Source: Parvularcula dongshanensis (lineage in GTDB: Bacteria; Pseudomonadota; Alphaproteobacteria; Caulobacterales; Parvularculaceae). Taken from it: DNA of 64,000 nucleotides. Position 1 is the stretch's first letter; every line of letters begins with the position of its first letter. The position numbers and the translations under genes are program-made. Below are positions 1-64,000 of this stretch, one piece after another. The DNA lies in the NCBI RefSeq assembly GCF_014199615.1, contig NZ_JACHOB010000004.1, forward strand, positions 124,001 through 188,000. The letters run 5' to 3'. Under the pieces are notes generated by a model that did not search any database, had not been told where the DNA came from, and was given only the letters and a program-made list of their open reading frames with translations.

Positions 1-2972
1 ACGACGCCGAGGCCGAAGGCGAAGGAGGTCATCAGGATCGGACGCAGGCGAAGGTGCGCCGCCTCGATCGCGGCTTCCCGCGGGCTCGCGCCTGCTTCCT
101 CGGCCTCCTTGGCGAACTCGACGATGAGGATCGCGTTCTTCGCCGACAGGCCGATCACGGCGAGGAGCCCGACCTGCAGGAAGATGTCGTTGGACAGCCC
201 CGTCAGCAGGACCGCCGCGACCGCGCCCATGACGCCCAAGGGAACGATCATCAGGACCGAGATCGGCACGGTCCAACTCTCGTAGAGGGCGGCGAGGCAC
301 AAGAAGACCACGAGGACCGACAGGATGTAGAGGGTCGTCGTCTGACCGGAGACCTCGATCTCCTCGGCCGACAAGCCCGTCCATTCGATGTCGAAGCCCG
401 GGGGCAGCTGGCTCGCCATCTGCTCGATCTCCTCGATCGCGACGCCCGAGCTGACGCCCGGCGCGGCGGAGCCGGTGAGGGCCATGGCAGGCACGCCGTT
501 GTAGCGCTCGAGCCTCGGCGAGCCCGTCACCCAGGCCGTGTCGGCGAAGGCGGAGAAGGGCACGAGGTCGCCGTTCCTGTTCGGAACCCGCCACAGGAGG
601 ATGTCCTCCGGCGTGCCCCGGTAGGGCGCGTCGGCGGAGACGTAGACGCGCTTGATCCGGCCCCTGTCGAGAAAGTCGTTGACGTAGACCCCGCCAAGCG
701 CCGTCGCGAGGGTCGTGTTGACGGCGGTCGTGTCGAGGCCCGCCGAGAGCGCCCGGTCGTAGTCGATGTCGACCGAGATCTGGGGGACGTCCTCGAGACC
801 GTTCGGGCGGACGCCGACAAGGTTCGGGTTCTGCGCGGCCATGCCGAGCATCTGGTTGCGCGCCTGTAGGAGGCCTTCGTGCCCGGCGCCGCCCCGGTCC
901 TGGACGTAGACGTCGAAGCCGGAGGACTGGCCGAGGCCCGGGACGGAGGGCGGGGTGAAGGCGAAGACGCGGGCTTCCCTGATCTGGGAGAAGCGGCCCA
1001 TGGCGCGGCCCGCGACGGCAGAGGCGGAGTTCTGCGCGCCGGGACGCTCGTCCCAGTCGCGAAGCCGGACGAAGGCGGTGCCCGCGTTCTGGCCCTGACC
1101 CGAGAAGCTGAAGCCCGCCGCCGTGAAGACGTGTTCGACGGCTTCGGACTCTTCGTTGAGGAAGTAGTCGCGCACCTGCTCGAGCACGGCCTCGGTCCGC
1201 TCGAAGGTCGCGCCGGGGGGCAGCTGAACGAGGGCGAACATGGAGCCCTGGTCCTCGTCGGGCAGGAAGGACTGCTCAATCCGGCTGAAGGCGAAGAGGC
1301 TGACGGCGGTCAGCGCGACGAAGATCGCGAAGAAGCGGCCGGAGCGCGCGAGCACGGCCTGGACGCCGCGGGCGTGACCGCGCGCCGTCGCGTTGAAGGC
1401 GCGGTCGAACCAGTGGAGCGGCGCGGCGAGCCGGTAGCGCCACGTGCCGGGCTCGGCCTCTTGCGCCTGGCGGCGCGGCTTGAGCAGCGTCGCGCAGAGC
1501 GCAGGCGTGAGCACGAGCGCGAAGAAGACCGAAAGACCCATGACGGTGACGATGGTCACCGCGAACTGGCGGTAGATGACGCCCGCCGTGCCGGGGAAGA
1601 AGGCCATCGGCACGAAGACCGCCGAGAGGACGGTACCGATGCCGACGAGCGCCGAGGTGATCTGCCCCATCGCCTTGCGCGTGGCGGGGACGGGGTCGAG
1701 CCCTTCCTCCTCCATCACGCGGTCCACGTTCTCGATGACCACGATGGCGTCGTCGACGAGGAGGCCGATGGCGAGGACCATGGCGAGCATGGTCAGCGTG
1801 TTGATCGAGTATCCGAGGAACAGGAGGATCGCGAGCGTGCCCAACAGGACGACCGGAACGGTGATCATGACGATCAGCGTGGCGCGGATCTTCTGCAGGA
1901 ACAGGAACATGATGATGAAGACGAAGAAGCCCGCCTCGAACAGCGTCTTCACGACCTCATGGATCGACTCGTCGATGAAGGGCGTCGTGTCGACAGGGAT
2001 GATGACGTGCCAGCCCTCGGGCAGGGACTCCGTCAGCTCGTCGGCGCGGGCGCGCACGCGCTCCGCCGTCTCGAGCGCGTTGGCGCCCGAGGCGAGCTGG
2101 ATCCCCATGCCGCCGACGGGTTGTCCGTCGAACTTCACTTGGATCGCGTAGTTGTCCGCGCCGATCTCGACGCGGGCGACGTCGCCGACGGTGACCTGAC
2201 TGCCGTCCGCATTGGTGCGCAGCGGGATGGCCGCGAACTCTTCCGGCGTCTCCATCAGCGACTGGACGGTGACGGTGGCGTTGATCGCCTGACCGGGCAG
2301 GCTCGGACCCGCGCCGATCTGGCCGCCCGTGATCTGCACGTTCTGAGAGCGAACGGCGGTGACGACGTCCTGCGGGGAGAGGCCGAAGCTCGCGAGCTTG
2401 TAGGGGTCGAGCCAAATCCGCATGCCGTAGCCGGCGCCGAACTGGGTGACGGTGCCCACGCCCTCGACCCGGCTGATCGGGTCGATGATGTTGGACCGAA
2501 GGTAGTCGGCGAGGTCGACCTGCGTGGTCTCCGGGTCATCCGAGACGAGGCCCATGATCAGAAGGAAGCCCTGGCGCGCCTTGGCGACCGTCAGGCCCTG
2601 ACGCTGCACGGGCTCGGGCAGGAGCGCGGTCGCGCGGGCAAGCTGGTTCTGGACTTGGACCTGCGCGATGTCGGGGTCGGTGCCCGCATCGAAGGTCACG
2701 GTCATGCTCATCTGGCCGTTGGCCGAGCTGTCGGCCGAGATGTAGCGCAGCCCGTCGAGGCCGGTCATCTGCTGCTCGACGATCTGCGTGACCGCGTCCT
2801 CGACCGCCTTGGCAGAGGCGCCCGGATAGGTCGCACTGATGGTGATCTGCGGCGGCGCGATCTCGGGGTACTGCTCGACCGGCAGGCCGCGCAGGGCGAT
2901 CAGGCCGGCGAGCATGGTGAGGATGGCGATGACCCCGGCGAAGATGGGCCTGCCGATGAAGAAGTTTGCCAC
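1..2972 (-). CDS. RND multidrug efflux permease, AcrB/MexB (HAE1) type, C-terminus cut by window edge
   Basis: Inner-membrane proton-driven pump of a tripartite RND efflux system. Reading the minus strand from a GTG at 2972, preceded by GGAG seven bases upstream, gives MANFFIGRPIFAGVIAI, the classic HAE1 N-terminus. About 990 codons are present against roughly 1,050 in AcrB, so only the last transmembrane segment and tail are missing. TM4 carries the paired aspartates (GLLVDDAIVVIENVDR) and a later helix carries the lysine (VIGLSAKNAILIVEF), the proton-relay residues known from AcrB. The reading ends in LRLRPILMTSFAFGLGVV, matching the AcrB C-terminal region. The gene lies 39 bp downstream of the adaptor gene in the same direction. 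No TolC-type outer-membrane gene is visible, so it may lie beyond the window or be encoded elsewhere. The drug spectrum cannot be read from the sequence. Confidence 0.96.
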   Translation of the reverse strand, partial: MANFFIGRPIFAGVIAILTMLAGLIALRGLPVEQYPEIAPPQITISATYPGASAKAVEDAVTQIVEQQMTGLDGLRYISADSSANGQMSMTVTFDAGTDPDIAQVQVQNQLARATALLPEPVQRQGLTVAKARQGFLLIMGLVSDDPETTQVDLADYLRSNIIDPISRVEGVGTVTQFGAGYGMRIWLDPYKLASFGLSPQDVVTAVRSQNVQITGGQIGAGPSLPGQAINATVTVQSLMETPEEFAAIPLRTNADGSQVTVGDVARVEIGADNYAIQVKFDGQPVGGMGIQLASGANALETAERVRARADELTESLPEGWHVIIPVDTTPFIDESIHEVVKTLFEAGFFVFIIMFLFLQKIRATLIVMITVPVVLLGTLAILLFLGYSINTLTMLAMVLAIGLLVDDAIVVIENVDRVMEEEGLDPVPATRKAMGQITSALVGIGTVLSAVFVPMAFFPGTAGVIYRQFAVTIVTVMGLSVFFALVLTPALCATLLKPRRQAQEAEPGTWRYRLAAPLHWFDRAFNATARGHARGVQAVLARSGRFFAIFVALTAVSLFAFSRIEQSFLPDEDQGSMFALVQLPPGATFERTEAVLEQVRDYFLNEESEAVEHVFTAAGFSFSGQGQNAGTAFVRLRDWDERPGAQNSASAVAGRAMGRFSQIREARVFAFTPPSVPGLGQSSGFDVYVQDRGGAGHEGLLQARNQMLGMAAQNPNLVGVRPNGLEDVPQISVDIDYDRALSAGLDTTAVNTTLATALGGVYVNDFLDRGRIKRVYVSADAPYRGTPEDILLWRVPNRNGDLVPFSAFADTAWVTGSPRLERYNGVPAMALTGSAAPGVSSGVAIEEIEQMASQLPPGFDIEWTGLSAEEIEVSGQTTTLYILSVLVVFLCLAALYESWTVPISVLMIVPLGVMGAVAAVLLTGLSNDIFLQVGLLAVIGLSAKNAILIVEFAKEAEEAGASPREAAIEAAHLRLRPILMTSFAFGLGV

Positions 2973-3011
2973 GAGCGGACTCCGGGGGCGGCGGTCCGCC
3001 CCGGCTGAAGG

Positions 3012-4223
3012 TTAGAGCTCGCCGCCGCCGACGGGGGCGGCGGAGGCCGAAGAGGGATTGGACGCCATCTGCTGCTGCGGCGTCACGGGCTGGCCCGGCT
3101 GGAAGGTGCCGAAGCCGTCGGTGATGATGCGCGTGCCGGGGGTAAGGCCGGAGACGACCCAGTGGTCGCCGACCGCGCGCTGGGTTTGGACCGGCTGGGC
3201 CTGCGCCGTGTTGTCGTCGCCGAGGACGAAGACCATGCCCGTGCCGTCGGGCGCGCGGCTGACCGCCGCCTGCGGCACGAGGACGGCGTCACGCGCCGTG
3301 CCTTCGACGATGTGGGCACGCACGAACATGCCCGGCAGCAAGATCTCGTTCGGGTTCGGGAAGGAGGCGCGCAGGGTGACCGAACTCGAGGAGGGGTCCA
3401 CGGACACCTCCGTCAGGGCGAGCGTGCCTTGCTGGTCGTAGGTGCTGCCGTCCTCGAGGGTGAGGGTCACGGGCAGGCGGTTGCCGTCGGCAGCGGCGAG
3501 CTGACCATCGGCCATGGCGCGCTTCCAGCGAAGAAGCTCCGCAGAGGACTGCGTGACGTCGACGTAGACGGGGTCGAGCGCGGTGACCACGGCGAGCGGG
3601 CTGCCCTGGCCTGCGGTGACGAGCGCGCCTTCGGTGACGAGGGCGCGGCCGACATGCCCGGCGATGGGCGCGCTGATGGTCGTACGCTCGAGGTCGATTC
3701 GCGCGCTGTCGCGAGCGGCGCGGGCAAGCGCGACCTCCGCGGCTGCTTGCTCTGCCGCTGCGACGGCGTCGTCATAGTCCTGGCGGCTGACACCGCCGCC
3801 CTCGACGAGGCCTTCGAAACGATCGCGCCGGCCTTGCGCCGCGGAGACCGCGGCCTGAGCGCGCTGAAGCTGCGCCTGGGCGCTGTCGAAGGCGGCCTGA
3901 TAGGGCGCGGCGTCGATCTGATAGAGCGGCGCGCCCGCCTCGACCTTCTCCCCTTCTTCGAAGAGGCGCTCCGTCACGATGCCGTTCACCTGAGGCCGGA
4001 CCTCGGACACGCGCGACGCGGCCACGCGGCCGGGCAGCGTGACCGAGTAGTCGACGGGCTTGGAGACGACTTCCTGCACCGAAACGGCAGGCGGCTGAGC
4101 CGCGCCGGGCGGTCCGCCCGTGGCGCCGTCGGTGGGCCCGGCTTGCGGCGCCTCACCGCCGCAGGCCAAGAGGAGAGGCAACAGCGCGAGGGCGGCGAGG
4201 GCGGGTTTGGTTCTCATGATCAC
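3012..4223 (-). CDS. RND efflux periplasmic adaptor (membrane fusion lipoprotein, AcrA/MexA type)
   Basis: Links the inner-membrane RND pump to an outer-membrane channel. It has 403 residues with a lipoprotein signal ending LLPLLLAC, so Cys21 is the probable lipidation site. A biotinyl-lipoyl-like segment (GIVTERLFEEGEKVEAG) is split by a helical hairpin rich in Ala and Gln, where QLQRAQAAVSAAQGRRDRFE suggests coiled coil. It rejoins at TISAPIAGHVGRALVTEG and is followed by beta-barrel and membrane-proximal domains. The start is GTG at 4223; an in-frame ATG six bases later gives MRTKPALAAL and is equally possible. It is first in a two-gene operon with the permease and divergent from a TetR gene, so local repression by that regulator is likely. 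Confidence 0.95.
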   Translation of the reverse strand: MIMRTKPALAALALLPLLLACGGEAPQAGPTDGATGGPPGAAQPPAVSVQEVVSKPVDYSVTLPGRVAASRVSEVRPQVNGIVTERLFEEGEKVEAGAPLYQIDAAPYQAAFDSAQAQLQRAQAAVSAAQGRRDRFEGLVEGGGVSRQDYDDAVAAAEQAAAEVALARAARDSARIDLERTTISAPIAGHVGRALVTEGALVTAGQGSPLAVVTALDPVYVDVTQSSAELLRWKRAMADGQLAAADGNRLPVTLTLEDGSTYDQQGTLALTEVSVDPSSSSVTLRASFPNPNEILLPGMFVRAHIVEGTARDAVLVPQAAVSRAPDGTGMVFVLGDDNTAQAQPVQTQRAVGDHWVVSGLTPGTRIITDGFGTFQPGQPVTPQQQMASNPSSASAAPVGGGEL

Positions 4224-4264
4224 GACACCGTGGATGGCGGCCGGAGCCGGTGCTCCGCATTGAG

Positions 4265-4284
4265 TTGAATGAACGTTCGATCTA
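4265..4284. promoter_or_regulatory. Candidate TetR operator between efflux operon and its regulator
   Basis: The perfect 8-bp palindrome GAACGTTC (4271-4278) lies inside TGAATGAACGTTCGATCTA. It sits in the 140-bp divergent gap, about 50 bp from the adaptor start and 85 bp from the tetR start. TetR/AcrR operators are typically short palindromes of this kind in this position. The location and symmetry are seen; binding is inferred. Confidence 0.45.
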
Positions 4285-4363
4285 CCTAGGGACCGTTACC
4301 GTTTGCGTAAGCCCGTAACAACAACATTTCGTGCATCGCAGCATCACGAAGGCAGGAGAGCCG

Positions 4364-4987
4364 ATGACCGATGAGGCAAATCAAGAGGATGCGTCCGAGG
4401 CGCCGCCGGCCAGTTTTCGGGCCGACGAGCGCAAGGATCGGCTGCTCTGCGCCGCTGAGCGATGTTTCATCGACAGCGGCTTTCACGGTGCGCGCATGGC
4501 GCAGATCGCAAAGGCCGCCAGTGTAAGCCCTGGACTGATCTACCACTACTTCGACAGCAAGGAGCAGATCATCGCCGAGCTGATCCAGCGCCACTTCAAC
4601 GAGAAGAAGGCGATGCTGGCCCGGATCGAAGAGACCGACGGCTCGGTCCTCGACGCCTTCTTGGCGAGCCTCGAAGAGGGGCTTCAGTCGAGCCTCGATC
4701 CGTTCTGGTCCGCGATGACGCTCGAGGTCACGGCGGAAGCGACGCGAAACGACGACATCGCCAAGCTCCTCTGCTGCTCCGACGGCGAGATGCGCGACAG
4801 GCTGCGCGCGGCGCTCAAGCGCGAGAACGATGCGCCGGACATGGACGCCCGGATCGAGATGTTCGTCGCCCTGATCCAAGGCCTCGGCATCCGGGCGATC
4901 CGAAACCCCGACATGGAGCGCGAAGCCGTCGTGAAGCTGCTACGCGACATGGTCGAGCACCTGTTCCGGCGCAGACCGCAAGACTGA
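4364..4987 (+). CDS. TetR/AcrR family transcriptional regulator of the adjacent RND pump
   Basis: Ligand-responsive repressor of 207 residues. The N-terminal TetR helix-turn-helix is clear: LLCAAERCFIDSGFHGARM, then IAKAASVSPGLIYHYFDSKE, the recognition-helix signature. The C-terminal ligand/dimer domain is divergent and includes a Cys-Cys pair (LLCCSDGEM) with no assigned role. ATG at 4364 is preferred because AGGAG lies four to eight bases upstream; the in-frame GTG at 4331 has no ribosome site. Divergent from the adaptor gene across a short intergenic region containing a palindrome, the usual arrangement for local autoregulated control of an efflux operon. The inducer is unknown. Confidence 0.93.
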   Translation: MTDEANQEDASEAPPASFRADERKDRLLCAAERCFIDSGFHGARMAQIAKAASVSPGLIYHYFDSKEQIIAELIQRHFNEKKAMLARIEETDGSVLDAFLASLEEGLQSSLDPFWSAMTLEVTAEATRNDDIAKLLCCSDGEMRDRLRAALKRENDAPDMDARIEMFVALIQGLGIRAIRNPDMEREAVVKLLRDMVEHLFRRRPQD

Positions 4988-4997
4988 GCGCAGCGCC

Positions 4998-5015
4998 GCC
5001 CGGAACGTCCCGGGC
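4998..5015 (+). terminator. Short GC hairpin after tetR
   Basis: GCCCGG (4998-5003), a six-base loop AACGTC, then CCGGGC form a perfect 6-bp stem 11 bases after the tetR stop. There is no T-run, so it may only pause transcription or attenuate entry into the next gene at 5056. Confidence 0.3.
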
Positions 5016-5055
5016 CTGCACCTGTTCGGCCCGCAAGCTCCAAGGGCCCTTCACG

Positions 5056-6015
5056 ATGCGCTACGGCATTCATGCCAGCCACGAGCAGTTCGACCCGACG
5101 ACGCTACTGACCTGCGTGCAGGAAGCGGAGGCGGCGGGCTTCGAAGTCGTCACCGCGTCGGACCATCTTCATCCCTGGAACGAGCGGCCCGGTCATGCGG
5201 CCTTCGTCTGGTCCTGGCTCGGCGCCGCGATGCAGACGACCAAGCTCGACTTCCGAACGGTCTCCTGTCCCGGCTACCGCTACCACCCAGCGATCCTCGC
5301 GCAGGCCGGCGCGACGCTCGGCTTCATGCATCCGGGGCGCATCGCGATGTGCCTGGGCAGCGGAGAGCGCCTGAACGAGGCGACCACCGGCATCGCCTGG
5401 CCCGTGAAGTCCGAGCGCAACGCGAAGCTGCAAGAGTGCATAGGGGTGATGAAGCGCCTCTGGGCCGGCGAGACCGTGACCCACAGGGGCCGGGTCATCG
5501 TCGAGGAGGTCAAGCTCTACACGCGGCCGGAAGAGCCGATCCCGGCCTTCGGTGCCGCGGTGACGCCCCAGACGGCGCGCTGGCTCGGCGGGTTCGCCGA
5601 CGGCCTCGTCACGCTGGCGGGTGGCCCGCCCGAGGACCTGCGCCGCGTCGTCGACGCGTTCCGCGAAGGCGGCGGCGAGGGAAAGCCCATCACCTGCCAG
5701 GTGAAGCTCGCCTGGGGCGAGGAGGAGGGAGCCCTTCGCGAGGACGCGCTTCGCAGCTGGGGCACGAACCTGCTTCAGGGGCAGGTCGTGTGGGAGATCC
5801 CGACGCCGAAGCAGTTCGAGGAGGCCACCGCCTACTTGACGACCGAAGACCTCGACCGCACGGTCAGGGTCTCGACCGACCTCGGCCAGCATGCGGCCTG
5901 GATCGCCGAGTACGCCGAGTGCGGCGTCGACGAGCTGATCCTGCACAACGTCGCCACCAATCAGCGCCAGTTCGTGGACGCCTTCGGGCAGCACGTGCTG
6001 CCGCAGCTGAAGTGA
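5056..6015 (+). CDS. LLM-class flavin-dependent oxidoreductase (TIGR03885-like)
   Basis: Luciferase-like monooxygenase fold enzyme of 319 residues. MRYGIHASHEQFDPTTLL, SDHLHPWNERPGHAAFVWSW, PGYRYHPAILAQAGATL and the GSGERLNE segment are characteristic of the LLM subfamily that looks like the F420-dependent enzymes but occurs in proteobacteria. From memory of family definitions this is TIGR03885, thought to use flavin rather than F420. The substrate is not known. The stop is only 7 bases before the next ATG, so it heads an operon with two GH13 enzymes. This association with GH13/trehalose-synthase-like genes is one I recall from other alphaproteobacteria. ATG 5056 is chosen because the conserved region begins at residue 1; sequence further upstream in frame overlaps tetR and is not conserved. 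Confidence 0.85.
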   Translation: MRYGIHASHEQFDPTTLLTCVQEAEAAGFEVVTASDHLHPWNERPGHAAFVWSWLGAAMQTTKLDFRTVSCPGYRYHPAILAQAGATLGFMHPGRIAMCLGSGERLNEATTGIAWPVKSERNAKLQECIGVMKRLWAGETVTHRGRVIVEEVKLYTRPEEPIPAFGAAVTPQTARWLGGFADGLVTLAGGPPEDLRRVVDAFREGGGEGKPITCQVKLAWGEEEGALREDALRSWGTNLLQGQVVWEIPTPKQFEEATAYLTTEDLDRTVRVSTDLGQHAAWIAEYAECGVDELILHNVATNQRQFVDAFGQHVLPQLK

Positions 6016-6022
6016 GGCGGGC

Positions 6023-7600
6023 ATGAGCTGGTGGCACGACGAGGCGATCTATCAGATCTATCCGCGGTCGTTTCAGGACACGACCAAGGACGGGGTCGGC
6101 GATCTCGAAGGCATCCGCGAGCGGCTGCCCTACCTCAAGGACCTAGGGGTGGGCGCGATCTGGCTCTCGCCGATCTTTCCCTCGCCGATGAAGGACTTCG
6201 GCTACGACGTGGCCGACTACACCGGCATCGATCCGCTCTTCGGCGACATGGCGGCGTTCGACCGGTTGCTGACCGAAGCGCACGAGCACGGCTTGAAGCT
6301 CCTCCTCGACTTCGTGCCGAACCACAGCTCCGACCAGCACCCATGGTTCCAGGAGGCGCGCAAGGACAAGGACAACCCGAAGCGGGACTGGTACATCTGG
6401 CGCGATCCGGGCGAGGGCGGCGGGCCGCCCAACAACTGGGTCTCGAACTTCGGCGGGCCGGCCTGGACGCTGGATGAAGCGACGGGGCAGTACTACCACC
6501 ACGCCTTCCTGAGCTCGCAGCCCGATCTCAACTGGCGCAACCCCGAGCTGCGCGCCGCGATGTTCGATGCGCTGCGGTTCTGGTTGGGCAAGGGCGTCGA
6601 CGGCTTCCGGGTCGACGTGATCTGGCACCTGATCAAGGACGATCAGTTCCGCGACAACCCCGAGAACCCCTTCGTCCGGGACGGCGCGCCGGAGATCGAC
6701 CGGCTATTGCAGGTCCACTCCGCCGACCAGCCCGAGGTCCACGACGTCATCGCCGAGATGCGCGCCGTCATCGACGAGTACGAGGACAGGCTTCTGATCG
6801 GCGAGATCTACCTGCCGCTCGAACGGCTGATGGCCTATTACGGGCAGGACGGGCGGGGCGTGCACCTACCCTTCAACTTCCAGCTCATCTCGGCGCCCTG
6901 GCGCGCGGAGAGCCTCTCGAAGCTGATCGACGAGTACGAGGCGGCGCTGCCCGACGGGGGATGGCCCAATTGGGTGCTGTCGAACCACGACCAGCCGCGC
7001 ATCGCGGCCAGGATAGGAGAGGCGCAGGCACGGGTGGCGGCGATGCTGCTGCTCACGCTGCGGGGCACGCCGACCCTCTACTACGGCGACGAGATCGGCA
7101 TCGGCCGGGTCTCGATCCCGACGGACCGGATCCAGGACCCTTGGGCGAAGCAGGAGCCCGACGCGAGCTTCAACCGCGACAAGGCGAGGACGCCGATGCA
7201 GTGGGACGAGGGACCGCACGCCGGCTTCACGAAGGCCGAGCCTTGGCTGCCCCAGACGGACGACGCCGCTACGCGCAACGTCGCGGTCCAGAGGGAGGAG
7301 CGAGGCTCTATGCTGAGCATGACGAAGGCGCTGTTGGCCCTGCGTCGCGACGAAGGCTGCCTTCGCACCGGCGACTATCAGCGGCTGCCGGCGGAAGGGC
7401 CGGTCCTCGCCTATGCGCGCGGCCACGGCTCGCTCGGGGTGTTCTTGAACCTGTCGGACGAGGCTTGCGAGACGCCGCTGCCGGAGGCCTACCGGGGCGG
7501 GGCGCTCCTCCTCTCGACGGTCGGCGGCGCGGCCGTCTCCGACGGTCCCACGCTCGCCCTGCGGGCGAACGAGGGCGTCGTCATCCGGAGGCGCGGATGA
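6023..7600 (+). CDS. GH13 alpha-glucosidase / oligo-1,6-glucosidase-type glycosidase
   Basis: Cytoplasmic (no signal peptide) alpha-glucan hydrolase or transglucosidase of 525 residues. It opens with IYQIYPRSFQDTTKDGVGDL, the GH13 domain-A start including the calcium-loop-like DGVGDL. Catalytic residues are visible: nucleophile Asp198 in DGFRVDVI, acid/base Glu261 in LLIGEIYLP, and transition-state Asp323 in LSNHDQPR. A small C-terminal beta domain ends the protein. Family members cleave maltose, isomaltose or short malto-oligosaccharides, and precise specificity cannot be read here. The stop overlaps the next start by 4 nt (ATGA), so the downstream trehalose-synthase-like gene is translationally coupled. 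It is paralogous to, and the same length as, the enzyme at 13188-14765. Confidence 0.93.
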   Translation: MSWWHDEAIYQIYPRSFQDTTKDGVGDLEGIRERLPYLKDLGVGAIWLSPIFPSPMKDFGYDVADYTGIDPLFGDMAAFDRLLTEAHEHGLKLLLDFVPNHSSDQHPWFQEARKDKDNPKRDWYIWRDPGEGGGPPNNWVSNFGGPAWTLDEATGQYYHHAFLSSQPDLNWRNPELRAAMFDALRFWLGKGVDGFRVDVIWHLIKDDQFRDNPENPFVRDGAPEIDRLLQVHSADQPEVHDVIAEMRAVIDEYEDRLLIGEIYLPLERLMAYYGQDGRGVHLPFNFQLISAPWRAESLSKLIDEYEAALPDGGWPNWVLSNHDQPRIAARIGEAQARVAAMLLLTLRGTPTLYYGDEIGIGRVSIPTDRIQDPWAKQEPDASFNRDKARTPMQWDEGPHAGFTKAEPWLPQTDDAATRNVAVQREERGSMLSMTKALLALRRDEGCLRTGDYQRLPAEGPVLAYARGHGSLGVFLNLSDEACETPLPEAYRGGALLLSTVGGAAVSDGPTLALRANEGVVIRRRG

Positions 7601-9276
7601 TCCCGGACCTGTGGTACAAGAACGCGGTCATCTACTCCTTGTCGGTCGACAGCTTCCTCGACGGGAACGGCGACGGGGTCGGCGACTTCCGTGGCCTGAT
7701 GCGGCGCCTCGACTACCTGCAGGGCCTCGGCGTCACCGCCGTCTGGCTGATGCCGTTCCACCCCTCGCCCCGGCGCGACCACGGTTACGACGTCGCCGAC
7801 TACTACGGGGTCGATCCGCGCTACGGCAGCTTGGGCGACTTCGTGGCGTTCACCGAGGCCTGCCGGCAGCGGGGTATCAGGGTGATGATGGACCTCGTCA
7901 TCAACCACACCTCGGACAAGCATCCGTGGTTCCAGGCGGCGCTGAAGGACCCCTCGTCGAAGTACAAGGACTACTACATCTGGGCGAAGAAGAAGCCCAA
8001 GGACGCGGATGACGGCGTCGTCTTTCCGGGCGTGCAGGAGACGACCTGGACCAAGTCCGACAAGGTCGGCGAGTACTACTTCCACAAGTTCTACGCGTTC
8101 CAGCCCGACCTCAACATCGCCAACCCCGAGGTGCGGGACGAGCTGCGAAAGGTCATTGGCTTCTGGCTGGCGCTCGGGGTCTCGGGCTTCCGCATGGACG
8201 CGGTGCCGTTCCTGATCGCGGCGGACGGGGTGAACGTGAAGGACCCCGAGCCCGCCTACGAGTTCCTGCGCGAGATCCGCGCCTTCGCCCAGTGGCGGAC
8301 CGGCGACGCGGTGCTCCTCGCGGAGGCCAACATCCCGCCGCAGGACTGCATCGAGTACTTCGGCGGGGCGGGCGACCGCCTGCACATGATGTTCAACTTC
8401 CCCGTCAACCAGACGATGTTCTACGCGCTCGCCGCCGGGGACAGTCGGCCCCTGCGCGAGAAGCTGGAGGCGTCGCGCGGCATCCCCGACACGGGCCAGT
8501 GGGCGAACTTCCTGCGCAACCACGACGAACTCGACATCGGGCGTTTGCCCGACGACCAACGCCAAGCGGTCTTCGACGCCTTCGGGCCCGAGCCCAAGAT
8601 GCAGCTCTACGACCGCGGCATTCGCAGGCGCCTCGCGCCGATGCTGGGCGGCGACAGGCGGCGGATGGAACTCGCCTACAGCCTGATGATGACGCTGCCG
8701 GGCACGCCGGTGATCCGCTACGGCGACGAGATCGGGATGGGGGAGGACCTCTCGCTCAAGGAGCGCCTCGCCGCGCGCACGCCGATGCAGTGGTCGGCGG
8801 AGAAGAATGCGGGCTTCACTCCGTCCGATGAGCCCGTCCGCCCCGTCGTCGACGAGGGGCCCTTCGCCTACCGGGCGGTGAACGTGGCGAACCAGCGCCG
8901 CGACCCGACCTCGTTCCTGAACTGGACCGAACGCACGATCCGGATGCGCAAGGAGCTGCCGGAGATCGGATGGGGCGCGTTCGACGTTCTCAAGACACCG
9001 CCGCACATCCTGGCACTGCGCTACGACTGGCAGGGCCGCGTCTCGGTCTTCGTGCACAACCTGTCGGCCGAAGCCGTGACCGTCCGCCTCGACGGCGACG
9101 CGGTCAGCGAGGCGGGCGCCCCCCTCGTCTGCCTTCAGACCGACGACCGGTCCGAGCGCAAGGACGGCGTCCACGACCTGACGCTCGAGGCTTACGGCTA
9201 CCGCTGGTACCGCGTCGGCGGCCTGGAAGACATGATCCCGGGCGATGACGGCTTCACCGCGGTCTCGCGAGCGTGA
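7597..9276 (+). CDS. Trehalose synthase-like GH13 enzyme (TreS type, no maltokinase domain)
   Basis: Predicted maltose/trehalose-interconverting or related GH13 enzyme of 559 residues. LWYKNAVIYSLSVDSFLDGN and the insert with YIWAKKKPKD and FPGVQETTWT resemble TreS. Catalytic Asp201 (GFRMDAVPFLI), Glu243 (LLAEANIPPQD) and Asp310 (LRNHDELDI) are all in TreS-type sequence contexts. Unlike many proteobacterial TreS proteins it stops after the beta domain and has no fused maltokinase. The start at 7597 is supported by GGAG at 7587-7590 and the 4-nt overlap with the preceding gene; the long upstream in-frame extension is an artefact. Role inferred: trehalose or maltose metabolism under osmotic stress. 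Reaction specificity is uncertain. Confidence 0.88.
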   Translation: MIPDLWYKNAVIYSLSVDSFLDGNGDGVGDFRGLMRRLDYLQGLGVTAVWLMPFHPSPRRDHGYDVADYYGVDPRYGSLGDFVAFTEACRQRGIRVMMDLVINHTSDKHPWFQAALKDPSSKYKDYYIWAKKKPKDADDGVVFPGVQETTWTKSDKVGEYYFHKFYAFQPDLNIANPEVRDELRKVIGFWLALGVSGFRMDAVPFLIAADGVNVKDPEPAYEFLREIRAFAQWRTGDAVLLAEANIPPQDCIEYFGGAGDRLHMMFNFPVNQTMFYALAAGDSRPLREKLEASRGIPDTGQWANFLRNHDELDIGRLPDDQRQAVFDAFGPEPKMQLYDRGIRRRLAPMLGGDRRRMELAYSLMMTLPGTPVIRYGDEIGMGEDLSLKERLAARTPMQWSAEKNAGFTPSDEPVRPVVDEGPFAYRAVNVANQRRDPTSFLNWTERTIRMRKELPEIGWGAFDVLKTPPHILALRYDWQGRVSVFVHNLSAEAVTVRLDGDAVSEAGAPLVCLQTDDRSERKDGVHDLTLEAYGYRWYRVGGLEDMIPGDDGFTAVSRA

Positions 9277-9295
9277 ACGGTCCGCAATTGACGCA

Positions 9296-11038
9296 ATGCA
9301 GCAATGGAATATCTCCTTCAGGCCGGATTCGGCGTTCTCTACTCAACTCACCTTCCGGCGCTTCGTGAAACGACTACTGCTCCTCGTCCTGGTTTCGTTG
9401 CTCTGCCTTCTGCCCGCGCTCGACGGGGATAGAGGCTCATTCCGCGAGGAGGCCGCGGCGATCGGCGACGTCTTGGTATCGTCGGCGAACGCGGCGGAGG
9501 CGCAGCAGGACGAGAACCGAGCGGCACCTCAGGCCGCACCGTCGGAGGCCGAGGCGCAGGCACCGACGTCCGAGGCGCAAGCCACGCCGCCCCCTGCGCA
9601 GCAGAGCACGCCCTTCAGCTTCGACACCGTGATCGCCGAGGCCCGCGCCTTGGCGGCCGAACCCTATGCCGAGCCGACCGAACGCGCGCCGCGCGCCTTC
9701 GGCGACCTTACCTACGATCAGTACCGGCGCATCGAGTTCATCCGCGAGGAGGCCGAATGGGCGCAAGACGAGGGCAGCGCCTTCCGCGTCCACTACGTGC
9801 CGCAAGGCTTCCTCTATAAAGAGCCCGTGCGGCTCTCGCTCGTCGAGAACGGCACGGCGCAGCCGCGTCCGCTCGAGCCGTCGGAGTTCCGGTTCTTCGA
9901 CCTGCCGCTGTCGGACGAAGACAAGGCGGCACTGCGCTTCGCCGGCTTCAGGATCACGACGCCGCTCAACGCGCCCGGCAAGTGGGACGAGGTGATCAGC
10001 TTCCAAGGAGCGAGCTTCTTCCGCGCGCTGGGCGTCGGGAACACCTACGGCACCTCGGCGCGTGGCCTCGCGATCGGTACGGGCTCGCCCACCGGCGAGG
10101 AATTCCCCGCCTTCCGCGCCTTCTGGCTCGAACACCCCGCCCCCGGCGCGCGGACCATGACGATCTACGCCCTCATGGACAGCCGCAGCGTCGCCGGCGC
10201 CTTCCGCTTCGTCGTCACGCCCGGCCTTCAGACCGGCGTGGACGTCGAGGCCGTCTTCTTCCCCCGCCGCGACATCGCCGAGGCCGGGATCGCACCGCTC
10301 ACCTCCATGTTCGACTTCGGTCCGCAGGACCCCGCGCCCGAGCGTGCCGACTTCCGCCCCGGCGTCCACGACGCGGGTGGGCTCGGCATCGTCCAAGCGA
10401 ACGGCGAGTGGGTCTGGCGTCCGCTGACCAACCCCGAGCGGCTCGAGATCTCGAGCTTCGCCGAGCAGCCGCCGCGGGGCTTCGGCCTCCTGCAGCGCTC
10501 TCGCGACTTCAAGGACTACGAGGACATCGAGGCCCGTTACGACCTGCGGCCGAGCGTCTGGATCGAACCGAGAGAAGGCTTCGGCCTAGGGCGCCTCGTT
10601 CTGGTCGAGATTCCCACCGATAGTGAGGTCAACGACAACATCGTCACCTTCTGGCGCCCGGCGGAGCCGTGGAGGGCGGGGTCGGAGGTACGGGTCGCCT
10701 ACAGGATGTCCTGGGGCGCGACCGCGCCGGTCGTCGCGCCTGTGGCCGACGTGACGGCGACCCGGACGGGCCGCGCGCTGAACTCGAGGAACCAGATGTT
10801 CGCGATCGACTTCGACACGCAGGGCCTCGGCGCGGTCGGACCGCTGCGCGCCTCGGTGACGAGCAGCCAGGGCGAGATCCTGAACCCCGTCCTGGTCGCG
10901 AACCCGCACACGGGCGGGCACCGGCTGAGCTTCGAGATCGCGCCTGGCGACGCGCAGATCGCGGAGCTTCGGGCGCAGCTGCTCGCGGGCAATGGCGATA
11001 CGGCGAGCGAGACCTGGCTGTACCGGTGGCGGCCGTGA
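9296..11038 (+). CDS. opgG: Periplasmic glucan biosynthesis protein OpgG (MdoG)
   Basis: Periplasmic protein required for osmoregulated periplasmic glucan (OPG) backbone synthesis; E. coli OpgG/OpgD have been reported as beta-1,2-glucan-active enzymes (GH186). About 580 residues: an N-terminal signal/anchor (KRLLLLVLVSLLCLLPAL), a low-complexity Ala/Gln/Glu spacer, then the OpgG domain from FSFDTVIAEARALA through DYRRI-like YDQYRRIEFIREEAEW to the C-terminal immunoglobulin-like domain. GNTYGTSARGLAIGTGSPTGEEFP-type segments and DFGPQDPAPERADFRPGVHD are typical. ATG 9296 is used; GTG at 9365, directly before the hydrophobic stretch, is an alternative, and neither has a strong ribosome site. 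The gene overlaps opgH by 4 nt (GTGA). Confidence 0.93.
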   Translation: MQQWNISFRPDSAFSTQLTFRRFVKRLLLLVLVSLLCLLPALDGDRGSFREEAAAIGDVLVSSANAAEAQQDENRAAPQAAPSEAEAQAPTSEAQATPPPAQQSTPFSFDTVIAEARALAAEPYAEPTERAPRAFGDLTYDQYRRIEFIREEAEWAQDEGSAFRVHYVPQGFLYKEPVRLSLVENGTAQPRPLEPSEFRFFDLPLSDEDKAALRFAGFRITTPLNAPGKWDEVISFQGASFFRALGVGNTYGTSARGLAIGTGSPTGEEFPAFRAFWLEHPAPGARTMTIYALMDSRSVAGAFRFVVTPGLQTGVDVEAVFFPRRDIAEAGIAPLTSMFDFGPQDPAPERADFRPGVHDAGGLGIVQANGEWVWRPLTNPERLEISSFAEQPPRGFGLLQRSRDFKDYEDIEARYDLRPSVWIEPREGFGLGRLVLVEIPTDSEVNDNIVTFWRPAEPWRAGSEVRVAYRMSWGATAPVVAPVADVTATRTGRALNSRNQMFAIDFDTQGLGAVGPLRASVTSSQGEILNPVLVANPHTGGHRLSFEIAPGDAQIAELRAQLLAGNGDTASETWLYRWRP

Positions 11039-13191
11039 GCGAGGAGGCGGACGTCAGCCAACCGCCCCGGCCGCCTGAATCTCCACTCGCCATGCCGCAC
11101 CAATCCTTGCGGGCGGCGCCGAAGACGGCCCGACCGCGAGCCACGTCCAAGGCGTGGCGAAAGGGCTTCGTCGGCGCGGTGTCCGTGGGCGTGACGACCT
11201 TCGCCTGGGGCGAGATGTACCTCGTCCTGAACGTCGGCGGGATGACGGCGCTCGAATGGGTGCTGCTCTGCGTCTTCTGCCTCAACCTCGCCTGGATCGC
11301 CTTCGCCTTCGGCAGCGCGACCGTCGGCTTCCTGGTCGCCGCCTGGCGCGAACTGCGCCCGCCCAAGCGGTGCGAGCACGAGTTGACGGGGCGCACGGCA
11401 CTCCTCTTCCCGATCTACAACGAGGACGTGGCGAGCGTTTACGCCGGGATCGAAGCGGCGGCGAAGGGCCTGCGCGAGACGGCACCGAACGCCTTCGAGG
11501 CGTTCATCCTCTCCGATACGACCGACCCCGAGGTGGCCCTCATCGAGGAGGAGGCGTTCTTCCGCCTACGCGAGCGGATCGGCGAGGGCTTCTGCGTCTG
11601 GTACCGGCGCCGACCGATCAACACGGCACGGAAGTCCGGCAACGTCGAGGACTTCGTCACCCGATGGGGCGGCCGTTACGATCACATGATCGTCTACGAT
11701 GCGGACAGCCACATCGAGACGGAGACGCTTCTGGAGCTGACGCGGCGCATGTCGGCCTCGCCCGATACGGGGCTGATCCAGACGATCCCGCAGCTGATCG
11801 GCGGCAAGACCCTCTTCGCGAGGACGCAGCAATTCGCCGCCGCCCTTTACGGTCCTTTCCTCGGCACGGGCGTCGCCTGGTGGGCGCAGGACGAGGGCAA
11901 TTTCTGGGGCCACAACGCGATCATCCGCACCCGAGCCTTCGCCGAGGCCGCAGGGCTTCCCACCCTGCCGGGCCGCGCGCCCTTCGGCGGCACCATCCTC
12001 AGCCACGACTTCGTCGAGGCCGCGCTGTTGCGCCGTGCGGGCTGGCGGGTGCGGATCGCGAGCGAGGTCGGCGGCTCCTTCGAGGAGTGCCCGCCGACGA
12101 TCATCGACCTTACGATCAGGGACCGGCGCTGGTGCCAGGGGAACCTCCAGCATGCGGGCGTCCTCCTGCGGGCGAAGAAGCTGACCTGGACGAGCCGCCT
12201 GCACCTCATGATCGGGGTGATGTCCTACCTCGCCTCGCCGATGTGGCTCCTCTTGATCCTCGTCGGCATGGGGTTGTCGCTTCAGGGCAAGTTCCTCGCG
12301 CCCGACTACTTCGGTTCGGACCGGGCGCTGTTCCCGGACTGGCCGGTCATCGACTCCGCCCGCGCCCTCCGCCTCTTCTTCCTGACGATCGCGATCCTCT
12401 TCGCGCCGAAGCTCTACGGACTGCTGATCGGCCTTCTGTCGAAGGACTGGCGGCGCAAGGTGGGCCCGATCCGCACCGTGCTCGGTGTCCTTGCCGAGAC
12501 CGTTATCTCGGCCCTCATCGCGCCGATCCTCATGGCCGCGCAGACCGGATCCGTCGTCTCGATCCTACGCGGCAAGGACACGGGGTGGTCGCCGCAGCAG
12601 CGCGGCGACGAAGGCTACCGCTTCGGCGACGTGATGCGGCGGCACGCGGGCGCCATGGTCCTGGGCGTTGCGCTGATGACGGCCGCGCTTCTGATCTCGC
12701 CGGTCTTCGCGGTTTGGCTCTCCCCTGCGGGCATCGGCATGGTCCTCGCCGGTCCTCTGTCCTGGTGGACGGGCTCGCTCGGTGCGGGGCAGGGCGCGAA
12801 GCGGGCAGGCCTGATGCTGACGCCGACGGAAGTCGCGCTGCCGGCGCCGTACACGGACTCACGTGCCGTGCGGTCCGCCTATGAAGGCCTCACAGCGCCG
12901 AGCTTCACCGAGGCGCTGACCGACGGCGCCTGGCAGAAGCGGCGCAAAGCCTTGCCGGACCCGCATTGGCCCCTCGCCCGGGGCGAGGTTCACTCCGCCC
13001 TCGCGACGGGGGCGGCGAAGGTCCTCAGCCATGCGAGCGAGACCGACCTCGAGAGCTTTCTTACGAAGGCGGAGCGAATGGCCCTCCTCGACTCGCCGAC
13101 CGAGCTATCGCGCGCTCGGCGGCGCGTGCGGGCCGCCCGCGCCGAGCGGACGAAAAAGCCCGCGCTGCGGATCGTGGGCGCTCAGGGCTAG
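11035..13191 (+). CDS. opgH: Glucans biosynthesis glucosyltransferase OpgH (MdoH)
   Basis: Inner-membrane family-2 glucosyltransferase that makes the OPG backbone from UDP-glucose. About 718 residues from the GTG at 11035 that overlaps the opgG stop; ATG 11092 (MPHQSLRAA) is an alternative. After two N-terminal transmembrane helices the catalytic domain shows FPIYNEDVASVYAGIEAA, the metal-binding DADSHIE, the acceptor-site HDFVEAALLRRAGW and the processivity signature RRWCQGNLQH (Q/RxxRW type). At least four further transmembrane helices follow. No opgC/opgB-type modification gene is nearby. It converges on the minus-strand glucosidase with interlocked stop codons (CTAG, 13188-13191). Confidence 0.95.
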   Translation: MSEEADVSQPPRPPESPLAMPHQSLRAAPKTARPRATSKAWRKGFVGAVSVGVTTFAWGEMYLVLNVGGMTALEWVLLCVFCLNLAWIAFAFGSATVGFLVAAWRELRPPKRCEHELTGRTALLFPIYNEDVASVYAGIEAAAKGLRETAPNAFEAFILSDTTDPEVALIEEEAFFRLRERIGEGFCVWYRRRPINTARKSGNVEDFVTRWGGRYDHMIVYDADSHIETETLLELTRRMSASPDTGLIQTIPQLIGGKTLFARTQQFAAALYGPFLGTGVAWWAQDEGNFWGHNAIIRTRAFAEAAGLPTLPGRAPFGGTILSHDFVEAALLRRAGWRVRIASEVGGSFEECPPTIIDLTIRDRRWCQGNLQHAGVLLRAKKLTWTSRLHLMIGVMSYLASPMWLLLILVGMGLSLQGKFLAPDYFGSDRALFPDWPVIDSARALRLFFLTIAILFAPKLYGLLIGLLSKDWRRKVGPIRTVLGVLAETVISALIAPILMAAQTGSVVSILRGKDTGWSPQQRGDEGYRFGDVMRRHAGAMVLGVALMTAALLISPVFAVWLSPAGIGMVLAGPLSWWTGSLGAGQGAKRAGLMLTPTEVALPAPYTDSRAVRSAYEGLTAPSFTEALTDGAWQKRRKALPDPHWPLARGEVHSALATGAAKVLSHASETDLESFLTKAERMALLDSPTELSRARRRVRAARAERTKKPALRIVGAQG

Positions 13192-14765
13192 AGGCGTACG
13201 ATCAGCACACTGCCCGGCGGAAGCCGGGCGCTACCGTCCTCGAGCAAGCCACCATGGTCCATCGCCAGCGTCTCGGCGTCGCAAAGAGCCCGATCCGTGT
13301 AGGTGCCTTCAGTCTGGCCGAGGTTGAAGAGGCAGAGGATGCGTTCGCCCGCCTCCGACCGCTCGAAGATCAAGAGAGGCTCCGCCGAGTCGCGAAATGC
13401 GATCGTGCCCCGGCGCAGCGCCCGGTTCGCCTGGCGGAGCGCGAGGAAGCGGCGAGTGAAGGCAAGAGTGCTGTCCGGATCGGCCTCCTGCGCCTCTACG
13501 GATAAGGGCAGGTGGCGCGGGTCGATCGGCAACCAGGGCTCCGCGGCCGAGAAGCCCGCATCCGCCGACGTCCTCCACGGCATCGGCGTGCGGCAGCCGT
13601 CCCGACCAAGGCCTTCGGGCCAGAACCGAATCGCCTCGGGGTCGCGGAGCCGTTCGAAGGGAACCTCCGCCTGCGGCAGGCCGAGCTCCTCGCCCTGATA
13701 GAGGAAGGGCGTGCCGCGCAAACACAGAAGGAGGGCGAGAAGGAGCTTCGCGCGCGCCGGCGTCTCAGGCCCGCCCCAGCGGGTCAGGACGCGCGCGACG
13801 TCGTGGTTCGAGAACGACCAGGACGGCCAGGCGTCCTGCGACGTCCACGCCTCGAGCGAGCGGCGGATGAGGCTCGGCGTCAGGGCGTTCGCGTGCAGGA
13901 AGCTGAAGCTGTAGGCCGTATGGAGCCGTGCCGCCCCCTCCGTGTACTGCGTCATCCGCACGATGGGGTCAGCGCTGAAGACCTCCGCGACCATCATGCG
14001 GCCCTGGTGCTCGTCCGTCAGCGCGCGAAGCTTCGCGAGGAACTGCAAGGTTTCGGGACGGGAACGGTCGTAGAGATGGCGCTGGAAGTTGTAGGGCCGG
14101 TCGCCTGAATGGCCTTCCGCCACCGGATTGTCCCGAAGCTGCGCGTCGTGGACGTAGAAGTTCGCGACGTCGAGGCGGAAACCGTCGACGCCTCGGTCGA
14201 GCCAGAAGCGCGCGACGTTCAAGATCGCTTCGCGCACTGCGGGTTCGTGGAAGTTGAGGTCCGGCTGCTCTTCGAGGAAGTTGTGCAGGTAGTACTGCCG
14301 CCTGCGGCTGTCCCAACTCCAGGCGGCGCCGCCGAAGACGGAGAGCCAGTTGTTCGGCGGACCGCCGTCCGGGGCGGGGTCCGCCCAGACGTACCAGTCG
14401 GCCTTGGGGTTCGTCCGGTCCTTGCGGCTCTCCTGAAACCAAGGGTGCCTGTCGGAGCTGTGGGAGTAGACCTGGTCGATGATGAGCTTGAGGCCGCGGC
14501 CATGCGCCTCTTCGAGCAACCGGTCGAAACCGGCCAGGTCGCCGAACATGGGATCGATCCCGGTGTAGTCCGACACGTCGTAGCCGAAGTCGGCCATCGG
14601 CGAGGGGAAGACCGGCGAGAGCCAGATCGCGCCCACGCCGAGCGAGGCGACGTAGGGCAGCTTGCGCCGAATGCCTTCGAGGTCGCCGACGCCGTCCCCG
14701 TCCGTGTCGAGGAAGCTGCGCGGGTAGACCTGATAGAAGACGGCGTCCTTCCACCACTCGGACAT
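13188..14765 (-). CDS. GH13 alpha-glucosidase (second paralogue)
   Basis: Cytoplasmic GH13 glycosidase of 525 residues, beginning MSEWWKDAVFYQVYPRSFLD. Catalytic residues are present: Asp199 (DGFRLDVANF), Glu in MMVAEVFSAD and Asp in FSNHDVARV. The YSHSSD variant of the first conserved region is like that of GH13_23-type alpha-glucosidases. It has a clear ribosome site (AAGGAG nine bases before ATG 14765); longer upstream extensions overlap glpD and are spurious. It is closely similar to the 6023-7600 enzyme across the N-terminal half, indicating duplication, but lies on the opposite strand with opgGH between them. It is divergent from glpD by 78 bp. Confidence 0.93.
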   Translation of the reverse strand: MSEWWKDAVFYQVYPRSFLDTDGDGVGDLEGIRRKLPYVASLGVGAIWLSPVFPSPMADFGYDVSDYTGIDPMFGDLAGFDRLLEEAHGRGLKLIIDQVYSHSSDRHPWFQESRKDRTNPKADWYVWADPAPDGGPPNNWLSVFGGAAWSWDSRRRQYYLHNFLEEQPDLNFHEPAVREAILNVARFWLDRGVDGFRLDVANFYVHDAQLRDNPVAEGHSGDRPYNFQRHLYDRSRPETLQFLAKLRALTDEHQGRMMVAEVFSADPIVRMTQYTEGAARLHTAYSFSFLHANALTPSLIRRSLEAWTSQDAWPSWSFSNHDVARVLTRWGGPETPARAKLLLALLLCLRGTPFLYQGEELGLPQAEVPFERLRDPEAIRFWPEGLGRDGCRTPMPWRTSADAGFSAAEPWLPIDPRHLPLSVEAQEADPDSTLAFTRRFLALRQANRALRRGTIAFRDSAEPLLIFERSEAGERILCLFNLGQTEGTYTDRALCDAETLAMDHGGLLEDGSARLPPGSVLIVRL

Positions 14766-14843
14766 CGGCGTACTCCTTCGCTCGAAGCGGCCTAGCGCGG
14801 AGGGGCCGGCGACGCCTAGGCTGGTCGCACAGGGAGCGCTCAC

Positions 14844-16316
14844 TTGTACGACCTTCTCGTCATCGGCGGCGGCATAAACGGTGTCGGCGTGGCCCGGGAC
14901 GCCGCCGGGCGGGGCCTTCGCGTACTCCTTTGCGAGAGGGACGACCTCGCGAGCCACACCTCGTCGGCCTCGACCAAGCTCATCCATGGCGGCCTGCGCT
15001 ACCTCGAACATTACGAGTTCAAGCTGGTCCGGGAGTCGCTCGTCGAACGCGAGCGGCTCCTCGGCCTCGCGCCGCACATCATCTGGCCGCTTCGCTTCGT
15101 CCTGCCGCATCACAAGGGCCTGCGGCCGGCTTGGTTCCTTCGCCTCGGCCTCTTCCTCTACGATCACCTCGGCGGCCGGGAAGCCTTGCCGGGGACCCGG
15201 TCGGTCGACCTGACGGCGCCGCCCCATGCGGGCATCCTCGGCCGGGCCTACGAGAAGGGTTTCGAGTACTCCGACTGCTGGGTCGAAGACGCCCGTCTCG
15301 TCGTCCTGAGCGCGGTGGATGCGCAGGAGCGGGGGGCTGAGGTCCTGACCGGAACGGCATGCACCGGGCTGACCCGGCACGAGGACCGCTGGGATGCGGC
15401 GCTCACGAGCGCGGAGGGTTCAAGGGTCGTCGAGGCCAAAGCGGTCGTGAACGCCGCCGGGCCTTGGGTCGGCGAGGTCGCCGGGCTGGCCTTGCGCGGG
15501 CGGTCGAAGTCCTCGGTGCGCCTGGTCAAAGGCAGCCACGTCGTCGTGCCGAAACTCTATGAGGGCGGGCACGCCTACATCTTCCAGAACACCGACGACC
15601 GGATCGTCTTCGCGATCCCCTATGAGGACGACTTCACCCTGATCGGGACGACCGACGTGCCGCTCAATGACCCGAACGAAGCGGTGGCCGCGACCGACGA
15701 GGAGGTCGCCTACCTCTGCAAGCTGGCGAGTGACTACTTCGCGACCCCGGTCACGCCTGCGGACATCGTCTGGACCTATGCCGGCGTCCGGCCGCTCTTC
15801 GACGACGCCGAGGAGGACGCGTCCAAGGTGACACGCGACTACGAACTGGTCCTCGATCACGATGGAGGCGCACCGATCCTGTCTGTCTATGGCGGTAAGA
15901 TCACGACCTTCCGGCACCTCGCCGAGGACGCTCTGCGCGAGCTGGCAGACGTCTTCCCGCAGATGGGCGAGGCGTGGACGCAGGACGCGCCGTTGCCCGG
16001 CGGGGATCTTGGCAGCGGGTTCGACGCCTTCGCCGCCCGCTTCGCCGCGGCGCATGCTTGGCTGCCCGCGGCGCTCGCCCGTCGTCTGTGCCGAGCCTAC
16101 GGGACGAGGGCCGAACATGTGCTCGGCGAAGCGACGAGCCTTGCGGACCTTGGCGAGGCCTTCGCCGCCAGGCTGACGGAGGCTGAACTGCGCTACCTCG
16201 TCGAGGCGGAGTTCGCGCGGGGGCCGGACGACGTCCTGTGGCGCCGCTCCAAGCTCGGTCTGCACATGACGGAGGCGGAACGAGCGAGCGTCGCAGCCTG
16301 GTTCGACCGCCGCTAG
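14844..16316 (+). CDS. glpD: Aerobic glycerol-3-phosphate dehydrogenase
   Basis: FAD-dependent membrane-associated enzyme oxidising sn-glycerol-3-phosphate to dihydroxyacetone phosphate and feeding electrons to quinone. 490 residues, starting at TTG 14844 with AGGGAG upstream. The N-terminal FAD dinucleotide fold is YDLLVIGGGINGVGVARDAA; SHTSSASTKLIHGGLRYLE and WTYAGVRPLFDD are GlpD signatures; a C-terminal helical domain completes the normal length. No glpK, glpF or glpR is adjacent, so it is not in a classical glp operon. Its position beside opgGH and GH13 genes may be incidental, or may relate to glycerol-phosphate balance, since OPGs can carry phosphoglycerol. Stop codons interlock with the convergent tpsB gene (16313-16316). 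Confidence 0.95.
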   Translation: MYDLLVIGGGINGVGVARDAAGRGLRVLLCERDDLASHTSSASTKLIHGGLRYLEHYEFKLVRESLVERERLLGLAPHIIWPLRFVLPHHKGLRPAWFLRLGLFLYDHLGGREALPGTRSVDLTAPPHAGILGRAYEKGFEYSDCWVEDARLVVLSAVDAQERGAEVLTGTACTGLTRHEDRWDAALTSAEGSRVVEAKAVVNAAGPWVGEVAGLALRGRSKSSVRLVKGSHVVVPKLYEGGHAYIFQNTDDRIVFAIPYEDDFTLIGTTDVPLNDPNEAVAATDEEVAYLCKLASDYFATPVTPADIVWTYAGVRPLFDDAEEDASKVTRDYELVLDHDGGAPILSVYGGKITTFRHLAEDALRELADVFPQMGEAWTQDAPLPGGDLGSGFDAFAARFAAAHAWLPAALARRLCRAYGTRAEHVLGEATSLADLGEAFAARLTEAELRYLVEAEFARGPDDVLWRRSKLGLHMTEAERASVAAWFDRR

Positions 16317-17941
16317 CGCAGGAACGTCAGCTCGAAGCGGTGCCGGGCATGGCCGTCATCTTCGGTGTAGGGCGCGTCGCTCAGCGGCTGCGCCACTTCG
16401 TAAGCGAAGACGACATGTTCGCCTAATCCGATCCGCAAACCGCCGCCCGCCGAGAACAGGGTCTTGCCGTCGGCTCTGAAGTCCTGATCGTCGTTCCAGG
16501 TCGCCCCCGCATCCGCGTAGACGTAGGGTTCGATCCGAACCCGGCCGTCGTCGCGCTTCGTGGGAAGCCCGAGCTCGGCGTAGGCGGCGAGGCCGTCCTC
16601 ACCCAGGACCTCGCCGAAGTCGTAGCCGCGCCCGAAGTCGCCGCCGCCGATCGCGAACTCCTCTTGATAGACGACGGGATCGTCGGCGACTTGGAAGGTC
16701 GCGCCGAGTCCGATCGCCGCGCGGCCGAACCGTTGGCGCAGGACGCTGGACCCGCGCAGCGTGACGAAGCCGCCCTCCGCGTCGGGACGGCTGGAGTGCT
16801 CGGCGCTGCCGGTGTCGCCGACCGACAGGGTGAGGTCCGCCCGAAGCGCGCGCCCTCCGCCCGTGCCTTCGTAGACGAGGCCGCCACGCACCGCGCGCAT
16901 CTCGTCCTCGTAGAGCCGTTCGCCGTCCTCTTCCTCCGTCACGCGCGACGCCTCGACACTCGCGCTCCAGTAAAGGGCGCTGTCACGTCGAAGGCGGAGC
17001 GGCTGTCGCACACCGCCGACGATCTTGTTCATCGAACCATCGAGGTCGCGGTCGGGGAAGGCGCTGATGGGTGCGGTGGTCGACGCGGTGACGGCGACGA
17101 AGGGCCGTGCGCCGCCCTTGGTCGGGGCAGCGTCGTAGCGGACGACGCCGTAGCCGAGTTCGGAGGTCGCGGCGGGCTTGGTCATGAAGCCCAAGGATAG
17201 CCCGTCTCCGGGCGCGAAGAGGCTGTTCGCCTCGAGGCCGAGATAGGTCTTCACCGCCTCGCCGCGGCGCGTCCCCTTGTTCGTCGCGAAGAGGCGGCCA
17301 CCGAAGCGCTTCAGCCGGGCATCCACCTCGAGTGCGTACCGGTCCTCCGCGAGGCGGGCGGGGCGGACGGCGTCGATGACGAGGCCGGGCAGGCGGCGGG
17401 CCTGCTCGCTGGCGGCCTCCAGGTCTCGGGCTTGGGCCGGGGCCCCGGTGACGACCCGGGCGAAGGCGGCTTGCGCCGCGCCCGCGCCGGAGCCCTTGGC
17501 GTCGATGCGGACGACCTGGCCTTCGCTCAGCGCGATGCGGAGCGTGCCGCCCTCGATCGTCTGCGGCGGCAGGGCGGCCCGGGTGAGGTAGTAGCCGCGC
17601 GTCTGGTAGGCGGCGGACAGGGCGTCCGCCATCGCCTTGAGGTCACCGGTCTCAAGATCGCGCTTCTCATAGGCTTCGGTTACCGCCGCCAGTTCCGTCG
17701 CCGGAACGACGGTGTTGCCTTCGAAGGCGGCCTGCTCGAACCGGATCGACAGGGCGGAAGGCCTGCGCGAGCCCAAGCGGGAAGGGGGCGGGCTAGGCGC
17801 GTTGGCGGGCGCGGTCACGCGCGCGGCAACGAGGATACCGCTCTCTAGGGGCGTCTCGGCGAAGGTCGGCGCACTGTTGGCGAGGCCCACGCCCAGAAGC
17901 GCGACCGGTACCGTCCACTTTAAGAGAGATGGCCCACCCAT
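16313..17941 (-). CDS. TpsB/ShlB/FhaC/HecB-family outer-membrane secretion protein
   Basis: Omp85-superfamily transporter that normally exports a TpsA exoprotein in two-partner secretion. 542 residues with a signal peptide ending near NSAPTFAE. A POTRA domain follows (FEQAAFEGNTVVPATELAAV, TRGYYLTRAALPPQTIEGGT, residues roughly 65-150), then a 16-strand-barrel region. The family's barrel motif is clear in FAIGGGDFGRGYDFGEVLGE, the RGY loop-6 signature, followed by GLAAYAELGLP. The C-terminus FELTFLR departs from the usual terminal Phe. The gene is divergent from the FecR/solenoid-CHASE2 operon across a 137-bp gap. No gene with a hemagglutination-activity (TPS) domain is in the window, so its substrate is not obvious. 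Confidence 0.9.
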   Translation of the reverse strand: MGGPSLLKWTVPVALLGVGLANSAPTFAETPLESGILVAARVTAPANAPSPPPSRLGSRRPSALSIRFEQAAFEGNTVVPATELAAVTEAYEKRDLETGDLKAMADALSAAYQTRGYYLTRAALPPQTIEGGTLRIALSEGQVVRIDAKGSGAGAAQAAFARVVTGAPAQARDLEAASEQARRLPGLVIDAVRPARLAEDRYALEVDARLKRFGGRLFATNKGTRRGEAVKTYLGLEANSLFAPGDGLSLGFMTKPAATSELGYGVVRYDAAPTKGGARPFVAVTASTTAPISAFPDRDLDGSMNKIVGGVRQPLRLRRDSALYWSASVEASRVTEEEDGERLYEDEMRAVRGGLVYEGTGGGRALRADLTLSVGDTGSAEHSSRPDAEGGFVTLRGSSVLRQRFGRAAIGLGATFQVADDPVVYQEEFAIGGGDFGRGYDFGEVLGEDGLAAYAELGLPTKRDDGRVRIEPYVYADAGATWNDDQDFRADGKTLFSAGGGLRIGLGEHVVFAYEVAQPLSDAPYTEDDGHARHRFELTFLR

Positions 17942-18078
17942 ATCCAGCCGGTAGCGCGGGCCGAGTTAAGGCGAGCTTACAAGAGCTTGTCTAATTATGG
18001 TTTACGCTTGTTTACCTCGTTTCTTGTCCTTCCGTTCACGCGCTGGCGCGAAGTGGTCGTATTGGAGAGGATACCCGC
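17942..18078. promoter_or_regulatory. Divergent control region between tpsB-like and FecR-solenoid genes
   Basis: A 137-bp gap serving both directions, noticeably AT-richer than its surroundings. It holds TTAA-N7-TTAC at 17966-17980, one base from the CtrA consensus TTAA-N7-TTAA, and the direct repeat GTTTAC-GCTT-GTTTAC at 18000-18015. The ribosome site GGAGAGG (18064-18070) serves the plus-strand gene. Regulator identity is inference. Confidence 0.4.
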
Positions 18079-19893
18079 ATGCGCCCTTATGTAATTCTCG
18101 CACTCCTAATGAGTTTCACTCTGTTCTGCTTCGCCAATGCGCGAGCGGCGGAGCCGTGGACTCTCGTGGAGGCGGATGGGCGCGTGATGATCAGCGGTTC
18201 TCCGGCTACGAGCCCGGCGACCCTGCCTCAAGGCGCCTGGATCGAGACAGGGGAGGACGGTCGCGCCGTCCTCAACCGCGGCGAGCAGCGTATCGCGCTC
18301 GGACCGGGCACGCGCATCGCCTTGCCCGCAGAGACGCAAGTCGGGCACACCCGGGTCGATCAGGTCCGCGGCGAGGCGCGCTACACCGTCGACAAGCGCA
18401 GGGCACCGCACTTCGAAGTGCGCACCCCGCTGGTCGCCGCCGTCGTGAAGGGCACGCAGTTCACCGTGACGGCCGAGGGCGAGAGCCACTCGGTCTCCAC
18501 GCATGAGGGCCTCGTCGCCGTCAGCGCCGCGAGCGGCGGCGCACCGGCCATGGTCGGTGCGGGCCTGCGGGCGAGCGTGCGCCCCGGTAGCGGCGTCGTG
18601 GTCGAGAAGGCGCCGCCGCCGAAAGCCGCGGCGCCTGCCCGCAAGCGAGCTGTGCCGACGAAGGAGGATCAGACCGAGGACACCGAGAGCGACGCGCCCG
18701 ACGCCGAGGCGCCCCAGGTCGCCGAGACCGAGCCTGCGGTGAGCGCGCTCGCCGACACCGTGGTGACCGAAAGCGAAGCCGGTGCGCCGCCGAAGAAGGA
18801 CGAGCCGCCAGCGACGCAGGAACCTGCCGCCCCAGCGCCGGCGCCTTCGCCGAAACCCGAGCCGGAACCGCAGCCGGTACCCGGGGATACGGCGGAGCCG
18901 GAGGAACAGCCGGCGCCCGCGCCGCAGCCCGAACCCGCGCCTGAACCCGGGCCTGAAGCTGAGCCTGCGCCCGAGCCGGCCCCCGAAGCGGACGAAGAGC
19001 CTCAACCCGCGCCGCAAGAGCCCGCGCAGCCCGAAGAGGAGGACGGCGACGAACCCGACGCCGTTCCCGCGGAGGACGACGAGCACGATCACGACCATAA
19101 TGACGTCCGCGGCACGGACAACGACGTCGACGGCAAGAAGAACAAGGTCGACGGCGCGTCCAACAAGGTGACGGGCGACGACAACGAGGTTCGCGGAACC
19201 AGCAACACCCTCGTCGGCGACAAGAACAAGGTCGACGCGAGCTGGACGAAGGTGTCCGGCGACAAGAACAAGGTCAAAGGCGCCTGGATCGAGATCGACG
19301 GCCGGAAGAACGACGTAGAGGGACGCGACATCCGCGTGACCGGCGAGGACAACAAGGTCCGTGGCCTGAGCGTGACCGTGGCTGGCAACCGCAACGACGT
19401 CCAGTCGACCTTCGGCGTCTTCCGGATCCCCACCCTGATCGAAGGCGACCTCAACGTCGTCCGTGGCGGGGGCGCCAACACCATCGGCGGCAGCGAGAAC
19501 AAGCTGACCGGCTCTTACGGTACGATCTACGGAGACCGGAACGACGTCGAGGGCGACCATGCCGACGTGGAGGGGAGCGACAACCTCGTCAGGGGCGCGA
19601 ACGCCTTCGTCCGCGGCGTCTGGAACAACATCCGCGGAGACGGGAACCACGTCGAGGGCGACTACAACAAGGTCGTCGGCGACGACAACACGCTCTACGG
19701 CCACTACAACGACGTCGAGGGAAGCGGGAACGATGTGACCGGCGACCGGAACGTGGTCGTCGGCGACGACAACACGCTCTTCGGCAACCTCAACGAGGTC
19801 GACGGCAACCGCAACCTGGTCGTCGGAAACGGAAATCCGGTCCGGGCGAACGGCGGCATAGTCTACGGCGACGGGCCGAACGCGACGAAGTGA
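18079..19893 (+). CDS. Secreted FecR-domain protein with Pro/Glu-rich linker and heptad beta-solenoid repeats
   Basis: 604 residues, function unknown. Signal peptide MRPYVILALLMSFTLFCF with likely cleavage after ARAA (residue 24). Residues about 30-165 form a FecR-type domain (GARIALPAE-like GTRIALPAETQ, VKGTQFTVTAEGESHSVSTH, EGLVAVSA). Residues about 170-335 are a Pro/Glu/Ala linker like TonB-type periplasm-spanning stretches, ending in an acidic His-rich patch (DDEHDHDH). Residues 341-592 are 34 units of a seven-residue repeat N-x-V-x-G-x-x, predicted as a beta-solenoid. It has no sigma-factor partner, so it is not a classical FecR anti-sigma system. It overlaps the CHASE2 kinase gene by 4 nt (GTGA). 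Possible roles: a surface or periplasmic structural fibre, a ligand-sensing partner of the kinase, or the cargo of the divergent TpsB-like transporter. Confidence 0.85.
   Translation: MRPYVILALLMSFTLFCFANARAAEPWTLVEADGRVMISGSPATSPATLPQGAWIETGEDGRAVLNRGEQRIALGPGTRIALPAETQVGHTRVDQVRGEARYTVDKRRAPHFEVRTPLVAAVVKGTQFTVTAEGESHSVSTHEGLVAVSAASGGAPAMVGAGLRASVRPGSGVVVEKAPPPKAAAPARKRAVPTKEDQTEDTESDAPDAEAPQVAETEPAVSALADTVVTESEAGAPPKKDEPPATQEPAAPAPAPSPKPEPEPQPVPGDTAEPEEQPAPAPQPEPAPEPGPEAEPAPEPAPEADEEPQPAPQEPAQPEEEDGDEPDAVPAEDDEHDHDHNDVRGTDNDVDGKKNKVDGASNKVTGDDNEVRGTSNTLVGDKNKVDASWTKVSGDKNKVKGAWIEIDGRKNDVEGRDIRVTGEDNKVRGLSVTVAGNRNDVQSTFGVFRIPTLIEGDLNVVRGGGANTIGGSENKLTGSYGTIYGDRNDVEGDHADVEGSDNLVRGANAFVRGVWNNIRGDGNHVEGDYNKVVGDDNTLYGHYNDVEGSGNDVTGDRNVVVGDDNTLFGNLNEVDGNRNLVVGNGNPVRANGGIVYGDGPNATK
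19099..19854 (+). repeat. DNA encoding 34 heptad repeats (N-x-V-x-G-x-x)
   Basis: Residues 341-592 of the FecR protein. Fifteen units run without a slip (such as NDVRGTD, NKVDGAS, NKVTGDD), then a 13-residue insert GVFRIPTLIEGDL. Nineteen more units follow (such as NTLYGHY, NDVEGSG, NLVVGNG), the first with one extra residue. Position 1 is mostly Asn, position 3 a beta-branched or aliphatic residue, position 5 Gly. The code is degenerate at DNA level, so these are old protein repeats and not a recent tandem DNA expansion. Confidence 0.85.
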
Positions 19894-22124
19894 CGCCAAC
19901 CTTCCTCAGGTTCTCGAAGGCGTTGCCGGGCGCGGGATACCGCCCCGGCGACGCCGTGACCGCGCTTCTGGTTCTGAGCCTGCTCCTTCTCGGCTTGCAG
20001 ACGGGTCTGCTGGGGCGGCTGGACAACGCGCTGACGGATGCCCGCTTCACCCTCTCCCAAAGGCCGCCGACTGGCGAGCTCGTGGTCGTCGCGATCGATA
20101 CGAAGTCGCTGGCGGCCAACCCCGTTTGGCCGTGGCCCCGAGCGGAGTACGCTCGGCTCATCGACGTGCTGGACGAAGAGGGGGCGGCCGCGATCGGTTT
20201 CGACCTCGACTTCAGCGCCGCAGGGGCCTTCGGTACGGACCAGGCGCTCGCGGACGCGGTGATGGGCGCACGGGCAGAGGTCATGACCGCAGTGTTCCGC
20301 CAGCCCGTGGACGGTGTTCCGGGCATGATGGTCGAGATGCTGCCCAACACGAAGATCCGTTCGCACGTCACCCTCGCCTCAGTCGCCTATCCGACCAGCG
20401 CCAACGGCCTCGTCAGAATGCTGCCCGCCGCCGAGCCCTTCTCCTTCGGTCCCGTGCCGAGCATCGGTGCCCAGCTGTCCGGCGTCGCGCCGGCGGAGGC
20501 CGTAGCGCTCGACTTCGGCATCGATCTCGACGGCATCGTCACCTACTCCTTCTCGGACGTGCTCGCACGCCGCGTGCCCGCCGGCGCCTTTGCCGGGAAG
20601 AAGGTGTTGGTCGGGGCCACGGCGATCGAGCTTGGCGACGAGTTCTCTCTGCCGACCAAAGGTCTTTGGCCCGGCGTGTTCCTCAACGCTCTCGGCTACG
20701 AGACGCTCGCCCAGGGGCGCGCTTTGCGAACCGCGCCGCCCTGGACGACCCTTCTTCTCGTCGGCCTCGTCGTCGCAACCGGCGTTCATCCCCGGACGCG
20801 GCGGGACCTTCTGCCCTACGCGCTCGGGCTCGGGGTCATCGGGGCCGGTCTCTTCGGTCTGAGCCTCGTCCTGCACGAGGCGCTGGTGCTGCGCTTCGAC
20901 ATCGGCGCTCCCCTGCTCGCGCTCGTGTTCTCGGGCGGCTTCTGCCTCTTGCGCGAAGCCGAGCAGCAGGCGGGCACTCTGTTCCGTAACCAGATGATCA
21001 ACCAGGCGCAGCGCCTCCTCTTCGAGCGCCTCGTTCACGAGAGCCACGGCGGGATAATCACGCTGAACCGGTTCGGCGACGTCGAGCTGTGCAACCCGCA
21101 GGCGCGGAAGATGCTCGGCATCGCTTCGAACCCAGTGGGCAAGCCGGTCGGAATCGTCGCGCCCGCCCTCGCAGCCCACGTCCGCACGCCCGTCGAACCG
21201 ACCTCGCTGCGCACGGCCGAGATCGAGGTCGAGACCGAAGGCGAGGACGAGGTGAGCACGATCGAGGTCTCGATCAGTCGCCTCGAGATTCCACTCTCTG
21301 CCAGCCGGTTCGAACGCCGCCGCGAGCCGCGAGAGGTCACGCTGGTCTCGCTCTACGACGCGACGCCGGCGCGGCGAGCGGCCGAGGCCGAGCGTTTGGC
21401 GAAGGAAGAGCACGCCGCCGCGTCCGAAGCGAAGTCGCTGCTGATCGCGACCATGAGCCACGAACTCCGCACGCCGCTCAACCACATCATAGGCTTCGCC
21501 GAGCTGATCGCCGGCGAGATGATGGGTCCCGTCGGCACACCCGAATACACCGAGTATGCAGGCCATATCGGCACCGGCGGCAAGCGGCTTCTGAGCGTGG
21601 TCAATGACATGCTCCTGGCCGGTCAGCTGCAGTCGAACGAGATCGCGATCTACGAGGACGAGGCAGCCTTGGAGGGAATCCTGAACGAGGCGCTGGACGG
21701 CTTGTCCCGGGACCCAGCGCAGGTCGAGGTCGCGATCGCAGCGCACCGCGCGAGGATCGACGCCAAGCTCGTCGGCACGGCGGTGCGGCACCTCGTGGAC
21801 AACGCGCTCAAGTTCGGCGGCGGATCGGACGTCCGCGTCTCAGTGAACAATCGGGGCGACGAGCTTCGGCTCCGGGTCGAGGACGACGGACCGGGCGTGG
21901 ACCTCGAGAGGGCGGAGCTCACTTCGCTCTTCGTACAAGCCGACGGCACGTTGGCGCGGACGCAGGACGGGTGCGGCATCGGGCTCTTCCTCGTCGACGG
22001 CATCGCACGTCTTCACGGTGGCCGCCTGCGCCTCTTCTCCGCGCCCGGCCGCGGCTTCGCCGCGGAAGTCATCCTGCCAGGCCGCGCGATCGCGCCCCGC
22101 GCCGCCGGCCGCTTGGTCGCCTGA
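19890..22124 (+). CDS. CHASE2-domain sensor histidine kinase
   Basis: Membrane sensor kinase of 744 residues, start GTG 19890 overlapping the preceding stop. Layout: an N-terminal transmembrane helix (LLVLSLLLLGLQTGLLG); an extracytoplasmic CHASE2 domain (TDARFTLSQRPPTGELVVVA, GFDLDFS, KVLVGATAIELGDEFSLPT) to about residue 285; three closely spaced transmembrane helices; a PAS-like segment (GGIITLNRFGDVELCNPQAR). Next come HisKA with the phospho-acceptor His524 (MSHELRTPLNHIIGFAELI) and HATPase_c with N-box VDNALKFGG and G-boxes DDGPGVD and GCGIGLFLV. No receiver domain and no response-regulator gene is nearby. Coupling to the FecR-solenoid gene suggests the kinase reads the state of that protein. 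Confidence 0.93.
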   Translation: MTPTFLRFSKALPGAGYRPGDAVTALLVLSLLLLGLQTGLLGRLDNALTDARFTLSQRPPTGELVVVAIDTKSLAANPVWPWPRAEYARLIDVLDEEGAAAIGFDLDFSAAGAFGTDQALADAVMGARAEVMTAVFRQPVDGVPGMMVEMLPNTKIRSHVTLASVAYPTSANGLVRMLPAAEPFSFGPVPSIGAQLSGVAPAEAVALDFGIDLDGIVTYSFSDVLARRVPAGAFAGKKVLVGATAIELGDEFSLPTKGLWPGVFLNALGYETLAQGRALRTAPPWTTLLLVGLVVATGVHPRTRRDLLPYALGLGVIGAGLFGLSLVLHEALVLRFDIGAPLLALVFSGGFCLLREAEQQAGTLFRNQMINQAQRLLFERLVHESHGGIITLNRFGDVELCNPQARKMLGIASNPVGKPVGIVAPALAAHVRTPVEPTSLRTAEIEVETEGEDEVSTIEVSISRLEIPLSASRFERRREPREVTLVSLYDATPARRAAEAERLAKEEHAAASEAKSLLIATMSHELRTPLNHIIGFAELIAGEMMGPVGTPEYTEYAGHIGTGGKRLLSVVNDMLLAGQLQSNEIAIYEDEAALEGILNEALDGLSRDPAQVEVAIAAHRARIDAKLVGTAVRHLVDNALKFGGGSDVRVSVNNRGDELRLRVEDDGPGVDLERAELTSLFVQADGTLARTQDGCGIGLFLVDGIARLHGGRLRLFSAPGRGFAAEVILPGRAIAPRAAGRLVA

Positions 22125-22171
22125 GACCGAAGGTCGCTTCGCGCCGCCGCCCGCGCAGGGTAGAGGGCGGC

Positions 22172-22579
22172 ATGACCGTCCATCTCATGAAGGTCGCCGT
22201 CGGGTGCCCCGACGTGCAGACGCTGCAGTCGCGCCAGCGCCGCTTCGCCAAGAGCGGGGGCGGTATCGCGCACACGACGCGGATGTGGCCGAAGCGGGCG
22301 GAGGAGATCCTGGCGGGCGGCTCGCTCTACTGGGCCGTCGCGAAGTCGCTCTGCGTGCGGCAGGAGATTCTAGGCCTGGAGGCGGTGACGGTCGACGGCA
22401 CGCCGAAGTGCCGGATCAAGCTCGACGCAGCCCTCGTGCCCGTTCGGGCGATGCCGCGCCGACCGTTTCAGGGCTGGCGCTACCTCGAAACGTCCGACGC
22501 CCCTCCGGACCTGCCGAAGGGGCGAAGCGCGGACGAGGCCGCGCTTGATGCCATGCTCTTGGAGCTCGGCCTCATGTAG
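22172..22579 (+). CDS. DUF1489 family protein
   Basis: 135-residue soluble protein. MTVHLMKVAVGCPDVQTLQS and GGIAHTTRMWPKRAEEILAG match the alphaproteobacterial DUF1489 family, whose function is not established. ATG 22172 is chosen because the conserved sequence begins there and upstream in-frame sequence overlaps the kinase. It stands alone, 47 bp after the kinase and 16 bp before the convergent bactofilin gene. Confidence 0.88.
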   Translation: MTVHLMKVAVGCPDVQTLQSRQRRFAKSGGGIAHTTRMWPKRAEEILAGGSLYWAVAKSLCVRQEILGLEAVTVDGTPKCRIKLDAALVPVRAMPRRPFQGWRYLETSDAPPDLPKGRSADEAALDAMLLELGLM

Positions 22580-22595
22580 AAGCAGGGACGAGCCG

Positions 22596-23096
22596 TCAGG
22601 CCTCTGCGGCGGCAGGGACCGCCGGTTTGCCATCCTTGCGCTTCGGTCCTTCGACCGCTGGGACCGTGGTCTCGCCGATCGGATCGTCGGCATGACGGAC
22701 GTTGCCCTCGAAGCGGGCGCCGACCTCGATCGACATGGCGTTGTGAACGATCTCGCCGCGGACGAGCGAGCCTGCCGCCAACTCGACGCGCTGCGCCCTG
22801 ATCGAGCCTTCGACCGTTCCGCAGACGCGGACGCTGATCGCGACGACCTGTCCTTCGATCCGTGCGCCCTCGCCGACGACGAGCCCCTTCGCGCGGAGGT
22901 CGCCTTCGAGAAGGCCGTCGAACTGGACCTCGCCTTCGGACTCAATCGTGCCGCGAATGACCACGTCGGCCGAGATCAGGGACGGCACGCCCTCGCGCGC
23001 GGTCTTCGGACGCGGCGCCGCGCGCTTCGCGGGCTCGGCGCTCGCCTCGAAGGTTTCCGTCAGTCCCAACTCGGTCGTCTTAGCTTTCGAAAACAT
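22596..23096 (-). CDS. Bactofilin family cytoskeletal protein
   Basis: Polymer-forming protein of 166 residues. A proline-rich basic N-terminus is followed by a right-handed beta-helix core from about residue 38 (SLISADVVIRGTIESEGEVQ through GARFEGNVRHADD), the bactofilin (DUF583) domain. Bactofilins make non-nucleotide filaments at the membrane and direct local peptidoglycan synthesis. It overlaps the upstream M23 peptidase gene by 17 nt, a conserved pairing in which the filament recruits the endopeptidase (for example BacA/LmdC in Hyphomonas, from memory). Confidence 0.94.
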   Translation of the reverse strand: MFSKAKTTELGLTETFEASAEPAKRAAPRPKTAREGVPSLISADVVIRGTIESEGEVQFDGLLEGDLRAKGLVVGEGARIEGQVVAISVRVCGTVEGSIRAQRVELAAGSLVRGEIVHNAMSIEVGARFEGNVRHADDPIGETTVPAVEGPKRKDGKPAVPAAAEA

Positions 23097-24447
23097 AGCG
23101 TCCCGCCTCGATGAACTTCAAAGGATCGACCTGTCGGCCGCGATAGTGGACCTCGTAGTGCACGTGGGTCCCCGTCGATCGGCCCGTGCTGCCCATTAGG
23201 CCGATGACGTCGTGCAGCTCGACCTTCTGGCCGGTGCGCACCTTAATGGCGTTCATGTGCCCGTAGCGGGTCTTGAAGCCGTTTCCGTGGTCGATCTCGA
23301 CGCAGCGGCCATAGCCGCCACGGACCCCGGCGAAGGTGACGCGGCCGGGTGCCGTCGCGAGGATCGGCGTGTTCGTCCGCGCGGCGAAGTCGAGGCCCTT
23401 GTGCTGCGCGCGCCGGTTCTTCTTCACCGGGTCCCAGCGCACGCCGAAGCGCGAGGTCATGCGGTGCCGGTCCTTGACCGGCGCGGAGAGCGGGATGACC
23501 TTGACCGCCTCGGTCAGGACGGCCGCCTCGCCGAGCGTGCGGGCGACACGGGCCGCGGTGCGAGTGTAGGGATCGCGGGGCAGGTCGTCGGCGGGAATGA
23601 GGGGGCCCCCCTGACCCGTGAAGGGTTCGGCCTCCCCAGCGGCCTCGTCTTTCGGACCGCGAATCAGGCTCGCGAGCAGAGGCGCCGACAGCGTCTCGGT
23701 CTGCGCATCGACCACACCGCTCATGTCGACGCCGGTATGACGCAGAACCTCGGCGAGCTCCTCGATGCGGATGCGCGTGTCTTCCTCGAGCGCACCCATC
23801 ATGGCGAGCTGGCGGGCGGAGAGGTCGGCGCTCTGAAGACGCATCCGCGAGAGGGCGGCGTCGTCGATCTCGCCGGTGACACGCATCTGGGAGAAGCGGG
23901 TGAGGGCGTCGCGGCGCAGGCTCGAGACGCGAGATTGGCGCGGCGTCGGCTCGCGGCCGATGGGGTCGACCATGACGCGGTTGCCCGACTTCATCGGCTG
24001 GCCACCCGGCGCGCCGGTCTCCGACAGCGTGTCGGATAGGCCCTGAAGGCGACCGTCGATCGCCCCTTTGTTGTCCATCAGGCCGCGGAGCGTGTCGGTC
24101 TGAGACCGCAGGTTCGAGATCGCCGCGTCGAACTCGCGGGCGTAGACGTAGTTCAGCGCGCTGACCTCGTCATAGGCCGTCTCCTGCGACTGCAGGCGGC
24201 GCTGGAAGGCGGCGCGCTCGTCGCGCCGCTGCTGCGCCTCGGCGATCTTGATCTGCTGCTCGAAGACGAAGTTGACGGTGGCGAAGGCGACCCACAGCAG
24301 GAAGGCGCCGAGGATCAGCGCCATCGCCATCTGAGTCTGGCTCGACAGCTTGACGAAGCGGACGACGCCGTCGCTCCGGTGGTAGATCTGGCGCTCCCGG
24401 AACGCGCGGCCCATGGCCCGTGCCATCCGGTTTTGCTGCCTTCCCAT
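23080..24447 (-). CDS. Membrane-anchored M23 (LytM-type) peptidoglycan endopeptidase
   Basis: 455 residues from ATG 24447, which has AAGGG upstream; a longer frame to 24552 lacks a ribosome site. A basic cytoplasmic tail precedes one transmembrane helix (MAMALILGAFLLWVAFATV), a long coiled-coil region rich in Gln/Arg/Glu, and a C-terminal M23 domain. Zinc ligands are visible in HKGLDFA (HxxxD) and THVHYEV (HxH). The intact motif indicates an active D,D-endopeptidase, unlike degenerate EnvC/NlpD-type activators. Cotranscribed and overlapping with bactofilin, it likely acts in localised wall growth or cell-shape control. Confidence 0.94.
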   Translation of the reverse strand: MGRQQNRMARAMGRAFRERQIYHRSDGVVRFVKLSSQTQMAMALILGAFLLWVAFATVNFVFEQQIKIAEAQQRRDERAAFQRRLQSQETAYDEVSALNYVYAREFDAAISNLRSQTDTLRGLMDNKGAIDGRLQGLSDTLSETGAPGGQPMKSGNRVMVDPIGREPTPRQSRVSSLRRDALTRFSQMRVTGEIDDAALSRMRLQSADLSARQLAMMGALEEDTRIRIEELAEVLRHTGVDMSGVVDAQTETLSAPLLASLIRGPKDEAAGEAEPFTGQGGPLIPADDLPRDPYTRTAARVARTLGEAAVLTEAVKVIPLSAPVKDRHRMTSRFGVRWDPVKKNRRAQHKGLDFAARTNTPILATAPGRVTFAGVRGGYGRCVEIDHGNGFKTRYGHMNAIKVRTGQKVELHDVIGLMGSTGRSTGTHVHYEVHYRGRQVDPLKFIEAGRYVFES

Positions 24448-24636
24448 TACTCGCCCTTCCGACAATAGCCGCCGGGCAGGCCCCGTGAGACCTCCCGCCG
24501 TATCAAGCCTCACCGAGCCGTGAGAGTGCACGAGGACCCGTCGGCTCTGCAAGCGTGACGGGAGGTGCGTACCGGAAAGTAATTAACGGGGCGCTCCTCC
24601 GTCCTCTTCGAGACGGTCCCGCCCGTTCAGCTTCCT

Positions 24637-25104
24637 TCAAGCTGTATGGCGAGATTGTGCCGCCTTCAGAACCGCTTCGGCGTGGCCGGGCACACGGACC
24701 TTGCGCCAAACCTCGGCGATCCTGCCGTCCGCGGCGATGAGGAAGGTCGAACGCTCGATCCCCATATAGGTCCGGCCGTACATGCTCTTCTCGGTCCAGA
24801 CGCCGTAGGCCTCGCATGCGGCGCCGTCCTCGTCGCTCGCGAGGGGAACGGTGAGGTCGTGCTTCCGCCGGAACTTCTCGTGCTTCTGCGGGCTGTCCTT
24901 GGAGATGCCGAGCACGGCCGTGCCCGCTGCGCCGAACGCTGCGAGGTGTTCGGAGAAGGCGATCGCCTCCTTGGTGCAACCGGCGGTATCGTCCTTCGGA
25001 TAGAAGTAGAGGACGAGTTGCTTGCCCTTGAAGTCCGCCAGGCGGACCTGCCCGTCCTCGCCGTCCAGGGTGAAGTCCGGCGCCTCGTCTCCGGGTTGCA
25101 GCAT
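24637..25104 (-). CDS. bcp: Thioredoxin-dependent thiol peroxidase (Bcp/PrxQ family)
   Basis: Reduces hydrogen peroxide and organic peroxides. 155 residues, strong ribosome site (AGGAGG) before ATG 25104. The peroxidatic cysteine is Cys43 in YPKDDTAGCTKEA; the usual resolving cysteine five residues later is absent (Ile48). Cys97 (DGAACEAYG) is the only other cysteine, so the enzyme may be 1-Cys or use a non-standard partner. Divergent from the AsmA-like gene. Confidence 0.93.
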   Translation of the reverse strand: MLQPGDEAPDFTLDGEDGQVRLADFKGKQLVLYFYPKDDTAGCTKEAIAFSEHLAAFGAAGTAVLGISKDSPQKHEKFRRKHDLTVPLASDEDGAACEAYGVWTEKSMYGRTYMGIERSTFLIAADGRIAEVWRKVRVPGHAEAVLKAAQSRHTA

Positions 25105-25298
25105 GGGATCCTCCTGATGGTGTGGGCGCCTCGCTTAGCCAGAGGGTCTCCCGCCGGTCCAGATCGTAACCCGGCGCTTCCTTGCCCGCGCCGCGTACGC
25201 GCTCTTAACCTGCCGATGCCTAGGTGCGGGCAGCGGCGAAGGGCAGGGCGAGCTTGGGCGAGGTCGCGGAGCGCGGAGAGGCAAGACGGGGGCGGGGC

Positions 25299-28200
25299 GT
25301 GCGCGGCGCTGCGGCCCGCTGCGCCTGCGTGGCCACGAGCCTGACCTCGGGCCTTGCCCTCTTCCTCTACCTCGCCATCTGCTTCGGGGGCGTTTCGCTG
25401 GGGCCTTTCGAGCAGACGGCGGCACGGCTGCTCTCGGATCGCGCAGGCTTGAGGGAGATGACGCTCGACGGGCTGAAGCTTGCGCGGGCGCCGGACGGCG
25501 ACGCGCTGACCCTCTCCGCGAACGAGGTGAGCGCCGAAGGTGCGGACGGCGGCGTGGACCTGCCCGACCTCGCCCTGCGCCTCGCGCCCGGCGACGTCAT
25601 GCGGGGCCGGGCCGTACCGCGCCACGTGGCGCTGAGCGGCGCTTCGCTTGAGGTCGTGCGGACCGAACGCGGCTTCGCCATCAAGGGCGGCGGGGCGGGC
25701 GGTGGCCTCCTCCCCCTCCTGCGGCGGGCCGAGGCGGGCGGCTTCGAGGGCGTCGAGGCCACGGGCGTATCGCTTCGTTTCCGGGACGAGGTCGCGGACC
25801 TCTCGCTGCAGGCCGAAGGCGCGTCCGTCCTGATCGAGCCGACGCGGCTTGGCTACAAAGCCCGGCTCGCCCTCAGCATGGGCGAGGGACGGATCGAGGC
25901 GCAAGCGGCCTTCGACCTCGAGGCGGCGACGTTCGAGAGCGTGCTGACGCTGAACAGCGCGCCGCTCGGTGCGCTCCTTCCCTACGCGGCGAAGGGCGGG
26001 AAGGCCGCGACCTTGCCGCTCACTGGCGAGTTCCGCCTCGGCGGCGGCTTCCACCCCTCCGCCGTCAGCGGCGCGTTCGACCTTCGCACGCCGGGCGGCG
26101 TCGTCGAGCTCGGCCCCCGCAAGCTCGAGGTCGAGGCCGCGCAGCTTCGCGGCCGCTACGAGGGGGCGGACGCGCTCCTCGCGGTCGACGGTTTCGCCTT
26201 CGAGGCGGGCCGCAGCCGCGGCGCGCTCTCCGGCGAGGTCCGCCTCCTGCGCGGAGGGCGCCTGCCGGTCTCGCTTCGCAGCGAGGAGCTCGTCCTCGCC
26301 TTGCCCGGCTTCGAGGCGCCCTTGGCGTTCGGGGCGGTCGAGGTGACGGGCGGGTTCGAGCCTGCGTCCCGGCGCTTCGCCATGGACGAGGCCCGCCTCG
26401 CCCTTCGCGACGGGCCGGCGCTCGGCGGCCAGCTGGCGGTCGATCTGCCGAAAGGGGGAGACCGGATCGGGGTCGTCGGCGGGCTGTCGGCGGCCGGACC
26501 GCTGAGCCGGAAGGACGTTCTCGCGCTCTGGCCGACCGGCCTCGCGCCCGGCGCCCGCCGCTGGACGCAGACCCATGTCGAAGGCGGTCGCATCGAAGCG
26601 TTCGGCATCGACGTCGCCATCCCGCGCGGCCACCTGAACGCCGGCGGTCGCCTGACGCCGGAGATGCTCGACCTGCGCTTCGCGCTGAGAGACGGAACCA
26701 TTGCCTACCTCGACGGCATGCCGCCGGTCACGGAAGCGGCGGCCGAAGGGCACCTGACCGGGGGCAGCTTCGAGATCACTGCGACGAGCGGGCGGACAGG
26801 CGGGGCGGCGGTCGAGCGAGCGTCCTTCGCGCTGCCCCGCTTCGGCTCTCCCGCCGCGCCGGCCGAGATCGCCGTGTCTCTGCGCGGCGCGGCCCAAGAC
26901 CTCCTCGCGCTCGCCGACGCGGCGCCCTTCGGTTTCCTCGGCGCGGCGGGGCTGTCGCCGGACGATTTCGGCGGCGAGGGCCGCTTCGTGCTCAACGTGA
27001 CCCGGCCTTTGCGGGACGGCGTGACGCGGGACGAGATGAGCGTCGCTGGCGAGGGCACGTTCGAACGGGCAAGCCTGGACGGGCTGCCCGGGGGCTTCGA
27101 CCTCACGGCCGCGAACGGGACGGTGACGTTGTCGGACGAGGCCCTGGTCGTGGAAGGAGAAGCGCTCGCGCGGGGGGTACCTGCGACGGGACGCCTCGAG
27201 CGGCGCTTCGGTCCGGAGGCGCCGAGCCTGACGCTCGAAGCGGCGGCGGCGCTGACGCCCGCGAGCGGCGACGCGCTCGGTCTGCCGGTCCGCCGCTACG
27301 TCGCCGGCAGCGCGCCTTTGCGCTTCGCCATGGCGGGCGAGGACCGGTTCGAGAAGGCGTCGATCCGCGTCGACCTGACGCCCGCGGCGCTGCGCCTGCC
27401 AGACTTCGGCGTCGCCAAGGCGGCGGGCGCCCGGGGGCGTGCCGCGGTCGACCTCTACCTGCCGAAGGACGCTCCGCCGCGTGTCCAGATGCTGAAGCTC
27501 GTCACCGAGGACGTCCTCGTGGAGGGCAGCGCCCTTCTCGATGAGGCCGGGGGGCTCGTTCGTCTCGACCTGCCGCGGGTCTTCGTAGCGGGGCACGCCG
27601 ATCTCGCCGCGCGCCTCGCACGGGACGGCCGCAGCCTCGACGTCGACGTCACGGGTCGCTTCGCGGATGCAGTGCCGTTGATCGACCGTCTCTTCGCGGG
27701 CGGGGGCACGGGCGGAAGTGGCGAGGGCGGAGCAGCCGTCCCGATGACGCTGACGGCGGCGATCGACGAGGTGAAGGCGAAGGGCGGGGTCCGCTTGAAG
27801 GACGTGCGGGCGGCGGTCGAGCAGGACGAGGCGGGGCTGCGCCGCGTCGACTTCGAAAGCGAGTACGGCGGGGGCGGGGCGCTGCGGCTCTCGCTCGGCG
27901 CGGACGCGCTCGGCGTCGGCCAGAAGCTCTCTCTGACGACCGACAGCACGGGCGACCTCGTCGATGCCCTCTTCGGTATCTCGTCTCTCACCGGCGGCAG
28001 CGGGCGTCTCGACGCGACGGTGATCGAGGGCGGTCCCGTCGCGGGCACCTTCGCGGCGGACGCGCTCACGCTGCGCGACGCGCCGGTCGTCGCCCGCCTC
28101 TTGTCGATCGGGTCGCTCGACGGCCTCGCGAACGTGCTGTCGGGGGAGGGGCTCTACTTCGACCGCCTGCGCGGCGCGGTGACCCTCGAGGACGGCGTGC

Positions 28201-28667
28201 TCGGCCTTCAGGACGCCCGGCTGACGGGCTCAGCGCTCGGGCTCTCGGCGAACGGCGCGGTGGATCTGTCGGATCGGGAGTTTGACCTGTCGGGCGCCGT
28301 CGCCCCCGCCTACGGCGTCAACTCCTTCTTGGGCGCCATTCCGCTCCTAGGCGACCTCCTCGTCAGCCGGGAGGGCGAGGGGGTGGTCGCCTTCGCCTAT
28401 GGGGTCGAGGGGCCAATCGGCAGCCCGACCATCTCCGTCAACACGCTGTCCGCGCTGACGCCCGGCATCTTCCGCCGCTTGTTCGAGCCCGTGCGGGACC
28501 GACCTTCGGTCGAGCAGCTGCTCGCCCGCGCACAGGAGGAGGCGCGGCTGCGCGAGGACCGGGAGACCGCGGCCAGCGCCGAGGCGCTGACCGAAGCGGA
28601 GGGCGAGGAACGCCGCCTGCACGCCCGGCCGCCGGGCCGAAGCGGCACCGGGCCGGGCGGGCGGTGA
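25299..28667 (+). CDS. AsmA/YhdP-like envelope protein (DUF3971 and AsmA C-terminal regions)
   Basis: Very large inner-membrane-anchored periplasmic protein of about 1,122 residues. One N-terminal transmembrane helix (SGLALFLYLAICFGGVSLG) is followed by long beta-rich repetitive sequence typical of the AsmA clan; GGFEGVEATGVSLRFRDEVA-type and C-terminal VDLSDREFDLSGAVAPAYG, SFLGAIPLLGDLLVSREGEG match the YhdP/AsmA C-terminal region. Members form hydrophobic-groove bridges for phospholipid transport to the outer membrane. GTG 25299 is chosen, just before the anchor; GTG 25224 would add 25 Arg/Ala-rich residues with no ribosome site. A 976-codon antisense frame is a GC-skew artefact. A VTT-domain membrane gene follows 61 bp downstream. 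Confidence 0.86.
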   Translation: MRGAAARCACVATSLTSGLALFLYLAICFGGVSLGPFEQTAARLLSDRAGLREMTLDGLKLARAPDGDALTLSANEVSAEGADGGVDLPDLALRLAPGDVMRGRAVPRHVALSGASLEVVRTERGFAIKGGGAGGGLLPLLRRAEAGGFEGVEATGVSLRFRDEVADLSLQAEGASVLIEPTRLGYKARLALSMGEGRIEAQAAFDLEAATFESVLTLNSAPLGALLPYAAKGGKAATLPLTGEFRLGGGFHPSAVSGAFDLRTPGGVVELGPRKLEVEAAQLRGRYEGADALLAVDGFAFEAGRSRGALSGEVRLLRGGRLPVSLRSEELVLALPGFEAPLAFGAVEVTGGFEPASRRFAMDEARLALRDGPALGGQLAVDLPKGGDRIGVVGGLSAAGPLSRKDVLALWPTGLAPGARRWTQTHVEGGRIEAFGIDVAIPRGHLNAGGRLTPEMLDLRFALRDGTIAYLDGMPPVTEAAAEGHLTGGSFEITATSGRTGGAAVERASFALPRFGSPAAPAEIAVSLRGAAQDLLALADAAPFGFLGAAGLSPDDFGGEGRFVLNVTRPLRDGVTRDEMSVAGEGTFERASLDGLPGGFDLTAANGTVTLSDEALVVEGEALARGVPATGRLERRFGPEAPSLTLEAAAALTPASGDALGLPVRRYVAGSAPLRFAMAGEDRFEKASIRVDLTPAALRLPDFGVAKAAGARGRAAVDLYLPKDAPPRVQMLKLVTEDVLVEGSALLDEAGGLVRLDLPRVFVAGHADLAARLARDGRSLDVDVTGRFADAVPLIDRLFAGGGTGGSGEGGAAVPMTLTAAIDEVKAKGGVRLKDVRAAVEQDEAGLRRVDFESEYGGGGALRLSLGADALGVGQKLSLTTDSTGDLVDALFGISSLTGGSGRLDATVIEGGPVAGTFAADALTLRDAPVVARLLSIGSLDGLANVLSGEGLYFDRLRGAVTLEDGVLGLQDARLTGSALGLSANGAVDLSDREFDLSGAVAPAYGVNSFLGAIPLLGDLLVSREGEGVVAFAYGVEGPIGSPTISVNTLSALTPGIFRRLFEPVRDRPSVEQLLARAQEEARLREDRETAASAEALTEAEGEERRLHARPPGRSGTGPGGR

Positions 28668-28728
28668 TTGACGCGAGCGCGCTGCCTGCGCCACCTGACC
28701 CCTTTGCCGAGGGAAGCGCCCGAAGAGA

Positions 28729-29484
28729 ATGACCTTGCCCCCCGCCCGCCTGACCGGACGGCTCGGCCGCTTCGTCAACAACATGGACCGCAAGGCGGCG
28801 ACTTCCGCCGCGGTGACGCTCGGGCTCCTCACCGTGATCACCGTCCTGCCCTTCTTCGGGGTCGAGCTCTTGGGCCTCGACGAAGCGCAGGTGCGGACGG
28901 CGTTCGCTCGGATCGCAGAGAGCCCCCTCGCGCTTCCGGGGGTGGTCGTCGTCTACTGCGTCCTCGCGTTCACGGGCTTCCCGCAGGCGATCCTGATCGC
29001 GGGCACGGTCGCGGTGTTCGGTGTCGAGCGGGGCATCGCCTACTCTTGGATCGCGACCATGGTGTCGGGCGGGATCACCTTCGCACTCGGCCGCCTGTTC
29101 GGCGAGCGGGCGCTCGGGCGGCTCTCCGCGGGGCGGGCGGCGAGCATGATCGCGGTCATGCGCCGGCACGGCCTTCTCGCCTCGGCGGCCGTGCGGGTCA
29201 TGCCCTCGGCGCCCTTCATCGTGGTCAACGCGGCCTGCGGCGCGGCGCGCATTCCGACCTGGAAGTACGCGCTCGGCACCGGGATCGGCATCCTGCCGAA
29301 GATCTTGTTCCTGTCGCTGTTCACCGGGCAGATCGACGAGCTGATGGGGTTCCTCGCGGGGCGCCGGGGGCACGACGTCGCGCTGCTCCTCGCCATCACG
29401 GCGGGGTGGATCGGCTTCCTTCTGCTCGCGCGCTGGCTTTACATGCGCCTCAAGCGCGGAACCTTGTCGGGTCTGTCAGAGTGA
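28729..29484 (+). CDS. VTT-domain (TVP38/TMEM64, DedA superfamily) membrane protein
   Basis: 251-residue polytopic protein with about five transmembrane helices. The VTT core is seen in GFPQAILIAGTVAVFGVERG, SGGITFALGRLFGER and VRVMPSAPFIVVNAACGAARI. DedA/VTT proteins act as lipid or undecaprenyl-phosphate scramblases or transporters. It lies between the AsmA-like gene and the mre cluster, so an envelope-lipid role fits. ATG 28729 gives MTLPPARLTGRLG; no strong ribosome site is seen. Confidence 0.86.
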   Translation: MTLPPARLTGRLGRFVNNMDRKAATSAAVTLGLLTVITVLPFFGVELLGLDEAQVRTAFARIAESPLALPGVVVVYCVLAFTGFPQAILIAGTVAVFGVERGIAYSWIATMVSGGITFALGRLFGERALGRLSAGRAASMIAVMRRHGLLASAAVRVMPSAPFIVVNAACGAARIPTWKYALGTGIGILPKILFLSLFTGQIDELMGFLAGRRGHDVALLLAITAGWIGFLLLARWLYMRLKRGTLSGLSE

Positions 29485-30624
<1,140 letters not shown>

Positions 30625-30727
30625 GTTGAGAGAGTTGTAACCTCGCGGGGGGAGCATCGGCCTTGCCGGGCGGCCCCCTGCCGGGATAACGCCCGTCCCA
30701 TCACGGGACAGTGATCGGCAGGATGCC

Positions 30728-31633
30728 ATGACGAGTCTGGGCTACGCGAAGCGCGATGGGCTGAGGCGGCGCGAGGAGCGGCGCTACGGGCTCATCTTCC
30801 TGACGGCCTTGTCCTTCTTCATGGTCCTGTTCAGCCTGTACGGCGCGCAGGCCTCGGTCTTCGAGAAGGCGCGCGAGAGCGTGCTCGACACCTTCGCGCC
30901 CGTGCTGAGCGTGGTCGGCGCGCCGGTCCGCTGGACCGAGGCGCGGGTCGGCGACGTCCAGGACTACTTCCGGATCAAGGCCGAGAACGAACGCCTGCGC
31001 GAGGAGAACGCCGAGCTTCGCACCTGGATGCACGAGGCGCTGACCCTGCGCAGCCAGCTCGCCTACTACGAGACCATCCTCGATACGCACCTTCCTGCGC
31101 CCGCAGCCTATGTCGACGCCGCCGTGATCGGCGAGAACGGCGGGCCCTACCAGCAAGCTTTGATCCTTTCGGCGGGCCGGGACGACGGCGTGCGCAAGGG
31201 CAGCGCCGTGGTGGACGACGAAGGGCTTCTTGGCCGCATCGTCACCGCCGGGCGGGGCGCGAGCCGGGTCCTGCTCCTCACCGACTATGAGAGCCGCACC
31301 CCGGTCTTCGTCGAGGGCGTCGGTGCCGAGGCGCTGCTCGCCGGACGCGCCGGCGGCTTGCCGGTGCTTCAGTTCTTCGCCGAGCCCCCCGCCGATCCCA
31401 TCGAGGTCGGCACGCGGGTCGTCACCTCTGGCGCGGGCGGACTCCTGCCGCGCGGCATCCCGGTCGGCGCGGTCGCGGCGCGGCCGGACGGCACGCTCGG
31501 CGTGGCGCTCTATGCGGACCTCGGCAAGGCGGACCTCGTCCGCGTCGTCGACTACGCCTTCCCGCAAGAGGTCGAGGAGCCCGCCGCCGAGACGACAATA
31601 TCGGCGTCCGAGGTCGCGTCGCTCGGTGGGTGA
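30728..31633 (+). CDS. mreC: Rod-shape-determining protein MreC
   Basis: Bitopic inner-membrane protein of 301 residues that connects MreB with the PBP2/RodA synthase. Basic N-terminus, transmembrane helix (YGLIFLTALSFFMVLFSLYG), coiled coil (IKAENERLREENAELRTW), then the periplasmic double beta-barrel domain (SAGRDDGVRKGSAVVDDEGL, ASRVLLLTDYESRTPV). The 103-bp gap after mreB contains a small hairpin but no convincing terminator. It overlaps mreD by 8 nt. Confidence 0.96.
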   Translation: MTSLGYAKRDGLRRREERRYGLIFLTALSFFMVLFSLYGAQASVFEKARESVLDTFAPVLSVVGAPVRWTEARVGDVQDYFRIKAENERLREENAELRTWMHEALTLRSQLAYYETILDTHLPAPAAYVDAAVIGENGGPYQQALILSAGRDDGVRKGSAVVDDEGLLGRIVTAGRGASRVLLLTDYESRTPVFVEGVGAEALLAGRAGGLPVLQFFAEPPADPIEVGTRVVTSGAGGLLPRGIPVGAVAARPDGTLGVALYADLGKADLVRVVDYAFPQEVEEPAAETTISASEVASLGG

Positions 31634-32150
31634 GCTGAATCAGTCGGAGGCGAGCCCCTGGGCTTTGATCGCGCCGGCGCTCGTTCTGTTGGCTGCGATC
31701 CTCCTCCTGAGCGTGCCGCTTCGGCTGTTCCAAGGCGTCGTGCCGACGCCGATCCTGCCGCTCGCCGTCGTCTTTCTCTACGGTCTCTACGACCCGCGGA
31801 GCCTGCCTGCGCCCGTGGTCTTCGCGGGGGGGCTCCTGCACGATCTGCTCTATGGCGGACCCATCGGGCCCTGGGCGTCGGTCTACCTGCTCGGTCTCGT
31901 GCTGATCTCAGGCCAGCGGACCTACTTCGCCGGGCGGGTGAGGGACGTGGTTTGGGCCGGCTTCTGGGTCGTGCTCCTGGTCTCGATGATCGTTCTTTGG
32001 GCAGAGATGTCGCTGCTGACCGGTGCCTGGCTGCCGATCCTGCCGGCGGCGGGGCAGTTCGCGGTCACGGGGCTTCTCTATCCGCTCTGCGCCTATGCCT
32101 TCTTCGCGCTGCGCGCGCGGGCGGGCGTGCGGGAGGAGTGGCAGGTATGA
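31626..32150 (+). CDS. mreD: Rod-shape-determining protein MreD
   Basis: Small polytopic membrane protein of the elongasome, 174 residues, with five or so transmembrane helices (APALVLLAAILLLSVPLRLF, PILPLAVVFLYGLYDP, VVWAGFWVVLLVSMIVLW). GTG 31626 is chosen because it lies inside the mreC end and precedes the first helix; in-frame sequence further upstream is an mreC shadow. Position between mreC and mrdA supports the assignment. Confidence 0.92.
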   Translation: MGELNQSEASPWALIAPALVLLAAILLLSVPLRLFQGVVPTPILPLAVVFLYGLYDPRSLPAPVVFAGGLLHDLLYGGPIGPWASVYLLGLVLISGQRTYFAGRVRDVVWAGFWVVLLVSMIVLWAEMSLLTGAWLPILPAAGQFAVTGLLYPLCAYAFFALRARAGVREEWQV

Positions 32151-32157
32151 GGCTCGG

Positions 32158-34128
32158 ATGCGCGTAGAACCCTTCGACACGCAGCGTGCGATGATCTTCA
32201 ACCGCCGCGCCCTGATCGTGGCGGGCGGCGCCTTCGGCCTGTTCGGCGGCGTCGGCGCGCGCCTCTATCACCTCCAAGTGCGCGCGCATGACGACTACGC
32301 CGCGCTCGCCGACGACAACCAGTTCAACCAACGGGTCGTCGTGCCTCTGCGCGGCGAGATCCTCGACCGCTACGGCCACCTCGTCGCGACCAACGCGCAG
32401 GACTTCCGCGTCGTTCTGATCCCCGAGCGCACCGGCAGCGTCGCGCAGTCGCTCGCAAGGCTCGAGCAGATCGTACCCCTGACCGAAGCGCAGCGCGCGC
32501 GCGTCCTGCGGGACGTGCAGCGGCAGACCGCCTTCACGCCGATCCAGGTGGCGCAGGGCCTGACTTGGGATCAGTTCGCGGCGATCAACTACCGCGCGGA
32601 CGAGCTGCCGGGCATTCAGCCCGAGGTCGGCATGGCGCGCAGCTATCCCGACGCCGGCGCGGTCGCCTTCGTCACGGGCTATGTCGGCTCCGCGACGGAC
32701 CGCGACCTCGAAGCGGCGCCGGACGAGGAGACGAAGCTCCTCTACCGCCAGCCCGGTTTCAAGCTCGGCAAGGCCGGGCTCGAGCACACCTTCGACGACG
32801 GCCTGCGCGGCGAGCAGGGTTCGATGACCGTACAGGTCAACGCCCACGGCCGGGTGATCGAGGAGATCGCGAACAAGGGCCACGCGCCGGCGCAGGGCGA
32901 GTCCCTCGGTCTCACCATCGATACGGAGCTTCAGCGTCACACGCTCGAGGTTCTGGGCCGCGATTACGGCGAGTATCCGGAAGACGTCGAGCACCATACG
33001 AGCGCCTCCGCCGTGGTGATCGACGCGTGGACCGGAGACGTCGTCGTCATGGCCTCGGCGCCGGCCTACGATCCGAACGACTTCACCTCCGGCATACCGG
33101 CGTCGCTCTGGCGCGACCTCAATGCGAGCCCGCTCAAGCCGCTCCTCAACAAGCCGGTCGCGGGCGCGTACCCGCCGGGTTCGACGTTCAAGACGATCAC
33201 GGCCATCGCGGCGCAGGAGGCGGGCATCGCGCCCTCGACGCGCTTCCACTGCTCGGGCGTCTTCAACTTCGCCGGCAACCCGTTCCGTTGCTGGAAGCGA
33301 GGCGGGCACGGCAGCCTGGCGATGGAGGACTCGCTCAAGCATTCCTGCGACGTCTACTACTTCAACCTCGCGACCAAGCTCGACATCGACCACATCGCGG
33401 ACGTCGCCCGCCGCTACGGCCTCGGCCAGACCTACGACCTCGGGATCGGCGCCGAGGCGAAGGGCACCATCCCGGATCGGGCGTGGAAGGCCGCCTACTA
33501 CCGCTCCACCCCCGCCAACCAGAAGTGGTTCGCCGGCGAGACCCTTTCGGTCGCGATCGGGCAGGGCGCGGTGACGGCGACCCCGCTGCAGCTCGCGGTG
33601 ATGGCGGCCCGCCTCGCCACGGGCAACGCGGTCACGCCGCGCCTCGTGCGGACCGAGGGCGAGGAGGTGATCGCGCCGCCCAGCTTCGCGAGGGTGTCCG
33701 GCGATACGGACGACCTGGACGTCGTCCGCGCGGGCATGAACGCGGTCGTCAACGAGTGGGGCACGGCCGCCCGCTCCTCGCTCCAGCCCGATTGGATGAT
33801 GGCGGGAAAGACCGGCACCAGCCAGGTGCGGAGCCTGACGCGCGACCCCGTGACGGGGCGGGTGCTGTCCAATGACGAGCTGCCCTGGAGCCACCGCGAC
33901 CATGCGCTCTTCGTCTGCTTCGCGCCCTATGACAGCCCGCGCTACGCCGCCGCGGTCGTGGTCGAACACGGCGGCTCGGGCAGCAAGTCGGCGGGGCCGC
34001 GCGCGCGCGACATCATGCGCGCCGTCCTCGAGAAGGACCCCGGCAACACGGACCGGCACCGCCTCTGGCGGCCGGGCATGAAGCCGCTGCGGCCCGGCCT
34101 TCAGACCGCCTCGCTCGGCGCGTTCTGA
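32158..34128 (+). CDS. mrdA: Penicillin-binding protein 2 (elongation transpeptidase)
   Basis: Class B PBP, D,D-transpeptidase for lateral wall synthesis. 656 residues from ATG 32158 with GAGG upstream. One transmembrane helix (RALIVAGGAFGLFGGVGARL), pedestal domain with RGEILDRYGHLVATN, then the transpeptidase domain: active-site Ser342 in GSTFK, SCD at 396-398 (SxN/SxD motif) and KTG at 551-553. All three penicillin-binding motifs are intact. It overlaps rodA by one base (TGATG), implying coupled production of the synthase pair. Confidence 0.97.
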   Translation: MRVEPFDTQRAMIFNRRALIVAGGAFGLFGGVGARLYHLQVRAHDDYAALADDNQFNQRVVVPLRGEILDRYGHLVATNAQDFRVVLIPERTGSVAQSLARLEQIVPLTEAQRARVLRDVQRQTAFTPIQVAQGLTWDQFAAINYRADELPGIQPEVGMARSYPDAGAVAFVTGYVGSATDRDLEAAPDEETKLLYRQPGFKLGKAGLEHTFDDGLRGEQGSMTVQVNAHGRVIEEIANKGHAPAQGESLGLTIDTELQRHTLEVLGRDYGEYPEDVEHHTSASAVVIDAWTGDVVVMASAPAYDPNDFTSGIPASLWRDLNASPLKPLLNKPVAGAYPPGSTFKTITAIAAQEAGIAPSTRFHCSGVFNFAGNPFRCWKRGGHGSLAMEDSLKHSCDVYYFNLATKLDIDHIADVARRYGLGQTYDLGIGAEAKGTIPDRAWKAAYYRSTPANQKWFAGETLSVAIGQGAVTATPLQLAVMAARLATGNAVTPRLVRTEGEEVIAPPSFARVSGDTDDLDVVRAGMNAVVNEWGTAARSSLQPDWMMAGKTGTSQVRSLTRDPVTGRVLSNDELPWSHRDHALFVCFAPYDSPRYAAAVVVEHGGSGSKSAGPRARDIMRAVLEKDPGNTDRHRLWRPGMKPLRPGLQTASLGAF

Positions 34129-35273
34129 TGGCGCTCGCTCTGCCCGACCGCCGCCTCGGCATCAGGGGCCGGCTGATGCGGCTGAACTGGCTGCTGATCG
34201 CCCTCCTGACGGTCATCGCCTCGATCGGCGTGGTCACGCTCTACTCCGTCGCCGACGGGTCTTGGTCGCCCTACGCCTCACGCCACGTCATTCGGTTCTG
34301 CGCCGCGCTCGTGCTGCTCGTGGGGGTCGGCATCACGCCGCTGAGGTTCTGGCTCTGGATCGCCTACCCGGCCTATTTCGGCGCGCTCGCCCTCCTCCTT
34401 CTCGTCCCCCTGATCGGGGAGACCAACATGGGCGCCGAGCGGTGGATCGCGGTGGGGAGCTTCCAGCTTCAACCCTCGGAGTTGATGAAGGTCGCGCTCG
34501 TCCTCGCTCTGGCGCGGTACTATCACGGCCTGGAGTTCAAGCGCGTCTCCCATCCCTTCGGGCTCATCCCGCCGCTCCTCATGATCGGTGCGCCGACCGG
34601 CCTCGTCTTTCTGCAACCCGACCTCGGCACCGCGATCCTCGTGGCCTTGTCGGGCTTCAGCGTCATGCTGCTCGCCGGCCTCTCCTGGCGTTGGGTCGTC
34701 GTCGGGGCGATCGCAGGGTTCGCAGCCGTCGTCACCGCCATCCAGACAGGCCTCATTCAGGCTTATCAATGGGGGCGGATCACCGCCTTCCTCGATCCCA
34801 CCGTCGATCCTCTCGGCGCGAACTACCACGCCAACCAGTCGAAGATCGCGATCGGCTCGGGCGGCATCGACGGCAAGGGGTTCATGGAGGGCACGCAGAG
34901 TCAGCTCGGCTTCCTGCCCGAGATGCACACCGACTTCATCTTCACCATCTACGGCGAGGAGTTCGGACTGATCGGGGCGCTCGGGCTTCTGGGCCTGTAC
35001 TTCGGCACCTTCCTCGTCGCGATGAACATCGCCATGCGGGCGAAGTCCCACTTCGGCAGGCTCCTCACCATGGGGATCGCGCTGACCTTCGTGATGTACG
35101 TCCTCATCAACACCGGCATGGTGATGGGCCTCGCCCCGGTCGTCGGCGTGCCATTGCCGCTCGTGTCCTACGGCGGAACGGTGATGATCGCGATGATGGG
35201 CGGCTTCGGTCTGGTGATGTCGACCTGGATCTACCGAAACCAAGACACGCTGCGGACGCAGGGCGCGTTCTAG
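34128..35273 (+). CDS. rodA: Peptidoglycan glycosyltransferase RodA (SEDS family)
   Basis: Polymerises lipid II together with PBP2. 381 residues, about ten transmembrane helices. SEDS signatures include TNMGAERWIAVGSFQLQPSE with the conserved LQPSE/LMK segment, FLQPDLGTAILVALSG, and EFGLIGALGLLGLYFGTFLV with the C-terminal GVPLPLVSYGG motif. Last gene of the mre/mrd operon; the next gene, hpf, begins 85 bp later with its own possible promoter. Confidence 0.97.
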   Translation: MALALPDRRLGIRGRLMRLNWLLIALLTVIASIGVVTLYSVADGSWSPYASRHVIRFCAALVLLVGVGITPLRFWLWIAYPAYFGALALLLLVPLIGETNMGAERWIAVGSFQLQPSELMKVALVLALARYYHGLEFKRVSHPFGLIPPLLMIGAPTGLVFLQPDLGTAILVALSGFSVMLLAGLSWRWVVVGAIAGFAAVVTAIQTGLIQAYQWGRITAFLDPTVDPLGANYHANQSKIAIGSGGIDGKGFMEGTQSQLGFLPEMHTDFIFTIYGEEFGLIGALGLLGLYFGTFLVAMNIAMRAKSHFGRLLTMGIALTFVMYVLINTGMVMGLAPVVGVPLPLVSYGGTVMIAMMGGFGLVMSTWIYRNQDTLRTQGAF

Positions 35274-35304
35274 GACGAGCCGCAGCGATCACTGCGCCCT
35301 AGGT

Positions 35305-35333
35305 TTGCTGGCGCACCCTGCGCGCGCCATATC
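35305..35333 (+). promoter_or_regulatory. Possible hpf promoter
   Basis: TTGCTG (35305-35310) and CATATC (35328-35333) are separated by exactly 17 bp, placing a start site about 20 bases before the hpf ribosome site GGAGG. Partial matches to sigma-70 consensus only. Confidence 0.3.
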
Positions 35334-35358
35334 GAGAGCCCGCACACGGAGGACCTCG

Positions 35359-35952
35359 ATGGACATACAGATCTCAGGCCGCGCGATGGATCTCGGCGAA
35401 GCGCTTCAGCAGCACGTGCGCGAAGCGGTCGAAGCCGGCGTCACCAAGTATATCGGTCGACCGGCCGAGGCGACCGTCACCTTCGGGAAGACGAACGCCA
35501 AGCTGGCCGACATGCGCGGTCGAGAGTTCACCTGCGAGATCGTCCTCCACCTCGCCTCCGGCGTGTTCCTGAACACCGAGGGCCATGCCGCGGACGCTCA
35601 CTCCGCCTTCGATGAGGCGATGGAGAAGCTCGACAAGCGCGTGCGCCGCTACAAGCGCCGGCTCACCGATCACCACAACTCGCAGAAGGATCCGCTGCCC
35701 GCCGAGGCGGGCTCGTCCTACGTCCTGCAAGCGCCGCAGCTCGACGAGGAAGAAACGGACGATCCGCCGCTCGTCATCGCCGAGGCGCCGGCCACGCTGC
35801 GCCGGATGACGGTGTCGGACGCGGTCGTTCAACTCGACATCGGCAAGGACCCGGTGGTGATGTTCAGGAACGCGGTCTCAGGCGACCTGTCCGTCGTCTA
35901 TCGCCGCGAAGACGGCAATATCGGCTGGATCGAGGGGCAGAACAGAGCGTGA
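35359..35952 (+). CDS. hpf: Long-form ribosome hibernation promoting factor (HPF)
   Basis: Dimerises 70S ribosomes into inactive 100S particles in stasis. 197 residues: N-terminal S30AE domain (MDIQISGRAMDLGEALQQHV, AHSAFDEAMEKLDKRVRRYK), a flexible linker, then the C-terminal dimerisation domain (VVQLDIGKDPVVMFRNAVSG, DGNIGWIEG), which defines the long form. ATG 35359 has GGAGG seven bases upstream. It is followed by ptsN as in many alphaproteobacteria, but rpoN, usually just upstream, is replaced here by rodA. Confidence 0.95.
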   Translation: MDIQISGRAMDLGEALQQHVREAVEAGVTKYIGRPAEATVTFGKTNAKLADMRGREFTCEIVLHLASGVFLNTEGHAADAHSAFDEAMEKLDKRVRRYKRRLTDHHNSQKDPLPAEAGSSYVLQAPQLDEEETDDPPLVIAEAPATLRRMTVSDAVVQLDIGKDPVVMFRNAVSGDLSVVYRREDGNIGWIEGQNRA

Positions 35953-35982
35953 AGATCCTTTGAGCACGAATCCGAGACCGCG

Positions 35983-36011
35983 CTGACTCGGGCTTCTGTT
36001 CACCTTATATT
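35983..36011 (+). promoter_or_regulatory. Possible ptsN promoter
   Basis: CTGACT (35983-35988), 17-bp spacer, TATATT (36006-36011) in the 186-bp hpf-ptsN gap. It is four of six at -35 and good at -10. It would give ptsN a leader of about 120 bases and its own expression control. Confidence 0.3.
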
Positions 36012-36138
36012 CGCATCGCTGCGGCAGCGGGCGTCGAGCCCGCGACCGGCCCGGCTCTTGCTGGACGGACCGCAAGCAAAGGCGTACACGCGCCGAACGC
36101 CCTCAGGGCGGGATTCGGGGCTGTACGAACGGCGAGTT

Positions 36139-36606
36139 ATGATGAACGACATTCGGGGCCTTCTTGCGCCCGAGGACGTACGCATCGCGGTGCCCGCCCG
36201 CTGTCGGCGCGACCTGTTGGCCGCGCTGGCGGCGCACGCGGCGCGGTCCTTCGACCTCGACGAGGCGACGCTGCTCGACAAGCTGTCCGAGCGCGAGAAG
36301 CTGGGATCGACGGGTATCGGACGCGGGATCGCGTTGCCACATGGCAAGGCGGACGTGGACCGGGTGTGCGGCGTCCTCTTCGCGCTTCAGCGGCCGATCG
36401 ACTTCGACGCGGTGGACGATTCGCCGGTGGACATCGCGTTCCTGCTGGTCGCACCGGAGGGTGATGACGCCGGGCACCTCAAAGCGTTGTCCCGGGTCGC
36501 GCGCCGCCTGCGCGTGGAAGAGGTTGCTGCCGGGATCAGGTCGGCACGCTCGGCCGAGGCGGTGCACGCCCTCTTCACGCAACCGGACGCCGCAGAGGCC
36601 GCCTAG
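36139..36606 (+). CDS. ptsN: Nitrogen-regulatory PTS EIIA protein
   Basis: Phosphoacceptor of the PTS-Ntr phosphorelay, controlling nitrogen, potassium and stringent responses by its phosphorylation state. 155 residues; phosphorylated His68 in GIALPHGKAD, with ERE-KLGSTGIGRG upstream as in the family. ATG 36139, with another ATG directly after it, is used. The longer frame from 36058 adds non-conserved residues. Confidence 0.95.
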   Translation: MMNDIRGLLAPEDVRIAVPARCRRDLLAALAAHAARSFDLDEATLLDKLSEREKLGSTGIGRGIALPHGKADVDRVCGVLFALQRPIDFDAVDDSPVDIAFLLVAPEGDDAGHLKALSRVARRLRVEEVAAGIRSARSAEAVHALFTQPDAAEAA

Positions 36607-36650
36607 GCGCTAGGTTCCGGCGCGGCCTTACTCTTCGAACGAGAGGCCGG

Positions 36651-36881
36651 TCAGTGAACGCTGACGGGCATCATCTCGTGCTGCTTCGCGGCGGCGAACG
36701 CGATGGCGCGGTCGCTCATCAGGGCGATCCGGGCACCGTCGGCCGCGTGAAGCGCGTAGAGGACGGCGTCGTCGGCGAAGGTGATGTCCTTGTCGGCTTC
36801 GCGCTCGATCTCGTCGCGGACGTCGCCCGCGCGGACCGGACGGACGTAGCAGACCTTCTTCGTCGTCGCTTCGGTGTTCAT
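36651..36881 (-). CDS. DUF1150 family small protein
   Basis: 76 residues, MNTEATTKKVCYVRPVRAGD, with IALMSDRAIAFAAAKQHEM matching the alphaproteobacterial DUF1150 family, which is often next to a small heat-shock protein gene. GAGGAG lies eight bases before ATG 36881, so the longer upstream frame is rejected. No hsp20 gene is adjacent. Function unknown. Confidence 0.85.
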   Translation of the reverse strand: MNTEATTKKVCYVRPVRAGDVRDEIEREADKDITFADDAVLYALHAADGARIALMSDRAIAFAAAKQHEMMPVSVH

Positions 36882-37044
36882 AGCATCACTCCTCTGCCCA
36901 AGACCCCGAAGGGCCGCTCGCCGGGGCGGCGCGGCGCGCCGCAGGGAAAGGCTACGCATGGAGAGGTTAACGACAGCTAACCGTCCGCCGCCCGCCCGGC
37001 CCGCTGTTAACTTGTCCGATCACGGACGCGTGAGCAAGGGCCGG

Positions 37045-37842
37045 TTAGGTGAAGATTGCGAGAAGAACGACGCCCAGCGCGATCCGGTAGAGGACGAAGG
37101 GGGTGAAGCTGACCGATTCTGTCATGCGCAGGAAGACGGCGATCGAGGCGTAGGCCGTCCCGAAGGAGAGGCCCGCGACGATGAGAGCGGGGCCGAGCGC
37201 CGTGCCGGCGCCTTCGCCGAAGAGGTCGAAGAGCAGGAAGAGGCCTGACGCCGCGATGGTCGGGATGGAGAGCAGCATGGAGAAGCGCGCGGCCTGGGTC
37301 CGGTCGTAGCCTAGCGCGCGGGCGGCGGTGATGGTGATGCCGGAGCGCGACGTGCCGGGCACGAGGGCGAGGCACTGCGCCGCGCCGATCAGGGTCGCAG
37401 GGCCGAAGCGGGTCGGGATGTGATCGATCCGCTCCGGCCGCCGGTCGGTCAGCCACAAGACGATGCCCCAGCCGATCGAGGCCCAGGCGATGACGATGGG
37501 GCTCCGCACGGCGTCGGCGAGGCCGCTGAAGGCGAAGATCGCGCCGGCGATCAAGAAGGGCACGGTCCCGGCTATGAGCAGCCACAAAAGGCGCTGGTCG
37601 TCGGTGGCACGTCCGCGCAGAGTATCGGCCCCGCCCCGGAAGAGGCCAGCGACCTCCGTGCGGAAGTAGAGCATGACCGCGCCGAGCGATCCGATGTGGG
37701 CGGCGATGTCGATGCCCGTGCCCTGGTCCTGGAAGCCTTCGAAGAGCTGGGCGGGAAGGATGAGGTGCGCGGAGGAGGAGACCGGAATGAACTCGGTCAG
37801 TCCCTGCACGATCGCGAGGAGGACGAGCTGGAGAAGGAGCAT
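37045..37842 (-). CDS. uppP: Undecaprenyl-diphosphatase UppP (BacA)
   Basis: Integral membrane phosphatase recycling undecaprenyl pyrophosphate to the monophosphate carrier for peptidoglycan and other polymers; overproduction gives bacitracin resistance. 265 residues with about seven or eight transmembrane helices. The catalytic motifs are present: EFIPVSSSAHLILPAQLF near the N-terminus and PGTSRSGITITAARALG in the middle. It sits alone upstream of DUF1150 on the minus strand and downstream of trpC. Confidence 0.97.
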   Translation of the reverse strand: MLLLQLVLLAIVQGLTEFIPVSSSAHLILPAQLFEGFQDQGTGIDIAAHIGSLGAVMLYFRTEVAGLFRGGADTLRGRATDDQRLLWLLIAGTVPFLIAGAIFAFSGLADAVRSPIVIAWASIGWGIVLWLTDRRPERIDHIPTRFGPATLIGAAQCLALVPGTSRSGITITAARALGYDRTQAARFSMLLSIPTIAASGLFLLFDLFGEGAGTALGPALIVAGLSFGTAYASIAVFLRMTESVSFTPFVLYRIALGVVLLAIFT

Positions 37843-37918
37843 CAGACCCTCGGAAAGCCGCGCCGGGACGCGAGCGACGCTGTGAGCGTACTTGGTGTAC
37901 GAAGTCTAAATGGCGGGC

Positions 37919-38701
37919 TCAGCCTTTCAGGAGCGCTCTCGTCGCCGCGGTCACGTCCTCTCGCCGCATCAGGCTCTCCCCGACGAGGAAGCGCCGGATC
38001 CCGGCCCGGGCGAGGCGCGAGACGTCATCGTGCCCGGTGATGCCGCTTTCCGACACGATGGCGCGGTCACCGGCGCGCCCGGTGAGCCACTCGCTGACGC
38101 TAAGGTCGGTCTCGAAGGTGCGGAGGTCTCGGTTGTTGACGCCGAGGAGGCCGCCCGGAAGGGCGAGCGCGCGGTCCAGCTCCGCCTCGTCGTGGACCTC
38201 GATCAGCACGTCGAGGCGCTGCGCTGCGGCAGCGTCGTAGAGTTCCGCCGCCTGCTCGTCGCTCAGGCATGCCATGATCAGGAGGATCGCGTCGGCGTGC
38301 CAGGCGCGCGCCTCGATCACCTGGTAGGGGTCGATCATGAAGTCCTTGCGAAGGGCGGGCAGGCCGGTCGCTTCGCGGGCGGTCCGCAGGAAGTCGGGGT
38401 GGCCGCGGAAGCTCGGCTCGTCGGTCAGGACCGAGAGGCAGGCCGCGCCCCCCGCCTCGTAGGCGCGGGCGAGCTTGGGCGGGTCGAAGTCCGCGCGGAT
38501 GAGACCCTTCGAAGGGCTCGCCTTCTTCACCTCGGCGATGAGGCCGAAACCGTTCGTCGCGGCGCGGTCCAACGCCGCTGCGAAGCCGCGCACCGGCGGG
38601 GCGGCCGTCGCTTCGCGCAGGAGGGAGTCTTCGGGCCGCTCCTTCTTGGCGGCCGCGACCTCGCCTCTCTTGTAGGCGATGATGTCGTCGAGGATCGTCA
38701 T
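37919..38701 (-). CDS. trpC: Indole-3-glycerol phosphate synthase
   Basis: Tryptophan pathway step converting CdRP to indole-3-glycerol phosphate. 260 residues, a monofunctional TrpC without fused TrpF. Active-site segments: [14 protein letters not shown] with the catalytic lysine, [32 protein letters not shown] and VSESGITG. It overlaps trpD by 4 nt (ATGA), in the order trpG-trpD-trpC. Confidence 0.97.
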
Positions 38702-39720
38702 GCGTGCGTGGCCTCCACGAGCCTGTCGAGCGCGGCCTGCGCGCGGCCGTCGTCGATCGCTTCGGCCGCCAGGCTCGCGCCGTGAGCGAGGCTCGCCGTC
38801 TCGTCCGCCACGATGAGACCGGCGGCGGCGTTCAGGAGGACGGCATCGCGATAGGCGCCGGGCGCGCCCGCCAGCAGCGCGCGCAGGGCGGCGGCGTTCT
38901 CGTCCGGCGCGCCGCCCCTGAGCGCGCCGGGGCGGTGGTGGTCCACCCCGGCCTCCTCGGGCGTGACGCTGAACTCGTAGAGCGCGCCCTCGCGCAGGGC
39001 ACAGACGCGGCTCGCCCCGCAGACGGTGAGTTCGTCCATTCCGTCCTCGCCATGAACGACCCAGGCCGCCTCCGCGCCGCTCGTCCGGAGCGCTTCGGCG
39101 ACGGGACGGCACAGCGCGCCGTCGTAGACGCCGAGGAGTTGGCGGCGGGCCCCGGCAGGGTTCGAGAGCGGGCCCAGGAGGTTGAAGATCGTGCGGAAGC
39201 CGAGCGCCTTCCGGACCGGGGCGACGTGCGCCATGCCCGGGTGGTGGTTCGGCGCGAAGAGGAAGACGAGCCCCGTCTCGCGCAGGATCGTTTCCGTCCG
39301 CTCGAGGCCGACGTCGAGGCGGACGCCGAGCTGGCTTAGGACGTCGGAGCTGCCGGTCAGGCTGCTGGCCGCCCGGTTGCCGTGCTTGGCGACGGGCACG
39401 CCGAGGCCGGCCAGTACGAGCGCGACCGCGGTCGAGACGTTGCGGGTATGAAGGCCCGTCCCCCCCGTGCCGCAGGTGTCGAGCGTGCGGTCCGGCGCCT
39501 CAATCCTTCGTGCGGCGGCGCGCATCGCGAGCGCTGCGCCCGCCACCTCGTCCGGTGTCTCGCCGCGCAGATGGAGGGCCGTGAGGAAGCTCGCCATGCG
39601 GACGGGCTCGACCGCGCCCGCGAGCATCGCCGAGACGGCGCCCCGCATCGCCTCCGCCGTCAGGGCTTCGCTCTTCAGGACCCGTGCGAAGGCCGTATCG
39701 AAACCGCCGCTTTCGCTCAT
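38698..39720 (-). CDS. trpD: Anthranilate phosphoribosyltransferase
   Basis: Transfers phosphoribose from PRPP to anthranilate. 340 residues; PRPP-binding [20 protein letters not shown] and [20 protein letters not shown] are diagnostic, with [20 protein letters not shown] further on. Stops and starts overlap trpG and trpC by 4 nt on both sides, showing a tightly coupled trpGDC operon. Confidence 0.97.
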
Positions 39721-40313
39721 GCCGCCTTCTTCGCGCCGGCGACGGCGAGGAAGTTGCGCATGATCACGTCGCCGCCCTCGCTGGCGATGCTCTCGGGGTG
39801 GAACTGCACCCCCCAGACTGGGGCGCCGCGCAGGCGGGCGGCCATGATCTCTCCGTCGTCCTCGGCCCAGGCCAGAACTTCGACGGCGTCGGGAATGCTG
39901 CTCTCGCGCACGCTGAGCGAGTGGTAGCGCGTCGCGGTGAAGGGGGAGGGCAGCCCCGCCAGGAGCGGATCGCGCCCTTCGTGCCGGACGAGGCTCGTCT
40001 TGCCGTGCATGAGCCGGCCGGCGCGTATCACCTCGCCGCCATAAGCCTGGCAGATCGCCTGGTGCCCGAGGCAGACCCCAAGAAGCGGAATGCCCGCCGC
40101 CGCCGCCAACGGAATGAGCGCGAGCGAGATCCCCGCCTCGTTGGGCGAGCAGGGACCGGGAGAAATCACGATGGCGTCCGCACCCGAATCGATCGCGGCC
40201 TCTGGCGTTAAGGAGTCGTTACGTTCTACACGCACTTCGTGCCCCTGGGCCCCGATCAGGTGGGCGAGGTTCCAGGTGAAGCTGTCGTAGTTGTCGAGGA
40301 GAAGGACGCTCAT
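39717..40313 (-). CDS. trpG: Anthranilate synthase glutamine amidotransferase component
   Basis: Supplies ammonia to TrpE for anthranilate synthesis; it can also serve as PabA for aminodeoxychorismate. 198 residues, class I glutamine amidotransferase: catalytic Cys in LGVCLGHQAICQAYGG and His-Glu in WGVQFHPESIASEGG; N-terminal LLLDNYDSFTWNLAH. First gene of trpGDC; trpE is not present upstream. Only 60 bp separate it from the divergent deacetylase gene, leaving no room for a leader-peptide attenuator. Confidence 0.96.
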   Translation of the reverse strand: MSVLLLDNYDSFTWNLAHLIGAQGHEVRVERNDSLTPEAAIDSGADAIVISPGPCSPNEAGISLALIPLAAAAGIPLLGVCLGHQAICQAYGGEVIRAGRLMHGKTSLVRHEGRDPLLAGLPSPFTATRYHSLSVRESSIPDAVEVLAWAEDDGEIMAARLRGAPVWGVQFHPESIASEGGDVIMRNFLAVAGAKKAA

Positions 40314-40373
40314 GCGCGCAGGGCCCGGCCGGTCGAAGATCGCGGTTCCCTACCATGAGAGGCGTGCGCTGCA

Positions 40374-41285
40374 ATGCTGAGGGGCGGGGTGCGCTGGCTG
40401 CTTCTCTTCGTCCTCGGCCTCGCGGCCGGAGGAATCCTCGGCGCGGCGTCCGGTCTGCGGTCGGCCGGGGACGCCGCGGTGCCCGTCATTCCCAAGGCCT
40501 TGCGCGAAGGGGCAACCCGTTTCGCGCCCCCCGCCAAGGCCGAGCCGCGCCGGAGCCTGCGCGACGTCCGCTTCGCGCCGCCGCTCGCCCGCGCCGGTCG
40601 GCCGCGCATCGCCGTGGTGATCGACGACCTCGGGCTCAGCCACAACGCTTTCGCCCGCGTCAACGCGTTGCCGGGGCCATTGACCCTCGCCTTCCTGCCC
40701 TACGGTCCCGACGCGCAAGAGATGCTCGACTCGGTCAGGCCGGGTCACGAGGTCATCCTGCACCTGCCGACCGAACCCGTCTCCAAGACCGAGGATGCGG
40801 GCCCCGACATGCTGCGGCCGGGCGACCCGGCGTCGATCGAGGCCACGCTCGCGTTGAACCTCGCCAAGCTGAGCGGTTTCAAGGGCGTCAACAACCACAC
40901 GGGCTCGCGCTTCACTGCGGACACGGACGCGATGAGCACGCTGCTCGCGGCGCTGAACCGGCGAGGGCTCTACTTCCTCGACAGCGTCACCACGGGTCAC
41001 CCCGTCGCGCACAGGCTTGCCCAGGGCAAAGGCTATCGGGTCATCGAACGGGACGTGTTCTTGGATTCGAACTACGACGCCGGGGCGACTGGCGTGAAGG
41101 CGCAGCTGGCTGCGCTCGAGGACATCGCGATCAGGGACGGCCAGGCGGTGGCGATCGGTCATCCCTACGCTGCGACCCTCGAGGCGCTCGGCCCATGGCT
41201 CGTGACGGCGCAGGCGCGAGGCTTCGAACTGGTCACCGCGGGCGACCTTGCGGGCGAGAGGATCGTCAGCGCGAGCCTGCGCTAG
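40374..41285 (+). CDS. Divergent polysaccharide deacetylase family protein (DUF610)
   Basis: 303 residues with an N-terminal anchor (GVRWLLLFVLGLAAGGILG). The family's start IAVVIDDLGLSHNAFARVNA, HLPTEPVSKTEDAG, NNHTGSRFTADTDAM and AIGHPYAATLEAL are the hallmarks of the divergent polysaccharide deacetylase (Pfam DUF610/Polysacc_deac_2), often located near the envC/ctpA division region. Here it stands alone. Metal-binding Asp/His residues are present in IDDLG and NNHTGS. Substrate unknown. Its stop is interlocked with the convergent GFA gene (CTAG 41282-41285). Confidence 0.92.
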   Translation: MLRGGVRWLLLFVLGLAAGGILGAASGLRSAGDAAVPVIPKALREGATRFAPPAKAEPRRSLRDVRFAPPLARAGRPRIAVVIDDLGLSHNAFARVNALPGPLTLAFLPYGPDAQEMLDSVRPGHEVILHLPTEPVSKTEDAGPDMLRPGDPASIEATLALNLAKLSGFKGVNNHTGSRFTADTDAMSTLLAALNRRGLYFLDSVTTGHPVAHRLAQGKGYRVIERDVFLDSNYDAGATGVKAQLAALEDIAIRDGQAVAIGHPYAATLEALGPWLVTAQARGFELVTAGDLAGERIVSASLR

Positions 41286-41728
41286 TCGCGGCCAGGTACT
41301 CGTCCGGTCGCGGCGATCCAGCGGCTTCGTGTGGGCTCCCACTCATCCGCCCGCACGCCGGGGAGCTGCGAGGTGTCCTCCCACGCTGCGTGCCTGCTCT
41401 CGATCCCGAAGTTCCTCGTTGGAACGAAGCGGTCCGGTTCGTCGAAGCTGCCGACGGTCAGGTCGATGTTCTCGCCGTCGTCGAACATGAAGCCGAGCGG
41501 CGTGCCGCAGGATGAGCAGAAGGGGCGCTTCGCGATCGGCGAGGAGGCGTACCAGTCGGGCGCTCGATGCCAGACGACGCTGTCCTTCGGCAGGTTCACG
41601 AAGGCGATCGAGACGCCGCCGGTCGCCCGCTGACACATGCGGCAGTGACATAGGTAGCCTTCCATCGCCTCGACTTCGGCCGTGTAGGTGATCCGGCCGC
41701 ACTGGCAGCCGCCGCTCATCGCCGTCAC
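41282..41728 (-). CDS. GFA family protein (glutathione-dependent formaldehyde-activating-like, zinc binding)
   Basis: 148 residues with the GFA zinc-cysteine pattern: GGCQCGRITY, CHCRMCQRATGG and FCSSCGTPLGF. Family members bind zinc; only some handle glutathione and formaldehyde, and most are uncharacterised. GTG 41728 has AGGG upstream; ATG 41719 (MSGGCQC) is an alternative. It lies one base after the uracil-DNA glycosylase stop, so probably in the LOG-UDG-GFA operon. Confidence 0.9.
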   Translation of the reverse strand: MTAMSGGCQCGRITYTAEVEAMEGYLCHCRMCQRATGGVSIAFVNLPKDSVVWHRAPDWYASSPIAKRPFCSSCGTPLGFMFDDGENIDLTVGSFDEPDRFVPTRNFGIESRHAAWEDTSQLPGVRADEWEPTRSRWIAATGRVPGRD

Positions 41729-41729
41729 G

Positions 41730-42620
41730 TCAGCCCTCTTTCAGCTTCGCTTGTGCTTCCAGGAGGTCGCGCCAGGCGAGGCGCTTCTGGATCGGCTGGC
41801 GCAGAAGGAAGGCCGGATGGAAGATCGGCAGGGCGGGCACGGGGCCGGCCTCGGTCTCGATGGTCCGCCACTTGCCGCGGCTGCGCGTGATGCCCGGGGC
41901 GTCGGGGAAGAGCGCCTGGGTCGGCGTGTTGCCGGTCAGAAGGACGAGCTTCGGCCGCGAGAGTTCGACGAAGCGGCGCATGAAGGGCAGGCAGACGGCG
42001 ACCTCGGCCTTGGTCGGGTTCCGGTTGCCGGGCGGACGCCAGTAGATCGCGTTCGAGATGCAGGCGCCCAGAAGGCCGTCACCTTCGCTTCGGCTGACGC
42101 CGATCGCTTCGAGCATCCGGTCGAGGAGCTGACCGGACCGGCCGACGAAGGGCTTGCCTTCCCGGTCCTCGTCCCGTCCCGGCGCCTCGCCCATGACCAG
42201 GACCGGCGCGCCGGGTATCCCGTCATACACGACGGCCTGACGCGCTCCGGCCTTGAGGGGACAGCCCTCGAAGGCGTCGATGGCGTCCGCGAGGCTCGGA
42301 ATGTCGGTCGCGGCCGCCGCGACGCGCTCGGCCAGCGCCATGGCCTCGTCGGTCGGCATGGGCGCGTCGGCAGCGGTGATCGGGGCGGGGCCCTTCGGCT
42401 TGGGTGCGGACGCCCTCGCGGCGGGCGGGGGCGCGGGCTCAGGCTTCGGCCTTACGAGCTTCGGCGCCCCCTCCGGCCAGCCGAAGAAGTCGCCGGGCAT
42501 CTCGCCCTCGACGCTGTCGATGCCGTTCTCCGCGTAGAAGCGCAGCACGGCCTCGGGGTCGTATGCGGGGGCGTCGGACACAGCCCGAATATGGGCCCGC
42601 GCCTCCCCCGGCGCCAGCAT
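41730..42620 (-). CDS. Uracil-DNA glycosylase, family 4-like
   Basis: Removes uracil from DNA. 296 residues: a Pro/Ala-rich N-terminal third, then the catalytic domain with motif LVMGEAPGRDEDREGKPFVG, NAIYWRPPGNRNPTKAEVAV and C-terminal PIFHPAFLLRQP. Cysteines in FEGCPLK, LLGACISN and VAVCLPF could belong to an iron-sulfur site, but I do not see the full four-cysteine pattern of thermophilic family 4 enzymes. ATG 42620 overlaps the LOG stop by one base, and upstream frames are shadows. Confidence 0.9.
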   Translation of the reverse strand: MLAPGEARAHIRAVSDAPAYDPEAVLRFYAENGIDSVEGEMPGDFFGWPEGAPKLVRPKPEPAPPPAARASAPKPKGPAPITAADAPMPTDEAMALAERVAAAATDIPSLADAIDAFEGCPLKAGARQAVVYDGIPGAPVLVMGEAPGRDEDREGKPFVGRSGQLLDRMLEAIGVSRSEGDGLLGACISNAIYWRPPGNRNPTKAEVAVCLPFMRRFVELSRPKLVLLTGNTPTQALFPDAPGITRSRGKWRTIETEAGPVPALPIFHPAFLLRQPIQKRLAWRDLLEAQAKLKEG

Positions 42621-43183
42621 CAGACGACGTTGCCGAAGAGGCGCTCCTCGATGGCGGGAAGAACGTCCTCGGCACGGTTCACGACGATGATGTCCTGACG
42701 CAGTTCCTCTGCGGCGAAGCCCCGCTCGATGACGTGGTCGATGAGGTCGACGAGCGGCGTCCAGAACCCTTCGATGTCCAAGATGACGATCGGCTTTCTG
42801 TGCAGCTCCAGCCGCGCCCAGGAGAGGAGTTCGATGACCTCTTCCAGGGTGCCGATGCCGCCCGGCAGCGTGCAGAACGCGTCCGCCTGCTCGAACATCA
42901 TCATCTTGCGGGTGTGCATCGTGTCGACGACCTCGTGGTCGACGCCTTCGAGCACGCCTTCGAGCTCGACCAGGAAGCCGGGAATCACGCCGAAGACCTC
43001 GCCGCCTGCGTCGCGGGCCGCGCCCGCAGTCTCGCCCATCAGGCCGAGCGCGCCGCCGCCATAGACCAGCTTGGTGCCGTTCTCGGCGCAGGCGCGTCCA
43101 AGCGTGCGGGCAGCCTCGGCGAAGACCGGACTGTCTCCGTTGCGCGAGCCGCAGTAGACGCAAAGGGAACTCAGTTTGCTCAT
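42620..43183 (-). CDS. LOG family nucleotide phosphoribohydrolase (TIGR00730)
   Basis: 187 residues; Rossmann-like fold protein with the LOG signature CTLPGGIGTLEEV and the conserved HTRKMMM arginine region; N-terminal SLCVYCGSRNGDSP is typical. Members hydrolyse AMP or cytokinin nucleotides to free base and ribose 5-phosphate. AGGAG before ATG 43183 decides the start. First of a tight three-gene minus-strand operon, divergent from the LysM gene. Confidence 0.93.
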   Translation of the reverse strand: MSKLSSLCVYCGSRNGDSPVFAEAARTLGRACAENGTKLVYGGGALGLMGETAGAARDAGGEVFGVIPGFLVELEGVLEGVDHEVVDTMHTRKMMMFEQADAFCTLPGGIGTLEEVIELLSWARLELHRKPIVILDIEGFWTPLVDLIDHVIERGFAAEELRQDIIVVNRAEDVLPAIEERLFGNVV

Positions 43184-43260
43184 CAAGGACTCCTCGTTAG
43201 GGTGGCGGTTCCAACCGCGCGGCCCGAACACATAGGGGCTCGAATGCTAAAGGTCTCCCC

Positions 43261-44202
43261 ATGCGTGTCGCGATCCTTGTTATTATTCTGATCTTAGCCG
43301 CGGCCCTCGGCTTCCTCTTCTGGCCGCGCGGGCGAGAAGAGGCGCCGGTCGAACAGGCGACCACCGCGCAAGGCCCGGAGGTCACGTCCGTGGCCCCCGC
43401 GACGGCCTTGCCCCGCTTCGACATCGTACGCGTCAGTCGCGGGGGCTTCGCCGTGGTCGCCGGCACCGGCGCGCCGGGCGGAACGGTCGAGCTGCTCGCG
43501 AACGGCGAGGTCCTGGCGACCGAGACGATCGGCGCGGACGGCGCCTGGGCGATCAACGTCGACACGCCGCTCGACGCGGGTCCCGTCGAGCTCACCCTGC
43601 GCCAGTCGGGCGAGGCGGGCACGGCGCCGATCACGTCCGAAGAGACAGTGGTGATCTACGTGCCCGAGACCCCTGAGGACGCGCCCGTCGTCCTGCGCAC
43701 GACGCCCGGCGGCGCGACAGAGGTGCTGCAGCGCGCGACGGACCCGGCGACGGGCCTCGGTCCGCTCGCGGTCGAGACGATCGACTACGACGAGGGCGGC
43801 AACGTCATCTTCGCCGGCCGCGCGAGCGCCGGCAGCGCCGTTCAGGTACTGCTGAACGGCCGCCCCATCGCCTCGGCGACGACCGCCGACGAGAACGGCC
43901 GCTGGGAGCTGCCCGCCGAGGTCCGGCCAGGCCGCTACACGCTGCGGGTCGTGCAGTTCGGCGAGGACGGCAGCGCCGCCTACGTCGTCGAGGTGCCCTT
44001 CGAGCGGGCCGGCTACGAGGACGTCGAGATGACCGATGGCGGCGTCGTCGTGCAGCCGGGCAACTCGCTCTGGTTGATCTCGCGGACCGTCTACGGCGAG
44101 GGGCGGCAGTACACAGTGATCTACGAGGCGAACGCCAGCCAGATCCGCGACCCCGACCTCATCTATCCAGGGCAGGTCTTCCGCGTGCCTGACCAGCGTT
44201 AA
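43261..44202 (+). CDS. Membrane-anchored LysM protein with Ig-like repeats
   Basis: 313 residues. An N-terminal transmembrane segment (VAILVIILILAAALGFLFW) is followed by two bacterial Ig-like modules (GGTVELLANGEVLATETIGA and the similar GSAVQVLLNGRPIASATTAD) and a C-terminal LysM domain (VVQPGNSLWLISRTVYGEGR to IYPGQVFRVPD) that should bind peptidoglycan. This layout is common in alphaproteobacteria, with function not established. 77 bp from the divergent LOG gene. Confidence 0.9.
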   Translation: MRVAILVIILILAAALGFLFWPRGREEAPVEQATTAQGPEVTSVAPATALPRFDIVRVSRGGFAVVAGTGAPGGTVELLANGEVLATETIGADGAWAINVDTPLDAGPVELTLRQSGEAGTAPITSEETVVIYVPETPEDAPVVLRTTPGGATEVLQRATDPATGLGPLAVETIDYDEGGNVIFAGRASAGSAVQVLLNGRPIASATTADENGRWELPAEVRPGRYTLRVVQFGEDGSAAYVVEVPFERAGYEDVEMTDGGVVVQPGNSLWLISRTVYGEGRQYTVIYEANASQIRDPDLIYPGQVFRVPDQR

Positions 44203-44258
44203 CGACGACGCCGGGACGGGCTAGCGCCGGGCGGGGCCGGGGCTGTAAGCCTCGGGGC

Positions 44259-46496
44259 ATGAAACTCATTCCCCTCGCCGCGCTCGTCCTCGGAGCCGCC
44301 ATGCCCGCCGCGCACGCCCAAGACAGCGCCGCCGACCTCGACCTTCAGCGCCTCTACGCCTCGCCGGGCCTGTCGGGGCGCGAGCCCAGGTCGGTCGCCT
44401 ACGCGCCCGACGGCACGAAGGTGACGTTCCTGCGGGGACGCACGGACGACGCGCAGCGCTTCGACCTGTGGGCCTTCGACACCGCGACGGGCGAGGCACG
44501 GATGCTGGTCGACAGCACGGCGCTCGACCCGGACGAGGGCGAACTCTCCGAAGAGGAGAAGGCGCTGCGCGAGCGCAAGCGGATCGCAGGCTCGCGCGGT
44601 ATCGTCTCTTACGACTGGGACGCGCAGGGGCGTCAGGTCCTCGTGCCGCTCGGCGGCGACCTCTACTTGGCGAGCCTCGACGGCCAGGTGCGCCGCCTCA
44701 CGGGGACGGAAGGCTTCGAGTACGACGCCAAGGTCAGCCCGCAGGGAGGCTACGTCTCCTTCTTACGGGACGGGGCCCTCTACGCGGTGGAGCTGTCCTC
44801 CGGCCGCGAGCGGCGCATCAGCCCGGAAGCCGACCTAGCGAACGCCGTCACCTACGGCACGGCCGAGTTCGTCGCCCAGGAAGAGATGAGCCGCTACACC
44901 GGCAATTGGTGGAGCCCGGACGACGGGCGTATCGCCTACACCCGCACCGACGAGAGCACGGTCGACGTCATTCCCCGCTTCGACATCGCCGCGGACGAGG
45001 TAAGCGTGATCGAGCAGCGCTATCCGCGGGCGGGCCGTCCGAACGCGGTCGTCCGGCTCTTCGTCGAGCCCTTGGGCCGGGGCGAGCCGGTCGAGGTCGA
45101 ATGGGGCGCCTCGCCCGATGCCTACCTCGCGCGGGTCGACTGGGCCTCGCCGACCACTCTCTACGTCCAGACGGTCAACCGCGATCAGACCGAGCTCAAG
45201 CTCTCCCGCGTGAACGCGGAGACCGGCGAGATCACGGCGGTCGCCACGGAGCGCCAGGCGACCTGGATCAACCTCTCCAACGACTTCCGCCCCCTGCCGG
45301 ACGGCGGCTTCCTCTGGACCACGGAGGAGACGGGCAAGCGGCACGTCTACCGGTGGGACGCGGACGGTACGAAGACAGCCGTGACGTCGGGACCCGGCGT
45401 CGTCTCGGGCATCGAAGCCGTGGACACGGAAGCGGGCGAGGTCTGGTTCACGGGCTTCGGCGCGACGCCGCTGGAGCGGCACCTCTACAAGGTCAGCTAC
45501 CGCGAGCCCGGCAAGATCACTCAAGTGACCCCAAGCGGGGGAACCTGGGACGTCAAGGTCGCGCCGAACGCGGCGAGCTATGTCGGCACCTATGAGGACC
45601 CGAAGACGCCGCCGCAGACGGCGCTCTACGACGCGAATGCGGAGCGCATCGCCTGGATCGAGGAGAACGCGCTCGAAGAGGGGCATCCCTACTTCCCCTT
45701 CCTCGCGACGCACGCGGTCCCCGAGTTCGGTACGCTCGAGGCCGAGGACGGTCAGACGCTGCACTACTCGGTGCTGAAGCCTCACGACTTCGACCCCTCG
45801 CGCCAGTACCCCGTCATCGTCGAGGTCTATGGCGGCCCGCACGTTCAGACCGTGACGAAGCGCTGGCCGAGCCTCGCGGACGAGTACCTGCAGCGACAGG
45901 GCTACGTCGTCTTCAGGCTCGACAACCGGGGTTCGTACAATAGGGGCAAGGCGTTCGAGGACGTGATCTTCGAGCGTACGGGCGGACCCGAGGTCCGAGA
46001 CCAGCTTCGCGGCGTCGAGTGGCTCAAGAGCCAGGATTGGGTCGATCCTGCCCGGATCGCGATCGAGGGCTGGTCCTATGGCGGCTACATGACGCTGATG
46101 ACGGCGCTTCAGGCGCCCGAAGGCACCTTCGCAGCGGCGGTCTCGGGCGCGCCGGTCACGGATTGGGCGCTTTACGACACCTTCTACACCGAGCGGTACA
46201 TGCAGACGCCGCAAGAGAACCCCGAAGGCTACGAGGCGTCCTCGGTCTTTCCCTATTTGAGCAACGCGACCTTCCCGCTCCTGATGATGCACGGCATGGC
46301 GGACGACAACGTGACCTTCGACAACTCGACCCGCGTCTACGCCGCGCTGCAGGAGGCGGGGGCGCCCTTCGAGATGATGACCTATCCGGGCCAGCGCCAC
46401 GGCATCAGGGGCGAAGCGCTGTCGCGGCACCTCATGGCGACGCGGATGCGGTTCCTGAACCGTCACTTGAAGCCGGGCAGCGAGGGGGCGGACTGA
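44259..46496 (+). CDS. Dipeptidyl peptidase IV-like S9 serine peptidase
   Basis: Exported prolyl-dipeptidyl peptidase of 745 residues with signal peptide ending AAHA. An eight-blade beta-propeller carries the N-terminal-recognising Glu pair in AQEEMSRYTGNWW, followed by the alpha/beta hydrolase: nucleophile Ser606 (EGWSYGGYMT), Asp682 (HGMADDNVTF) and His714 (GQRHGI). The full S9B triad is intact. It likely degrades proline-containing peptides in the periplasm. Independent of its neighbours. Confidence 0.95.
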   Translation: MKLIPLAALVLGAAMPAAHAQDSAADLDLQRLYASPGLSGREPRSVAYAPDGTKVTFLRGRTDDAQRFDLWAFDTATGEARMLVDSTALDPDEGELSEEEKALRERKRIAGSRGIVSYDWDAQGRQVLVPLGGDLYLASLDGQVRRLTGTEGFEYDAKVSPQGGYVSFLRDGALYAVELSSGRERRISPEADLANAVTYGTAEFVAQEEMSRYTGNWWSPDDGRIAYTRTDESTVDVIPRFDIAADEVSVIEQRYPRAGRPNAVVRLFVEPLGRGEPVEVEWGASPDAYLARVDWASPTTLYVQTVNRDQTELKLSRVNAETGEITAVATERQATWINLSNDFRPLPDGGFLWTTEETGKRHVYRWDADGTKTAVTSGPGVVSGIEAVDTEAGEVWFTGFGATPLERHLYKVSYREPGKITQVTPSGGTWDVKVAPNAASYVGTYEDPKTPPQTALYDANAERIAWIEENALEEGHPYFPFLATHAVPEFGTLEAEDGQTLHYSVLKPHDFDPSRQYPVIVEVYGGPHVQTVTKRWPSLADEYLQRQGYVVFRLDNRGSYNRGKAFEDVIFERTGGPEVRDQLRGVEWLKSQDWVDPARIAIEGWSYGGYMTLMTALQAPEGTFAAAVSGAPVTDWALYDTFYTERYMQTPQENPEGYEASSVFPYLSNATFPLLMMHGMADDNVTFDNSTRVYAALQEAGAPFEMMTYPGQRHGIRGEALSRHLMATRMRFLNRHLKPGSEGAD

Positions 46497-46536
46497 GACG
46501 GTATGGCGGCTTGAAACCGAAGCAATTCCGACCGAA

Positions 46537-47040
46537 ATGGTCGGCATGAGCGAACGCATCACCGCCCCCGACTTCGCCGGCGAAGACTTCGATCCCCTGT
46601 CCGGCGGCCGCGACATGGACGAGGCCGACCTGTCGGCTTTGTCTCCGCCGCGCGAGAAGCGCGACGTGATCGACCTCGGCGGGCCGTCCTCCGCCGGCAA
46701 GCTCCTTTCCGAGTCCGAGATGTCGGAGGTCACGGGGCGGATCGTCGATGCGCTCAAAACCGTCTACGACCCCGAGATTCCGGTCGACATCTACGAGCTC
46801 GGCCTGATTTACCAGGTCGACTTCGAGCCGCCGACCGACGAGACCGGCGGCGAGGTGAAGATCCTGATGACGCTGACCGCGCCCGGCTGCCCCGTCGCGG
46901 GCGAGATGCCGGGCTGGGTCGAGACCGCCGTTAAGCGCGTGGACGGCGTCGACCGGGTCGATGTCGACATGACCTTCGATCCGCCGTGGAGCCCCGAACG
47001 CATGTCGGACGAGGCGAAGCTGGAATTGGGGTGGATGTAG
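46537..47040 (+). CDS. sufT: SufT-like Fe-S assembly protein (DUF59/MIP18)
   Basis: 167 residues; an acidic N-terminal region followed by the DUF59 domain (ALKTVYDPEIPVDIYELGLI, TLTAPGCPVAGEMPGWVETA, VDMTFDPPWSPERMSDEAK). Assists maturation of Fe-S proteins. ATG 46537 or 46546 are both possible, neither with a strong ribosome site. Followed two bases later by a SufA-type carrier, the usual tail of an alphaproteobacterial suf operon, but the sufBCDS genes are absent here. Confidence 0.92.
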   Translation: MVGMSERITAPDFAGEDFDPLSGGRDMDEADLSALSPPREKRDVIDLGGPSSAGKLLSESEMSEVTGRIVDALKTVYDPEIPVDIYELGLIYQVDFEPPTDETGGEVKILMTLTAPGCPVAGEMPGWVETAVKRVDGVDRVDVDMTFDPPWSPERMSDEAKLELGWM

Positions 47041-47042
47041 CG

Positions 47043-47444
47043 ATGGCAGAGCGCCCGAGCAGCGAAGCGGTAGCGCGCCCTAAGAAGCGCGAGAGGCCCG
47101 CCGTCGTAACCCTCACGCCGCGCGCCGCCGACCGCATGAAGGCGATCATGGCGCGGGCTGAGGACGACTATCTCGGCGTGCGCATCGGCGTGAAGAACGG
47201 CGGCTGCGCGGGCATGGAGTACACCATGGACTACGCGACCGAGGCCGCCCCGCTCGATGAGCGGGTGGAGTCCGAGGGCGTGCAGATCCTGATCGACCCG
47301 AAGGCGATCCTGTTCCTGCTCGGCACGCGCATCGACTTCGTCACAGAGAAGCTGTCCTCGAAGTTCGTGTTCGAGAACCCGAATCAAACGGATGCCTGCG
47401 GCTGCGGCGAAAGCGTGACGATCGTTCCGGCCGCAGCGAGCTGA
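47043..47444 (+). CDS. sufA: A-type Fe-S carrier (SufA/IscA/HesB family)
   Basis: 133 residues. The three cluster-binding cysteines are present: Cys in NGGCAGMEYTM and the C-terminal CGCGES pair. Delivers Fe-S clusters to apo-proteins. ATG 47043 is two bases after the sufT stop, so the two are co-translated; an N-terminal basic extension of about 20 residues precedes the domain. Confidence 0.94.
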   Translation: MAERPSSEAVARPKKRERPAVVTLTPRAADRMKAIMARAEDDYLGVRIGVKNGGCAGMEYTMDYATEAAPLDERVESEGVQILIDPKAILFLLGTRIDFVTEKLSSKFVFENPNQTDACGCGESVTIVPAAAS

Positions 47445-47633
47445 CCACTGGCGGAGGGTTTTCCGCGGGAAACATCGGTCTGCGCGTAAGCGCCATCGTC
47501 CGAACACGTCAGCGTTGTGCGCCGCAATCACGGAAGCGAGATTCTTTTCTCGCGCGCGTCCGGATGTGGGACTCCCCGTTGACGGACCCTTCCCTTACGA
47601 GAAGGTTAAACCTCGTAAACCATGGAGGGGTTC

Positions 47634-48221
47634 ATGCGCCGCTTACTTTCCGCCGCGCTCTCGCTGGCGGTCGCCGGCTTCGCTTCTGCGCAAGCTGCCG
47701 TCATCGCCGTCGAGACCGACGACACGAGTGTCATGGTCGGCGACATCGTCGACTTCCGCATCACGTTCACCGCTGACGATCCGGCCGAGTACCTGGCCGA
47801 GTACTTCCTCGAGCTGTTCTACGACGACACGGCGCTCGCCTTCGCCGGCGTCAGCTTCCTCGACCCGGCGACCGGCATCAATCAGGTCGATCCGCCCGTC
47901 ACGTCCGAGTTCATCGCGGACTTCGGCGCGGATGCGATCGACGGGATTGTCGATCTGTTCGGCATCACCGGGAACTCCGACGCGACCCTGGCGGCCGTTC
48001 AAGCGGACGACTTCGTCATCGCGACCGTCAGCTTCCTCGCCTATGCCGTCTCGTCTGCGAGCGATATCGGTCTCGACACGATCATCTCGGATCTCGGCGG
48101 CGACCTCGACGTCGAGTTCGGCGACGACGTCGTCACGATCGAAGTGGTGCCGCTGCCGGGTGCGCTCGTCTTCTTCCTGACCGGTCTCGCCGGGCTAGCG
48201 GCCCGCCGCCGGCTGGCCTGA
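47634..48221 (+). CDS. Secreted protein with VPLPA/PEP-CTERM-type sorting tail
   Basis: 195 residues. Signal peptide RRLLSAALSLAVAGFASAQA, an acidic beta-rich body resembling cohesin-type domains (VGDIVDFRITFTADD, LELFYDDTALAFAGVSFL), and a C-terminal tripartite sorting signal: VPLPG, a hydrophobic helix, and ARRRLA. Such tails are processed by exosortase-type enzymes linked to exopolysaccharide export. The start at 47634 is supported by GGAGGGG directly upstream, which also removes the ATG at 47622. A 5-bp inverted repeat (ACGAG/CTCGT, 47597-47616) sits in the leader. Confidence 0.88.
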   Translation: MRRLLSAALSLAVAGFASAQAAVIAVETDDTSVMVGDIVDFRITFTADDPAEYLAEYFLELFYDDTALAFAGVSFLDPATGINQVDPPVTSEFIADFGADAIDGIVDLFGITGNSDATLAAVQADDFVIATVSFLAYAVSSASDIGLDTIISDLGGDLDVEFGDDVVTIEVVPLPGALVFFLTGLAGLAARRRLA

Positions 48222-48232
48222 CGCCAATCCTC

Positions 48233-48256
48233 GCCTGCGCCGCTCGAGGCGCAGGC
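48233..48256. terminator. First of two tandem hairpins after the VPLPA gene
   Basis: GCCTGCGCC (48233-48241), loop GCTCGA, GGCGCAGGC (48248-48256): a perfect 9-bp stem 12 bases after the stop. Confidence 0.55.
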
Positions 48257-48265
48257 CCCCGATGA

Positions 48266-48306
48266 CCGTTCCCTCCTTGCGGCTAGGCGCCGTGAGGAGG
48301 GAACGG
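48266..48306. terminator. Second tandem hairpin, likely bidirectional terminator
   Basis: CCGTTCCCTCCT (48266-48277) pairs perfectly with AGGAGGGAACGG (48295-48306), followed by TTTC. It lies between the plus-strand VPLPA gene and the convergent lipocalin gene, 30 bases after the latter's stop, so it can serve both. Confidence 0.65.
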
Positions 48307-48335
48307 TTTCGGCGTGTTCGGTCGTACATCGCCGA

Positions 48336-48884
48336 TCAAGCGGATGGCGGGCCCGCCGGCTGCGGCGTCAGTTCGAGAGCATCCGCATCGTAGCCGCGCG
48401 CCTCGGCCTCCGCGATCATCCGGTCTAGGACCTCGCCGGACAGGCTCGGCGTGCGGGAGAGGATCCAAAGGTACTTCCCGTCCGGGCTGCCCACCAAAGC
48501 GGCCGAGTAGTCCGGCTCGAGCGCGAGCACCCAGTAGTCGCCCTCCGCGAAGGGCACCCAGGAAGGCGCGAAGCGCACTCGCAGCGTCGCCTCGCCGGTG
48601 CGCCGGGCGACGCCCTCGGCGACGTCGCGTTCACCGTCCTTGAGACAGCTATTGGTCACTGCGACCTTCCCGTCCTCGCGCAGAGCGTAGCGGGCGGTGA
48701 CGGCGGTGCAGCCACGCTCGAAGCGGTTCGGGTAGCGGGCGATCTCGTACCAGAGGCCCTGATACCGTTCGAGGTCGAGGGCGGTGACCGCCTCGGGCGG
48801 CGCGGTCTCGGCCCGGTAGTCGGGCTGCTGTGCGCAAGCGACGAGAAGGAGGGGCAGGAGAGGAAGGGCGCGCGGTGCGCGCAT
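48336..48884 (-). CDS. blc: Outer-membrane lipocalin, Blc type
   Basis: Lipoprotein of 182 residues that binds lipids, probably lysophospholipids. Lipobox LLLVAC after RAPRALPLLP; lipocalin signature YQGLWYEIARYPNRFERGC with the invariant G-x-W-Y; C-terminal LVGSPDGKYLWILSRTP is typical of bacterial Blc. Start ATG 48884 has AGAGG upstream; a longer frame to 48914 would place extra residues before the signal peptide. Lies between two VPLPA-tail genes. Confidence 0.94.
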   Translation of the reverse strand: MRAPRALPLLPLLLVACAQQPDYRAETAPPEAVTALDLERYQGLWYEIARYPNRFERGCTAVTARYALREDGKVAVTNSCLKDGERDVAEGVARRTGEATLRVRFAPSWVPFAEGDYWVLALEPDYSAALVGSPDGKYLWILSRTPSLSGEVLDRMIAEAEARGYDADALELTPQPAGPPSA

Positions 48885-48921
48885 GGGGAACCTCTTGAGG
48901 TAGCTGATCCCCATAGGTGGT

Positions 48922-48953
48922 GCCGGGCGGCGTCTAGGCCAGCGCCGCCCGGC
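48922..48953 (-). terminator. Strong hairpin after the second VPLPA-tail gene
   Basis: GCCGGGCGGCG (48922-48932) and CGCCGCCCGGC (48943-48953) form a perfect 11-bp stem with a 10-base loop, starting 8 bases past the minus-strand stop at 48962. No T-tract follows. Confidence 0.6.
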
Positions 48954-48961
48954 GTTCGGCT

Positions 48962-50281
48962 CTATGCCTTGCGGCGCCGGCGGCGCAGCATGCCGCCGAG
49001 GCCGAGGGCACCGGCGAAAAGCGGCGCCGCGGCGGGCAGTGGGATCTCGCTGAGATCGCCGAAGGCGAAGAGTTCGCCCCCGATCAGGAAGTTCTCGAAG
49101 CTCGTGAAGAGGAGGAGGCTCGACGAGCCGTCCGCGTTGGTGAAGTCGAGTTCGAAGGCGCCGGCCAGCATCGACGAGGCGACGATCATGCCGACGTCGT
49201 CGAGGGTGACGAGGCTGTCGAGCGCGATGGTGTCATCGCCCGTCCCGCCGTCGAAGAGGGTGAAGTCGTCACCGCCGCCGAGCGAGCCCACGAAGGCGCG
49301 TTGGTCGCCGATCAGGGTGATAAGGTCGTCGCCCAACCCGAAGAGGGCGTCGCCCTCCAAGACGGCGTCGAGCGTGTTCAGGACGAGGCCGTCCTCGCCC
49401 GCGCCGAGGTCGAGGGCGATGCCGCCCGTGCCGCGGATCGTCGCCTGGTTCTCGATCAGCTGGCTGCCGTCATTGCCCGGGTCGGTGAGGATGCCGATCT
49501 GCCCCTCGATGAGGCCGAGGTTGACGACTTCGAGTGTCGCCGAGCCTTCGTCCACGTCGATGCCGGCCTCGGCGTCCGCCGGATCGCTCGCGAAGCCGCG
49601 CGAGACGATCGAGGCGCCTTCGAAGTTGATGATCGTCCCGCCGTCGACGTCAATGCCGTCGCCGCTTCCCGTGCCGGAGAGGATGCTGCCGAAGTTCAGG
49701 ATCTCGGCATCGGCGCCGACCTGGATCGCGTCCTCGTCCGTCGTCTCGATGACGGCACCGGCGTCGTTGAAGACGAAGGCGCGGTCTCCGGCCTCGAACG
49801 CCTCGTCCCCGGCGCTGATGGTACCGTAGTTCTCGAGGTAGGCATCGTCGCCGGTGCCGACGCGGATGCCCTTGTCGCCAGAGGTGATCGTGCCCGTGTT
49901 GATGACCGTGACGAACTCGAGGCCGTCCGCGTCGATCGCCTTGTCGCCGCCCGAGATGGCGCCGTCGTTCTGCACGAGGCGGTCGCCGAGCACGCCGTCC
50001 TCGGCCTGGCCGAAGTCGATGCCGTCATCGCTGCCCGACACGCTCGCACCCGCGCCCACCACGACCTGCGTGGCCGGTCCCGTCAAGGCGAGAGCGTCCT
50101 CGCCGTCGAGGCTGCGGACCTCGCCGTCGCTCTCGACCTCCAGGTAGATGCTGTTCTCGGTCGCGAAGCCGTCCTCGTCCACGCCGGAGCAGAGGACGAC
50201 GCCGCCGAAGTCTTCGCACTGCGCGGCTGCGGCCGTCGGCAGCAAGGCGAGCAGCGAGGTAGTCAGTAGGATGCGGCGCAT
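48962..50281 (-). CDS. Secreted autotransporter-like beta-helix protein with VPLPA-type sorting tail
   Basis: 439 residues. Signal peptide MRRILLTTSLLALLPTAAAA; a long Asp/Gly-rich region with repeated strand-turn units of the form ...NxGTIxSGDxGI... (VINTGTITSGDKGIRVGTGD, LENYGTISAGDEAFEAGD, ILNFGSILSGTGSGDGI), like autotransporter passenger beta-helices. It ends with a C-terminal IPLPA, hydrophobic stretch and RRRRRKA, a VPLPA/PEP-CTERM-type tail instead of a beta-barrel. GGGAGG before ATG 50281 decides the start. Possibly an exosortase-processed surface protein. Confidence 0.86.
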   Translation of the reverse strand: MRRILLTTSLLALLPTAAAAQCEDFGGVVLCSGVDEDGFATENSIYLEVESDGEVRSLDGEDALALTGPATQVVVGAGASVSGSDDGIDFGQAEDGVLGDRLVQNDGAISGGDKAIDADGLEFVTVINTGTITSGDKGIRVGTGDDAYLENYGTISAGDEAFEAGDRAFVFNDAGAVIETTDEDAIQVGADAEILNFGSILSGTGSGDGIDVDGGTIINFEGASIVSRGFASDPADAEAGIDVDEGSATLEVVNLGLIEGQIGILTDPGNDGSQLIENQATIRGTGGIALDLGAGEDGLVLNTLDAVLEGDALFGLGDDLITLIGDQRAFVGSLGGGDDFTLFDGGTGDDTIALDSLVTLDDVGMIVASSMLAGAFELDFTNADGSSSLLLFTSFENFLIGGELFAFGDLSEIPLPAAAPLFAGALGLGGMLRRRRRKA

Positions 50282-50392
50282 GGTTATCCCTCCCAAACGG
50301 TTACCGGTGCGGGCTCCCCTCCTTTACAAAAGCTTTCGGCCGTGTCGCGGGGAAAGCGCGGTTCGTTGCACACGCCGCGCTTGAGCGACCGC

Positions 50393-50421
50393 TTGTCAGT
50401 GCGGGGCCGCCGCGCGATAGA
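50393..50421 (+). promoter_or_regulatory. Possible alaS promoter giving a near-leaderless mRNA
   Basis: TTGTCA (50393-50398), 17 bp, GATAGA (50416-50421). The predicted start would fall within a few bases of ATG 50430, and no ribosome site is visible before that ATG. The -10 match is weak. Confidence 0.25.
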
Positions 50422-50429
50422 GCGCGCCG

Positions 50430-53068
<2,639 letters not shown>

Positions 53069-53072
<4 letters not shown>

Positions 53073-54046
53073 GCCGCGCTAGGCACGGTGAAACGGACGG
53101 TGAGGCCATCCGCGGAAAGGCTGCGGGCCAGCGCGCCGTCCATCGACGCGACGGTCTGATCGAGAAGGCGGCTGCCGAAGCCGGCGGGCCCGTCGCCTGC
53201 TTCGCTCAAGACGCATCCCTTCTCCTGCCAGCACAGAGCGATGCGCTCCCCGTCGCGGCGAGCGTCGACGTCGAGGCGACCGCCGGGCTGCGCGAAGGCG
53301 CCGTACTTGGCGGCGTTGGTCGCCAGTTCGTGGATGATCAACGCGTAGTTCGTGACGGTATCGCCTTCGATCGTCACGTCGCCGGGAATGTCGACCGTCA
53401 CGGCGGCCCCATCGCGATCATAGGCCGCGAGGAGCGCGGCTGTGACGTCGGCGAGGCCTACGCGGCCCTTCGAGTCCACCGCACCGCGCATGGCGAGGTT
53501 CGCCGCGGTGTGTAGATCGGCGAAACGGCTTCGCAGTTCGCCGACCAGATCGGAGACGGTCTCCGCCTCGCGCGCCGCCGCCGCGGTCAGGGCGCCCGCT
53601 ACGGCGAAGAGGTTGGCGAGCCGGTGCGCCATCTCGCTCGCAAGCCGCCTCTGCGCCTCTTCGGCCTGATGCTCTTGCGTCGTGTCGACGAAGATGGCGC
53701 GGACCCAACCGCCCTGCCGGCCGCCGTCGCCGCCGACGCCGCGAGCGGAGATCCAGCGCTCCTCGCCGCCATGGGCGATCCGGAAGTCGAAGGCGTAAGG
53801 TCCCGGGGCTTCGGCGCTCTGCCACCAGCGAGCAGCGGCCTCCTCGCGGTCCCGGGCATCGATCCGGCGGAAAAGGGCGGAGAGCGGTTGGACGTCCGAA
53901 TCGAGCCCGCCCCAGAACTGCCTGGCCAGCGCGTCGAGTTGGACACGCTTCTCGGCGGGCGCCCACGACCACAGCGCGACGCCGCCCTGGTGGATGGTCC
54001 GAACGAAGCCATCCAGGCTCCAATCGTCGCTCGTCACGTCGTACAT
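53069..54046 (-). CDS. HWE-family sensor histidine kinase with a PAS domain
   Basis: 325 residues, soluble (no transmembrane segment). PAS-like N-terminal half ([54 protein letters not shown]), then the HisKA_2/HWE domain with acceptor His141 ([20 protein letters not shown]), N-box [13 protein letters not shown] and CWQEKGC with the W-x-E of the family. HWE kinases often feed the alphaproteobacterial general stress response or light sensing. No response regulator is adjacent. Start 54046 is preferred because AGGGG is correctly spaced; 54052 would leave one base. Confidence 0.9.
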
Positions 54047-54193
54047 CGTCATTCCCCTGCTCGCCCGACCCTAGGCCCGAACGGCTTGGAAACGAAACAA
54101 TCTTCCAACGCCTCAAGGAGATGCGACCAACGGCAAGGCTCTGGCCTTGCTTGCCTTCGCTTGACCGGTCGCGGTCCGCCCTACCTTCCTTCG

Positions 54194-55090
54194 ATGGGTG
54201 CCGCTTCGCCTCGCCATACGCTCGCCTTCCTCGCCGCCGCGATCGCCCTTTGCGGGTTGTGGGCGGCGTTCGGCGGGGCGGCCGTGCACGGGCCGACGGT
54301 GCTGATCCTGACCGCGCTCGTCCTCGTCCTCGGACTGCCGCACGGTGCGCTCGACCTCTGGCTCGCCAGGCGCGCCGGACTTTGGTCCGGCAGCGGCGGC
54401 TTCGTACGCTTTCACGCCGCCTACCTCGCGCTCGCCGCGAGCGTGGTCTCGGCGTTCCTTCTCGTTCCGACCGCCGCGCTGATCGGCTTCCTCGGCCTGT
54501 CCGTCTGGCACTTCTCCGACGATTGGCGAGAGCTGGCGCCCGCGATCCGCGTTCCGCTGGCATCGAGCATCGTGCTCGTGCCCTGCCTGTCGCACCCGTC
54601 CGAGGCAGGGGCGATCTTCGCTGCGGTAACCGGCAGCGCGGTCATCCCCGCCGTCATGCCCCCGCTGACGGTGACGGTCGGCGCGGCCTTCCTCGCCCTC
54701 GTCCTTCTCGTCGCGGCCCGGCGGAACCCTGCGAGCGCGATCGAGGCGGCAACGGTGGTCCTTCTCGGCGTCGTGCTGCCGCCATTGGTATTCTTCGCCG
54801 CCTACTTCGTCCTCCTGCATGGCCCCCGTCACATGTTGCGCCACCGAAGCCTTCTCGGCGGCCGTGCCTCTCGCTTCGGTGTGCTCTTCTATACGGCGGC
54901 GGCGCTTCTCATCGTCCTGGGGCTGGGTTTGGCGTTGGGACGGGCGGCGCCGGTCAGCCTGGCCGACGAGACCCTACGGACCCTCTTCGTCGGCCTCGCT
55001 GCGCTCAGCGTACCTCACGCCTTCCTCATCGAGCACGAGCGCCACGTCGCCCCCTCCGGCCAGCCGGTGCGGTTCGCGAGAGCGGCGTGA
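54194..55090 (+). CDS. blh: Brp/Blh family beta-carotene 15,15'-dioxygenase
   Basis: Membrane enzyme cleaving beta-carotene to retinal, the chromophore of microbial rhodopsins. 298 residues, seven or eight hydrophobic helices. The histidine-bearing signatures are present: GLPHGALDLWLA, SVWHFSDDW, FVLLHGPRHMLRH and SVPHAFLIEHERH. No rhodopsin or carotenoid-synthesis gene is in the window. The stop overlaps the next gene by 4 nt (GTGA). No ribosome site is seen before ATG 54194, so the start is less certain. Confidence 0.9.
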   Translation: MGAASPRHTLAFLAAAIALCGLWAAFGGAAVHGPTVLILTALVLVLGLPHGALDLWLARRAGLWSGSGGFVRFHAAYLALAASVVSAFLLVPTAALIGFLGLSVWHFSDDWRELAPAIRVPLASSIVLVPCLSHPSEAGAIFAAVTGSAVIPAVMPPLTVTVGAAFLALVLLVAARRNPASAIEAATVVLLGVVLPPLVFFAAYFVLLHGPRHMLRHRSLLGGRASRFGVLFYTAAALLIVLGLGLALGRAAPVSLADETLRTLFVGLAALSVPHAFLIEHERHVAPSGQPVRFARAA

Positions 55091-56130
55091 CGGAGGTCGA
55101 CCTCGAACGGCGCGGCTCTTGGGGCATCGTGACCCTGAACCGCCCTCGCGCACTGAACAGCCTGACGCCCGCCATGTGCGCCGCCTTCGACGAGGCGATC
55201 GCGGCCTGGGAGGCCGACCCGGCGGTGCGAGCGGTCCTGATCGAAGGGGCAGGCGAGCGCGCGTTCTGCGCCGGGGGCGACATTCGAGCGCTTTACGAGG
55301 TCGCGAGGAAGGACCCCCAGGCGGCCGCGGACTTCTTCCGGACCGAGTACCGCCTCAATACACGCCTCTCACGGATGAGCACGCCGAGCGTCGCGCTCAT
55401 CGACGGGATCTGCATGGGCGGCGGGGTTGGGGTGTCGATCCACGCGGCCCATCGCATCGCGACCGAGCGGACGGTCTGGGCGATGCCGGAATGCGCGATC
55501 GGCCTCGTTCCCGACGTGGGGGCGAGCTTTTTTCTGAACCAGCTTGGCTGCGGTTTGCCGCTCTACCTCGGCCTCACGGGTGCGCGGCTGACCGGGCATC
55601 AGTGCGTCGCGGCGGGCGTCGCCACCACGGCCGCGCCGTCGAACGCGCTCGAAGACCTACGCGAAGCGCTGCTCACGCTGCCGGATCCGGGCGAAGCGGG
55701 ATCGATCGAGGCGGTTCTGCCGGCGAGCGACCGAAGCCCGCTTCCCGAAGGAGACGAGATCGCCGGTCTGTTCGGGGCGGTCCAGAGCGTCGAACAGGTC
55801 CTGGAACGTTTGAGGGCGACCCGCACGCCGCTGGCCGAAGGCGCGTTGCAGCGCATGGAGGGGGCGAGCCCGACGAGCCTCGCGCTTACCTACCGCCTCC
55901 TGACCGAAGCATCCGGAGACTTCGCCGAATGCATCGCCCGGGAGTTCCGCGTCGTCGCCCATCTGATGGACGGGCCCGACTTCATCGAAGGAGTCCGCGC
56001 CCAGGTCGTGGAAAAGGACCGTCAGCCCCGCTGGTCGCCCGCGACCCCGGAGGGCCTGACGGCGTCGAGCCTGTCGCGCTACTTCGAGGCGCCGCGCGGC
56101 GGCGACCTCGACCTGTCGGGCCTTCTTTAG
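55087..56130 (+). CDS. 3-hydroxyisobutyryl-CoA hydrolase-like enoyl-CoA hydratase/isomerase family protein
   Basis: 347 residues; crotonase fold. GIVTLNRPRALNSLTPAMC, FCAGGDIRALYEVARKD (oxyanion hole), GICMGGGVGVSIHAAHR and MPECAIGLVPDVGASFFLNQ with the catalytic Glu/Asp pair match the valine-degradation hydrolase HIBCH rather than plain hydratases, and the length fits. Start GTG 55087 overlaps the blh stop; the longer upstream frame is a shadow. No other valine-degradation gene is near. Its stop interlocks with DUF3140 (TTAG 56127-56130). Confidence 0.91.
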   Translation: MTEVDLERRGSWGIVTLNRPRALNSLTPAMCAAFDEAIAAWEADPAVRAVLIEGAGERAFCAGGDIRALYEVARKDPQAAADFFRTEYRLNTRLSRMSTPSVALIDGICMGGGVGVSIHAAHRIATERTVWAMPECAIGLVPDVGASFFLNQLGCGLPLYLGLTGARLTGHQCVAAGVATTAAPSNALEDLREALLTLPDPGEAGSIEAVLPASDRSPLPEGDEIAGLFGAVQSVEQVLERLRATRTPLAEGALQRMEGASPTSLALTYRLLTEASGDFAECIAREFRVVAHLMDGPDFIEGVRAQVVEKDRQPRWSPATPEGLTASSLSRYFEAPRGGDLDLSGLL

Positions 56131-56462
56131 TCCTTCTTGGGGTCGTGACCCCAGTTCATCAGGCTGTAGCGCCAGTCGGAGTGTTCCATGTCGTCCTCGG
56201 GCCCGCCCTGGGCGAGGTGGCGATTGATGTAGCTCGTCACCTTTCGCATGTGGTCGTAGTCGTCGTCGGTCAGGTCGGCCTTCTTCTTGTGCTTGATCTC
56301 GACGATCCGCTTGCCGGACTTGTGCCCCTTGCTCTCGCCGTCTCCTGAGTCCTGGCCGACCTTCTTCGACTCCTCGGTACTCAGGAAGTCCTCGATCTCC
56401 TTCGGCGCCATGTTCACCAGGTCCTTGAACTCCTGGTAGACGTCCTCGTCGCTCTTGCTCAT
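56127..56462 (-). CDS. DUF3140 family protein
   Basis: 111-residue acidic and basic helical protein, MSKSDEDVYQEFKDLVNMAP; KVTSYINRHLAQGGPEDD and SLMNWGHDP match DUF3140. Function unknown; related sequences are found near DNA-binding or stress genes. AAGGAG precedes ATG 56462 at good spacing, so the longer frame to 56561 is rejected. Divergent from the DUF421 gene. Confidence 0.85.
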   Translation of the reverse strand: MSKSDEDVYQEFKDLVNMAPKEIEDFLSTEESKKVGQDSGDGESKGHKSGKRIVEIKHKKKADLTDDDYDHMRKVTSYINRHLAQGGPEDDMEHSDWRYSLMNWGHDPKKD

Positions 56463-56548
56463 TTGTGGGGCTCCTTCCGCGGCCCTAATGCCAGAAGGCG
56501 CTGCCCGGTTCGGGTTGCGGGCGATGCGTCGCGGGGTCACAAGGCGGC

Positions 56549-57073
56549 ATGCAGGACGCACCGCTGTTCTTTCCCGACTGGGCCGTGATCGGTCGGACGG
56601 TGATCCTCGGCCTTCTTTCCTACGTGGCCATCGTCGTCCTGCTGCGCCTCTCAGGCAAACGGACGTTGTCGAAGTTCAACATGTTCGACTTCGTCATCAC
56701 CATCGCCTTCGGCTCCGTCCTGGCGTCGATGCTGACCTCGAAGTCCGTGACGCTCGGCCAGGGGGTCGTGGCCTTCGCGATGCTGATCGGCCTTCAGGCC
56801 TGCGTCACCTTCGCTTCGGTCCGCTCAAGCCGGTTCCAGGATGTCGTCAAGGCGACGCCCGCGATCCTCTACTACCGCGGTGCGTGGCGCGAGGACCTAA
56901 TGAAGCGGGAACGCGTCACCAAGGAGGAGTTGGAGGCCAGCGTCCGGCAGAGCGGGAAAGGCGGGCTCGACCGGGTCGGGGCGCTGATCCTCGAGACCGA
57001 CGGCACGATCAGCGTGATCGGCACGGAGGAGCTCGGCGACGAGCGGGCGCTGCCGCCTGGGGCGGGACGGTGA
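56549..57073 (+). CDS. DUF421 (YetF/YcaP-like) membrane protein
   Basis: 174 residues, N-terminal three transmembrane helices (WAVIGRTVILGLLSYVAIVV, FDFVITIAFGSVLASMLTSK, VVAFAMLIGLQACVTF) and a small cytosolic domain (LILETDGTISVI). SGKRTLSKFNMFDFVITIA is the DUF421 signature. Function unknown, sometimes linked to envelope or spore stress proteins. Confidence 0.9.
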   Translation: MQDAPLFFPDWAVIGRTVILGLLSYVAIVVLLRLSGKRTLSKFNMFDFVITIAFGSVLASMLTSKSVTLGQGVVAFAMLIGLQACVTFASVRSSRFQDVVKATPAILYYRGAWREDLMKRERVTKEELEASVRQSGKGGLDRVGALILETDGTISVIGTEELGDERALPPGAGR

Positions 57074-57140
57074 TCGCCGCGTGCAGCGCGCCCGCATTCC
57101 CTAGCGACTCGTTAACCAGGCCCGCCTAAGCCGAAGGCCT

Positions 57141-57320
57141 ATGCATGCTTCAACGAGTAGGCCCACCGCCGGGGGGACGTTCGACTTGCGGTTCATCTTG
57201 TTCCTGATCGTGCTCGCAGTGTTGATGCTGATCGTGCTCTACGTCATGGGGGATCGGCGCCAGCCGGCGCAGCGGATCATCGAGCAGGAGGTCGTCCTCC
57301 AGCCGAAGGAGGGGGAATGA
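57141..57320 (+). CDS. Single-pass membrane microprotein, 59 residues
   Basis: ATG 57141 to TGA 57320. Short polar N-terminus, one transmembrane segment (FILFLIVLAVLMLIVLYVMG), then a charged tail with QPAQRIIEQEVVLQPKEGE. The stop overlaps the next ATG by 4 nt (GAATGA), and AAGGAGGGG inside its tail forms the next gene's ribosome site. That coupling is the main evidence it is real; no family recognised. Confidence 0.6.
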   Translation: MHASTSRPTAGGTFDLRFILFLIVLAVLMLIVLYVMGDRRQPAQRIIEQEVVLQPKEGE

Positions 57321-58810
57321 AGGTTCTGGCGATCGCGCTCCTCTTCGGGGCGATGAACCCTTGGGCGCAGGTCGAGACGGGAGCGTTGGACGACAGCGCC
57401 TTCGCCACCGGCACGCTGACGGTCGATACGGGAGCCCTGCCCGAGACGCTGTGGCAGGGCGCGGACGCCGAGACCGTCGGCGCGCTCCTCGACGCGTTGC
57501 CGAGCGGTTACGCGGAGCCTGCCTATCTCGACCTCGCGCGGCGGGTCCTCCTGTCTCCCGGCGAGGGACCGGAAGGCGCGGACGACGCGCTCGCCGGGCG
57601 CAAGCTGCTCGCGGCCGCCCGGCTCGGCTTCACCCGAGAGGCGGCGAACCTCGCGGAGCTCAGCCCCTCCTTGCGCGGCGCACCCGCGCTGTCGCAGGTC
57701 ATGGCCGAAGCGGCGATGCTGAGCGGCGACCTGACGACCGCCTGCGCGCGCGGCGCGGCGCTCCAGCGCGGCCGGTCCGATCCGTTCTTCTTGAAGCTGC
57801 GCTTCCTCTGCTACGTCGCCAACGGCGAGAGCGCGGCGGCGGACCTGACCCTCGGTCTGCTGCGCGATCAAGGCGCGTTGACGCCCGGCGACGAGCGCAT
57901 CTTCAACACGCTCCAGGCGGGCGGGTCCTTGGGGGCCAGCGTCTCGCCGGAGGATGCGGTCCAGTACGCCGCCGTCCGCCTTCTCGGTGCCGAGGTCACG
58001 CCCGGCGCCGTGCCCGAGCTTCCCGGCGGTGTCCTCGCCGCGGTCGCGCGGGACGGCACGGCGGCGGCCGAGCTGCGCGTCGCCGCGCTGGAACGCGCCC
58101 TCGCCCTGGACCTGATCGATGCCGACGAGGGCCGCCGCCTCGCCCAAGACCTCGGCGTGGCGGAGGTCGGTGCGGCCTTGGCGGCTAAAGCGGGCACGCC
58201 GGAGCAGGCGGCCCGCCTCGCCGCGGCGCTGGAGGCCGCGCCGGACTGGACGAGCTTCAAGGCGCGCACGCGCCTCCTCGCCGAGGTGCTTCGCACCGCC
58301 GATCCGGACGCGGTCGCGCCCGACCGCCGCGCGCTGCCGGCCCTCGCCGCCTTGGTCGGCGGCCGCCGCGAGGCCGCGAGCCGCTGGGCGGTCGGCATGC
58401 GGACGCTCGGCGACCGGCCCGAGACCCAGGATCTCACCGCGCTGAGCCGGGCGGCTGCGAACGCCGACCTCCAGCTTCTGCCGCTGAGCGACCGGACCGC
58501 CGTCGCGGGTGTCGATGCGGCCGGCCTCGTCCCCCTGGCCCTCGCCGCCGCGCGCTCGCGCTCGCCGGGCGCCGCCGCGCTCGCCGCGCTGACGGGGCTC
58601 GGCGTCACTGCCGAGGGTGAAGCGAAGGCGGTCGCCGAGGGCGTCGTCGCCGAGATGATGAGCCAGTCGGGCGAGGCGCCTTCGACCGCCCGCAGGCTTG
58701 CCTACGATGCAGGCGGCGCACGCCTGTTCGCCGAGTTTCGGGGACAGGCCCCCGCCGCGCCGGAGACGGCCGAGGGCGAGCCTGTGCCGAGCTTGAAGCC
58801 TACGAACTGA
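57317..58810 (+). CDS. Secreted Ala-rich helical-repeat protein of unknown function
   Basis: 497 residues. Short signal-like N-terminus (MKVLAIALLFGAMNPWAQ), then Ala/Leu-rich helical sequence suggesting TPR- or HEAT-like repeats (LAALRGAPALSQVMAEAAML-type helices, LRVAALERALALDLIDADEG). No catalytic motif is seen. Translationally coupled to the 59-residue membrane protein and 8 bp before xerD. I recall similar unannotated genes beside xerD in related alphaproteobacteria. Confidence 0.7.
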   Translation: MKVLAIALLFGAMNPWAQVETGALDDSAFATGTLTVDTGALPETLWQGADAETVGALLDALPSGYAEPAYLDLARRVLLSPGEGPEGADDALAGRKLLAAARLGFTREAANLAELSPSLRGAPALSQVMAEAAMLSGDLTTACARGAALQRGRSDPFFLKLRFLCYVANGESAAADLTLGLLRDQGALTPGDERIFNTLQAGGSLGASVSPEDAVQYAAVRLLGAEVTPGAVPELPGGVLAAVARDGTAAAELRVAALERALALDLIDADEGRRLAQDLGVAEVGAALAAKAGTPEQAARLAAALEAAPDWTSFKARTRLLAEVLRTADPDAVAPDRRALPALAALVGGRREAASRWAVGMRTLGDRPETQDLTALSRAAANADLQLLPLSDRTAVAGVDAAGLVPLALAAARSRSPGAAALAALTGLGVTAEGEAKAVAEGVVAEMMSQSGEAPSTARRLAYDAGGARLFAEFRGQAPAAPETAEGEPVPSLKPTN

Positions 58811-58818
58811 GGCACGCG

Positions 58819-59733
58819 ATGACGCCGCGCGAGGCGGGCCTCGTCGAGGGCTTCTGCGAGATGATGCTGGTCGAACGCGGGGCGGGAGAGCGCACCGTGC
58901 GCAATTACGGCCGCGACCTCAGGCGCTTCGCCGATTGGATGCGACCGCGAAAGGTGACCCTCGACGAGGCGGGGCGCGAAGAGGTCGCAGGCTACCTCGC
59001 CCACCTTCACGAGACGGGGCGCAGCGCCGCGACCGCCTCCTTGTGCCTCTCGGCCCTGCGCCAATTCTACGCCTTCCTGCGTGAGGACGGCGTGCGCAAG
59101 GACGACCCGACCCTGACCGTCGACCGGCCGAAGACGCGCCGTCCCCTGCCCAAGATCCTGTCGGCCGAAGAGGTCGGCGCGCTCCTCGACTTCGCGGCCG
59201 AAGAGGCGGGTGAGAGCGCGGAGGACGCGCGCTTCTACGCCCTGATCGCGCTCCTCTATGCGACGGGCCTTCGCGTCTCTGAGCTCGTCTCGCTGCCGCT
59301 CTCCGCGGTCCGCCGGGGCGAGCCATGGCTGCGGGTCGTCGGGAAGGGCGACAAGGAGCGGCTCGTGCCGCTGACCGACGAAGCGGTCCGCGCGGTCGAG
59401 GCCTACGTCGCGGCAGGACGGGACAAGCACGCCAAGGCGCAAAGCCCCTACCTCTTTCCCGGCCCCGGCAAGGCCGGCCACCTGACCCCGGCCCGCTTCG
59501 CGCAGCTCTTGAAGTCGGCCGCGCCGAAGGCGGGGATCGCTTCGGAGCGGATCAGCCCCCACGTGCTTCGCCACGCCTTCGCGACCCATCTCCTCGAAGG
59601 AGGCGCGGACCTTCGCGCGGTGCAGCAGCTGCTGGGGCACGCGGACATCACGACGACGCAGATCTATACCCATGTGACCCGCGAACGCCTGGCCAAGGTG
59701 CTGAAGGAGAAACATCCACTGAGCGCCTCCTAA
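58819..59733 (+). CDS. xerD: Tyrosine recombinase XerD
   Basis: Resolves chromosome dimers at dif with XerC. 304 residues. N-terminal core-binding domain ([20 protein letters not shown]) and catalytic domain with Arg152 ([12 protein letters not shown]), [20 protein letters not shown] and the nucleophile Tyr283 ([12 protein letters not shown]). The [18 protein letters not shown] end is XerD-like. A normal housekeeping gene; no att site or phage context around it. Confidence 0.95.
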
Positions 59734-59785
59734 AAGGCGCGGCGCCGGGTTTCTTACAGGCGCCGGTGTTCTGCCCGGCCGTCCC

Positions 59786-61720
59786 ATGCCCTACGGTGCG
59801 CCGAACCCGGCTTCGGAGCGCCCCTTGACCACGACTTCCTCGAACCCCCGTACAGTTTCCGACACCGACGCCTTCTGGCTGCGCGAGGCCGAGCGCCTCG
59901 ACTGGACGAAGGCGCCGACGAGCGCGTCGGACGTATCCTGGGACGCCTCGGACCTTCACATCCGGTGGTTCGCGGACGGCGCGCTCAACGCCTCGGTCCA
60001 GTGCCTCGACCGGCATCTCGAGACGCGCGGCGACAAGACCGCGATCCTCTGGGTGGGCGACGAACCAGGCGTGGCGAAGGCGATCACCTACGCCGAGGCG
60101 CATGAGGAGGTCTGCCGTATGGCAAGCGTCCTCAAGGCGCGCGGGGTGACGAGAGGCGACCGCGTCATCCTCTACATGCCCATGGTGCCCGAGGCAGCCT
60201 ACGCCATGCTCGCCTGCGCGCGGCTCGGCGCGGTTCACTCGGTCGTCTTCGGCGGCTTCTCTCCCGAGGCGCTGGCGAGCCGGATCGAGGACTGCGGCGC
60301 GACGGCCGTCGTCACCGCGGATGAGGGGCGGCGGGGCGGCAAGGCGATCGTCCTGAAGAAGAACGTGGATGCGGCCCTCACGCGCAACGACGCCGGCCGG
60401 GCGGTACACACCGTCCTGACCGTGAAGGTCACGGGCGGCGAGGCCGCGATGCAGGCGGGCCGCGACGTCTGGTGGCACGAGGAGAAGGCGGAGGCGTCGT
60501 CCGATTGTCCGGCCGAGGCGGTGGATGCGGAGGATCCGCTCTTCATCCTCTACACGTCGGGCTCGACCGGGAAGCCGAAGGGCGTGCTGCACACGACCGG
60601 CGGCTACATGGTCTACGCATCTTACACGCACGAGAAGGTCTTCGACCTCAAGGAGGACGACGTCTACTGGTGCGCCGCCGATGTGGGCTGGATCACCGGG
60701 CACTCCTACATCGTCTACGGACCGCTCGCCAACGGCGCGACGACCCTCATGTACGAGGGCGTGCCGACCTGGCCGGATGCGAGCCGGATGTGGAAGATCG
60801 TCGAAGAGCACGGCGTCACGCTCCTCTACACCGCGCCGACCGCCATTCGCGCGCTGATGCGCGAGGGCGACGCGCCGGTGGAGAAGCACGATCGATCGAG
60901 CCTCCGCGTGCTCGGGTCGGTCGGCGAACCGATCAACCCCGAAGCCTGGCGCTGGTACCACGACGTGGTGGGCGAGGGGCGCTGTACCGTGGTCGACACC
61001 TGGTGGCAGACCGAGACGGGGGGCATCTTGATCAGCCCTCTGCCCGGCGACCCTATGACGAAGCCCGGCGCCGCGACGAAGCCGATGCCAGGGATCGAAC
61101 CGGCGCTGGTCGACGCGGACGGCAAGGTCCTGGAAGGCGAAGCGGAAGGGAACCTCGTCCTCACCCGCTCATGGCCCGGACAGATGCGGACGGTGTGGGG
61201 AGATCATGAGCGCTTCGTTCAGACCTACTTCACGACCTATCCGGGCACGTACTTCACCGGGGACGGCGCGCGGCGCGATGCGGATGGGGATTACTGGATC
61301 ACGGGGCGTGTGGACGACGTCCTCAACATCTCCGGCCACCGCATGGGTACGGCCGAGGTCGAGAGCGCGCTCGTCGCGCACGATGCGGTCGCGGAGGCCG
61401 CCGTGGTCGGCTTCCCGCACGACCTTAAGGGCCAGGGCCTCTGGTGCTACGTCATCCTGCGCGCTGGGCTCGAGCCGAGCGCTGAGATCGAGAAGGCGCT
61501 GCGCGATCAGGTCCGTACCGAGATCGGTCCCGTCGCGACGCCGGACGTGATCCAGATCGCGCCTGGCCTGCCCAAGACCCGCTCGGGCAAGATCATGCGC
61601 CGTATCCTGCGCAAGATCGCCGAGGGCGCGCCGGACCAGCTCGGCGACACCTCGACCCTCGCCGAGCCGGAAGTCGTCGACCAACTCGTCGAAGGGGCGG
61701 CGCGCCACCGGCAAGGGTGA
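59786..61720 (+). CDS. acs: Acetyl-CoA synthetase (AMP-forming)
   Basis: Activates acetate to acetyl-CoA. 644 residues. ATP-binding [50 protein letters not shown] and the C-terminal acetylatable Lys602 in [15 protein letters not shown] are all standard; length is normal. ATG 59786 is used; a TTG at 59825 is an alternative. Convergent with the symporter operon, from which it is separated by a palindrome. Confidence 0.97.
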
Positions 61721-61727
61721 GGCGGGG

Positions 61728-61753
61728 GAGGCCGGTCCCTAGGGACCGGCCTC
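61728..61753. terminator. 26-bp perfect palindrome, probable bidirectional terminator
   Basis: GAGGCCGGTCCC (61728-61739), central TA, GGGACCGGCCTC (61742-61753). It fills most of the 39-bp gap between acs and the convergent symporter gene. No T-run on either side. Confidence 0.65.
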
Positions 61754-61759
61754 GGCGCT

Positions 61760-63532
61760 TCAGTGCGCGTGGGCGGCGCCGGCACCGCTCGGTACGCGAA
61801 TGCGCTCGACCAGTGCGACGGTCTCCTCCGGCACCGCCTTGGTGAAGCGGCTGACCCCGAAGGCGACGGCGAAATTGAGGGCCATGCCGACGGCGCCAAT
61901 GCCTTCGGGGCTTATCCCGAAGAGCCAGTCCTCCTCGCTGCCGCCGCCGAACCAGCCGAAGCGGAACCGCCCGATGTAGAGGACGGTGAAGATCAGCCCC
62001 GAGAGCATGCCGAAGATCGCGCCTTCCTTGTTCACGCGTCGGGAGAAGATCCCCATGACGATGGCAGGGAAGAGCGAACAGGCGGCAAGGCCGAAGGCGA
62101 GCGCGACGACCTGCGCCACGAAGCCCGGCGGGTTGATGCCGAAGTAGCCCGCCACGAGAACGGCGAACACCGCCGCGCCCCTGGCCGCCATGAGCTCGTT
62201 CTTCTCCGTCAGGTCGGGCTTGAACGTCTTCTTGAGAAGGTCGTGGCTGACGCTCGTGGAGATGACGAGGAGCAGTCCCGCTGCCGTCGATAGCGCCGCG
62301 GCGATGCCGCCCGCCGCGACCAGGGCGATGACCCATGCGGGCAGGTTCGCGATCTCGGGGTTGGCGAGCACCATGATGTCCCGGTCCACGTAGATCTCGT
62401 TGGCGCCCCCTGTCGGTGCGTTCGACAGGAGGCGTTCGCCCGATGCGCCTATCTCGCCCGTGAAGCTCGGCGCGCCTTCGAACGGCGCGCCGACCGCGTA
62501 CTGCACGCGGCCGTCGCCGTTCTTGTCCTGCCACCCGATGAGGCCGATCCCCTCCCAGGATTTCACCCAGTCCGGCGTATCTTCTGCGTAGGAAGTCTCG
62601 TTGACCGTCTCGACGAAGTTCAGGCGGGCAAGGGCGCCGACCGCCGGGGCGGTCGTGTAGAGGAGCGCGATGAAGACGAGCGCCCAACCCGCGGATTTGC
62701 GGGCGTCCGACACCTTCGGGACCGTGAAGAAGCGGACGATCACGTGCGGCAGGCCCGCCGTGCCGACCATGAGCGCGAGGGTGATCGCGAACATGTCGAT
62801 CGTCGCCTTCGACCCCTCCGTATAGGGCGCGAATCCCAAATCGACGAGGGTCGAATCGAGGCGCTGCAGCACGGTCTGTCCCGTGTCGCCGGCCTCCGCG
62901 CCGAGCGCGAACTGCGGCAACGGGTTGCCGGTGACGAGGAGCGAGATGAAGACCGCCGGTACGAGGTAGGCGAAGATCAGCACGCAGTACTGCGCGACCT
63001 GGGTGTAGGTGATGCCCTTCATCCCGCCCAGGACGGCGTAGAAGAAGACGACGGTCATGCCGATCACGACGCCCGTGTTGATGGGCACGTCGAGGAAGCG
63101 CGAGAAGACGACGCCGACGCCCCGCATCTGCCCCGCCACGTAGGTGAAGCTGATGACGATGAGGCAGAGGACGGCGACGACCCGCGCGGCCTTGGAGTAG
63201 TAGCGCTCACCGAGGAAGTCCGGGACGGTGAACTGGCCGAACTTGCGAAGGTAGGGCGCGAGGAGGAGGGCGAGGAGGACGTAGCCGCCGGTCCAGCCCA
63301 TCAGGAAGACCGAGCCGTCATAGCCTGCGAAGGCGATGATTCCCGCCATGGAGATGAAGGAGGCGGCGGACATCCAGTCCGCGGCCGTCGCCATGCCGTT
63401 GGCGACCGGATGGACGCCCCCGCCCGCGACGTAGAACTCCTTGGTCGAGCCTGCCCGGCTCCAGATCGCGATGCCGATGTAGAGGGCGAAGGAAAGGCCG
63501 ACGAAGATGTAGGTCAGGATCTCAGCGCTCAT
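61760..63532 (-). CDS. Sodium:solute symporter, ActP/acetate-type
   Basis: 590 residues, about thirteen transmembrane helices. MSAEILTYIFVGLSFALYIG; FYVAGGGVHPVANGMATAAD, SAASFISMAGIIAFAGYDGS and TYTQVAQYCVLIFAYLVPAV are typical of the SSS family branch that is paired with DUF4212. It carries an insert with GWQDKNGDGRVQYAVGA. The ATGA overlap with the DUF4212 gene sets start 63532. With acs next door an organic-acid (likely acetate) uptake role is inferred. Confidence 0.94.
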   Translation of the reverse strand: MSAEILTYIFVGLSFALYIGIAIWSRAGSTKEFYVAGGGVHPVANGMATAADWMSAASFISMAGIIAFAGYDGSVFLMGWTGGYVLLALLLAPYLRKFGQFTVPDFLGERYYSKAARVVAVLCLIVISFTYVAGQMRGVGVVFSRFLDVPINTGVVIGMTVVFFYAVLGGMKGITYTQVAQYCVLIFAYLVPAVFISLLVTGNPLPQFALGAEAGDTGQTVLQRLDSTLVDLGFAPYTEGSKATIDMFAITLALMVGTAGLPHVIVRFFTVPKVSDARKSAGWALVFIALLYTTAPAVGALARLNFVETVNETSYAEDTPDWVKSWEGIGLIGWQDKNGDGRVQYAVGAPFEGAPSFTGEIGASGERLLSNAPTGGANEIYVDRDIMVLANPEIANLPAWVIALVAAGGIAAALSTAAGLLLVISTSVSHDLLKKTFKPDLTEKNELMAARGAAVFAVLVAGYFGINPPGFVAQVVALAFGLAACSLFPAIVMGIFSRRVNKEGAIFGMLSGLIFTVLYIGRFRFGWFGGGSEEDWLFGISPEGIGAVGMALNFAVAFGVSRFTKAVPEETVALVERIRVPSGAGAAHAH

Positions 63533-63834
63533 GCCGCGTCCTCGTCGGAGACGCCGTAGCGACGCTCGATCTTCCCGATGCGCCATGCGTAGATGAAGAT
63601 CAGCGCGACGAAGACGTAGGTCGATCCTTGCTGGGCGAACCAGAAGCCCAAGGGAACGCCGAAGAAGGAAACCGCATCGAGCGGTCCGCGCAGGAGGATG
63701 CCGAAGCCGAAGCTGACCACGAACCAGACGACGAGGAGGAGGCCGAGGAGGCGCAGGTTCTCCTGCCAGTAGGTGCGTTTGGGCGCAGGCGGCGGCGTTG
63801 CCGCCCGGCCGGGCGGTGTGTCGGTCTTGCTCAA
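63529..63834 (-). CDS. DUF4212 small subunit of the solute symporter
   Basis: 101 residues, two transmembrane helices (LRLLGLLLVVWFVVSFGFGI, GSTYVFVALIFIYAWRIGKI) with the family's FFGVPLGFWFAQQGS between them. Begins with TTG 63834 preceded by AAGGGAG at 63843-63849. Always found just upstream of an SSS symporter, as here. Confidence 0.92.
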   Translation of the reverse strand: MSKTDTPPGRAATPPPAPKRTYWQENLRLLGLLLVVWFVVSFGFGILLRGPLDAVSFFGVPLGFWFAQQGSTYVFVALIFIYAWRIGKIERRYGVSDEDAA

Positions 63835-63939
63835 GGCGTTCTCCCTTATTCTTATGATTCGCCTGGGAGCTTACGACAGAGAGGGCCTAGGGCCAGACGT
63901 CATTCCCACGGCGTGCCTGACCCCGCGCCAAGCGGAGGG

Positions 63940-64000
63940 TCAGAAGCGCGTCTTGTCGATGGCCGCCGCCGCCCGATCGGGCACGGAGAGGCTTCCGAAA
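63940..64000 (-). CDS. Possible C-terminus of a gene running off the window
   Basis: The minus strand reads FGSLSVPDRAAAAIDKTRF then a TGA at 63940-63942. Codon use fits a coding end, but only 19 codons are visible and no family can be named. In related clusters a nucleotidyltransferase/CBS gene often lies here. Confidence 0.3.
   Translation of the reverse strand, partial: FGSLSVPDRAAAAIDKTRF

What the first reader, a model, noticed from the sequence alone, without database searches (positions are those of the whole stretch)
16313..22124. TpsB-like transporter divergent from a FecR/heptad-solenoid protein and a coupled CHASE2 kinase
Sequence shows a complete TpsB barrel protein, but no protein with a TPS (hemagglutination-activity) secretion domain anywhere in the window. 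The only secreted beta-repeat protein is the FecR-solenoid, sharing a 137-bp control region with it and overlapping a CHASE2 kinase by 4 nt. Classical FecR partners (ECF sigma factor, TonB receptor) are absent. I infer a sensory or surface-assembly module: a solenoid tethered through a Pro/Glu linker, reported on by the kinase, possibly exported or bound by the Omp85-type protein. I do not know a described system with this composition.
Basis: partly seen in the sequence, partly recalled or inferred. Interest (0 to 1): 0.8.

Follow-up and report, generated by a model that had tools for sequence, protein, structure and literature searches.

The report
Conserved TpsB–FecR–CHASE2 gene trio
Three neighbouring bacterial genes, for an outer-membrane export barrel, a repeat-rich protein that looks exported and a membrane receptor, stay together across many species although that protein lacks the export tag such barrels normally recognise, which suggests an undescribed export-and-sensing device.

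Summary
In detail: TpsB (16313-17941, minus), a FecR-domain protein with a Pro/Glu linker and heptad beta-roll (18079-19893), and a CHASE2 histidine kinase (19890-22124). The trio is a real module: 56 of 67 named loci hold all three genes; in 62 of 62 loci with TpsB and FecR these two are neighbours and divergent, while CHASE2 switches sides; no other ORF is shared by more than 12 of the 56 loci. No module TpsB of 18 in the order has a TPS domain within 25 kb; 11 module genomes, the window's included, have one TpsB and no TPS domain. The 75 linked TpsBs lie on one side of one branch. The FecR protein has TpsA-like layout: signal peptide, constant domain, variable repetitive Cys-free passenger. 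The heptad roll is lineage-specific (7 of 72); receptor output is kinase (29) or EAL (35 of 64). FecR+CHASE2 without TpsB is in print (PMC5192318, PMC9239204); my searches found no print of the trio. Best reading: a TPS-like export system whose client carries a FecR signalling domain in place of the TPS domain, read by CHASE2. The module is shown; export and sensing are inferred.

The parts
16313..17941 (-). TpsB/ShlB-type outer-membrane transporter, 542 aa
   Evidence: Pfam POTRA_2, ShlB, Omp85; family profile aligns with CdiB 6wim over profile positions 28-451, E 3.5e-35; GR[GA]Y motif: G437 and R438 invariant, Y440 nearly invariant in 22 rows
17519..17728 (-). POTRA_2 domain of TpsB (aa 72-141)
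16433..16702 (-). ShlB barrel match (aa 414-503)
17942..18078 (.). 137-bp divergent control region
   Evidence: divergent neighbourhood in 62 of 62 named loci with both genes
18079..19893 (+). FecR-domain repetitive protein, 604 aa
18079..18147 (+). Sec-type signal peptide, read by eye (ends ARA before AEPW)
   Evidence: sequence inspection only; no predictor was run
18148..18672 (+). FecR domain region modelled (aa 24-198); Pfam match is aa 55-146
   Evidence: model pLDDT 92; best folds 4m0h, 4m0n and 6ovk PupR CCSSD
18673..19068 (+). Pro/Glu/Ala-rich linker (aa 199-330)
19069..19890 (+). heptad N-x-V-x-G beta-roll (aa 331-604)
   Evidence: Pfam PF21300, 3ult by sequence 8.3e-10, period 7/14, solenoid model pLDDT 85.6
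19890..22124 (+). CHASE2 sensor histidine kinase, 744 aa
   Evidence: GTGA overlap with the FecR gene
19971..20777 (+). CHASE2 domain (aa 28-296)
21429..21635 (+). HisKA domain (aa 514-582)
21759..22079 (+). HATPase_c domain (aa 624-730)

Best explanation
A TPS-like export-and-sensing module. Shown: a distinct TpsB clade is inherited with a FecR-domain protein and a CHASE2 receptor, and is not found beside TPS-domain partners. Inferred: the FecR protein takes the place of TpsA. After Sec export its FecR domain, directly behind the signal peptide where a TPS domain would sit, stays in or passes through the periplasm, and TpsB moves the Cys-free repetitive C-terminal passenger (in this species a heptad beta-roll on a Pro/Glu stalk) to the cell surface. 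The CHASE2 receptor in the inner membrane recognises the FecR domain and so reports whether the client is waiting, in transit or anchored. The output is histidine-kinase signalling here and an EAL (c-di-GMP) protein in many relatives, to adjust surface-matrix production.
For: (1) Linkage: 56 of 67 named loci carry all three; of the other 11, 7 are cut by a contig end, 1 lacks only CHASE2, and 3 are ordinary TpsBs with a TPS-domain protein downstream. TpsB and FecR are neighbours and divergent in 62 of 62; CHASE2 lies on FecR's side in 35 and on TpsB's far side in 21 of 56. Across the 56 loci no other ORF outside the trio is shared by more than 12 loci. (2) Exclusion: of 69 POTRA_2 genes in 180 genomes of the order, 18 have CHASE2 within 5 kb (18 of 18 with a FecR gene too), 28 have a TPS domain within 25 kb, none has both. 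Of 19 module genomes, 11 have a single POTRA_2 gene and no TPS domain. None of the 11 TPS-domain ORFs found in the loci scanned lies in a FecR-linked locus. (3) Tree: 75 linked TpsBs and 17 others fall on two sides of one branch, SH-aLRT 99, one change. (4) Client layout: FecR in 72 of 72, then repeats of many unrelated kinds; 0 Cys in 37,195 residues of 77 proteins. (5) FecR as hub: partial distance correlations FecR-TpsB 0.55 and FecR-CHASE2 0.52 against TpsB-CHASE2 0.34 in 68 loci. (6) FecR+CHASE2 pairs without TpsB are published, so FecR is plausibly what CHASE2 senses.
Against: No experiment shows export or sensing. The FecR fold matches periplasmic signalling domains (4m0h, 4m0n, 6ovk); no TPS domain is among the 50 listed matches, so recognition by POTRA would need a new interface. 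The FecR distances follow the barrel part (partial 0.52) better than the N-terminal POTRA part (0.32) of TpsB, which speaks against POTRA as the FecR docking site. Sphingomonas passengers are Ala/Lys/Asp-rich and look helical by composition, unlike known TpsA beta-helices. One uncut locus (L030, the same place as L070) has TpsB and FecR but no CHASE2 nearby. Three of 19 module genomes have a TPS-domain match elsewhere (G004 and G007 under the cut-off, and G054); each has a second POTRA_2 gene on that contig. The 67 loci were found with a TpsB profile built from module members, so the fraction with all three is biased upward; the order-level count is not biased in that way. The partial correlations do not fully remove shared ancestry.
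Confidence: 0.5

Rival explanations
1. Barrel-to-receptor relay without export: TpsB acts as an outer-membrane sensor like FecA or PupB, the FecR protein is a periplasmic messenger that touches TpsB, and CHASE2 is the inner-membrane receiver. The repeats are a spacer.
For: FecR-type domains are known periplasmic partners of small domains on outer-membrane barrels (PupR CCSSD with PupB NTSD, PMC7186176), and the model here matches PupR. FecR correlates with both partners.
Against: Passengers are long, hypervariable and low-complexity, more like surface-exposed parts than relay parts. TpsBs are described as translocases (PMC4104836, passage). The STN subdomain that PupR needs for binding was not matched in any of 72 proteins.
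Confidence: 0.22
2. Envelope strain gauge: the FecR protein is held at the inner membrane by CHASE2 and at the outer membrane by TpsB through its long flexible passenger, and the receptor reads envelope spacing or damage. It would be a TpsB-anchored counterpart of the published LysM-FecR/CHASE2 pair, anchored to peptidoglycan.
For: No LysM match in 72 TpsB-linked FecR proteins, while the published pair carries LysM in most cases and the unlinked pair L135 gave a weak sub-cut-off LysM match. The passenger type is swapped freely.
Against: Lengths after the FecR domain vary from about 120 to over 700 residues, poor for a gauge. No anchoring motif was identified. Another FecR protein next to a CHASE2 gene without TpsB, in L134, is short and shows no LysM by eye.
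Confidence: 0.15
3. TpsB exports another, unrecognised client and the FecR-CHASE2 pair only regulates that export.
For: A highly divergent TPS domain could escape PF05860; a client encoded far away would not be seen.
Against: Outside the trio no ORF of 100 aa or more is shared by more than 12 of 56 loci within the fetched flanks; the FecR gene is the divergent neighbour in 62 of 62.
Confidence: 0.08
4. Chance neighbours of unrelated function.
For: None beyond the absence of experiments.
Confidence: 0.01

Closest known systems
Two-partner secretion (type Vb), e.g. FHA/FhaC, CdiA/CdiB (PMC5422565, passages read)
   Same: TpsB with POTRA_2 and a ShlB barrel; a partner with signal peptide, conserved N-terminal domain and repetitive C-terminal part encoded beside it
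   Different: The partner has a FecR domain and no TPS domain; a CHASE2 receptor is part of the locus; the genes are divergent
BiofilmReg operon of Burkholderia (RR, LysM-FecR protein, CHASE2 kinase, DUF4136; PMC5192318, outline and passages read)
   Same: FecR-domain protein next to a CHASE2 histidine kinase
   Different: There: LysM domain, response regulator in the operon; the words hemolysin, secretion and ShlB do not occur in the main text. Here: TpsB, no LysM, repetitive passenger
Campylobacterota CHASE2 adenylate cyclase cluster with FecR-domain outer membrane protein, phosphodiesterase and TPR protein (PMC9239204, passages read)
   Same: CHASE2 receptor with a FecR-domain protein, different output domain
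   Different: Cyclase output; no TpsB in the passages read
FecA/FecR or PupB/PupR cell-surface signalling (PMC7186176, abstract and passages read)
   Same: FecR-type all-beta periplasmic domain (fold match 6ovk), an outer-membrane barrel partner and an inner-membrane readout
   Different: No anti-sigma part; no sigma-70 region 2 or TonB plug match in the window; a CHASE2 receptor instead
Lolium perenne ice recrystallisation inhibition protein (3ult; PMC6834126, one passage read)
   Same: xxNxVxG heptad beta-roll with polar variable positions; sequence match 8.3e-10
   Different: Here in a bacterium, fused to FecR; roll acidic, net charge -18; ice binding not testable here

Membership tests
TpsB transporter (type Vb) | POTRA_2 domain and ShlB-type barrel, over curated cut-offs | tested here: met
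   66.1 bits vs 24 and 30.9 vs 22.7; CdiB profile match 3.5e-35
Two-partner secretion pair | Partner TpsA with an N-terminal TPS domain | tested here: not met
   No PF05860 match in the genome; FecR protein has only FecR and LbR_Ice_bind in Pfam; no TPS fold among the 50 listed matches
Two-partner secretion pair | TpsB-dependent export of the partner | not testable with these tools
   Needs an experiment
FecR domain | PF04773 profile over cut-off and the FecR/PupR fold | tested here: met
   44.3 bits vs 24; 4m0h 1.4e-07 and 6ovk 1.2e-06
FecR anti-sigma cell-surface signalling | Anti-sigma N-terminus, sigma factor and TonB-dependent transducer at the locus | tested here: not met
   Only FecR and the beta-roll in the protein; no sigma-70 region 2 and no plug domain in the window
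CHASE2 receptor | PF05226 over cut-off with a cytoplasmic output domain | tested here: met
   119.8 bits vs 26.3, HisKA and HATPase_c
BiofilmReg operon | LysM in the FecR protein | tested here: not met
   No LysM match at E 0.01 in any of 72 module FecR proteins
BiofilmReg operon | Response regulator gene in the operon | tested here: not met
   Neighbours in the window are a FAD-dependent glycerol-phosphate oxidase type, DUF1489 and a bactofilin; relatives were not scanned for it one by one
Grass ice-binding beta-roll (PF21300) | Heptad beta-roll profile | tested here: met
   81.9 bits vs 30
Grass ice-binding beta-roll (PF21300) | Fold match to the solved protein | tested here: inconclusive
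   Solenoid model pLDDT 85.6, but no PDB fold match with E 0.001 or better, and 3ult not among the 50 listed
Grass ice-binding beta-roll (PF21300) | Ice binding | not testable with these tools
   Needs an assay

The most novel reading that the evidence does not exclude
A two-partner secretion pathway in which the export-recognition domain of the client has been replaced by a FecR signalling domain, so that one domain both addresses the passenger to its TpsB pore and tells a dedicated inner-membrane CHASE2 receptor how export is going: secretion-coupled signalling by a single adaptor, with free exchange of passenger and of output.
Probability: 0.4. Interest if true: 0.85.

Novelty: new variant of a known kind. 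Interest (0 to 1): 0.7.

Why it matters
CHASE2 is a sensor domain whose signal was called unknown in PMC5192318 (2016). A module in which a CHASE2 receptor, a FecR protein and an outer-membrane pore are inherited together names a testable ligand and a testable client. It would also be a TpsB exporter that does without the TPS domain, and a direct way for a cell to read the export or assembly state of its surface matrix into kinase or c-di-GMP signalling.

Tried and rejected
Rejected: (a) a TPS-domain partner elsewhere in the genome; (b) the heptad roll as the core of the system (7 of 72); (c) histidine-kinase output as essential (29 match HisKA and HATPase_c and 35 match EAL, of 64; the answer gives counts, not members; by motif no protein of 56 had both, and 3 had neither); (d) ice binding as the main function of the module, because most relatives lack the roll; the profile and 3ult matches leave it open for this species, and the missing TxT is no argument, since the ryegrass protein is not Thr-rich either (PMC6834126); (e) a trimeric autotransporter: weak UspA1 and BpaC sequence matches but no such Pfam anchor; (f) another conserved neighbour as the client: two ORFs that seemed shared by 33 and 34 loci match the CHASE2 receptors and are shared by 4 loci once those are set aside.

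Led nowhere: the genome scan with the single TpsB protein found no relatives; the class-level scans (240 genomes each, 250 asked) gave a CHASE2 list cut off by score, so I take from them only that POTRA_2 and CHASE2 also lie within 3 kb in G199, G391 and G412 outside the order (FecR not checked there) and make no count; the fold search of the solenoid; Rfam and tRNA scans of the window found nothing.

Controls of a kind: of 16 CHASE2 places outside the module (a 17th region was the window's own locus), FecR-like ORFs lie in the fetched stretch in 5 (L134, L135, L136, L141, L146), directly next to CHASE2 in L134 (tail to tail) and L135 (same strand). So FecR-CHASE2 neighbourhood exists without TpsB, and not all such FecR proteins show LysM.

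Rows dropped: one search used 92 of 103 TpsBs (duplicates and short pieces out); one search used 70 of the 85 FecR regions (duplicates, near-duplicates by my judgement, one short piece and one row with masked letters out); one search used 72 of 73 (one duplicate out); one search used 64 of 69 (the last five of the list left out by me; two of them, scanned, match EAL). The Cys count starts 25 residues into the profile match; a cruder cut counted a few Cys in N-terminal extensions of some ORFs.

Motif note: between FecR domain and passenger most relatives carry [LYFIV]xxx[ST]xG[LVI][LVIA]: 63 of 68 without the roll (1.3 expected by shuffling), 0 of 7 with it. I devised it after seeing the sequences, so it is a description, not a blind test. 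Its role is unknown.
Full report
What is there. The window is G000:C4:124001-188000. One member of the same genus, G002, is probably Parvularcula oceani JLT2013: its contig has the same length and the same trio as the named record L066 (inference). At 16313-17941 on the minus strand lies a 542-aa TpsB. At 18079-19893 lies a 604-aa protein with a signal peptide (by eye), a FecR domain, a 132-aa Pro/Glu/Ala linker and a heptad roll. At 19890-22124 lies a CHASE2 histidine kinase whose GTG start overlaps the FecR stop by 4 nt. No sigma-70 region 2 and no TonB plug match lies in the window. The next genes are a FAD-dependent glycerol-phosphate oxidase type on one side and DUF1489 and a bactofilin on the other.

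Relatives in the order. A search with the TpsB protein in 61 genomes found matches in 18. I fetched regions around the 25 places other than the window's own and mapped them. The closer TpsBs sit divergently beside a FecR protein, with a CHASE2 gene behind it. More distant TpsBs often sit beside proteins with a TPS domain. With the generic profiles, in the same 180 genomes of the order: CHASE2 in 72, FecR in 110 (places listed only in part), POTRA_2 in 47, TPS in 25 (23 over the cut-off), LbR_Ice_bind in 10 (7 over the cut-off). Of 69 POTRA_2 genes, 18 have CHASE2 within 5 kb, 28 have a TPS domain within 25 kb, 23 have neither and none has both (Fisher p 1.3e-05, genomes not independent). All 18 have a FecR gene as well. 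Of the 23, two are module genes at contig ends and one is a TpsB-FecR locus without CHASE2. Of 19 genomes counted as having the module (one of them by contig ends), 11 have exactly one POTRA_2 gene and no TPS domain, the window's genome among them; 3 have a TPS match elsewhere (G004 and G007 under the cut-off, and G054), with a second POTRA_2 gene on that contig.

Relatives elsewhere. A profile of 22 module TpsBs was run over the genome-contig collection (84,980 species by its description) and gave 67 named loci. Those with the module include Parvularcula, Marinicaulis, Kiloniellaceae, Phenylobacterium, Caulobacter, Brevundimonas, Hwanghaeella, Rhodospirillaceae, many Sphingomonas, Sphingobium, Novosphingobium and a record named Microvirga (Brevundimonas and Novosphingobium show TpsB and FecR and are then cut by the contig end). 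In 56 all three genes are present; orders are 34 'C- F- T+', 20 'F- T+ C+' and one each of 'C+ F- T+' and 'F- T+ C-'; 6 have TpsB and FecR only (5 cut by the contig end), 1 has TpsB and CHASE2 (cut), 4 have TpsB alone (1 cut fragment). The 3 uncut lone TpsBs (L090, L099, L106) each have a TPS-domain protein directly downstream. The scan profile came from module members, so this fraction is biased upward; the order-level numbers above are not biased in that way. Among 2304 ORFs of at least 100 aa in the 56 loci, no ORF outside the trio is shared by more than 12 loci.

Tree. Of 92 TpsBs, the 75 linked to FecR or CHASE2 lie on one side of a branch with SH-aLRT 99 and the 17 others on the other; one change of label suffices (quick method, some long branches meet in the outer part, no AU test was run). 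Of the 17, 11 have a TPS-domain ORF in the fetched flanks, 2 (L044, L048) have a sub-cut-off TPS match 15-17 kb away and 4 (L041, L043, L049, L051) have no partner that I could name.

The FecR protein. FecR is matched in 72 of 72, LbR_Ice_bind in 7, Pentapeptide_2 in 2, LysM and STN in none at E 0.01; L031 is a cut piece whose roll lies on another contig (L064). Passengers differ between lineages: heptad roll (Parvularcula and near kin), Gly/Asn-rich, 14-residue GVDLGLDVGADAGD repeats, PGVPSVPG repeats, Ser/Thr-rich, and Ala/Lys/Asp-rich in Sphingomonas. There is no Cys in 37,195 residues of 77 proteins, counted from 25 residues into the profile match, against 356 in 53,419 for the CHASE2 proteins and 13 in 39,900 for TpsB; this fits an exported protein but part of it reflects low complexity. 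The FecR domain model (pLDDT 92) matches 4m0h, 4m0n and the PupR CCSSD 6ovk; no TPS domain is among the 50 listed matches. In PupR this all-beta subdomain is described as a twisted beta-solenoid-like motif and binds, together with an STN subdomain, a small periplasmic domain of an outer-membrane transducer (PMC7186176, abstract and passages). The roll model has pLDDT 85.6 and no PDB fold match with E 0.001 or better, although the sequence matches 3ult at 8.3e-10.

The receptor. All 64 scanned match CHASE2; 29 match HisKA and HATPase_c, 35 EAL, 15 GGDEF, 3 a weak receiver domain. In 13 of 46 same-strand FecR-CHASE2 pairs the ORFs overlap by 4 nt, which supports an operon.

How it may work. Shown: joint inheritance, TpsB-FecR neighbourhood in every named locus with both, no TPS domain near module TpsBs, one TpsB clade, constant FecR and CHASE2 with exchangeable passenger and output. 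Inferred: the FecR protein is the TpsB client, and CHASE2 reads its FecR domain. The partial distance correlations point to FecR as the hub: 0.55 (bootstrap 5-95%: 0.48-0.61) with TpsB, 0.52 (0.46-0.57) with CHASE2, against 0.34 (0.27-0.41) between TpsB and CHASE2, in 68 loci. This is weak evidence because shared ancestry is only partly removed; and within TpsB the barrel part (0.52) follows FecR better than the POTRA part (0.32), which does not favour POTRA as the docking site.

What is known. FecR+CHASE2 without TpsB: the Burkholderia biofilm operon (PMC5192318, outline and passages) and the Campylobacterota cyclase cluster (PMC9239204, passages). The words FecR and histidine kinase do not occur in the TPS review (PMC5422565, passages). 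My searches for the combination showed no paper that describes it; only open-licence full texts were searched, and searches listed 20 of 118 and 12 of 20 papers.

Noticed in passing
L065 (own genome, C1:801000-808000), outside the window: A second LbR_Ice_bind match lies in a 919-aa frame that looks by eye like a YadA-type head-repeat protein; its C-terminal part looks out of frame. Described only.
   Followed up: no
L041, L043, L049, L051: TpsBs outside the module clade for which neither a TPS-domain protein nor a FecR protein was found nearby; partner unknown.
   Followed up: partly
L038:4951-6468, L039:7652-9214, L040:10770-12284: Short TpsA-like proteins (504-520 aa) with a TPS domain beside their TpsB in the same bacterial family.
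   Followed up: partly
FecR proteins of relatives, e.g. L119, L052, L120: Conserved short motif [LYFIV]xxx[ST]xG[LVI][LVIA] between the FecR domain and the passenger, 63 of 68 without the roll and 0 of 7 with it; function unknown.
   Followed up: partly
L079:4118-5269 and 5556-6704: Two FecR proteins in tandem beside one TpsB and one CHASE2 gene.
   Followed up: no
L032 with L031/L064 (G027): One genome appears to carry two copies of the whole trio; the second is split over two contig ends.
   Followed up: partly
L030/L070 and L063 (G028): A TpsB-FecR pair without CHASE2 beside it, and on another small contig a FecR-CHASE2 pair that ends at the contig edge.
   Followed up: partly
L134, L135: FecR genes directly next to CHASE2 genes without TpsB in the fetched stretch; L135 has a weak LysM match, like the published Burkholderia pair.
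   Followed up: partly
window 22596-24552, minus strand: Bactofilin and M23 peptidase genes next to each other, beyond a DUF1489 gene (22172-22579) that follows the kinase.
   Followed up: no
window 9245-13191, plus strand: MdoG followed by a glycosyl transferase (MdoH-like from the pairing, recalled), a periplasmic glucan pair.
   Followed up: no
window 25224-28667, plus strand: Large YhdP-type protein.
   Followed up: no
window 53069-54052, minus strand: HWE histidine kinase; no link to the module was tested.
   Followed up: no
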